DNA from: an uncultured Archangium sp.
GTDB lineage: Bacteria > Myxococcota > Myxococcia > Myxococcales > Myxococcaceae
Reading direction: 5' to 3'
DNA: 34,255 nucleotides
Assembly: GCA_903905455.1 (NCBI GenBank)
Contig: CAIVGN010000179.1
Location: 1 to 34,255 of the forward strand
The notes under the pieces were generated by a model. The model was not told where the DNA came from and ran no database searches. It was given only the letters and a program-made list of their open reading frames with translations. Both the position numbers and the translations under genes were made by a program. Below are positions 1 through 34,255 of this stretch, piece by piece (position 1 is the stretch's first letter; each line of letters opens with the position of its first letter).

Positions 1-24
1 CTTCTTTGAACGCCGGGCGCCGAA

Positions 25-678
25 CTACTGAATGTCGAAGGCCGACGAGACGGCCGAGGGCATCGTGCCGCTGGTGGCCGTCAGGGTGCAGCCGGTCGCC
101 GCCTTGTCGAGCTTGAGGCCGTTGAAGCTGGCGACGCCCCGGAGGGCGTTGACCGTCGAGAGGCTCGAGGGGTCGATGGCCGCGCTGCACGAGCCCGGGG
201 TGACGACCACCGTCACCGCCGCGCTCGACGCGGTCACCACGCCCGAGGCGTCTTCCACCGCCACCGCGGGGATGGGCCGCAGGAGGTTCTGCTGCGCGGT
301 GTTCGAAGGCGACGTCTGGAAGCGCAGGTGCGGCCCGGTCGACGAGGCGAAGACCACGGTGGCCTGGCCGCTGGTCGGGCCCGCGGTGGCCGTCACGGTG
401 AGCGTGCCCGGGGTGGTCGCGGTGAGCTTGGTAGTAGCCACCCCCGCGGCGTCGCTCTTCACGCTCGTCGCCGAGAGCTGCCCGCCGGCGCTGACGGTGA
501 ACTCGACCACGTCCGGAAAGGCCGTGCCGTCCGCCGCGGTGCTGGTGGCGGTGAGGGTGACGGCGTCGGTGCCGTTGGCCACGGCGCTCGACCGGTCGGC
601 CTTGACGACGATGGCCTGGGGCGCACCGGAACAACCCACCAGCACGGCGACACACAGAGCGGAGGCAAGGGAGCGCAT
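25..678 (-). CDS. Lipoprotein with bacterial Ig-like (Big_1-type) domain
   Basis: Predicted 217-aa exported lipoprotein. The start chosen is the ATG at 678 because it opens a short signal peptide (MRSLASALCVAVLVGC) with a clear lipobox, LVGC; reading further upstream would only translate the antisense of the neighbouring Asp-Ala-Gly repeat. Residues ~25-110 follow the invasin/intimin Big_1 pattern (VTLTATSTAADGT..., a buried SDAAGVATTKLTAT strand, GTLTVTATA), and a second beta-rich half with two Cys (~180-200) follows. Such domains usually form rigid stalks or ligand-binding modules at the cell surface; no catalytic motif is visible. It is transcribed divergently from the next lipoprotein, with 109 bp between the starts. 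The Ig-like and lipoprotein calls are solid from the sequence; the role is unknown. Confidence 0.8.
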   Translation of the reverse strand: MRSLASALCVAVLVGCSGAPQAIVVKADRSSAVANGTDAVTLTATSTAADGTAFPDVVEFTVSAGGQLSATSVKSDAAGVATTKLTATTPGTLTVTATAGPTSGQATVVFASSTGPHLRFQTSPSNTAQQNLLRPIPAVAVEDASGVVTASSAAVTVVVTPGSCSAAIDPSSLSTVNALRGVASFNGLKLDKAATGCTLTATSGTMPSAVSSAFDIQ

Positions 679-787
679 TGCCTGCCGCCTGTGCCTCAGC
701 TGGCCGCGAATGTCGACCGTGGGCCTGCGCGTGCCGGGCTGCACGACGCAACGCAACCAGCACCCGGCCGTACTAGAGGACGGGGCC

Positions 788-1342
788 ATGACCGTCAGGA
801 CCGCCGGGTTGCTGCTCTCCTTCTTCATGGCTTCTTCTTGCCTCTGCGGTCCCTCGGTCGACGTCGACGCGGGCCCGGGCGACGTCGACGCAGGCACGCC
901 CGACGCAGGGGCGCCCGACGCAGGGACACCCGACGCAGGGACACCCGACGCAGGGGCGCCCGACGCAGGGGCACCCGACGCAGGGACACCCGACGCAGGG
1001 GCGACACCGACCGCCTGCGAGGTGAAGGTCGTCGCCACCAGCCCCGCATGCAACGCAGACTGCGAGGCCCGCCTCTTCCTGCCTGATGGCCGTCGCTACT
1101 GCACGCTGACCTGTGCGACGCTCGCGGACTGCGCGCCCTACGGCGACACGCTGACCTGCGCCTCGGAGACAGGCACCTGCATGCCCCGGTGCCTGGCCGA
1201 CGCGGACTGCCTGGCCCAGGGCTTCCCTCGCTGCCACCCCGTCGGTTCGTTCTGCGACACGCTGCCTGCCTGCCGAAGCGACCAACTGTGTCTCGACAAC
1301 GGGCTGACCACCTGCGTGCTGGCCGGCAACTACTGCCAGTAG
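788..1342 (+). CDS. Cys-rich lipoprotein-like secreted protein with Asp-Ala-Gly linker
   Basis: 184-aa protein. The ATG at 788 is preceded by AGAGGA with 7-nt spacing, giving MTVRTAGLLLSFFMASSCLC, a hydrophobic export signal ending in a lipobox-like SSC. Then come seven to eight 5-residue units DAG(T/A)P encoded by 15-bp repeats (about 887-1003), a flexible linker. The C-terminal ~100 residues hold about 16 Cys in a pattern of short disulfide loops (CxxxC, CLADADC, CRSDQLC), typical of small myxobacterial surface proteins with repeats of the kind C..d.dC...g..C. No enzymatic motif is seen. The divergent partner at 25-678 is also a lipoprotein, so the pair may share a regulatory region. Function unknown. 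Confidence 0.8.
   Translation: MTVRTAGLLLSFFMASSCLCGPSVDVDAGPGDVDAGTPDAGAPDAGTPDAGTPDAGAPDAGAPDAGTPDAGATPTACEVKVVATSPACNADCEARLFLPDGRRYCTLTCATLADCAPYGDTLTCASETGTCMPRCLADADCLAQGFPRCHPVGSFCDTLPACRSDQLCLDNGLTTCVLAGNYCQ
887..1003 (+). repeat. 15-bp in-frame tandem repeat (DAG[T/A]P linker)
   Basis: About 7.5 copies of a 15-bp unit of the form GACGCAGG(G/C)(G/A)C(G/A)CCC code for DAGTP/DAGAP inside the 788-1342 gene. The unit length is a multiple of three, so copy-number change would alter linker length without a frameshift. Confidence 0.9.
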
Positions 1343-1406
1343 CCCCGGGGCCCGCCCCGTCGGATTGCCACGACCCACTGGCTCACGCCTCCTATGGTGC
1401 GCGCCC

Positions 1407-2477
1407 ATGCACCTCGACGCCTCGCTCCTCGCCCGCCTCGCCCCCTGGGGCTTCGACCCCGCGCAGCTCGACACCTTCGCCGCCCGCTGTGGGCACGCGG
1501 CCAGCTCCAACGCGGTGAAGGGCACGCTCACGTTGCCCGGCGCCGCAGACGTGCGCACCCTGCCCACCCGCGGCACGCCGGAGCACCAGCGCCTCACGAA
1601 GCTCGGCCTCGACGCGCTGGCCGCGAAGAAGGTAGGCGTGGTCATCCTCGCCGGCGGCATGGCCACGCGCTTCGGCGGGGTGGTGAAGGCCGTGGTGCCG
1701 GTGCTCGAGGACCGCACCTTCCTCAAGCTCAAGCTCGACGACGTGCGCGCCCGCGGCGGCGACGACGTGCCGGTGTACGTGATGAGCAGCTTCGCCACCC
1801 ACGAGCGCCTGCTGCAGCACGTCGCGGAGCTCGGCGCGAAGAACGTCGAGGTCTTCTCCCAGTTCGTCTCGCTGCGCCTGACTCCTGAAGGCCAGCTCTT
1901 CAAGGAAGCGGACGGTGACGTCTCGCCCTACGCCACCGGCCACGGCGACCTCACCTTCGCGCTGCGCAAGAGCGGCCTGCTGGGCAAGTTCCGCGCGGCC
2001 GGGGGCACGATGCTCATGATGTCCAACGTCGACAACCTCGGCGCGACGCTCGACCCGGCGGTGCTCGGCGCGCACCTCGACCGCGGCCTCGCGCTCTCGG
2101 CGGAGGTGGTGCGCAAGGAGAAGGGCGACAAGGGCGGCGCCCCGGCGCGGCTCGATGGCGTGCCGCAGATCATCGAGGGCTTCCGCTTCCCTGCCGACTT
2201 TGATCAGGACTCCATCCCGGTCTTCAACACCAACACCTTCGTGATGGACGCCGCGGCCATCGACCGCGACTTCGCCCTGCCCTTCTACCGGGTGGAGAAG
2301 AAGGTCGACGGGGCCACGGCCATCCAGTTCGAGCGGCTGGTGGGCGAGGTGACCGCGTTCCTCCCCACCACCTTCCTCGAGGTGCCGCGCGAGGGCGCGA
2401 CGTCACGGTTCTTGCCGGCGAAGGACCCCGCGGAGTTGCAGAGCCGCCTCGCCACCATCCGCCTCGTCACGGGCTGA
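1407..2477 (+). CDS. UTP-glucose-1-phosphate uridylyltransferase-like (eukaryotic-type UDPGP family)
   Basis: 356-aa nucleotidyltransferase predicted to make UDP-sugar from UTP and a sugar-1-phosphate in the cytoplasm. Visible motifs: the nucleotide-binding loop VVILAGGMATRFGG (~residues 82-95), GHGDL (~179-183), the UDPGP-specific MMSNVDNLGA (~200-210) and NTNTFVMD (~274-281), all in the order seen in UDPGP (PF01704) enzymes rather than in GalU. The ATG at 1407 is preferred: a -10-like TATGGT lies 8 nt upstream, whereas an in-frame ATG at 1365 would put the sequence before the conserved fold. At 356 aa it is shorter than eukaryotic UGPases (~470-500), lacking their long C-terminal beta-helix, so it may be a compact UDP-glucose or UDP-N-acetylhexosamine pyrophosphorylase; substrate is not resolved. 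Its 3' end overlaps the convergent kinase gene by 11 bp. Confidence 0.85.
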   Translation: MHLDASLLARLAPWGFDPAQLDTFAARCGHAASSNAVKGTLTLPGAADVRTLPTRGTPEHQRLTKLGLDALAAKKVGVVILAGGMATRFGGVVKAVVPVLEDRTFLKLKLDDVRARGGDDVPVYVMSSFATHERLLQHVAELGAKNVEVFSQFVSLRLTPEGQLFKEADGDVSPYATGHGDLTFALRKSGLLGKFRAAGGTMLMMSNVDNLGATLDPAVLGAHLDRGLALSAEVVRKEKGDKGGAPARLDGVPQIIEGFRFPADFDQDSIPVFNTNTFVMDAAAIDRDFALPFYRVEKKVDGATAIQFERLVGEVTAFLPTTFLEVPREGATSRFLPAKDPAELQSRLATIRLVTG

Positions 2478-5055
2478 GGTTCACCCGGCGGATCATCTCC
2501 TGGAACCGCGGGTCGTCGCGCAACGGCGCGAAGAGCGGCTCGACGCGCAACTGCACCAGGAACCAGCTGCGCGACTCGAAGGCCTTCTCCAGCCAGCCGA
2601 GGGCCTCGTCGACGTGGCCCAGGCTCGCGGAGATCATCGCCAGCTGCATCGCCCCCGAGGGGTGCGTGGGCAGCGCCTGCTCGAGGCGGTCCTGCCAGCG
2701 TCGCGCCTCGGCCTCGTCGTGACTGAGGGCCGCCGTCGCCCCCAGCTCGCCCATCAGCTCCAGCGACTTCTGATCAGACAAGGCGAAGGCCTCGAGGAAC
2801 TCCGCCCGCGCACCCGCCGCGTCACCCTTCGCCCGCAGGGCCCGGCCCCGCCACATGTGCGCGATGGGGAAGGCGGCATCCATGGTGATCAACCGGTCGC
2901 TCTGCTGCAGCACCGCGGCCCAGTCGCCCGCGTAGCCGTTGACCACCGACGCCGCGTTGTTGGCCACCAGCGAGAGCGGGTCGAGTCGTTGAGCGGTGCG
3001 CGCCTCGGCGAGCCCCCGCGCGGACAGGCCGCGGTACGCGAGGTGGAGGGCGAACCAGTGATGCGCGGTCACGTAGTTCGGGTCGAGCTCGATGGCGCGC
3101 AGGAACTCGGCCTCCGCGGCCTTCCAGTCCCAGTCGCAGTGGCCCAGGAGCAGCGCGCTGCTCGCGTGCGCGGTGGCCAGCGACGGGTCCAGCTCCAACG
3201 CCCGGGTGATGGCCGCCCGCGCCGTGGGACAGTTCTCCTTCGAGGGCACGCCGGCGTATTGATCCATCAACGCGAGGCTGTCGCCCAGGCCCACCCACGC
3301 AGGCGCGAAGCCCGGGTCGACGTCGAGGGCCTGCTTGAAGAGCGCGGCGCCCTTGGTCAGCCCGTCGGCGGTGCGCTTGTTCCAGTAGTAGCGACCCTTC
3401 AAGTACAGCCGGAACGCCTCCGGGTCCCGGGGCTGTTGCGAGAGGCTGATCAACGGCGCGCCCGCGTCACCTCTCGACAGCGCGCCCTGCACCCCCTCGG
3501 CGAGCTCCCGCTGGAGGACGATGAGGTCGGTCTGCGCCCGGTCCCAGCGGTGGCCCCAGAGCAGCGCGCCGGAGCGCACGTCGATCAACTCCGCGCGCAC
3601 CACCTGCCGCGCGGTCAGCTCGCCGGTGAGCATCACCTCCACGCCCAGGCGCGCCGCCATCTGCGCAGGCGTGCCCCCGCCGGCCTTCGCCCGGTACACG
3701 CTGCCCCGCGGCATCACCCGCAACGAGGGCGCCCGCGAGAGCTGGTAGATGACGCTCTCGGTGAGGCCGTCGCCCAGGTACTCGCTCTCGGGGTCATCGG
3801 TGGCGTTCTCGAAGGGCAGCACGGCGATGGACGTCACCGCGGCCTCGACCGGGCGGGCCGCCGGCTCGAGGAGCCAGGCCCCGAGCGCCGCGACCACCAG
3901 CACCACCAGCGCGCCCCCGGCGGCCGCGCGCTTGCCCCCGCGAGACTTCACCGCGGGCCCCTGCGCCACCTTGCGCAGGCTGTCCCGGAGCTGCGGCGGG
4001 AGCGGCATGCGCCCCACGTCGAGCCGCGCAGGCAGGGAGAACGACCGCGCCTCGCCTTCAGGCTCCGGGGTCGCGCGCGGCTCGCTTTGCGCCGGCGTCG
4101 ACGCGGCCGCCGGGTAGCGCACCAGGGTGTCACCCGTCGGCTCCGGCTCGGGCACCTCGTCCTCCAGCAGCGCCGCGAGGCCCTCGGGCTTCGCGAAGGG
4201 CGCCAGCGCCGCGCCCAGCTCCGCGGCCGTCTGGAACCGCCGCGCCGGGTCCTTGTCGAGGGCGCGGGCCACCACGGCGCCCAGGGCCGGAGGCAGGCCG
4301 CCCCCGCTCGCGTCGAGCGCCGGCGCCTCGGCCGAGAGCACCTGCACCGCGAGCTCGGCGAAGCTGTCGGCGGCGAAGGGCACGTGGCCCGACACCATCT
4401 CGTAGAGGATGACGCCCAGGCTGTAGACGTCGGACCGCGCGTCGGCGTGCTTCGCCCCCTTGAGCTGCTCGGGCGCCATGTACAGCGGCGTGCCCATCGT
4501 GATGCCCGACCGCGTCTGGCGCAGGCCCCCGTCTTCCGCGGTGAAGCGCGAGACGCCGAAGTCGAGCACCTTGGCGAAGCCCACCCCGTCGCGCAGGGTG
4601 AGGAAGAGGTTCTCGGGCTTCAGGTCGCGGTGGACGATGTCGGCCTGGTGGGCGGCCTGCACCGCGTCGCACACCTGCACCAGCACCGCCGCCGCGAGGC
4701 CCGCGTCGAGCCGTCCGCGCCAGCGCAGCACCTCGTTGAGCGGCCGCCCCTCGAGGAACTCCATCACCAGGTAAGGCGAGCCGTCGGCCAGCAGCCCCGC
4801 GTCGAAGGTCTCCACGATGTGCGCGTTGCCGATGCGCCCGGCCGCCGACGCCTCCTTGAGGAAGCGCTCCACCACCTCGGCGTCGTGGCGAAACCGCGGG
4901 TGCAGCACCTTCACCGCGCGCCGGTGCCGGGTGAACTTGTGCTCCACCTCGTAGACCGCGCCCAGGCCGCCGGCGCCCACGTGGCGCACCACCACCAGGC
5001 GGTCGGCGATCACCGCGCCCGGCGCCAGCTGCCCTGTGACCACGTCAGAAGACAC
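2467..5055 (-). CDS. Membrane-anchored Ser/Thr protein kinase with TolB-like and TPR domains
   Basis: 862-aa Hanks-type kinase. Kinase domain ~residues 18-290: Gly-rich GAGGLGAVY (~27-35), catalytic Lys in AVKVL (~49), HRDLKPEN (~142), DFG (~165), and MGTPLYMAPEQ (~187-197), so it looks catalytically intact. A Pro/Glu-rich linker leads to one transmembrane helix (~377-395, GGALVVLVVAALGAW). The predicted outer part starts with a TolB-N/CsgG-like domain (IAVLPFENATDDPESEYLGDG, ~409 on; GVEVMLTGEL; LLWGHRWDR) and continues as about eight TPR-like helical pairs (~545-850). Start is GTG at 5055; the next upstream ATG is out of frame. On the minus strand a -10-like TATGCT ends 9 nt before the GTG, suggesting a very short leader. 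It is divergent from a gene whose product has the same type of domain. Confidence 0.9.
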   Translation of the reverse strand: MSSDVVTGQLAPGAVIADRLVVVRHVGAGGLGAVYEVEHKFTRHRRAVKVLHPRFRHDAEVVERFLKEASAAGRIGNAHIVETFDAGLLADGSPYLVMEFLEGRPLNEVLRWRGRLDAGLAAAVLVQVCDAVQAAHQADIVHRDLKPENLFLTLRDGVGFAKVLDFGVSRFTAEDGGLRQTRSGITMGTPLYMAPEQLKGAKHADARSDVYSLGVILYEMVSGHVPFAADSFAELAVQVLSAEAPALDASGGGLPPALGAVVARALDKDPARRFQTAAELGAALAPFAKPEGLAALLEDEVPEPEPTGDTLVRYPAAASTPAQSEPRATPEPEGEARSFSLPARLDVGRMPLPPQLRDSLRKVAQGPAVKSRGGKRAAAGGALVVLVVAALGAWLLEPAARPVEAAVTSIAVLPFENATDDPESEYLGDGLTESVIYQLSRAPSLRVMPRGSVYRAKAGGGTPAQMAARLGVEVMLTGELTARQVVRAELIDVRSGALLWGHRWDRAQTDLIVLQRELAEGVQGALSRGDAGAPLISLSQQPRDPEAFRLYLKGRYYWNKRTADGLTKGAALFKQALDVDPGFAPAWVGLGDSLALMDQYAGVPSKENCPTARAAITRALELDPSLATAHASSALLLGHCDWDWKAAEAEFLRAIELDPNYVTAHHWFALHLAYRGLSARGLAEARTAQRLDPLSLVANNAASVVNGYAGDWAAVLQQSDRLITMDAAFPIAHMWRGRALRAKGDAAGARAEFLEAFALSDQKSLELMGELGATAALSHDEAEARRWQDRLEQALPTHPSGAMQLAMISASLGHVDEALGWLEKAFESRSWFLVQLRVEPLFAPLRDDPRFQEMIRRVNLSP

Positions 5056-5089
5056 GGGGCGGGGAGCATAGGCCCTCGACCCCGGCCTC

Positions 5090-5262
5090 TTCCCCCACGT
5101 AATTTCGGTCAGCAGCGGAATCGTCGCACCTACACGGAGGGAATCTGCCTGCCGCGAAGTTCCTCGGGTTAACTCCGCCCCGGAGGCGCCACTCGGAAGT
5201 CAGAGCGGAAGGCCCCGAAGGCGCTGCGTGCTCCCCCGACGCGCAGCGCCTTCGTTTTTGCG
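5090..5262 (+). ncRNA. Candidate small RNA or leader ending in an intrinsic terminator
   Basis: The 232 bp between the divergent starts at 5055 and 5288 contain no credible ORF, yet end in a strong plus-strand terminator. A transcript beginning somewhere near 5100 (a GTAATT sits at 5099-5104, with CTCGAC 17-18 nt upstream as a weak -35) would be roughly 150-170 nt. Internal structure includes the hairpin CTCCG-CCC-CGGAG at 5173-5185. It could be a free-standing small RNA (a 6S-like or regulatory RNA) or an attenuator/riboswitch leader for the gene at 5288. I recognise no Rfam signature. Start position is a guess; only the 3' end is well supported. Confidence 0.4.
5216..5259 (+). terminator. 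Rho-independent terminator, 25 bp upstream of a gene
   Basis: Perfect 13-bp stem CGAAGGCGCTGCG (5216-5228) / CGCAGCGCCTTCG (5242-5254), extended by a T-G and a G-C pair, 9-nt loop, followed at once by TTTTT (5255-5259). No U-run on the other strand, so it is directional (+). It is the only canonical terminator I found in the window, and it precedes rather than follows a gene. Confidence 0.85.
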
Positions 5263-5287
5263 GGGTGCCTGCTGCTACGAGGTGACG

Positions 5288-6919
5288 ATGCTGAAGGCCC
5301 TGGTGAGCGTGCTGCTGGTGGCGAGCCCGATGCGCGTGGCCGTGCTCCCCTTCGAGAACGCCACGCAGGACCCACAGCTCGAGGTGCTGCGCGTGGGCCT
5401 CGCCGACCTCGTGGCCACCGACCTCGCCGGCGCCGAGCCCCTCGAGGTGGTCGAACGCGCGCGCTTCGCCGAGGTGCTCAAGGAGCTCCAGCTCCAGCAG
5501 ACGAAGTACTTCGACGCCACGCAGGCGGTGCAGCTGGGCAAGGGACTGAGCGCCACCCACCTCGTCACCGGCACGCTCGTCGCCGTGGCGCCGAAGGTGC
5601 GCATCGCGGTGCGGGTCATCGAGGTCAAGGGCGGCGCGGTGATCAGCACCGCCACCGTCACCGGCACGCCGGCGGATCTCTTCGAGCTCGAGGCGTCGCT
5701 GGTGCAGCAGCTCGTCACCGCCCTGCGCGCGAAGCTCGAGGCCACGCGCTCGGGCCACGCCTCGCTGGGCACCCTCGTCACCTGGTCCCAGGGCGTCGAC
5801 CTCGCCGACCGGGGCGAACTTGACGCCGCCAAGTCGAAGCTCGCCGAGGCCGTGCGGTCCGGCCCCGACTTCACGCTCGGAAAGGAACGCTACGCGGAGA
5901 TCCTCAAGCGCCTGCGCGAGGCCCAGAAGAAACACGGCTCGGGCATCGAAGAGGCCAGCCAGGTGCTGCGCGCCCGGTTGCTTCCCCAGCTGGGCAAGCC
6001 ACCCGTCGAGCGCGCGCTCGCGGTGCGCGCCGCCCTGGCGAACCTCGCGCTGCTGGAGCTCGCTCGCGTCGTCGGGGCCCAGCCGGAGCGCGCGAACTAC
6101 GTGCCGCCTGAGAAGCGCGCCCAGGTCGAGCGCCTCGAGGCCGAGTTCGTGCTCCACGCCAGCGCGCTCGTCGCCGAGTTGCGACCGGTACGCCAGCAGC
6201 ACCTGGACCTCACCCTCGCCGACGAGGACGCCGCGCTCGGCGCCCAGGTCTTCGGGATCGAACTCGGTGATTGGGACTTCGCCACCCCGACCTCCGTCGC
6301 CAGCGACCTGGGGAACTTCCTCGGCTCGGGGTGGACCCCGTACCGCAGCGCCGTCCCCCAGTTCGTCCTGCGCCCCTCGCCCGCCCAGCGCGCCCCCGCC
6401 CAGCTCGAGGCCGCGCGGCGGTGGTTCGCGCTCGCCCGGAAGGAGATCCCCTTCGAGCTCGAAGAGACCCGCCCCCTCCTCGCGGGGAAGGTCGCCAACG
6501 AACAGGCCGAGATGTTGGTGCTCCTGGGGCACCCGGAAGAGGCCGTCGCCCAGTGGCAGGGCTTCCTCGACGCCTACCCCGCCGACCTCTCGTTCGCCGC
6601 GTACTCGAAGAAGCTCGAGGCGGTGATGCTCCTCGACGACCAGGCCGAGCGGGAAGAGCGGCAGGTCAAGGCGTGCGACGCGGCGGTGCTCGAGCAGGGC
6701 GCGGAGCTGATGACCCGTACCTGGCGCGCCAAGGGCCGCGCGGGGCTGGTGACGCTCGGGGAGGCGCTGACGAAGTGCTCGAAGAAGGAGCCGAAGTTCG
6801 AACGCGCGAGCTGGGTGTTGGTCGCAGCCGAGCTGCGCCGCGTCGCTGATTGCGAAGGCTTCGAGGCGTGGCGCTTGCGCGCGGTGAAGGCCGGGGTCGG
6901 GCTCGAAGCGTGTCCGTGA
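5288..6919 (+). CDS. Secreted CsgG/TolB-like protein with TPR-like helical region
   Basis: 543-aa protein. ATG at 5288 has GAGG 5 nt upstream. A very short export signal (MLKALVSVLLVASP) runs directly into a CsgG/FlgO/TolB-N type alpha/beta domain: RVAVLPFENATQDPQLEVL (~16-34), VVERARFAEVLKELQ, then QLGKGLSATHLVTGTL (~95-110), IAVRVIEVKGG. This is the curli-type signature of a domain found in outer-membrane assembly proteins. No lipobox Cys is present, so it is not a classical CsgG lipoprotein pore. The rest (~170-543) is mostly amphipathic helix with TPR-like pairs. It is divergent from the kinase, whose extracytoplasmic part has a matching VLPFENAT.DP segment; a shared ligand or pathway is an inference. 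An intrinsic terminator stands immediately upstream, so expression may depend on readthrough or on a promoter within 30 bp of the start. Confidence 0.8.
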   Translation: MLKALVSVLLVASPMRVAVLPFENATQDPQLEVLRVGLADLVATDLAGAEPLEVVERARFAEVLKELQLQQTKYFDATQAVQLGKGLSATHLVTGTLVAVAPKVRIAVRVIEVKGGAVISTATVTGTPADLFELEASLVQQLVTALRAKLEATRSGHASLGTLVTWSQGVDLADRGELDAAKSKLAEAVRSGPDFTLGKERYAEILKRLREAQKKHGSGIEEASQVLRARLLPQLGKPPVERALAVRAALANLALLELARVVGAQPERANYVPPEKRAQVERLEAEFVLHASALVAELRPVRQQHLDLTLADEDAALGAQVFGIELGDWDFATPTSVASDLGNFLGSGWTPYRSAVPQFVLRPSPAQRAPAQLEAARRWFALARKEIPFELEETRPLLAGKVANEQAEMLVLLGHPEEAVAQWQGFLDAYPADLSFAAYSKKLEAVMLLDDQAEREERQVKACDAAVLEQGAELMTRTWRAKGRAGLVTLGEALTKCSKKEPKFERASWVLVAAELRRVADCEGFEAWRLRAVKAGVGLEACP

Positions 6920-6924
6920 GGTGC

Positions 6925-7045
6925 GGGGAACGGCGGCCTGCGGGGAGCGCACGGGACGGGTGACGTGTGGGCCGTGCTCGTCTCCCGCAGCCCCTCGTGG
7001 CCAGACGCTGTTGACGCCGGCGGGCAGGCTTCGATGACAGTGATG
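6925..7045 (+). repeat. Dispersed intergenic element, copy A
   Basis: Starts a few bases after the stop at 6919. Shares with copies B and C (9697-9815, 9872-9983) the order: GGGGAGCG, then (C/T)GCTCGTC, GCAGCCCCT, a GACGCTGTTGACG core, and GGCTTCGATGACA. CTGCGGG...GCACGG can pair with CCGTGC...CCCGCAG (about 6947-6963 with 6991-7009), giving a stable stem-loop. The 158-bp gap 6920-7077 holds nothing else. Confidence 0.65.
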
Positions 7046-7077
7046 CGACATTCCAGGCCACGCGCGTCCTCTCTTTC

Positions 7078-7593
7078 GTGAACGTCCAACGCGTCGTCCT
7101 TTCGCTCTGCGCTGCCCTCGGCTTCGGCCTTCTTTCCTGCGGTGCCCCTCCCTCCGCCAGCGACGCCGGCGACGACGACGCGGGGACCACGCTGACCGAC
7201 GCGGGGATGGATGCCCTCGCCGGGACGTGGACCCTCTCGGGCACCGTGAGCTTCGGCGCCAACCCGTACCAGCTCGTGGGGCCCCTCACCTTGACCCGGG
7301 CCAGCGACGGGAACTACCGGGCGCTGATGTCGGGCTGCACCATTCCCTTCGAGCAGGTGAGCACCACCACGCTGCGCTCGGTGGAGACCACCTGCAGCTT
7401 CACCCAGGCCGACCTCACCCAGGTCACCCTCAATGGCTTCACGCCGGGCTTCGGCGACTCCGTGACCATGCGCTTTTCGGGCGGCGGCGAAGTGCGCCTC
7501 GTCGCGGACGTCTTCTCGGCCAACGGTGGCGTCGTGGACCTGCACTTCCCCAACGTGCCGGGCACCTGGTCGTTCTCGGGCGCGCGCCGTTGA
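7078..7593 (+). CDS. Small lipoprotein, unknown function
   Basis: 171-aa protein starting at a GTG (7078); the signal peptide MNVQRVVLSLCAALGFGLLSC has a clear lipobox LLSC. An Asp/Ala/Gly-rich linker (ASDAGDDDAGTTLTDAG) then leads to a ~120-residue beta-rich domain with alternating Thr/Ser and hydrophobic residues, two central Cys (CTIPFEQ...TTCSF) and the ending GTWSFSGARR. The domain opens with GTWTLSGTV and closes with GTWSFSG, reminiscent of lipocalin-like small barrels, but this is only a pattern resemblance. It follows element copy A and precedes another lipoprotein gene by 44 bp. No Shine-Dalgarno sequence is evident. Confidence 0.7.
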   Translation: MNVQRVVLSLCAALGFGLLSCGAPPSASDAGDDDAGTTLTDAGMDALAGTWTLSGTVSFGANPYQLVGPLTLTRASDGNYRALMSGCTIPFEQVSTTTLRSVETTCSFTQADLTQVTLNGFTPGFGDSVTMRFSGGGEVRLVADVFSANGGVVDLHFPNVPGTWSFSGARR

Positions 7594-7637
7594 GTCACGC
7601 GTGCCGAGCCGCGGACTTCTTGCTACGCGGCCTCCGC

Positions 7638-8438
7638 ATGCGAGTTGCGGCGCTCCTGTTCTTCGTCCTGGGCTTCGCGGCGTGCGGCACGTCCACCCCG
7701 GGCAGCTGCGGCCCGGCGAACTGTACCGGCTGTTGTTCGGCCGCCGGCGCCTGCGTGGCGGGTGCGGCGACTGACGCCTGTGGCTCCGGGGGCGCGACGT
7801 GCGCGAACTGCCTCGTACAGGGACGCTCGTGCGTCCTCTCGTTCTGCGCCGCGCCGCAGGGAGGTACGGGCGGTGGCTCGACGGGCACCGGCGGCGGCAG
7901 TGGCACAGGTGGTGGCAGCGGCACGGGTGGTGGCTCGACAACCACCGGCGGAGGCAGCGCCGCCTGCCAGGCGGTCACCTTGCCTGCGACGCTCCCGTCG
8001 AACGCCTGGAGCCCCTATGCGGCCTCGGGCAGCACCACCGCGCCGGCCACCTCGGAGGTCCGCTTCCTCACCGGCAATGCCGTGGCGCAAGCAGCGCTGA
8101 GCATCTCGTTGGTGCGTCGGCCTCCCCTGGCAAACCCCACCTTTCCTGTCTCAGGCCAGTTCATCGCCGACGCCGCCAACTGCACCGGCTGCGCGACGTA
8201 CATGAGCTGTCAAGGCGACTTCGCGAGCTGTGGCGGGCCCGGCACGCGGTACTTCAGGGCTGTCGCGGGCTCGTGGGAATTCACCCGCGCCGACACCAAC
8301 CCGAACACCGGCTTCATTCGCGGGTCGATCGTCACGCCCACCCGCTTCATCGAGTGGGACTTCCAGACGAACGCGGCCATCGGTGCCGGCGACTGCTTCG
8401 AGCTGTCACCGACCACGTTCGAAGGACAGTGGCCGTAG
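7638..8438 (+). CDS. Lipoprotein with Cys-rich head and Gly/Thr/Ser linker
   Basis: 266-aa predicted lipoprotein. ATG at 7638; -10-like TACGCG ends 8 nt upstream, suggesting a nearly leaderless message. Signal MRVAALLFFVLGFAAC gives the lipobox FAAC. Residues ~22-75 hold ten Cys (CGPANCTGCC, CANC, CVLSFC), then a Gly/Ser/Thr linker (about residues 76-110, repeats of TGGGS), then a ~155-residue domain with two Cys pairs (CTGCATYMSC, CGG) and aromatic strands. The Cys-head-plus-linker layout is common among myxobacterial surface lipoproteins. No motif suggests enzymatic activity. Function unknown. Confidence 0.75.
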   Translation: MRVAALLFFVLGFAACGTSTPGSCGPANCTGCCSAAGACVAGAATDACGSGGATCANCLVQGRSCVLSFCAAPQGGTGGGSTGTGGGSGTGGGSGTGGGSTTTGGGSAACQAVTLPATLPSNAWSPYAASGSTTAPATSEVRFLTGNAVAQAALSISLVRRPPLANPTFPVSGQFIADAANCTGCATYMSCQGDFASCGGPGTRYFRAVAGSWEFTRADTNPNTGFIRGSIVTPTRFIEWDFQTNAAIGAGDCFELSPTTFEGQWP

Positions 8439-8463
8439 GTACGCGCCTGGAGAGTGTGAAGCG

Positions 8464-8853
8464 ATGTCACGGACCCGGTGGGCTCTCTCGGCGGTGGGGC
8501 TGTTCGGGCTCGAGGTGTTGATCGCCACGGTGTGGCGGCACGTGCCCTTCGTGCGCGCCGACCTCGGTGACTACCTGGTGGTGGTGCTGGTGTACGCGGC
8601 GGCCAAGGCGGTGGGCCCGTATCGCGCCACGCCGCTGGCGCTGGCGGTCTTTGCGCTGGGCGTGGTCGTGGAAGTCGCGCAGGCGCTCGGCCTCGCGGAT
8701 CGCCTGGGCCTCGCCGAGGGCGGCGTGCTGCGCATCCTGGTGGGCACGAGCTTCCAGCTCACCGACCTCGCCATGTACGCCGCGGGCTGCGCGACGGCGT
8801 GGCTGATCGACGCGCCGGGTCGCTCGGTCGTGACGTCACCGCGCGCGGCCTGA
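8464..8853 (+). CDS. DUF2809-like small integral membrane protein
   Basis: 129-aa protein with four predicted transmembrane helices: ~8-22 (LSAVGLFGLEVLIAT), ~36-52 (YLVVVLVYAAAKAV), ~56-78 (LALAVFALGVVVEVAQAL) and ~93-115 (ILVGTSFQLTDLAMYAAG). The arrangement LGDYLVV...YAAAKAV, FALGVVVEVAQ and FQLTDLAMYAAG matches the DUF2809/VanZ-like pattern (a Glu in the third helix and a DLxxYxxG in the last). Biochemical role of DUF2809 is unknown. It lies 25 bp after the preceding lipoprotein gene and 21 bp before the imm11 gene, so cotranscription of the three is plausible. Confidence 0.7.
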   Translation: MSRTRWALSAVGLFGLEVLIATVWRHVPFVRADLGDYLVVVLVYAAAKAVGPYRATPLALAVFALGVVVEVAQALGLADRLGLAEGGVLRILVGTSFQLTDLAMYAAGCATAWLIDAPGRSVVTSPRAA

Positions 8854-8874
8854 GCGACTACGCTTCGCTCTTCC

Positions 8875-9681
8875 ATGACGCAGCCACTCAGCCTCGCCGT
8901 TCACGGCACGAAGGGATTGCCCCTCTGCCCCCGGTGCCGCGACGTGGCCCTGTCCACGGACGAGCGGATCGACGCCACGCTCGAGTGCACCATCGAGACC
9001 TGGTCCCCCGAGCGCGCCGGCGACGCGAGCCTCGACGTCGAGTGCGGATCGGCGCGGGGGTGCCAGCAGCGCTGGCTGATCTACTTCGGGGCTCCCCGGG
9101 CCTCGCCTTCGCACTGGGTGTGGACCAACGCGCGGCAGCACGAGGACGAGGCGGTGATCTCCGGTCGGCCCGAGGTCATCACCGGAGACCTGCGCTTCGA
9201 TGACGGGGCGCGGGTGCAGGGCGTGGTTCCGCTGATTGAGCTCGTGCTCGACGAGGACTCGCAGGGCCACCGCCTCACCGACAACCTCCTCGCGCCGGGC
9301 ACCACGGGGCTCGTCTTCTCGTCGCGCCTGCTGCAGGTGCTCGCCCGCGCGGGCGTCGGCAACCTCCAGTATTTCCCGCTGCACGTCGTCAACCCGGCGA
9401 CCCGGGAGATCAACGCCGACTACCAACTCGCCAATGTGCTGGGCCGGGTCGCCGCCGTCGACCTCGAGCGGTCCGACGTGGAGCTGTACCGGGGGGCGCC
9501 GCGGGGCATTCAGTTCATCAACGCGCTCGCGCTCGATGCGTCGAGGGTGGGGGGGCTGCCGCTCTTTCGGCTCGAGGAGCACGCGCAGGTGTTGATTGCC
9601 CAGCGCAGGGTGCGCGACGCGTGTGTCGAGGCGGGCATCACCGGCGTGGTCTTCGTCGATCCCGGCCAATTCTCGCAGTAG
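8875..9681 (+). CDS. imm11-family (DUF1629, MXAN_0049-like) immunity protein
   Basis: 268-aa soluble protein. The C-terminal ~150 residues carry the imm11/DUF1629 order: GLVFSSRLLQVLARAGVGN (~143-161), FPLHVVN, YQLANVLGRVAAVDLERSD (~182-200), ALALDASRVGGLPLFRLEEH (~220-240), and the ending VLIAQRRVRDACVEAGITGV. The N-terminal ~60 residues have CPRC and two further Cys (VECGSARGCQ), possibly a small zinc-binding module. Members are predicted to neutralise polymorphic toxins, but no toxin gene is adjacent, so this is an orphan immunity gene or a domesticated copy. Start ATG at 8875 with -10-like TACGCT 10 nt upstream. Its 3' side is followed at once by dispersed repeats. Confidence 0.75.
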   Translation: MTQPLSLAVHGTKGLPLCPRCRDVALSTDERIDATLECTIETWSPERAGDASLDVECGSARGCQQRWLIYFGAPRASPSHWVWTNARQHEDEAVISGRPEVITGDLRFDDGARVQGVVPLIELVLDEDSQGHRLTDNLLAPGTTGLVFSSRLLQVLARAGVGNLQYFPLHVVNPATREINADYQLANVLGRVAAVDLERSDVELYRGAPRGIQFINALALDASRVGGLPLFRLEEHAQVLIAQRRVRDACVEAGITGVVFVDPGQFSQ

Positions 9682-9696
9682 CGAGGCAGTGGCGTT

Positions 9697-9815
9697 CGTC
9701 GAAAAGGCCCTGGGGAGCGAAGGGGGGGCATGGCGTGTGCGCCTTGCTCGTCGCAGGCAGCCCCTCGCCGCGAGACGCTGTTGACGTCGACGTGCAGGCT
9801 TCGAGGACAGTGATG
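9697..9815 (+). repeat. Dispersed intergenic element, copy B
   Basis: Begins about 15 bp after the imm11 stop. Matches copy C closely (AAAGGCCCTGGGGAG, GAAGGGGGGGC, CCTTGCTCGTCGC, GCAGCCCCT, GCCGCGAG, GCTGTTGACG, GGCTTCGA.GACA) and copy A more loosely. CCTG...GAAGG can fold with CCTTGCTCG...CAGG. Copies A and B both start immediately after a plus-strand stop codon. Confidence 0.7.
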
Positions 9816-9824
9816 AGTCGAGAC

Positions 9825-9866
9825 GAGGTGCGAGGTGCGAGGTGCGAGGTGCGAGGTGCGAGGTGC
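9825..9866 (+). repeat. Heptanucleotide microsatellite, 6 x GAGGTGC
   Basis: Six perfect copies of GAGGTGC (9825-9831 through 9860-9866), followed by GAGCG. It separates element copies B and C. No ORF crosses it that I would call a gene, so copy-number variation would be neutral or act only on spacing. Confidence 0.95.
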
Positions 9867-9871
9867 GAGCG

Positions 9872-9983
9872 TTCTTCGAAAGGCCCTGGGGAGTGAAGGG
9901 GGGGCGTGGGCTGTGCACCTTGCTCGTCGCCGGCAGCCCCTGGCCGCGAGCCGCTGTTGACGGCGGCGTGCGGGCTTCGATGA
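9872..9983 (+). repeat. Dispersed intergenic element, copy C, running into tandem unit 1
   Basis: Third copy of the element: TTCGAAAGGCCCTGGGGAGTG, CACCTTGCTCGTCGCCGGCAGCCCCTGGCCGCGAGCCGCTG core in the same order as copy B. Its TTGACG...GGCTTCGATGACA end is also the start of the 250-bp tandem units. Confidence 0.7.
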
Positions 9984-10206
9984 CACTGACGGACTCCGTG
10001 GGGGTCAGCACCACCACGGAGTCCGTCAGAGTGCAGGCATCGAGACGCCGCGCGGTGAGGGGCGTGCCCGGAACGCGCACGGCGCCTTCACCCCAGCCCT
10101 CCCACGCACCCCATGGCTGTCTTGCGCCGACGCCCGTCGCGCGATGACCACCGATGCTGCCCCCGCACCTCGCCGAGCAACTCGAGCCCCTCGTTCCGAG
10201 CCGCCA
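9957..10206 (+). repeat. 250-bp tandem unit 1 (hairpin plus truncated photolyase start)
   Basis: Runs from TTGACGGCGGCG to just before the same sequence at 10207. Contains the 44-bp hairpin 9986-10029, a block ending CCCATGGCTGTCTTGCGCC, and an 18-codon ORF from ATG 10154 whose product starts MLPPHLAEQLEP, almost identical to the photolyase N-terminus, then stops at the TGA inside the next TTGAC. Confidence 0.9.
9986..10029. repeat. 44-bp perfect inverted repeat, hairpin copy 1
   Basis: Arms CTGACGGACTCCGTGG (9986-10001) and CCACGGAGTCCGTCAG (10014-10029): 16 of 16 bp paired, 12-nt loop. No U-run follows, so it is not a canonical terminator. Confidence 0.95.
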
Positions 10207-10455
10207 TTGACGTCGGCGTGCGGGCTTCGATGACACTGACGGACTCCGTGGGGGTCAGCACCACCACGGAGTCCGTCAGAGTGCAGGCATCGAGACGCGC
10301 GCGCTGAGGGGCCCGCCCGGAACGCGCACGGCGCCCTCACCCCAGCCCTCCCACGCAACCCATGGCTGTCTTGCGCCGACGCCCGTCGCGCGATGACGAC
10401 CGATGCGGCCCCCACACCTCGCCGAGCAACTCGGGCCCCTCGTTCCGCTCCGCGA
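10207..10455 (+). repeat. 249-bp tandem unit 2 (hairpin plus truncated photolyase start)
   Basis: Second unit, with the same order as unit 1. The truncated photolyase start is at ATG 10403, giving MRPPHLAEQLGP and again ending at TGA 18 codons later. Divergence from unit 1 is concentrated outside the hairpin. Confidence 0.9.
10236..10279. repeat. 44-bp perfect inverted repeat, hairpin copy 2
   Basis: Identical over all 44 bases to copies 1 and 3, loop included, although flanking bases differ. Confidence 0.95.
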
Positions 10456-10695
10456 TTGACGTCGGCGTGCAGGCTTCGATGACACTGACGGACTCCGTGG
10501 GGGTCAGCACCACCACGGAGTCCGTCAGAGTGCAGGCATCGATACGCCGCGCGCCGAGGGCCCCGCCCGGAACGCGCACGGCCCCCGCCCCCAGCCCCCC
10601 CACGCACCCCATGGCTGTTTTGCGACCGGGCCCGTTACACAATGGCCACCGATGCTGCCCCCGCACCTCGCCGAGCGCCTCGAGCCGCACGCCCC
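10456..10695 (+). repeat. Tandem unit 3, leading into the intact photolyase gene
   Basis: Third unit: hairpin 10485-10528, then a diverged stretch, then CCGATG at 10650 where the photolyase frame stays open. Here the region before the ATG reads GTTACACAATGGCCACC, while units 1 and 2 have CGCGCGATGAC at the same place, so only unit 3 has a TACACA -10-like box. Confidence 0.85.
10485..10528. repeat. 44-bp perfect inverted repeat, hairpin copy 3
   Basis: Same arms and loop as copies 1 and 2. Ends 123 bp upstream of the photolyase ATG. Confidence 0.95.
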
Positions 10696-13078
10696 GACCC
10701 CGCGCCCCGGTGACTACGTCATCTACTGGATGCGCATCGCCGTCCGCGCCACCGAGAACCCGGCCCTCGACGTCGCGCTGAGCGCCGCCCGCGCGCTGGG
10801 CAAGCCGGTCTTCGTCTACCACGCGCTGTCCGAGCGCTACCGCTACGCCTCCGACCGCCTGCACACCTTCATCCTCGAGGGCGCGCGCGACGTGCAGCGC
10901 GCCTGCGCCGAGCGCGGCATCGGCTATGCCTTCCACCTCGAGCGCGAAGGTGCGCGCGAGCCGGTGCTCCGCGAACTGTCGAAGCAGGCCGCCCTGGTGG
11001 TGACCGACTTCATGCCCGTGCAGCCGATGCTGCGCTGGGACGCCGAGCTGGCGAAGGAAGCGCCGCTGTGGAGGGTCGACGCCTCGTGCGTGGTACCGGT
11101 GTGGCAGCTGACCACCCCGCTCGAGCGCGCCTTCACCTTCCGCGAGGCCGTCGAGCCCTCGTGGCGCGCGCGCCTCGAGACCCCGTGGGCCGACGTGGCG
11201 CCCCACGGCCCCGCGTGGCTGCCGGCGCTGCCCTTCACCCCGGTCGACCTGCAGGCCACCTCCCTCGCCGCCCTGGTCGCCAGCTGCGGCATCGACCACG
11301 CCATCGCCCCGGTGCAGCACACGCCCGGGGGCGCCACGGCCGCGCTGCAGCGCTGGCGCACCTTCCGCGACACGAAGCTCGCCCGCTACGACCAGGACCG
11401 GAACGACCCGGTGCGCGAGGCCACCAGCCGGCTCAGCGGGTATCTCCACTTCGGCCACGTCAGCCCCTTCCTCGTGGCCCGCGAGGCCCACGCGCACCGC
11501 AGCGAGGGCGCCGAGAAGTTCCTCGACGAGCTGCTCGTGTGGCGCGAACTGGCGTGGCACTTCTGCCTCCACCACCCGAACCACGAGACCGTCGAGGTGC
11601 TCCCGGCCTGGGCCCGCGAGACGCTGCGGCAGCACGAGCGCGACGGCCGCACCGCGCTGCCTTCCCTCGAACAACTCGCGCGCGCACAGACCGGCGACCT
11701 GCTGTGGGACGCCGCGCAGCGCCAGCTCCTCACCCACGGGGAGCTGCACAACAACGTGCGCATGACCTGGGGCAAGGCCGTGCTGGGGTGGACCCGCACC
11801 GCGTCCGAGGCCCTCGCCACGCTCGTCGACCTGAACCACCGCTACGCGCTCGACGGCCGCGACCCGGGCTCCTACGGCGGCATCTTGTGGTGCTTCGGCG
11901 CGCTCGATCGCCCCTTCAGCCCCCCGGTGCCGGTGCTGGGCACGGTGCGGCCCCGGCCCACGGCCGAGCAGGCGAAGCGCTTCGACGTCGGCGAGTACGA
12001 GCGCAAGGTGCACCGCCCCACGCGCGGCGCCCCGCTCACCGTGGCCGTCATCGGCGCAGGCGTCGCCGGCGCCGCGGCCGCCCGCGCGCTGAAAGACGCG
12101 GGGCACCAGGTCACCCTCTTCGACAAGGGCCGCGGCCCCGGGGGTCGCGTGGCCACGCGCAGCGAAGGCGAGCTCCGCTTCGACCACGGCGCCCAGTACT
12201 TCACCGTGCGCGACGAGCGCTTCGCCCGCTGGGCCCGCGCCTGGTGGCAGGAGCGCGTCCTCACCCAGTGGAAGGGCATCATCGACGGCGCCAAAGGCCG
12301 CGAGCACCCCCACGAGTTGGTGCGCCTGGTGGGCGCGCCGGGCATGAACGCGGTGGTCAAGCGCATGCTGCTCGACCTCGACGTGCGCCTGGGCGTGGAG
12401 ATCAAGGGGCTGACCCGCGACGGCTCGCGCTGGCGGCTCCTCGACGCCGCCGGCCACGCACAGGGCGAGTTCGAGGTCGCGGTGGTGGCCACCCCCGCCC
12501 CCCAGGCCGCGGAGCTCATCGACCCTTCGTCGTATGCCCTCGCGTCCCGCATCCGCGACGAGGTGGTGATGGCGCCGTGCTGGGCGGTGATGGCCCACTT
12601 CGACGAGGGCACCGGCGTGGAGTGGGACGGCGCCTTCAGTCACGTGGGGCCGCTGTCGTGGCTTTCACGCAACTCGAGCAAGCCGGAGCGGCCAGCGGTT
12701 CCCGGCGAGTCGTTCGTGCTCCACACCTCACCCGAATGGAGCCGCGCCCACCTCGAGCTCACGCCCGAGGCCGTGGTGCCCATGGTGATGGACGCGTTCT
12801 TCGCCACCACCGGCGTGCGCCGCCAGGACCCCTCGTTCAGCAAGGCCCACCGCTGGCGCTACGCGAAGACCGAGCAGCCGCTGGGCGCGCCCTGCCTGTG
12901 GGACGAAGGGCTGCAGCTCGCGGTGTGCGGCGACTGGTGCCTGGGCGCCCGCGTGGAGTCGGCCTTCCTCTCCGGGAGCGCCGCCGCGGGGTGGATCAAC
13001 GCCCTGCCCGGGGGCCCGCTCGACGAACGCGAGCCCCCGCATGGGCCTTCGACCCAGATGACGCTCGGCCTGCGCTGA
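10652..13078 (+). CDS. Class II CPD photolyase fused to a renalase/amine-oxidase-like flavoprotein
   Basis: 808-aa fusion. Residues ~1-445 are a class II cyclobutane pyrimidine dimer photolyase: VIYWMRIAVRATENPALDVAL (~24-44), VDASCVVPVWQ (~145-155), FLDELLVWRELAWHFCLHHPN (~289-309), GELHNNVRMTWGKAVLGWT (~366-384) and YALDGRDPGSYGGILWCFG (~396-414), all in class II order; it would split UV dimers using light and FAD. Residues ~455-795 form a second FAD module with VAVIGAGVAGAAAARAL (GxGxxG, ~463), an acidic residue in VTLFDKG, the GG motif GRGPGGRVATR and DHGAQYFTV, as in COG3380/renalase-like NAD(P)/FAD oxidoreductases. Both halves are about full length for stand-alone proteins. ATG at 10652 is supported by the repeat copies, which preserve it. 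Convergent with the cytochrome gene, 12 bp apart. Substrate of the oxidoreductase half is unknown. Confidence 0.9.
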   Translation: MLPPHLAERLEPHAPTPRPGDYVIYWMRIAVRATENPALDVALSAARALGKPVFVYHALSERYRYASDRLHTFILEGARDVQRACAERGIGYAFHLEREGAREPVLRELSKQAALVVTDFMPVQPMLRWDAELAKEAPLWRVDASCVVPVWQLTTPLERAFTFREAVEPSWRARLETPWADVAPHGPAWLPALPFTPVDLQATSLAALVASCGIDHAIAPVQHTPGGATAALQRWRTFRDTKLARYDQDRNDPVREATSRLSGYLHFGHVSPFLVAREAHAHRSEGAEKFLDELLVWRELAWHFCLHHPNHETVEVLPAWARETLRQHERDGRTALPSLEQLARAQTGDLLWDAAQRQLLTHGELHNNVRMTWGKAVLGWTRTASEALATLVDLNHRYALDGRDPGSYGGILWCFGALDRPFSPPVPVLGTVRPRPTAEQAKRFDVGEYERKVHRPTRGAPLTVAVIGAGVAGAAAARALKDAGHQVTLFDKGRGPGGRVATRSEGELRFDHGAQYFTVRDERFARWARAWWQERVLTQWKGIIDGAKGREHPHELVRLVGAPGMNAVVKRMLLDLDVRLGVEIKGLTRDGSRWRLLDAAGHAQGEFEVAVVATPAPQAAELIDPSSYALASRIRDEVVMAPCWAVMAHFDEGTGVEWDGAFSHVGPLSWLSRNSSKPERPAVPGESFVLHTSPEWSRAHLELTPEAVVPMVMDAFFATTGVRRQDPSFSKAHRWRYAKTEQPLGAPCLWDEGLQLAVCGDWCLGARVESAFLSGSAAAGWINALPGGPLDEREPPHGPSTQMTLGLR

Positions 13079-13090
13079 GCCCCGCGCCTC

Positions 13091-16000
13091 TCAGTGGCAG
13101 TTGTTGCAGCCGCTGGTGCTCTTGCTGTTGCTGATGCCGGGGTTGCTGGGCCGGTGCTTGAAGGTCCAGATGTTGGTGGTGCTCGCCGTCGTCGCGTACT
13201 GGTGGCACGCCCCGCAGCGGGTCAGCTTGGTGTTGGTGTGGTTCGCCGTGAAGCTGTCGCCGCTGAAGTTCCCGGTGACGCTGGTGGCCTGGCTGAACTG
13301 GTGCCCGCCGGTGGCGGTGGGCAGGGTCAGCGGAGGCGTGGTGGTCAGCGTGGTGTAGAGGCTGGCGGTGAACGCGTGGCAGGTGACGCAGCCGTTGACG
13401 TTCGCCGTGGCGTTGGTGTGCGCGTACTTGAGGTTCGCCACCGTGCCCTTGAAGCCCGAGAACTCGATGTGGCACGAGGTGCACTTGTTGCCGTTGGTGA
13501 TGCCGGCGTAGTGGCTGGCCGCGGCCACGGTGAGGTGCTTGGTCGAGTTGCCGCCCAGGCCGTGGCAGGTGTTGCAGTCGAGCGTGCTGGTGACCGTCGA
13601 GCCGGACGAGGCGTGGGCCCCGGTGGCGCCCAGCCAGTTGGGCGTGGTGGCGCTGGTGCCCGGCCACGAGTGGCACGAGGCACAGTCCTGGGCCGAGGTG
13701 GCGGTGAAGGCCGCGTGGTCCTGCCGTGCGTAGGTGGCGCCGGGCTTCACGTTGACGTGGCAGTTGCTGCAGCGGCCGGTGGCGTTGAACACCAGGGGCG
13801 TGGCGCTGGTGAAGTTGCGGTGGAAGGTGGCCTTCGCCCATTCCTTGCCCGCCGCCGAGGGGCCGACCTGGGTGTGGCAGAACTTGCAGTCGAAGCGGGT
13901 GACGTTGCTGTCGGCGTGGGAGATCTGGTCGTGGGTGTTGGCCGGCGCGTCGATGGACGTGGTGACGGTCACCGAGTCCACGAGGCCCGCGGGCAGGTTG
14001 TTGTTGGTGCCCACCACCGTGCCGCGACCGTTGGTGAGGCCGTGGCACACGGCGCAGCCGGTGACCGTGGGCACCTTCGCGTGGAAGGCCGAGGCCTTGT
14101 TCCAGGCGCTCCCGGCGACCTTCGCGTCGGCGAGGTGACAGGTCGCGCAGTCCTTGCCCGTCACCGTGGCGTCGTCGTGGTTCATCCACTGCGCGCCGTT
14201 GGTGGCCGTGCCGCCCTTGACCAGCGCGTAGACCACGGTGCCCTGGGTGGCGGCCGCCGGCTTGGCGGGCGCGTGGCACTCGAGGCACTGGGCGGGCTGC
14301 GTCGTGGCGGTGAGCGTCGAATGGTAGGCGCCGGTCTTCCACAGCGTGGTGGTGGTGGGCAGCGTGCTGCTCTTGCCCAGCGCGGTGGCGTGGCAGGTGG
14401 CGCAGGCCTGGGTGGTGACCAGGGTCGAGCGGTGCTTCATGGTGAAGACGCCCGTGATGGTCAGGTCGGCCTGGGTGGTGGTGCTCAGGGGGTAGTGGCA
14501 GCTCACGCAGTCCGACGGGGTGGCACCGCCGGGCACGCTGGGGTGGAACTTGCCGTCGCTCCACTGGGTGGGGCCGAGGCCGGGGGTGTGGTGGCAGCTC
14601 CCGCAGTCCATGGCGGGCACGCCGCTCACCGTGCCGCCCACGAAGGTGGCCGCGTGGTCCATGGGCATCAGCCAGGTGCCCGCGTCGGTCTTGGAGACGA
14701 TGTTCGGCGGCCGCATGCCGCGGTGGCAGTCGAGGCACGCCGTGGGCTGCACCAGCACCGTCACCCCGGCGTCGGGCGTGGCGCGGTAGCCGCTGAGCGA
14801 CGCGTGGAACCTGCCGTTGGCGTAGGCGGTGACGTTGGTGCCGGTGGACGTGTGGCAGTGCCAGCAGGTCGCGGGATCACCGGCGACGCCGGGAGCGAGC
14901 TGCGGCGCGATGGCGCTCGAGGTGTGGAGGAAGGCGTTGGGCAGGCTCACCGTGGTGGTGGTCATGCCGGTCACCGTGGCGCCCGAGCGGTTGAGCAGCG
15001 TCGACTGCAGGCGCACCGTCTGGGCGGGCGTGCTGATCAACGTCGTGGGGTAGCTCTGGCCGCCGCGCCAATCGCCGCCGGGGATGGGGGTGAGGCTGGT
15101 GAAGACGTTGCGGGTCACCGTGGCCTGGTGACAGCCCACGCAGTCGCCGGTGCCACTGAGCGCGTGGTTGAAGGTGACCGTGGCCGGGGGCGTGAGCAGG
15201 TCGGGGCGCTGCGTGGTGTGGCAGGTGATGCAGGTGGTGCCGGCCAGCCCGGTGGGCGCGTGCGTGAAGTGCCCGCCCTGCCAGTTCTGGTTCGTGCCCC
15301 ACAGGCCGGTACCCGGGCCGCGGTGACACTCGGCGCAGTCGAGGCCGGCGCCGTGCTTCTCGCCGTTGACGTTGGTGGCGTAGTCGAAGGGGCTCGCCTG
15401 GTACGCGCCCAGCCAACCGGTGGTCGAGGTGGGCCGCTCGGCGTCGTGGCACGGGAGGCAGGTGCTGGGCGTGGCCGCGCTGGCCGCGTGGAACTTGCCG
15501 CCCGACCACGCGCTGGTCGACGCGTGGCAGGTCTTGCATTCCCCGGGCGCGGTGGCGTGGTCGAAGGTGAAGTTCGCGGCGGCGACGGGCGCCACGGGCC
15601 GGCTGTTGGCGTGGCAGTCGAGACAGGCGCGCGGCTGCGGCAGGTTCGCCGCGGTGAGCGAGGCGTGGAACTCGGCGCCCGCGTCGTGGCGGCCGTCGGC
15701 GAAGGTCCACTGCGTGTCGGTGAGGTCGAGGGGCGGCTGGTGGCAGGTGCTGCAGTCGGCCGGGAGCACCCTGGTGGTGGTCGGCGCGTCGTTGAGCCAC
15801 TCCACGGCGTCGTGGCGCATCTCGCCCGTCGAGGGGCTGCGGCGCGCGTCGAGGTCGCCCACGAAACCCGAAGGCGGCGCTCCCCGGTGACACTCGGCGC
15901 AGGTCGCGGGCTGCGGCAGGCCGAGGTTGGTGAGCGACCAGTGCATCACGCCCGGGTAGTACTGGCCCTGCTCCGCCTGCGCGTGGCAGTTGGTGCACAC

Positions 16001-16717
16001 CGCGAGCACGCCCGCATCCACCGAGGTGGCCGCGTGGTTCATGGGCATGCGCAGGCTCTGCTGATCAGCCGTCACCGAGACGATGGTGGTGCCGACCCAG
16101 CTGGGCTGCAGCGCGTCGATGATGACGTTGCGCGTGGGGTCGGACTGGTTGAGCGGCCCGCCGCTGGTCTCGGACCACGAGGTGGTGACGTGGCAGTTCG
16201 AGCAGTCGGCGCCGGCCACGTCGCGGTGGGTGAAGCCCGCCTTCGGCAACGCGGCGAAGGCGTTGGTCTCGGCGTGGCACTGGGTGCAGTTGTCGGTGAT
16301 CTGCGTGTGGCTGAAGGCCCGCTTGGCGCCGGTAGGGTGGCAGCCATAGCAGTTGGCGCCGCGCAGCTCGGCCTTCAGGTCGGGGTCGCTGACCGCGCTG
16401 GTGTCGACGTTGAAGCTCGCCGGCAGCCCGAGGTGGAGCCGCTGGGTGATGGCCACGGTGTGCCGGTGGCACTGGTCGCAGCGCACGGCCGCGAAGCTCT
16501 CGGCGGTCGGCCGGTGGCAGCCCTCACACGCCAGGGGGCCGTCGACCGACGCCTTGCCCATCTCGTGCGTGGCGCCCACGCCAATGGGGAACCACGGGTG
16601 ATTCGTGGCGCCAGCCGGCATCGGGAGCTGCGGCCCCCGTTCGTTCGCCGAACAACCCGCCACCCACACCAACACCGCGACCAGGGCCGCACCGCGCAAC
16701 GTCGACGACTGTTTCAT
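13091..16717 (-). CDS. Giant multiheme c-type cytochrome lipoprotein, 30 CxxCH motifs
   Basis: About 1208-aa protein. The signal peptide MKQSSTLRGAALVAVLVWVAGC has lipobox VAGC, so it is probably an outer-membrane lipoprotein. I count 30 CxxCH haem-attachment motifs, from CEGCH (~residue 64) through CNNCH, whose His is the last residue before the stop. Many extra His residues (for example MNHAATS, KFHAS, FNHAL) sit between motifs and could be distal ligands for bis-His haem. No transmembrane or catalytic domain is seen between them. Likely role: electron conduit or storage in the periplasm or on the cell surface. Start: ATG at 16717 has AGGA 5 nt upstream; an in-frame ATG two codons earlier (16723) lacks proper spacing. 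No cytochrome c maturation genes or partner reductase lie in the window. An inverted repeat sits just upstream. Confidence 0.92.
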   Translation of the reverse strand: MKQSSTLRGAALVAVLVWVAGCSANERGPQLPMPAGATNHPWFPIGVGATHEMGKASVDGPLACEGCHRPTAESFAAVRCDQCHRHTVAITQRLHLGLPASFNVDTSAVSDPDLKAELRGANCYGCHPTGAKRAFSHTQITDNCTQCHAETNAFAALPKAGFTHRDVAGADCSNCHVTTSWSETSGGPLNQSDPTRNVIIDALQPSWVGTTIVSVTADQQSLRMPMNHAATSVDAGVLAVCTNCHAQAEQGQYYPGVMHWSLTNLGLPQPATCAECHRGAPPSGFVGDLDARRSPSTGEMRHDAVEWLNDAPTTTRVLPADCSTCHQPPLDLTDTQWTFADGRHDAGAEFHASLTAANLPQPRACLDCHANSRPVAPVAAANFTFDHATAPGECKTCHASTSAWSGGKFHAASAATPSTCLPCHDAERPTSTTGWLGAYQASPFDYATNVNGEKHGAGLDCAECHRGPGTGLWGTNQNWQGGHFTHAPTGLAGTTCITCHTTQRPDLLTPPATVTFNHALSGTGDCVGCHQATVTRNVFTSLTPIPGGDWRGGQSYPTTLISTPAQTVRLQSTLLNRSGATVTGMTTTTVSLPNAFLHTSSAIAPQLAPGVAGDPATCWHCHTSTGTNVTAYANGRFHASLSGYRATPDAGVTVLVQPTACLDCHRGMRPPNIVSKTDAGTWLMPMDHAATFVGGTVSGVPAMDCGSCHHTPGLGPTQWSDGKFHPSVPGGATPSDCVSCHYPLSTTTQADLTITGVFTMKHRSTLVTTQACATCHATALGKSSTLPTTTTLWKTGAYHSTLTATTQPAQCLECHAPAKPAAATQGTVVYALVKGGTATNGAQWMNHDDATVTGKDCATCHLADAKVAGSAWNKASAFHAKVPTVTGCAVCHGLTNGRGTVVGTNNNLPAGLVDSVTVTTSIDAPANTHDQISHADSNVTRFDCKFCHTQVGPSAAGKEWAKATFHRNFTSATPLVFNATGRCSNCHVNVKPGATYARQDHAAFTATSAQDCASCHSWPGTSATTPNWLGATGAHASSGSTVTSTLDCNTCHGLGGNSTKHLTVAAASHYAGITNGNKCTSCHIEFSGFKGTVANLKYAHTNATANVNGCVTCHAFTASLYTTLTTTPPLTLPTATGGHQFSQATSVTGNFSGDSFTANHTNTKLTRCGACHQYATTASTTNIWTFKHRPSNPGISNSKSTSGCNNCH

Positions 16718-16736
16718 GACCATCCTGAGGCTTCGA

Positions 16737-16764
16737 CCGGTCGGACCCTTTGACTACCGACCGG
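16737..16764. promoter_or_regulatory. Inverted repeat upstream of the cytochrome gene, putative operator
   Basis: CCGGTCGG (16737-16744) and CCGACCGG (16757-16764) are perfect 8-bp inverted arms around a 12-bp spacer; the left arm is also part of the palindrome CGACCGGTCG. The spacer on the minus strand includes TAGTCA, a possible -10 element, ~30 bp from the cytochrome start. A dimeric regulator binding here could block or activate transcription; the regulator is unknown. Confidence 0.45.
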
Positions 16765-16877
16765 AAGGAACGCTGAGTCCTAGCACGCACCATCGGGTGG
16801 GCGGAGGTGGGTCTTGAGGGCCCAAGGTGGGTCACCCGTTCACTCTCCGGATGGGTCTTGGGCGCGTCAGGCACGAC

Positions 16878-17540
16878 GTGCGCAGAATCGCCCTCGTGGC
16901 TCGGCGCTTCGCACTGGTGGTCCTTCTCTCCTTCAGTGCGCAAGCCGCGGAGCCGTCGACCCTCGCGCCCACTTCGTCCGCGCTCGCACCCGCTCCGTCG
17001 GCGCTCGCACCCGCTTCGTCGACGCTCGCACCCGCTCCGTCGACGCTCGCACCCGCTTCGTCGACGCGCTCGCCCGGTCCGTCGACGCTCTCACCCGCTC
17101 CGTCCGCGCTGCCCGCCCTGGGCTACGCGGCAGCCACCACCGTGACGGTGGGCGCGGTGGGCCTCGCGTCGATCGCCGCCGGGATCTTCGTGCACAGCGT
17201 GCCCTTCCTGATCAACGGCCGTCCCCAGCCCTACGTCACCGCGGGCGGCTTCGCGGTGATGCTCGGCCTCAACGCCGGCATCACCCACCTCGTCTTGCCG
17301 TGGCTGGCCACCGCCCTCCACCCCGGCCGCTCGCTGTCCGACGCGCGCCTCACGGCCTGGCAGACCTCGCGCTGGGCGCTGCTGGGCGGCGCCGCCGGGG
17401 TCCTCACCTACGCAGTGGGAGGCGGCCTCGAGCAAGCCTCCTTCGGGCGCGGCCAGGCGGTGATGCTCGCCGGCGCAATGCTCAGCCTCGCGGCGATGCT
17501 GGTGTGGGACGTACTCGAAGCCGTGGGGAGCTGGCGTTGA
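16878..17540 (+). CDS. Exported membrane protein with Ala/Pro/Ser repeat linker
   Basis: 220-aa protein if begun at the GTG at 16878, which has CAGG 6 nt upstream and gives a standard signal peptide MRRIALVARRFALVVLLSFSAQA. In-frame alternatives are GTG 16827 and ATG 16851. Residues ~27-80 are seven to eight 7-residue units of the form S(T/A)LAPA(S/P), encoded by 21-bp repeats. The remainder has about four hydrophobic segments (~84-108 YAAATTVTVGAVGLASIAAG, ~115-140, ~160-175, ~190-212), so it is an integral membrane protein with a periplasmic linker. No family is recognised. Its stop overlaps the next start (TTGA), so it is translationally coupled to the PhoD-like phosphatase. Confidence 0.65.
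   Translation: MRRIALVARRFALVVLLSFSAQAAEPSTLAPTSSALAPAPSALAPASSTLAPAPSTLAPASSTRSPGPSTLSPAPSALPALGYAAATTVTVGAVGLASIAAGIFVHSVPFLINGRPQPYVTAGGFAVMLGLNAGITHLVLPWLATALHPGRSLSDARLTAWQTSRWALLGGAAGVLTYAVGGGLEQASFGRGQAVMLAGAMLSLAAMLVWDVLEAVGSWR
16956..17102 (+). repeat. 21-bp in-frame tandem repeat (S[T/A]LAPA[S/P] linker)
   Basis: Seven imperfect copies of a 21-bp unit based on TCGACGCTCGCACCCGCTCCG. In frame, so changes in copy number preserve the reading frame. Confidence 0.85.
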
Positions 17541-18811
17541 CCATTCGACCGAGCCGACGTGACATCCTCCTTGCCCTCGCCGCCACCGCCACCGGGTGCG
17601 GGCTGCCCCGTGAAGCCGGCCCCGCGTCACCCCTGTTTCCGTTGGGGGTCGCGTGCGGTGACGTCTCGGTCAACAGCGCAGACCTGTGGAGCGCCTTCTT
17701 GGGTCCGGGCCCGCTGACGGTGCGCGTGTGGCCGCGCGACGACGAGACCAGCGCGCAGACCTTCGACGCCACGCTCGACGACGCGGGCATCGGCACCACC
17801 CTGGTGCGCACGCTCAGCGCCGACACCGCCTACGCCTACCAATTCAGCGGCGGCGACGGGGTGCTCAGCGACGTGGGCTTGTTCCGCACGCCGCCGACGG
17901 CCGACACGCTCAAGCCGCTGACCTTCGGCGTCGCCTCGTGCGCGCGCCAGACCGAGCCGCTCGCGCCCCTGGCCGTGGTCGCCGAGCGCTACCCGCTCGA
18001 CGCGCTGCTGTACCTCGGGGACACGGTCTACGCCGACGGGGCCAAGACGCTCGCGGACTACCGGGGCAAGTGGCGCGAGGCGCTCGCCCGGCGGCCGCAG
18101 CGGCTCATTCGCGGCGCCACCAGCGTCATCGCCACCTGGGACGACCACGAGGTGATCAACGACGCGAGCGGAGATCGCCTCGACCCCTCGATGCTCGGCG
18201 CCGCGCGCACCGCGTTCTTCGAGTACCAGCCGGTGCGGCCCGACGCGCCCACGCGACTGTGGCGCAGCCTGCGCTGGGGCAAGACCGCCGAGCTCTTCGT
18301 GCTCGACTGCAGGGGCGAGCGCAACCACGCCACCCGCGAGTACATGTCGCGCGAGCAGATGGACTGGCTCAAGGCCGGCCTCGCGTCGAGCGACGCGACG
18401 TTCAAGTTGATCCTCAACTCCGTGCCCATCTCGTCGTACCCCGGGGCGCTCTTCGGGGCGTTCTCCGACGACCGCTGGGAAGGGTGGCCGTCGCAGCGCG
18501 ACGAGCTGATCAACTTCGTCGACGCGAACACCAGCGGCGTGCTGTGGCTGACGGGCGACTTTCACATGGGCGTCGCCGGCCGCGTCGCGCGCACCGGCCC
18601 CGGGTCCACGCAGGTGGAGATCGCCGCCGGCCCCGCGGGCAGCAACCTCGCCAACCCGGCCCTCTCGTACCCGTCACCGCCGCAGTTCGACTTCGCCTCG
18701 TCGATCAACAACATGGTGGTGCTCGACCTCGACCCGGCCACCCGCGCGGCCCGGGTGCGGTTCATCGCCAGCAACGAGCGCGTACTCTTCGACCACACCT
18801 ACGTGGTGTGA
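17537..18811 (+). CDS. PhoD-family phosphatase, Tat-exported lipoprotein
   Basis: 424-aa metallophosphatase of the alkaline phosphatase D type. The start is TTG at 17537, preceded by GGGGAG and overlapping the upstream stop as TTGA. The N-terminus SRRDILLALAATATGC combines a twin-arginine motif with a lipobox-like ATGC, so export is folded and via Tat. An N-terminal beta-sandwich (~30-125: SADLWSAFLG, TLVRTLSADTAYAYQF) precedes the catalytic domain with SCARQ (~133), YLGDTVYAD (~157-165), WDDHEV (~196-201) and WLTGDFHMG (~336-344), the PhoD metal-ligand series. It would hydrolyse phosphodiesters or monoesters in the periplasm. The length is a little short of Bacillus PhoD (~550). The coupled upstream membrane protein may anchor or assist it; that is inference. 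Confidence 0.9.
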   Translation: MTIRPSRRDILLALAATATGCGLPREAGPASPLFPLGVACGDVSVNSADLWSAFLGPGPLTVRVWPRDDETSAQTFDATLDDAGIGTTLVRTLSADTAYAYQFSGGDGVLSDVGLFRTPPTADTLKPLTFGVASCARQTEPLAPLAVVAERYPLDALLYLGDTVYADGAKTLADYRGKWREALARRPQRLIRGATSVIATWDDHEVINDASGDRLDPSMLGAARTAFFEYQPVRPDAPTRLWRSLRWGKTAELFVLDCRGERNHATREYMSREQMDWLKAGLASSDATFKLILNSVPISSYPGALFGAFSDDRWEGWPSQRDELINFVDANTSGVLWLTGDFHMGVAGRVARTGPGSTQVEIAAGPAGSNLANPALSYPSPPQFDFASSINNMVVLDLDPATRAARVRFIASNERVLFDHTYVV

Positions 18812-18848
18812 CCTCTGCGGCCGTGATTCCCCCGGGCGCGTCCGCCGT

Positions 18849-19190
18849 TCAGTGGGTCTTGAAGTAGAGCACCGTGCCGGCGATCGCGATCAGCACGAAC
18901 GGAGCCAGGCAACCGGCGAGCATCAGCAGGCTCCTGCCGCCGAGCACCGCGCCGCCGGGCTTGATGGCGACCTTGGCGGTCTCGATGTCCTTCCGGATGC
19001 ACCCCGCGCAGGCCTGGCGAAGTTCCCGGGTGGCCTGCCGCTGTGAACCGGTGCCGTGGTGGTGATGGCCGTGCGGCTCGTCACGCGGAATCGACGAACT
19101 GCCGATGACGTGGGTCGTCGAGAGCTCGACCCGGTGCGGTCGCGTGGGCCGCTCTTCACCGCACAGGAAACACTTTTCCGTCGTCGTCAG
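18849..19190 (-). CDS. Small Cys4/His-rich protein with C-terminal membrane helix
   Basis: 113 aa if begun at the CTG at 19190, which has GGAGG 5 nt upstream (19196-19200); the nearest in-frame conventional start is GTG at 19295 (148 aa). The protein opens TTTEKCFLCGEE and later has CAGC, a CxxC...CxxC pair that could bind zinc, separated by a His-rich HGHHHHGTG. A long C-terminal hydrophobic helix (LLMLAGCLAPFVLIAIAGTVLYF, ending KTH) would anchor it. No family recognised. Convergent with the phosphatase gene (37 bp between stops). Use of CTG would be unusual, so start and exact length are uncertain; the Cys/TM part is more secure. Confidence 0.55.
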   Translation of the reverse strand: MTTTEKCFLCGEERPTRPHRVELSTTHVIGSSSIPRDEPHGHHHHGTGSQRQATRELRQACAGCIRKDIETAKVAIKPGGAVLGGRSLLMLAGCLAPFVLIAIAGTVLYFKTH

Positions 19191-19443
19191 GGGAGCCTCC
19201 GTCCACGAGGGGTGCCCGACCCTTTTCCACGCGAATACACGCCGCCGCTCGCGAGCCCTTCGAGCCAGTGCTCCCGGGGCGCACGTGGTGCTCACCCGCG
19301 ACCTCGGCCCGGGGACCTGCGACGAGGCGAGCCGCGCGGCGGTGGTGATCATCGCGCGGTGGTCGACGTCGCTGGCGCCGGCCGACGCGAGGCCACCCGC
19401 GGTCGACGGTGGAGTCGGGGTCACGACACGCGCTGGCGCCAAG

Positions 19444-19493
19444 GGTGTGGGCGCACCGGGTGATACGGGCGTGTCACCGGGCGCGCCCACCCC
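19444..19493. repeat. Long imperfect hairpin in an intergenic gap
   Basis: GTGGGCGCACCGGGTGA (19447-19463) pairs with TCACCGGGCGCGCCCAC (19474-19490) at 15 of 17 positions, with a 10-nt loop and two further G-C pairs outside. No U-run, so probably not an intrinsic terminator. The surrounding gap 19191-19553 (363 bp) holds no gene I can support. Confidence 0.75.
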
Positions 19494-19553
19494 ATCGCCC
19501 CGGTTCGTTTCGCCCCTGGATGCGACATTCCCGCGACGGGGAGTCAGGGGGGC

Positions 19554-19667
19554 ATGAGCGTCCTGAGGGTCGATCGACGGGTGCAGGTGGGGGTCGCGGG
19601 CCTGGTGTTCGGGGCGTTGCTGGCCTTGATGTCGTCCTGGGGCGCGCTCTTGGGCGCCCTGCCGTAG
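19554..19667 (+). CDS. Possible 37-aa single-pass membrane peptide
   Basis: Short ORF starting ATG 19554, with GGAG and AGGGGGG upstream. The product begins MSVLRVDRRVQVG and then has one hydrophobic stretch (VAGLVFGALLALMSSWGALLGALP) that could be a membrane helix: positive N-terminus, small residues spaced GxxxG-like. It stands between genes on the opposite strand and stops 10 bp before the TPR gene's stop. Small size makes this tentative; it could be chance. Confidence 0.35.
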   Translation: MSVLRVDRRVQVGVAGLVFGALLALMSSWGALLGALP

Positions 19668-19677
19668 TGGCCCTGGG

Positions 19678-21246
19678 CTACTTGCGCAGCCGCGCGCAGC
19701 CTTCGGTGACGCCGAAGTCACAGGCCTTCTCGAGGTCGGCGATGGTCTCGGGGCGGCGGCCGAGGTGGTTCCAGGCCCCGGCGCGCTCCATGTACGCGCG
19801 GCCGTCCTCGGGGTTGCGGGCGAGGTAGCGGGTCCACCGCGCTGCCGCTTCTTCGTGGTGGTTTTCGTTGGCCAGCGCGTAATCGAGGGCCTGCTGCGCG
19901 CGGAGATCATCCGGCGCGGCGTCGGCGTTGGCGCGGAGTTCCTCGATGCCCGCGTCGGTCGCCTCCTGCACCATGCCCCGGCGCATGAGCACCTCGCCGT
20001 CGAGAGGCGCGACCTGCGAGGCGAGGTCGAGCAGGCGCAGGGCGTCGAGGCGCTGGCCAGCGAGGTGGGCCTGCCAGGCCTGGAAGATGACGGTCTGCAC
20101 CACGGGGCCATAGAGCTGCTCGCCGCGGGCGTGGCTGGGGTTGACCCGCAGGGCGGCGATGAAATCGAGGGCCGCGAGCTCGCCCTTCTTCTGCTCGAGA
20201 TACACCTCGGCGCGCTCCACCAGCACGTCCGGGTTGCCGGGACGCAGCTCGAGGGCGCGCGTGAGGTCGACCAGCGCGGCGTCGTATTCCTTGCGGTGTC
20301 GCAGCACGTGACCGCGGCCCTTCAAGAAGGCCCAGTGGTCCCCCAGGGCGCAGGCCTCGTCGCTGGCGGTCAGGGCATCTGCGGGACGGTCGTCTTCGAT
20401 GGCCACGTCGGCGACGTCGAGCAGCGCGTAGCCGGGCAACAACTTGAAGCGCGGGTTGTCGACCACCGGGGCACTCGCGGCGAGGGCGCGCATCTCGTCG
20501 TAGCTCCCGCCCCAGCGCGGGCGCCTCGCCTGCATGGCCGCGACCCGGTGCAGGAAGCACGACGGGCAGCGCTCATCGGCGCGGCGCACCGCGTCTGCGT
20601 ACGCGAAGGCATCACCGGTGAGCATCGAGAGGTGGATCTCCTCGGTGAGGGCGGCGACCGCCTTCGGCCGCAGGGCCAGGGCGCGCTCGAGGTCGGCGTG
20701 CGCGAGGGGCAGCGTGGCGCGCATCTCCGCGAGCTCGCCGCCGGAGGTCTCCTGGACCACCTTCGTGCCCCGCTGGGCGAAGGCCACGGCGCTCAAGTGC
20801 GCCCCCCGCGCGAGCCGCGGCGCGAACGACTCGGGGAAGGCCTTCGCCCACGCGTCGAGCAGCGGGCGCAGGGCCGGCTCGGAAGAACCAAAGGCCGCCG
20901 TGGCGTCGGCCGGCCAGCGCTCGAAGTGCGGGTCTTTCTCGAAGGCGTCCTGGAAGTGGGTGAAGGCGGCGTCGAGCTGGGCGAAGCGCTTGTGGATCAA
21001 CAGCGAGCGCAGGCCCGCTTGATCCACCCACTGCCGCGGGAAACCCTCGGCGCTGGTGCCCTCGTCGCCCTTCAAGGGCAGGCCCTTCGGCAGCGGCGCC
21101 GGAGCGACCTCGACGAAGGGCTGGAGGCGGCCCAGGCGCTCGGCTTCGTCCGCCTTCGCCGCCTGCTCACGCCACTTGAACCAGATGCCGAGGGAAAGCA
21201 CGACGATGCCCAGCACGCCCACCACGCGAAAGATCCGCCGCCCCAT
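19678..21246 (-). CDS. Membrane-anchored DUF4034/TPR protein
   Basis: 522-aa protein. The ATG at 21246 is preferred over 21252 because GGAG lies 7 nt upstream of the former and abuts the latter. An N-terminal signal anchor (GRRIFRVVGVLGIVVLSLGIWF) leaves the rest outside or in the periplasm. Residues ~75-190 fit the DUF4034 pattern (LLIHKRFAQLDAAF, AFPESFAPRLARGAHL...AFAQRGT). At least four TPR-like pairs follow, clearest at ~265-330 (ALTASDEACALGDHWAFLKG, EYDAALVDLTRALELRPGNPDVL) and ~430-515 (ending ETIADLEKACDFGVTEGCARL, which is Sel1-like). It starts 15-21 bp after the upstream lipoprotein gene, so it is probably the last gene of the left-arm operon and may scaffold its products. Confidence 0.8.
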   Translation of the reverse strand: MGRRIFRVVGVLGIVVLSLGIWFKWREQAAKADEAERLGRLQPFVEVAPAPLPKGLPLKGDEGTSAEGFPRQWVDQAGLRSLLIHKRFAQLDAAFTHFQDAFEKDPHFERWPADATAAFGSSEPALRPLLDAWAKAFPESFAPRLARGAHLSAVAFAQRGTKVVQETSGGELAEMRATLPLAHADLERALALRPKAVAALTEEIHLSMLTGDAFAYADAVRRADERCPSCFLHRVAAMQARRPRWGGSYDEMRALAASAPVVDNPRFKLLPGYALLDVADVAIEDDRPADALTASDEACALGDHWAFLKGRGHVLRHRKEYDAALVDLTRALELRPGNPDVLVERAEVYLEQKKGELAALDFIAALRVNPSHARGEQLYGPVVQTVIFQAWQAHLAGQRLDALRLLDLASQVAPLDGEVLMRRGMVQEATDAGIEELRANADAAPDDLRAQQALDYALANENHHEEAAARWTRYLARNPEDGRAYMERAGAWNHLGRRPETIADLEKACDFGVTEGCARLRK

Positions 21247-21267
21247 GTTCATTCTCCCCCGCGTTGA

Positions 21268-23529
21268 TCAGCGACACACGACCGGCAGCTCGAGCACCAC
21301 GCCATCTTCATCGGTGACGAACACCGCGTCACCCGAGGTCAGCAGCTTCGGCAAGTACAGGGGCCGCAGCGCGAGCGGTTCCCACGCGCCCAGCACGCCG
21401 CCGTCACCGGGGCCCAGCTGCCACACGGCCGTCTCGGTGGTGGCGAAGACCGAGCCACAGCGCCCCTCGATGCTGGTGAGTTCTTCCCCGAGCGAAGGCG
21501 CGACGGGCACGCGGGACGGCAGCGCGAGCACCTCGCCGGTGGTGGTGCCCACCTGCGCGCTCGCGCCGGAGAACCACACGCCTAAGGGGAAGCGGCCGGT
21601 GAGCGGCAGCTCGGTGGACCGCCAGCGCTCGGCGGTGCTCGAGCTCAACTGGAAGAGCCGGTCGTTCGACACCGCCCAGCCCTCGAGGCCGGCGTCGGGG
21701 GCCACGCGCACTTCCCAGTCGGTGATGGGGAGCCCGGTGGGGCGCAGCACGGGGTTGACCAGGGCGGTGCCGTTGGCGAGCTCCGGCGCGGCGAAGAGCG
21801 TGTCGCCCTGGGTGACGATGAGGACCCGGCCCTGGGGGCGCTCGACGATCTTCGCGTGCGGCGCATCGAACGGACCGCCGGTGGGCAGGTAGAAGTCGAA
21901 GTCGGTGCCGCCGTCGGCGAGCTCGGCGGTCACCACGCCGTTGCGGTGCACGAACTCGTCGGCGTCGTTTTCCACGAACCCGGTGTACGACCACGGGCTC
22001 GACCCGAAGCGCACGCGGAGCATCAGCCCGAAGTCGCCCGCGTCGGGGGCTTCGTAGAAGTCGTCGTCCACCAGCGCCCGGCGCGTCGCCCCGGAGACGA
22101 GGACCTCGCGGGGCCGCTTCGAGAGCAGGTCGCCCACCTCGTCGAGCGGAGAGCCGAGGAACCACTGCAGCTGGCCCTCGGGGAGCAGGCGCACGTGACC
22201 GCGGCTGGTGCCCCAGAAGGCGTCGGCCTCGCGGGCGTCGAGGAACTCGGGGGTGGAGCCTTCCATGGAGAGCAGCTCTTGCTGGCCGTCGATGTCGCAG
22301 GCGACGAAAGGAGCGACCGCGCCACCGTCGACGGAGGCCACGAGGCCGAAGTCAGGCACCTCGCTGCCCCCGGGGCACTTGACCGGCGCCGACGGCGCAA
22401 ACACGGTGCAGCTCTGCAGCAGGCCGCACAGGCGCCGCACCGGGTTCGAGGCGACGATGCCGTCGGGCGTGAAGCTCGCGGCGATGGAGCCGTTCTCGGC
22501 GCGGAGCCGAGCCGGCGTCCCGTAGTCGACGGTCGCCACGCCACCGCGGGGGATGACGAGCAGCGGCGTCGGCTTCTCTTCCCCCAGCAGTTCGCGGGTG
22601 ACCGGGTAGCCCGTGGCCTCTTCACGCAGCACGTAGAACCGCGGCAGGCCTGCGTCGCCTTCTTCGGTCTCGGTCGCGGTGACGTCGAGGACGGTGCCAC
22701 CGAAGGGCCGCACGTCGTCCGGCGCGAGGACCAGCGCGGCCTGCCCGTTGGCGAACACCACCACCGCCCCTTGCGTGCCGCCGTCAGACAGGGCCCAGGC
22801 CAGCGGCGCGAGGCGATCGACCGGGGTCATGCCGGGGAGCAGCGCGACCGGGGCCACCCCCTGCCCTCCGTCATCCTCGGCCGAGCCGAGCATCAAGAGC
22901 GTGCCGGTGGGCGTGTGCACCACGAGATGCCGTGGCGTCAGGGCGAGGTCCACCGCCTCGAAGCCCAACGCGAAGCGGAAGCGCCCCACGGTGAAGCCCT
23001 GCACTCCGTCACGCTCGCCCATGACGAGGCTGGAGAGTTCGATGTCCGTGCCGTAGCGCACCGCCGCGGACAGCGCGGTGTACGCGCCCCCGTCGAAGGG
23101 CAGGGTCACTGCCTGGGAGGTCCGCACGAAGTCGCCGCCGGCCTCGCTCAGGGGGGAGATCAACGCGCCTCCTCCGACGCGGGCGAAGGGCAGGCCCGCC
23201 GGCTCGAGGCTCACGTCGAGGCAGCGCCGCTCGCTGGTGCAGCGCCACCCGCCCACGCACTGCGAGTCGGTGTCGCAGGGGAACGCAGAAGGCTTCGCGG
23301 GATCGAGGCAGCGCCCTTCCTGGCCGCACAACCACCCGCCGGTGCACCCCGCTGGGCCATCGCAGGGTACGGCGACGCCGACGTCGCGCGCGTGGCAGTA
23401 CCCGTCCTTGAGGCACACCCAGTCGTCCGAGCACTCCTCGGTGCTGGCGCAGCGGTAGGGGCGACCCTGCTGCAGGTCGACGCAGCCCGCGCCGAGCACC
23501 ACGGCGAACACCCACAGGGCGCGCTTCAC
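21268..23529 (-). CDS. Large lipoprotein with three Cys-rich repeats, left-arm module
   Basis: 753-aa protein beginning at GTG 23529, which overlaps the upstream stop as GTGA. Signal MKRALWVFAVVLGAGC has lipobox GAGC. Residues ~20-105 contain three repeats of the form C..d.(D/E)C..gW.C....rC.D, each with CxxGWxC-like spacing. From ~110 the protein is a long beta-rich region (GFTVGRFRFALGF, HLVVHTPTGTLLML, AVVVFANGQAALVL, GRVLIVTQGDTLFAAPE) of repeated strand sets consistent with a beta-propeller, ending VFVTDEDGVVLELPVVCR. Position and start (MKR... from GTG, overlapping a CsgG/TolB-like gene) parallel the right-arm lipoprotein at 29110. Probable surface protein; ligand unknown. Confidence 0.85.
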   Translation of the reverse strand: MKRALWVFAVVLGAGCVDLQQGRPYRCASTEECSDDWVCLKDGYCHARDVGVAVPCDGPAGCTGGWLCGQEGRCLDPAKPSAFPCDTDSQCVGGWRCTSERRCLDVSLEPAGLPFARVGGGALISPLSEAGGDFVRTSQAVTLPFDGGAYTALSAAVRYGTDIELSSLVMGERDGVQGFTVGRFRFALGFEAVDLALTPRHLVVHTPTGTLLMLGSAEDDGGQGVAPVALLPGMTPVDRLAPLAWALSDGGTQGAVVVFANGQAALVLAPDDVRPFGGTVLDVTATETEEGDAGLPRFYVLREEATGYPVTRELLGEEKPTPLLVIPRGGVATVDYGTPARLRAENGSIAASFTPDGIVASNPVRRLCGLLQSCTVFAPSAPVKCPGGSEVPDFGLVASVDGGAVAPFVACDIDGQQELLSMEGSTPEFLDAREADAFWGTSRGHVRLLPEGQLQWFLGSPLDEVGDLLSKRPREVLVSGATRRALVDDDFYEAPDAGDFGLMLRVRFGSSPWSYTGFVENDADEFVHRNGVVTAELADGGTDFDFYLPTGGPFDAPHAKIVERPQGRVLIVTQGDTLFAAPELANGTALVNPVLRPTGLPITDWEVRVAPDAGLEGWAVSNDRLFQLSSSTAERWRSTELPLTGRFPLGVWFSGASAQVGTTTGEVLALPSRVPVAPSLGEELTSIEGRCGSVFATTETAVWQLGPGDGGVLGAWEPLALRPLYLPKLLTSGDAVFVTDEDGVVLELPVVCR

Positions 23530-24326
23530 GGGAACACCCCCGCCAGGCCGAGGCCCGAGCCGGCGGGCACCACCGCGAGCTGCACCGAGTTTCCATCTGC
23601 GGGCATCAGCAGGAAGCCGGTGATCAACGAGGCCACGCCGGCGGCCAGCGCCCCCACGGCCACCCAGCGCTGCACCTGGAGCGACTGCAACTGGCCTTCG
23701 TAGCTCGCCCGGGTGTTGAGCAGCCCCGCGGTGGAGCCGGCCGCGTCGAGGGTCGCGGTGAGCTGCGCTTCTTGCGTCAGGTGCAGCGCGCCCCACACCA
23801 GCCCGAAGACGGCGGCGGCGCCCCCGACGCCGATGAGCGTGTAGGGGAGCACGCGAGAGGGGGGCGGAGGCAGCGGCGTGCCCGTCGCCTCGGCCACCGC
23901 GTACGGCAGCATGGCGCGCAGCGCCTCGAGGGAACGCGCGAGGCGGGTCGCGCGGCCCAGCGGCTGGGCCTTCTGCGAGTCGAGGGTGTTGAGGGTCAGC
24001 TGCCAGGCCTCGCCGAGCCGGGCGAGGGTGCCGGTCATCACGAAGCGCGCGCCCAGGGCCCCGGAGAGCTCGGCCATGCACGACTTCGACGCCTCGTCAC
24101 AGCCCAGCAGCTGCTTCTGCCGGTCGAGGCCGATGAGCGATTGCAGGTCGCGGCTGGAGAGCACCTCGAAGAAGCCTACGCGCTGCACCTCGCCGGTGAT
24201 GGCGTCGGTCAGCGGGCTGGTGAGCGAGGCCTCCACGCCGGCGCCGGGCTGGAGATCGAGCACCACGAGGCGCGGCTTCTCTGGGGTCGCTGCGAGCAGC
24301 GAGACGGCGACGAGGAGGGGGGTCAC
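23526..24326 (-). CDS. CsgG/TolB-like two-TM protein, left-arm module
   Basis: 266-aa protein starting at GTG 24326; -10-like TAGGCT ends 8 nt upstream. Short signal (MTPLLVAVSLLAATPEKP), then an alpha/beta domain of the CsgG/FlgO/TolB-N type: RLVVLDLQPGAGVEA, VLSSRDLQSLIGLDRQKQLLGC (~56-77), CMAELSGALGARFVMTGTL. C-terminal half has two hydrophobic helices (~162-182 YTLIGVGGAAAVFGLVWGAL, ~219-241 WVAVGALAAGVASLITGFLL) flanking a Gln/Leu-rich segment, and ends LGLAGVFP. No lipobox, so it is not a classical CsgG pore. It is a clear paralogue of the 28277 gene, sharing DLQ.(L/M).G..RQ.QLLGC, C..(E)...ALG and the G-V-(F/L)-P end. Downstream lipoprotein overlaps by 4 nt. Confidence 0.85.
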   Translation of the reverse strand: MTPLLVAVSLLAATPEKPRLVVLDLQPGAGVEASLTSPLTDAITGEVQRVGFFEVLSSRDLQSLIGLDRQKQLLGCDEASKSCMAELSGALGARFVMTGTLARLGEAWQLTLNTLDSQKAQPLGRATRLARSLEALRAMLPYAVAEATGTPLPPPPSRVLPYTLIGVGGAAAVFGLVWGALHLTQEAQLTATLDAAGSTAGLLNTRASYEGQLQSLQVQRWVAVGALAAGVASLITGFLLMPADGNSVQLAVVPAGSGLGLAGVFP

Positions 24327-24368
24327 GGCGCGGGAGCCTAGCGGAAGCGCCGCCGAAGCCCGGAGTGA

Positions 24369-26618
24369 TCAGAAGGTGCAGATGTTGAAGGTGCACGTCG
24401 GCACGAATGGAAGCGGCGAGGCGTTGCAGCAGTCGGCGGCGACGTTGCAGCGCTCCCCGGTGCGGCTGCAGTAGCAGACGTTGGTGGTGGTGCCGCCCCA
24501 GGGCGGCGGCTGGCACTGGTAGGGCGAGCCGCGGGTGCACTCGGCGGCCGTGGTGCAGACGTCGAAGCAGCGGGCCACGCCGTCGTTGGTGCCGTCGTTG
24601 GCGCAGACCCCGTCGGGGGCGCACGCCCCGCCGCGCCGGCAGGCACCACCGCAGGAGCCGCCCCGGTCCGGGAGGCACACGCCCGACTCGCAGGCCGCGT
24701 TCCCGCTGCAGGGAGCGCCGTACTTCGCGAGGTTCTTGTCCTTCGCTTCGCAGTGCCGGCTCCAGGGGTTGCAGCCGTAGCTGCCCCCGAGGCGGTTGCA
24801 GTCGGCGTCGGTGTTGCACAGGGGCACGCAGGTGTTGGGGCCTTCCCAGTCCAGGTTCTCCTGGCAACCGTAGCTGGTGCGGCAACCGGTGGCGCCCGAG
24901 CACTGCTGGCGACAGAAGCGGCCTTCGCCGTCGACGGTGCAGGCGCTCCCCGCGGGGCACCCAGTGGAGACGCCGGCGTCGAGGAGGCAGCCGTTGAGCG
25001 CGCCGACACACGCGCCCGAGGGCCAGCCGGAGCCGAGCTCGGTGCGGCAGGTGCCCGAGGCGCACTGCGCCCCGGCGTTGCACGGCTTGCCGATGAGCAG
25101 GGCGGAGCAGGTGCCGCAGGTGGTGTTGGTGTCGGCGCAGTCGATCTGCCCGTTGCAGTTGTCGTCGAGGCCGTCGGTGCAGTTGGTCTCGGGCGCGGTG
25201 CCCACGCAGTCGGAGTCGAGGCAGTCCGCGAGGCCGTCATGGTCCTCGTCGCCGCCGCCGGTGCACAGGGTCTCGGCCTGGCGCTGGTTGCGACACACGC
25301 AGCCGGTGCCGCACGCCTGGGCGTCGCAGCCGGGGTCTTCGCAGTCGCGGTCCCCGTCGTTGTCGTTGTCGAGGCCGTCGGCGCAGAGCGCGGCGCCGGT
25401 CTCGAGGGTGCCGTTGCCGCAGAGGTTCGAGGGGCCCACGCAGTCGAGCACGTCGGCGCAGTCGCGCAGGCCGTCGGCGTCGTTGTCGGCGCGGTCGACG
25501 CAGGAGGTCTCGTGCTTCGCGCCGCCGGAGCAGGTGCAGCCCGCGCCGCAGGTGGTGCCGTCGCAGTCGGGGCCGTCGAAGCAGTCGGTCTTGCCGTCGC
25601 CGTCGTTGTCCAGGCCGTCAGTGCACGCGGTCTCGCGCTTCGCCAGGTTGGCGCACACGCAGCCCGCGCCACAGGCCGCGGTCACGCAGTCGGGATCGGC
25701 GCAATCGGAGCGGGCGTCGGCGTCGTTGTCTGAGCCGTCGGTGCAAGCGGTTTCGAAGCGGGCCAGCGCCCGGCACTCGCAACCCGCGCCGCAGCTCCTG
25801 GTGCCGCAGTCGGGGTCGGCACAGTCGAGGAGGTTGTCGTGATCATTGTCGAGGCCATCGGTGCACGAGGTCTCGGTGGCGCGCGCTTGCAGGCAGGTGC
25901 AGCCCACGCCACACGACTGGTTCGCGCAGTCGGCGTCGGCGCAGTCGGCGCGGGTGTCGGCGTCGTTGTCGAAGCCGTCGTCGCAGGTGCCCTCGCCGCG
26001 CAGCCCGCCGTGACACGCGCAGCCCGTGCCGCAGCCCTGGCCTTCACACTCGGAGTCGAGGCAGTCGACCTTCGTGTCACCGTCGTTGTCCTGCGCGTCT
26101 CCACAGTTGGCCTCGCCCTTCACCCCGCCGTCGGTGCATGCGCAGCCGGCGCCGCAGGCCTGGCCCAGGCACTCGGGGTCGGCGCAGTCGAAGGCGCCGT
26201 CGTCGTCGTTGTCCACCTCGTCGCCGCACAGGGAACTGGCCTCGGGGCCGCCGTCACCGCAGCGGGGGCGCGCGCGGCAGTCGGGGTCGGCGCAGTCGAT
26301 CTTCCCGTCGGCGTTGTCGTCGAGGCCGTTGTCGCAGACCTCGAGGCGCAGGCAGGCGCTGGAGGCCTGGCAGGCGACGTCGTCACAGTCGGTGAAGCCG
26401 TTGCGGTCGTCGTCCACCTGGTTCCCGCAGTCTTCCGGCAGGCGCATGCAGCCGGGGGTGGTGAAGCAGGTGGGGTCGAGGCAGTCGGCCTTGCCGTCGT
26501 CGTTGTCGTCGACGCCGTTGGAGCAGAGCTCGCGCTTCATCGGGGTGACGGGCTCTCCCACGCAGCCGAGGGCGACGAAGGTCACGACGGCGAGCGCGCA
26601 GGAGAGAGGAATTTTCAT
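24369..26618 (-). CDS. Lipoprotein with 13 Cys/Asp metal-binding-type repeats
   Basis: 749-aa protein. ATG at 26618 gives signal MKIPLSCALAVVTFVALGC (lipobox ALGC). About 13 consecutive repeats (~residues 30-495) follow the form C.DG.DND.DG..DC.DPDC, seven of them with an added CG.GC.C. The DxDxDG core resembles EF-hand/thrombospondin-3/MopE-type metal-binding loops, most likely for Ca2+, cross-linked by disulfides. The last ~250 residues are a different Cys-rich region (CNAGAQCASGTC, CNTDADCNRLGGSYGC, CNVAADCC) with the ending TCTFNICTF. It would form a stiff, Ca-dependent surface rod. First gene of the left arm, 42 bp before the CsgG/TolB-like gene and divergent from 26710 across 91 bp. Confidence 0.88.
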   Translation of the reverse strand: MKIPLSCALAVVTFVALGCVGEPVTPMKRELCSNGVDDNDDGKADCLDPTCFTTPGCMRLPEDCGNQVDDDRNGFTDCDDVACQASSACLRLEVCDNGLDDNADGKIDCADPDCRARPRCGDGGPEASSLCGDEVDNDDDGAFDCADPECLGQACGAGCACTDGGVKGEANCGDAQDNDGDTKVDCLDSECEGQGCGTGCACHGGLRGEGTCDDGFDNDADTRADCADADCANQSCGVGCTCLQARATETSCTDGLDNDHDNLLDCADPDCGTRSCGAGCECRALARFETACTDGSDNDADARSDCADPDCVTAACGAGCVCANLAKRETACTDGLDNDGDGKTDCFDGPDCDGTTCGAGCTCSGGAKHETSCVDRADNDADGLRDCADVLDCVGPSNLCGNGTLETGAALCADGLDNDNDGDRDCEDPGCDAQACGTGCVCRNQRQAETLCTGGGDEDHDGLADCLDSDCVGTAPETNCTDGLDDNCNGQIDCADTNTTCGTCSALLIGKPCNAGAQCASGTCRTELGSGWPSGACVGALNGCLLDAGVSTGCPAGSACTVDGEGRFCRQQCSGATGCRTSYGCQENLDWEGPNTCVPLCNTDADCNRLGGSYGCNPWSRHCEAKDKNLAKYGAPCSGNAACESGVCLPDRGGSCGGACRRGGACAPDGVCANDGTNDGVARCFDVCTTAAECTRGSPYQCQPPPWGGTTTNVCYCSRTGERCNVAADCCNASPLPFVPTCTFNICTF

Positions 26619-26709
26619 GGCGTGGCGGAAGGGCCACTCTTCGCACACCTCGGCCGGGAATTCACGCCACCGGGGGGAAACCTGCGGCTACAACGGTCCT
26701 CGCGTGTCG
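26619..26709. promoter_or_regulatory. Divergent promoter region at the centre of the mirror-image locus
   Basis: 91 bp between the opposing starts at 26618 and 26710. On the plus strand a -10-like CTACAAC ends 9 nt before an in-frame GTG (26704) and 15 nt before ATG 26710. On the minus strand no clear -10 is visible. The interval contains GAATTC and no other palindrome of note. Confidence 0.5.
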
Positions 26710-28194
26710 ATGCGCTCTCTCCTGATGATGCTGGTGTGCGGGGTCTCGCTCGCGGCGTGGGCCGGGGCGCCGCCGCCTGCGCCGACGCGGCTGTGGATCA
26801 CCGGTGGCGTCGCGGGGCGCCAGTACCAGCAGGAGTTCGTGGCCCAGCCGCCAGTGAACCTCACCGGCTTCTCGCCGACGACGCTGCACCTCTCGGGGGC
26901 GCACTTCTTCAACCGCTTCGGCGTCGACGTCGAGGGGCGCGGCGAGCTGTTCTTCGCGAAGCAAACCGTGCCGGCCACGGGCCTGAGCGTGCCCCTGCCG
27001 GCGTTCGATCTCTCGGCGGCGGCCGCGGTGCGCTTCGTGCCGCTCTCGTGGTTGACCTTCGAGGGCCAGGTGGGCTGGGCGGTGGGCGAACGCTCGGTCA
27101 TCACCCAGGACGGGGCGCTGGGCACGGCCCACCTGTTCTTCACCGGCCCCTCGCTGGGGCTGGTGGCGGGGCTGGCGCCGACGCGCGCCGTCTCGGGCCA
27201 GCTCTACGTGCGCGCGGTGCCGGTGGTCTTCGGGCTGGGCACGCCCACGAACTTCAGGCTGCTCTCCTTGAGCGTGGGCGCGCAGGCCTCGCTGGGCGCG
27301 CTGCACCTGGGAGACGCGCAGCTCGGCGTCGCGGTGTCGGTCGAATACGCGGCCACGGGCATGGTGACCAACGCGAGCTGGGCGAACCAGAACGCGCTGC
27401 GGCTCGGGGTCGGGCTCTCCGTGCAGCAGTGGATGGAGGAGCCGCCGCCGCCGAAGCCGGCGCTGCCCTCGTTGAAGGGCCGGGTGCTGTCGTCGACGGA
27501 TCAGCCGGTGGAAGGCGCGGTGGTGGTGCTCGACGACACGGAGCGCACGCGCAGCGACGCCTCCGGGGCGTTCACCTTCGCGGGCGTGGCGCGAGGCAAG
27601 CACCGGGTGAGCGCGTCGAAGGAAGGCGCCTCGCCGGTGTCCCTCGAGGTGACCACGCCTTCGAGCGCGGTGGTGCTCACGCTGGGCGCGCCGACGGGGC
27701 CGGGGCGGGTGGCCGGCGTGGTGCGCGCGGGCGCCACGGTGCTCGCAGGCGCCGAGGTGCTGGCGGTGGAGACGCAGCAGCGCGCGAAGAGCGGCGCGGA
27801 CGGCACGTACCTGCTCCCCCGCGTGGGCCCGGGGCCGGTGACGGTGCAGGTGAAGGCCGAGGGCTTCACCAGCGCGGAAGAGGTGGTGCAGGTCGCGCCG
27901 GGCGGCGAGGCGGCGGTGGACTTCACGTTGACCCCGTCCACGGTGGCGGTGCGGGCGACGCTGCGCGGGCTCATTCGCGACACCAGCGGCGAGCCGGTGA
28001 AGGCCACGGTGCGGGTGGTGGAGCTCAAGCTCAAGCTGCAGGTCAAGGCCGACGGGCGCTTCACGGCCGACGTGCCGAGCGGGAAGTACACCCTGGTCAT
28101 CGAGGCCCGGGGCTTCGTGGCCCAGACCAAGACCGTCGAGGTGTCGGGTGGAGACCAGGCCATCTTCCACGCGGTGCTGGAGCGGGTGCGCTGA
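26710..28194 (+). CDS. Beta-barrel-like protein with carboxypeptidase-regulatory repeats
   Basis: 494-aa exported protein. The ATG at 26710 begins MRSLLMMLVCGVSLAAWAGAP with a typical cleavage site after AWA; a GTG at 26704 is also in frame. Residues ~25-238 are alternating aromatic strands (HFFNRFGVDVEGRGELFF, LTFEGQVGWAVGE, LYVRAVPVVFGLG, LLSLSVGAQASLG, QLGVAVSVEYAATG), consistent with an outer-membrane barrel of about ten strands. After a Pro-rich hinge (EEPPPPKPALP) come three CarboxypepD_reg-like beta-sandwich units (~258-325, ~335-410, ~420-494; motifs LKGRVLSSTDQPVEGAVVVL, SDASGAFTFAGVARGKH, SGADGTYLLPRVGPG). First gene of the right arm, 82 bp before the CsgG/TolB-like gene. Probable surface anchor or pore; unproven. 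Confidence 0.78.
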   Translation: MRSLLMMLVCGVSLAAWAGAPPPAPTRLWITGGVAGRQYQQEFVAQPPVNLTGFSPTTLHLSGAHFFNRFGVDVEGRGELFFAKQTVPATGLSVPLPAFDLSAAAAVRFVPLSWLTFEGQVGWAVGERSVITQDGALGTAHLFFTGPSLGLVAGLAPTRAVSGQLYVRAVPVVFGLGTPTNFRLLSLSVGAQASLGALHLGDAQLGVAVSVEYAATGMVTNASWANQNALRLGVGLSVQQWMEEPPPPKPALPSLKGRVLSSTDQPVEGAVVVLDDTERTRSDASGAFTFAGVARGKHRVSASKEGASPVSLEVTTPSSAVVLTLGAPTGPGRVAGVVRAGATVLAGAEVLAVETQQRAKSGADGTYLLPRVGPGPVTVQVKAEGFTSAEEVVQVAPGGEAAVDFTLTPSTVAVRATLRGLIRDTSGEPVKATVRVVELKLKLQVKADGRFTADVPSGKYTLVIEARGFVAQTKTVEVSGGDQAIFHAVLERVR

Positions 28195-28276
28195 GCGGAC
28201 CCGGAGTTCCCCCCGCGCCCGAGCGACGCCACCGGCGCTCGTGATTCGGTCGGGCGTTGTAGTAATGGCCCGGCCC

Positions 28277-29113
28277 ATGCTCACAGCGTTCCTGGTGGTG
28301 TCGATGACGGCGGCGCCGGTGGTGGCCAAGCCCGTCACCCTGGCGTTGCCCGGCCTGAACGCGGTGAACCTGGCCCCGGGAGAGAGCGATCTCCAGGCCG
28401 AGCTCATCGCGCAGAAGTTCATCGCCCACGGGGTCGAGGTGAAGACCGCGAGGGATCTCCAGACGATGCTGGGCATGGAGCGGCAGCGGCAGTTGTTGGG
28501 TTGCTCGGACAACAACGCGTGCATCGTGGAGATGACGGCAGCGTTGGGAGTCGACGGGGTGCTCATCGGCGACCTGGGCCTGCTCAACGGCGAGTACGTG
28601 CTGAACCTGAAGGTGCTGGCCTCGAGCAGCGGCAAGGTGCTGGCGTTGCACAACGCGCGCGCGCCGGCGAAGCAGCTCGAAGTGATGCTGGAGAACGCGG
28701 TGCGCGGCATCCTCAAGAGCCTATCGGGGCCGATGAAGCACTCGGAGCTGGCGGTGGGCGTCGAGCCGTTGCCGCTGACGGGCGTGGAGCAGTCGGCCGG
28801 CGCGGTGCGGACCTGGGCGCTGGCCCCGGCGGTGGTGGGCGTGGCGGCGCTGGGGGCGGGCGTGGTGATGCAGGTGCTCGCGGGCAACCAGTTCACCGAC
28901 CTGAGCACCCACCACTACCCCGAGCCTGAAGCGCTCCAGCGGCGCAACGACGGGCAGCAGCTCGAGACCGGCGCGAACATCGCGCTGATTGGTGGAGGCG
29001 TGGCCGTCGCGGCGGCCGCGGTGATGTTCTTCGCAGGAGGTTCGAGCGTGACGCCCACGGTCGCGCTGGGTCCTCAAGGCGGAATGATTGGCGTGACCGG
29101 GGTGCTGCCGTGA
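28277..29113 (+). CDS. CsgG/TolB-like two-TM protein, right-arm module
   Basis: 278-aa protein. The ATG at 28277 is preferred; an in-frame ATG at 28265 overlaps a -10-like TAGTAA (11 nt before 28277). Signal MLTAFLVVSMTAAPVVA is followed by a CsgG/TolB-N type domain: TLALPGLNAVNL, ELIAQKFIAHGVEV, RDLQTMLGMERQRQLLGC (~59-77), CIVEMTAALGVDGVLIGDLGLL. C-terminal helices ~179-200 (ALAPAVVGVAALGAGVVMQV) and ~235-256 (IALIGGGVAVAAAAVMFFAG) bracket a polar segment, and the protein ends GVTGVLP. Paralogue of the 24326 gene, in the same position relative to a GTGA-overlapping lipoprotein gene, on the opposite strand. Role unknown; a pump/secretion or envelope-sensing function is only a family-level guess. 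Confidence 0.85.
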   Translation: MLTAFLVVSMTAAPVVAKPVTLALPGLNAVNLAPGESDLQAELIAQKFIAHGVEVKTARDLQTMLGMERQRQLLGCSDNNACIVEMTAALGVDGVLIGDLGLLNGEYVLNLKVLASSSGKVLALHNARAPAKQLEVMLENAVRGILKSLSGPMKHSELAVGVEPLPLTGVEQSAGAVRTWALAPAVVGVAALGAGVVMQVLAGNQFTDLSTHHYPEPEALQRRNDGQQLETGANIALIGGGVAVAAAAVMFFAGGSSVTPTVALGPQGGMIGVTGVLP

Positions 29114-30285
29114 AGCGCGTGATGCTTGCAGTGGTGGTGCTGTCGCTGGCGGCCTGCCGCAACTGGGAAGAGGCGTACGACAACTCCATCGACGGAGGCG
29201 CGACGGGTGGTGGGACCGGCGGCGCGACGGGCGGCGGAACCGGAGGCGCGACGGGCGGTGGGACCGGAGGCGCGACGGGTGGTGGGACCGGAGGCGCGAC
29301 GGGTGGTGGGACCGGAGGCGCGACGGGCGGTGGGACCGGAGGCGCGACGGGCGGTGGGACCGGAGGCGCGACGGGTGGTGGGACCGGCGACGCGGGCATC
29401 TGCGGTGGCGCCTGGTGCCTCTTCAGCAGCGGCTCGAGCGGGAACTTCGAAGCCACCCAGGGCGTGTGGGCCTCGAGCCCCAACGACGCCTGGGCGACGG
29501 CCTGGGGAGCGCAGGTGCTGCACTGGGACGGGATCTCCTGGACCCGACTGTCGATCTCCGCGTTTGGCCAGGAAACCAACGCCGTGTGGGGGACGTCGAG
29601 CTCGCGCGTCTTCGTCGGCGGAGCCAACGGCACCGCGTACCTCGGCCCGCCCTTCACGGTCGCCAAGGAACTGGTGGTTCCTGGCTTCGCGGGACTCGTC
29701 GGCATTCACGGCCTTGCGGACGGCGGGTCGGTCTACGCGACCGGCAGAGACCGCGAGATCTTCCGCTACAACGGCACGCAGTGGGCGCAGCTCGATGCGG
29801 GTGTTCCGCTCGTTGCCAAGCAGGGGTGGCGAGCCATCACCGTGGTGAGCGAAACGGACATCTGGGTTGGCGGTTCGGGCGGCATGGTGATGCACAGCGC
29901 TGACGGCGTCGCGTGGACGCAGGTCAGTACCGGGACCACCGAGGACATCCACCGCGCGTTCGCCAACGGCCCCCAGGACGTGTGGTTCGTCGGGAACTCC
30001 GGCCTGGTCCTGCGGTGGAACGGGACCGCGTTCAACGAGAGCTACTGCGCCTCCTGCGGCGACATCTGGGGTCTGTGGGGCCGGGCCACTGACAACATGT
30101 GGCTCCTTGGCAGCAACAATTCGCTCGTGCACTGGGACGGCCAGGCTTTCACGCGCGTGCCGGGGATCGAGCCCAGCGCCGACCCCTCCTATGGCGCGGG
30201 CCTGTGGGGTGCCGGTGACAACGACCTCTTCCTCGTGACGCACTTCGCGGACGGCGGGAGCGGAGCGCTTCACTACCGCCGCTGA
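29110..30285 (+). CDS. Beta-propeller lipoprotein with Gly/Thr linker, right-arm module
   Basis: 391-aa protein starting at GTG 29110, inside the previous stop (GTGA). Signal MKRVMLAVVVLSLAAC gives lipobox LAAC. Residues ~29-92 are eight GGATGGGT units (24-bp repeats, 29194-29385), a flexible tether. The C-terminal ~290 residues show about seven repeats of the form (V/I)WG.S..D.W..G..G.(V/L)..WDG..WT.(V/L), e.g. SPNDAWATAWGAQVLHWDG, GPQDVWFVGNSGLVLRWNG, ATDNMWLLGSNNSLVHWDG, fitting a seven-bladed beta-propeller. Likely surface-exposed binding domain. It is the right-arm counterpart of the left-arm lipoprotein at 23529. Confidence 0.85.
   Translation: MKRVMLAVVVLSLAACRNWEEAYDNSIDGGATGGGTGGATGGGTGGATGGGTGGATGGGTGGATGGGTGGATGGGTGGATGGGTGGATGGGTGDAGICGGAWCLFSSGSSGNFEATQGVWASSPNDAWATAWGAQVLHWDGISWTRLSISAFGQETNAVWGTSSSRVFVGGANGTAYLGPPFTVAKELVVPGFAGLVGIHGLADGGSVYATGRDREIFRYNGTQWAQLDAGVPLVAKQGWRAITVVSETDIWVGGSGGMVMHSADGVAWTQVSTGTTEDIHRAFANGPQDVWFVGNSGLVLRWNGTAFNESYCASCGDIWGLWGRATDNMWLLGSNNSLVHWDGQAFTRVPGIEPSADPSYGAGLWGAGDNDLFLVTHFADGGSGALHYRR
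29194..29385 (+). repeat. 24-bp in-frame tandem repeat, 8 units (GGATGGGT)
   Basis: Eight copies of GG(A/C)GGCGCGACGGG(T/C)GG(T/C)GG(G/A)ACC. Near-identity of the units suggests recent expansion or gene conversion; unit length preserves frame. Confidence 0.92.
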
Positions 30286-30353
30286 CGCCCCACGCGTCCA
30301 GGCACGTAGCTGAGGCATTGTTTCGACGCTTCAGGGTGAGCTAGCCTGCGCCC

Positions 30354-31139
30354 ATGCAGGTGGACCGCTGGCCGATCATTGGTCGTTCGCAGCTCATCCG
30401 GGCCTTTCGCCCAGGGGAACGGGCGACGAAAGAGGCCCCTTTTCGAACGCTCCGCACCCACGGTTGGGCCACGGCCGGAGTGAGCGTCGTGACCCGGAAT
30501 GAAAGCAGCGCCACGGGCCGACTCACCATCTTCAGTGTTCTCAACATGGACGCCGCACGCCTCGCGCGCGAGGGGGAACATCGGGGCGCGACGACGTTGG
30601 CGAAGGCCGCCGCGACCATCGAGGCGAGCGCGGAATTCCTTCTCCTCAAGCAGTTCCTCACGGGCCACAGCATCAAGGACGTCTCCGCGGTCCTCGACGG
30701 CGGCACGGAGGAAGCCCAGTGGACAGACGTTCACGAACTCTTGAAGCGCCTTGCACGTGAAACGAACTCGACCCGCGCCCGCTGTTCCCCGAAGGTGAAG
30801 CTCCCGGAGGTCTTCGCAGGCAAGCTCTCCCGGGAGCGCGGGCTGCTCATCCTCAACGCAGACGGAGGGGGCCGAACCGCCGTGCCGCCATCGCTCGCGA
30901 AGGCCGTGCACCGGGAAAACGTCGGCGATTGCCTCGCGCTGGAGACTGAACAACTCGACGACCATCAGATGGTGGTCAACGCGTTGCCAGGCATCGACAC
31001 GGGGCCTGCCTCGGCGCCCGGGTTCAGCCCGTTCGGCCGCAACGCGCGGGTGCATGCCTTGACGAAGGCGGACGCGAAACGCCTTGCGGGCACGCCCGCG
31101 CCCTTGAGAATCCTTGTTCCTGTCGCCATTGGCGCATGA
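30354..31139 (+). CDS. Unknown protein in a two-gene cassette with a GNAT acetyltransferase
   Basis: 261-aa soluble protein; I recognise no family. ATG at 30354 with -10-like TAGCCT 6 nt upstream. Helical middle (~65-145: MDAARLAREGEHRG, TLAKAAATIEASAEFLLLKQFL, EEAQWTDVHELLKRLARE) and a C-terminal half with LERGLLILN-like strand (GLLILNADGGG), a conserved-looking DDHQMVVNALPG and the ending PLRILVPVAIG. Its TGA overlaps the next ATG (ATGA), so the two products are probably made together. Codon choice is visibly less GC3-biased than in neighbours (e.g. ATT, GTT, AAA are frequent), which would fit acquisition by transfer. Could be a substrate, partner or antidote of the acetyltransferase; none of this is shown. 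Confidence 0.65.
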   Translation: MQVDRWPIIGRSQLIRAFRPGERATKEAPFRTLRTHGWATAGVSVVTRNESSATGRLTIFSVLNMDAARLAREGEHRGATTLAKAAATIEASAEFLLLKQFLTGHSIKDVSAVLDGGTEEAQWTDVHELLKRLARETNSTRARCSPKVKLPEVFAGKLSRERGLLILNADGGGRTAVPPSLAKAVHRENVGDCLALETEQLDDHQMVVNALPGIDTGPASAPGFSPFGRNARVHALTKADAKRLAGTPAPLRILVPVAIGA

Positions 31140-31669
31140 GTCGGCCCGAGTGGCAGCTTCGTCCCGCGCGCCCCCAGGACCGCGCGCTGATCAAGCGCTT
31201 CGCGTGCGCCGCCCCGACGGTTCCGTGGGAGCGCGAAGCGGAGCACTTCATTCAGCACGGCCTCTGCGACTGGGCGTTCGACACGTTCGCCCGGAAGAAC
31301 GACCCTCGGCTCCTTCTCCTGTTTCATCGAAAGAGCGGGGAACTCGTCGGCGTCGCCGCCCATGAGCGCACCGAACTCCGCTACGGCAGGACGCAGCCGT
31401 TCGCGGCGACCAAGCTCGAGGTGGTCGCCATCGCACGGAAGTGGCAGGGCCAGCGGTTCAAGAGCGGCGACCGGGTCAGCGATGTCCTGTTGTCTGCGGT
31501 CATGACCGATGTCGCAGCGCGCGTGCCTCCGAGACACGCCCGGGTGTTCGCGATCGCTCATGAGAAGAACGTGCGCAGCATCGCCGCCCTGGTCCGCCAC
31601 GGACTCGTCGAAGAACTCAGCCGGGTCGACCCGAGCTATCGACGACTCGTGACGCCGCACCGGCGATGA
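31136..31669 (+). CDS. GNAT-family N-acetyltransferase
   Basis: 177-aa protein. Start ATG 31136 overlaps the preceding stop. The N-terminus WQLRPARPQDRALIKRFACA is the usual GNAT opening; a motif A-like LEVVAIARKWQGQRFKSGDRVSDVLL (~85-110, V-A-I-x-x-x-x-Q-G) would bind acetyl-CoA pyrophosphate, and VFAIAHEKNVRSIAALVRHGLVEE (~140-163) is the late motif B (N...A...L...G). The Gly-rich loop is less canonical (QGQRFKSG rather than QGxGxG). Acceptor unknown: protein, small molecule or aminoacyl-tRNA. Being coupled to an unknown gene in an atypical-composition cassette hints at an accessory or conflict role, but TacT-type toxins usually pair with a small RHH antitoxin, which is absent. Confidence 0.75.
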   Translation: MSRPEWQLRPARPQDRALIKRFACAAPTVPWEREAEHFIQHGLCDWAFDTFARKNDPRLLLLFHRKSGELVGVAAHERTELRYGRTQPFAATKLEVVAIARKWQGQRFKSGDRVSDVLLSAVMTDVAARVPPRHARVFAIAHEKNVRSIAALVRHGLVEELSRVDPSYRRLVTPHRR

Positions 31670-31791
31670 ACCAGCGACTGGGGCATCACCGAAGAGGGGG
31701 CGGCGTTGCACCACTGCAGCCACCCAACAGGTCGAATACACGCTCGAGGTCTCGGACCCCGACTTCACCGCGTTCCCCTGAGACGCGAGGC

Positions 31792-32136
31792 TCAGCGCCG
31801 CTTGCGCAGCGCGAAGAACACCGCGGCCGCGGCGAGCAACCCGCCCGGCACCGCGGTGCAGCCGGTCTTCACCGGCGTCGCGCCCGTGCCCGCATCGACC
31901 GCGGGGCTCGCCCCGGCGACGCACAGCAGGCACTCGTAGCTCACCGAGCTCGGCGGCGAGCCGTCGGAGTAATCCAACTTGCTGCAGGTGTTCTTCGCGC
32001 ACGCCCCGGCGGCGTTGGCGTCGTTGGTACACGCCGCGCCCTCGGTCTTGCTGGCACAGCCCGAAGCGTTCGGAGGAGGCACGTCGGCGCGCGCAACCGT
32101 CGCGCACAGCATCAGGGCACAGAGCAGGGTCTTCAT
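31792..32136 (-). CDS. Small secreted Cys-rich protein with MYXO-CTERM-like tail
   Basis: 114-aa protein. Signal peptide MKTLLCALMLCATVARA (cleavage after ARA), six Cys in the mature N-terminal part (CASKTEGAACTND, CAKNTC, CLLC), an Ala/Thr linker, then a C-terminal sequence GCTAVPGGLLAAAAVFFALRKRR: Cys, short hydrophobic helix and terminal basic cluster. This is the layout of myxobacterial C-terminal sorting tails (MYXO-CTERM) that tether processed proteins to the surface. It starts within the stop of the upstream gene (ATGA), which carries a similar tail, so the two are likely co-translated. Target unknown. Confidence 0.75.
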   Translation of the reverse strand: MKTLLCALMLCATVARADVPPPNASGCASKTEGAACTNDANAAGACAKNTCSKLDYSDGSPPSSVSYECLLCVAGASPAVDAGTGATPVKTGCTAVPGGLLAAAAVFFALRKRR

Positions 32137-34255
32137 GGTCGGCTCGCATCATGCCTGACGCGCCGTGAGCGTCGACTCATCAGCACCACCACCGCCCCCA
32201 GCGCCCAGCCCACCGACGTCGAACTGCACGCGCACCCTTCGGCCACGAACTGCTGCGGCGCGAGGCCACCGTCGGCAAGCCCGGCGTCCGCGCCTGCATC
32301 GACGTCCGAGCGCCCGGCGTCCGTGCCCGCATCGACCTCCACGGTCCCCGCGTCGCCCCCGGCATCGACCGTGAGCACCCAGCTGAACGGCAGGGCGAAC
32401 GGCTGCACGCCCCCGGTGACGGCGCTGAAATGATCCGCCACCACCACGCCGACGACGTCGACGCCGGTCCCGAGCACGGCGAGGTCGGGGCGATCTCCAG
32501 CCACCGTCGCGCGCGCCTCCACGCCCGGCCGCGCGAGCCACAGCAGCGAGGTCTCGTCGTCGACCCAGGTCAACACCGGCGGGTTGCCGCGGGCCATCTT
32601 CAAGCCCCGCGGCGCGCCGGTCGCATCGACCCGCGGCCCGGGCACCCGCATGCCCGCTTCGAGGGCGACCGTCTCGTAGCCCCCGTCGCGAAAGAAGGCC
32701 GCGACGAAGCGCGTGCCGTCGTGGCTCAGGGCCGGTTGGCTGGCGCCGACCTCCACGCTCGTCGCGGAGTCCCCGAGGAACGCGCCCCCGATGCTCTGCC
32801 CGGGCAGCGCCCACGCCAGCGCGCAGGCACCCGCTTCACACTCGATGGCGAGGTCGCTCGCCCCCGCCTGCGCCCAGCCCGCGACCATGCCCAGCGTGCC
32901 GTCCAGGGCCACCGGCTGCGCGGCCACGTACCCCGGCTGGGTCCACGCCACGACGAAGCGCGCGCCGTCCCAGGCCACCACCGGGCCGGTGCCCTCGAGC
33001 AGCGAAGCGCTCTGCGCCGAGAGCACCAGCGGCGCCGACATGCTGCCGTCGGCCTGGCGAAGGACCCCCTGGATCGACGCGCCCGTGAGGCCCCGCTCGC
33101 GCCACGCGATGAACGCGACGTCGCCGGTGCCCAGGGCCACGTCCACCATCTCCACGCGCGACAACAGCCCCCCCACGCGCAGCGTCACCGCCGGGCCCGT
33201 CACCTGCACCAGGCCCTGCGCGTTGCGAGACAGCCGCGTCCCCCGCACGTCACCCAGGCCCTGCCTCCACACCGCGAAGCCCGTCGACCCGAAGGCCACG
33301 TGGGCGTCACGCTGGAGCCCCGGCCCCGTGGCGATGTTCTGTCGCGAGAGCACCTGCGGCGTGCCCACCGAGCCGCCCGCGCCCAGGCGCAGCACCTCGA
33401 CGTCGAGCTGCAGCCGGCCCACGGTGTACGCCGCGAGGAACCCGCTCGCTCCGGAGTTGGTGAGGGCCAGCTCCCTGGCGGTGGTGGGCACGTCGAACAC
33501 GTACGGCGCTTGCGGTGGGGGCACCTCGAGGTGCAACGAGTCGGGCATCGCGAGCGCGCCCTTGTCCAGGAACCCCAGCACCGGCCCGCCGGGGGACAGC
33601 GTGAGCGCCGGGCTGCGCCCCGACCGGCTCACCGGCACCGCCGCGCTCGTGCTCCCCACCACTTGACGGGAGAAGACAGACGTCACGCTCATGACGTCCT
33701 GCTCCCACGCCATCCACGACTCCAGGCCCGTGGCGCTCAGCAGCACCGCGGGCAACCGCTGCGCAAGGAGCGCGTTGGACCCCGTGTCGGTCTGCACCAA
33801 CGGCGCCGTCTGCATCGGCATGAAGCCGTACACATGGCTCAACCCCGTCGCCGCCGCCGTGGCCTCCACCCCGAAGAGCAGGTTGCCGCCGCGCGCGCTG
33901 AGCGAGGTGCGCGTCACCGTCGCCGCGTTGGGCAGCACCCCCACGTAATGTTGCCTGGCGGCCCCCGGGCTCACCTGCGTCACCCGCGGGCCAGCGCCTT
34001 CCGGCGCCCAGCCCAGCAGCACCAGGCCCTGCTCCGGGTCGGCGGCGAGCGACGGCGCGCTGCCCGCACCGAGGTCCGTCACCGGGTTCATCCTCCGCGC
34101 CTGGTCGTCGAGCTCGCAGGAGGCGACGTGCGTGCCCCCGTCACTCATGTGCTGCTCCCACGCGAGGGTGAAGCGCCCCGCGGGGTTGGCCACGAGCGCC
34201 GGGTGCCGCTGCCCGCCGCGGCCCTCGAGCACCAGGAGGTTGGCCGTGTCGGCGA
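32133..34255 (-). CDS. Large repeat-containing secreted protein with MYXO-CTERM-like tail, 5' end outside window
   Basis: Partial: the frame is open through the right edge, so the true start lies beyond 34255; an in-frame GTG at 34232 is probably internal. At least ~707 residues. Several repeats of the form (D/S)G.RFV(V/A)AW....G (e.g. AWDGARFVVAWTQPG, SHDGTRFVAAFFRDGG, STGFAVWRQGLGD, TGDVAFIAWRERG) suggest a beta-propeller surface protein. Near the C-terminus an Asp-Ala-Gly-rich linker (VDAGTDAGRSDVDAGADAG) leads to FVAEGCACSSTSVGWALGAVVVLMSRRSRR, a Cys pair plus helix plus Arg cluster, the MYXO-CTERM layout. Downstream gene overlaps by 4 nt. Confidence 0.8.
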   Translation of the reverse strand, partial: ADTANLLVLEGRGGQRHPALVANPAGRFTLAWEQHMSDGGTHVASCELDDQARRMNPVTDLGAGSAPSLAADPEQGLVLLGWAPEGAGPRVTQVSPGAARQHYVGVLPNAATVTRTSLSARGGNLLFGVEATAAATGLSHVYGFMPMQTAPLVQTDTGSNALLAQRLPAVLLSATGLESWMAWEQDVMSVTSVFSRQVVGSTSAAVPVSRSGRSPALTLSPGGPVLGFLDKGALAMPDSLHLEVPPPQAPYVFDVPTTARELALTNSGASGFLAAYTVGRLQLDVEVLRLGAGGSVGTPQVLSRQNIATGPGLQRDAHVAFGSTGFAVWRQGLGDVRGTRLSRNAQGLVQVTGPAVTLRVGGLLSRVEMVDVALGTGDVAFIAWRERGLTGASIQGVLRQADGSMSAPLVLSAQSASLLEGTGPVVAWDGARFVVAWTQPGYVAAQPVALDGTLGMVAGWAQAGASDLAIECEAGACALAWALPGQSIGGAFLGDSATSVEVGASQPALSHDGTRFVAAFFRDGGYETVALEAGMRVPGPRVDATGAPRGLKMARGNPPVLTWVDDETSLLWLARPGVEARATVAGDRPDLAVLGTGVDVVGVVVADHFSAVTGGVQPFALPFSWVLTVDAGGDAGTVEVDAGTDAGRSDVDAGADAGLADGGLAPQQFVAEGCACSSTSVGWALGAVVVLMSRRSRRVRHDASRP

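Follow-up and report, generated by a model that had tools for sequence, protein, structure and literature searches.

In the Tol-Pal system, TolB carries an N-terminal domain and a beta-propeller on one chain and has a lipoprotein, Pal, as its partner. PelC, CsgG, LpoB, FlgT and GNA1162 form a further group with this type of domain; of these, CsgG builds a beta pore and is a lipoprotein, as are PelC, LpoB and GNA1162. In Myxococcus xanthus, sitB encodes a secreted accessory, overlaps sitA by 11 bp and raises the delivery and transfer of SitA (PMC5562445). SitB is a predicted barrel. SitA is a lipoprotein that has a variable part and bears a nuclease-type toxin domain at its C-terminus, and its gene is followed by one for immunity. 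A MYXO-CTERM tag is known to send proteins to the surface (PMC11980579).

The two-gene cassette described here, found in an uncultured Archangium sp., encodes a TolB-like protein (gene 1) followed by a lipoprotein (gene 2). It has in common with Tol-Pal the fold of the TolB N-terminal domain, a pairing with a beta-propeller and a lipoprotein partner. However, the propeller sits on a separate lipoprotein instead of the same chain and often gives way to another ectodomain, the domain bears a membrane hairpin, and there are ~20 copies per genome. As modelled, the cassette is reminiscent of TolB with domain and propeller split over two proteins. The fold of gene 1 is also that of the PelC/CsgG/LpoB/FlgT/GNA1162 group, but gene 1 has two helices and no lipobox. 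With SitB-SitA it shares an overlapping pair in which a secreted accessory precedes a lipoprotein with a variable part, whereas the accessory of that pair is a predicted barrel and no toxin or immunity gene of that kind was recognised in the cassette; by analogy of gene logic, SitB-SitA is the nearest tested counterpart. The domain fold is already known. The cassette itself looks undescribed, no description having been found in the open papers searched, which take in few subscription journals.

The window covers positions 1 to 34,255 of the forward strand of contig CAIVGN010000179.1 (assembly GCA_903905455.1), and the locus opens in both directions from a divergent intergenic gap of 91 bp (26619..26709). 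The left arm, on the minus strand, begins with P0004 (24369..26618), a Cys-rich acidic double-disulfide-repeat lipoprotein (NF033662, E=1e-74), and continues with the TolB-like P0003 (23526..24326, 266 aa), its cognate lipoprotein P0002 (21268..23529, 753 aa) and a TPR protein, P0001 (19678..21252). The right arm, on the plus strand, begins with P0005 (26710..28194), which is predicted to be of barrel type and carries three CarboxypepD_reg domains, and continues with the TolB-like P0006 (28265..29113, with the start at 28265 or 28277) and its cognate lipoprotein P0007 (29110..30285, 391 aa). In both arms the TolB-like gene and the lipoprotein gene share a GTGA stop/start overlap (23526..23529 on the minus strand; 29110..29113 on the plus strand). 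Both lipoprotein genes open with GTG-AAG-CGC, read as MKR, and each product carries a lipobox (GAGC in P0002, LAAC in P0007). The gene positions, the gap, the overlaps, these starts and the barrel-type protein with its CarboxypepD_reg domains are all as the initial annotation had placed them. It had also assigned the TPR protein to the left arm; the gene is present there, but P0001 has no match in the congener G003 and does not belong to what is conserved in the left unit. A scan for sigma-70 promoters found none, which is uninformative because the genome is GC-rich.

P0003 consists of an N-terminal hydrophobic signal-like segment, a TolB/PelC/LpoB-type domain with a Cys pair (the fold being taken from a family model), a two-helix hairpin and a C-terminal GVFP; P0006 has the same architecture and ends in GVLP. 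The common motif reads DLQSLIGLDRQKQLLGC in the left protein and DLQTMLGMERQRQLLGC in the right, and a second Cys and two hydrophobic C-terminal helices are found in both, in line with the earlier description. Family fold was assessed on one member (L112), which is 24% identical to P0003 and 32% identical to P0006 in alignment. In its AF2 model (pLDDT 84), a TolB-N-type domain is followed by a long hairpin of two helices, and the chain ends in a beta hairpin. In Foldseek and VIA-align comparisons the domain matched FlgT, PelC and TolB with Z of about 12.5 over 112-126 residues, as well as CsgG (Z about 11) and LpoB (about 9.8), so that the earlier call of a CsgG/TolB-like fold was right. The C-terminal hydrophobic segments are helical in this model, with no CsgG-type beta-hairpins for a pore. 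On computational grounds, the product of gene 1 combines a TolB/PelC/LpoB-fold domain, in which a pair of Cys residues is almost invariant, with a membrane-type hairpin of two helices and a short beta tail. By sequence profile, neither P0003 nor P0006 matched PF03783 (CsgG) at E up to 0.5 or reached a curated family cut-off; PF03783 matches were weak and present in only 2 of 56 family members. No lipobox was found in P0003 or P0006. The hydrophobic N-termini (92 of 113 TolB-like proteins), the Cys pair and three relatives (L053, L054, L061) that have a signal peptide and a C-terminal end resembling a barrel suggest that the TolB domain is periplasmic, while the charge distribution around the hairpin gave no clear support for this location.

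At permissive cut-offs, the genome of the window yielded 22 matches to P0003 (E up to 0.01) and 26 to P0006; its TolB-like paralogs number 20-odd. One relative's genome had 34 matches. Of the 193 Myxococcota genomes sampled, 173 contained TolB-like matches to a profile built from 56 members, in which both Cys residues are invariant; ~13 candidates were scored per genome. The 80 loci kept from a pattern search of contigs were all from Myxococcota or deltaproteobacterial assemblies, nearly all Myxococcaceae/Archangiaceae, although this is no test of other phyla because the search pattern was narrow. Searching the PDB by sequence, once with the profile of the family and once with P0007, returned no real homologue.

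A cassette was defined by a domain with RQ..L.GC and a second Cys, a hairpin and a lipoprotein gene within 60 bp, and both arms of the window contain one. Across the family, a same-strand lipoprotein gene followed within 60 bp in 82 of the 109 TolB-like members with enough downstream sequence, compared with 138 of 1067 other genes; the Fisher value for this excess (7e-43) is more a description than a probability because the rows are related. Lipoprotein calls were pattern-based, gene calls in other loci came from a simple codon-usage caller that placed some starts wrongly, and the genomes compared were for the most part metagenome assemblies. The overlap was of -4 or -1 bases, the commonest family spacings, in 60 of the 82 lipoprotein-followed members. 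In the window's own genome, 14 of 15 complete TolB-like copies had the lipoprotein downstream. Upstream genes varied, about a tenth of members had an opposite-strand gene downstream, and two loci (L066, L103) were without a downstream lipoprotein. The pairing of TolB-like gene and lipoprotein gene is well shown, and the pair that the initial annotation had picked out is a real and recurrent unit with translational coupling; mechanism and topology are inferred.

The lipoproteins are alike just past the lipid-bearing Cys and diverse beyond it. A degenerate tether, present in about 40-50% of partners, has roughly the form C-x-[DN]-[FW]-[DE] in most TolB clades and C..DL..GR.Y.C in the clade of P0003, and 33 of 85 partners, compared with 15 of 182 other lipoproteins, have F at position +4 past the lipid Cys. 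The ectodomains include Kelch, HYDIN/ASH-type Ig, CARDB, FG-GAP, DUF1554, very Cys-rich and unannotated types, and a propeller in P0007. P0002 has the tether CVDLQQGRPYRC, a Cys-rich N-terminal part and then a large ectodomain with a weak beta-propeller signal. In P0007 the tether CRNWEEAY is followed by a Gly-rich linker and a predicted seven-bladed Ycf48-like beta-propeller, which forms the C-terminus of the structure model (pLDDT 70, linker disordered) and is matched best by Ycf48 and other seven-bladed propellers. The linker between lipid anchor and propeller, of Gly/Thr/Ala composition, is encoded by a 24-bp tandem repeat of 8.4 copies (29193..29394, plus strand). A propeller protein resembling P0007 is encoded 8 bp from L053, a TolB-barrel relative.

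The hairpin was also found on fronts without a recognisable TolB domain (L249, L252, L254, L281), each followed by a lipoprotein at -4 or -1; the partners of the first three begin CLDVD, CADFD and CTDFD past the lipobox (C-x-D-[FV]-D). Among 81 pairs, the similarity between lipoproteins over their first 40 mature residues correlated more strongly with hairpin similarity (r=0.44) than with TolB-domain similarity (r=0.34), and partial Mantel values were 0.35 and 0.21, respectively (null sd 0.03-0.04). This association is a pointer and no proof because shared descent confounds it.

The reading preferred here, which stands about midway between doubtful and probable, is that gene 1 is a co-made membrane partner for one individual lipoprotein. 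The products of genes 1 and 2 would be made together and form a cognate complex, with the hairpin of gene 1 touching, at the membrane or close to it, the tether of its own lipoprotein. A probably periplasmic TolB-fold domain may tie the complex to the envelope through an oligomer, peptidoglycan or an outer-membrane partner, and the ectodomain would do a job, binding or adhesion, that differs between copies. Put more generally and more tentatively, Myxococcota may possess a cassette in which a hairpin module, joined to a TolB-fold, TPR-like or other front, is an obligate co-made partner that recognises the membrane-proximal tether of one particular lipoprotein, so that each cell would have dozens of orthogonal envelope complexes whose ectodomains can be swapped; this wider form is possible, if somewhat doubtful.

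Alternatively, gene 1 may escort or display the lipoprotein, moving it to or holding it in the outer membrane or at the surface, with no lasting complex needed. This is the gene logic of sitB and sitA, in which the accessory raises SitA delivery (PMC5562445); the partner ectodomains are surface-type modules; and two relatives (L054, L061) are read in frame behind a MYXO-CTERM-like end, a surface-directing tag (PMC11980579). However, SitB is a predicted outer-membrane barrel, whereas the cassette protein has a TolB-type domain with a helical hairpin, and an escort role appears rather unlikely. Scored with a crude pattern, MYXO-CTERM neighbours were seen for 5 of 143 members compared with 12 of 1633 genes, numbers too small to build on. 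A sensor, in which the ectodomain would detect a ligand or the state of the envelope and signal through the TolB-fold/hairpin protein to the cytoplasm, with one cassette per signal, would accord with one-to-one pairing, varied ectodomains and a membrane hairpin, but is improbable, as the cassette lacks a cytoplasmic output domain and no regulator is consistently found beside it. Two other candidates were rejected. For a SitBAI-type toxin cassette, no toxin domain was found in P0002 or P0007 among the recognisable domains of Pfam or NCBIfam, and neither toxin nor immunity genes of this type were recognised. For a part of the Kil Tad apparatus, a cpaF-like gene lies beside some cultured-type units, with no secretin or prepilin peptidase recognised nearby.

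As to the origin of the locus, the first genes of the two arms, P0004 and P0005, are unrelated. They are the two halves of an older divergent core, and P0004 lies outside the cassette. The same divergent core occurs in the congeners G002, G003 and G005: in G002 and G005 with neither cassette flanking it, and in G003 with the left unit only, including an ortholog of P0002 (437 bits), the right unit being absent. This indicates that the units were gained or lost independently. P0003 and P0006 are related (BLASTP, 39% identity over 85 aa, E=3e-15), whereas the lipoproteins of the two arms are of different types, a direct comparison of P0002 with P0007 giving similarity in the signal peptide and nowhere else. 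Within its own genome, P0003 has its best match on another contig (44%, 185 bits), and P0006 is near the bottom of its list (38 bits). A maximum-likelihood tree of 113 proteins, whose tip branches are long (median 0.56), placed P0003 in a clade of 32 rows (100/100) beside the G003 ortholog (100/97) and P0006 elsewhere, with L059, L067, L107 and L110 (98/91). A smaller tree concurred, and grouping of P0003 with P0006 was rejected (P=0.0031, AU test).

The initial annotation had explained the mirror-image locus by an ancient inverted duplication of one pair, with arms that may build two related surface structures, and had named TolB-like proteins in unrelated clades as evidence to the contrary. 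Symmetric gene order and common motifs speak for such a duplication, but it is highly improbable, being rejected under the models used by the separate clades of P0003 and P0006, the AU test and congener synteny, with unlike lipoproteins in the two arms. The motif, the Cys residues, the hairpin and the GV(F/L)P end are common to the whole family and not specific to the arms, both Cys residues being invariant in 56 members. Tandem or inverted local copies do exist at other loci (L234, L235, L187), which indicates that local duplication occurs in the family, only not at this locus. By simple arithmetic, ~22 units in 8.6 Mb give ~0.2 pairs within 4 kb by chance, so that one close pair is unremarkable. 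The mirror-image locus is best read as two family cassettes set back to back by separate additions around the older P0004|P0005 pair. This corrects a tempting misreading, as a symmetric locus can come about when members of an expanded family are added independently.

Myxobacterial genomes encode very many surface lipoproteins of unknown function. If tens of these have their own co-made partner, the partner family would be a handle by which to find, group and test them, and the concrete question would arise of how a lipoprotein is recognised near its anchor.

A very long open frame joining a surface protein to a TolB-like domain was found at two loci (L054, 2229-6929; L061, 4414-8868). In both frames there is no stop after the MYXO-CTERM-like end of the surface protein: a new signal peptide comes next, then a TolB-like domain, and the frame closes with a barrel-like end.

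Cassettes of the clade holding P0003, the left TolB-like protein of the window, have dnaN-like neighbours, recF-like neighbours or both across several genera (L234, L235, L115 and L237); beside these genes the cassette is tandemly duplicated at L234 and present as two adjacent copies at L235. In cultured-type single-contig genomes (L117, L118 and L241-L244), the gene immediately upstream of one cassette encodes a cpaF-like ATPase. The cassette hairpin module is also carried by TPR proteins adjoining binding-protein-like lipoprotein genes (L251, L253, L250 and L281) and by proteins of ~500 aa (L255, L256, L277 and L278), whose neighbouring gene products have a 'PRTFRVDYFHTGNATEERF' stretch at their start. 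Genes like that of P0005, the predicted barrel-type protein of the window, are followed at L209, L210, L217, L219, L220, L226 and L228 by a different lipoprotein gene (~500-620 aa), usually with a 4-base overlap; this gene is absent after the window copy.

A TolB-like type distinct from that of the cassette is encoded at 5288-6919 (+) in the window, a 543-aa protein with an N-terminal CsgG/TolB-like 'MRVAVLPFENATQDP' stretch, and is faced by a large gene whose product is kinase-like at its N-terminus (2467-5043, -). The window also encodes a 1208-aa multihaem cytochrome-domain lipoprotein (13091-16717, -; domains Cytochrome_C7 and MtrC/MtrF-like II/IV), which is a candidate myxobacterial outer-surface electron-transfer protein.
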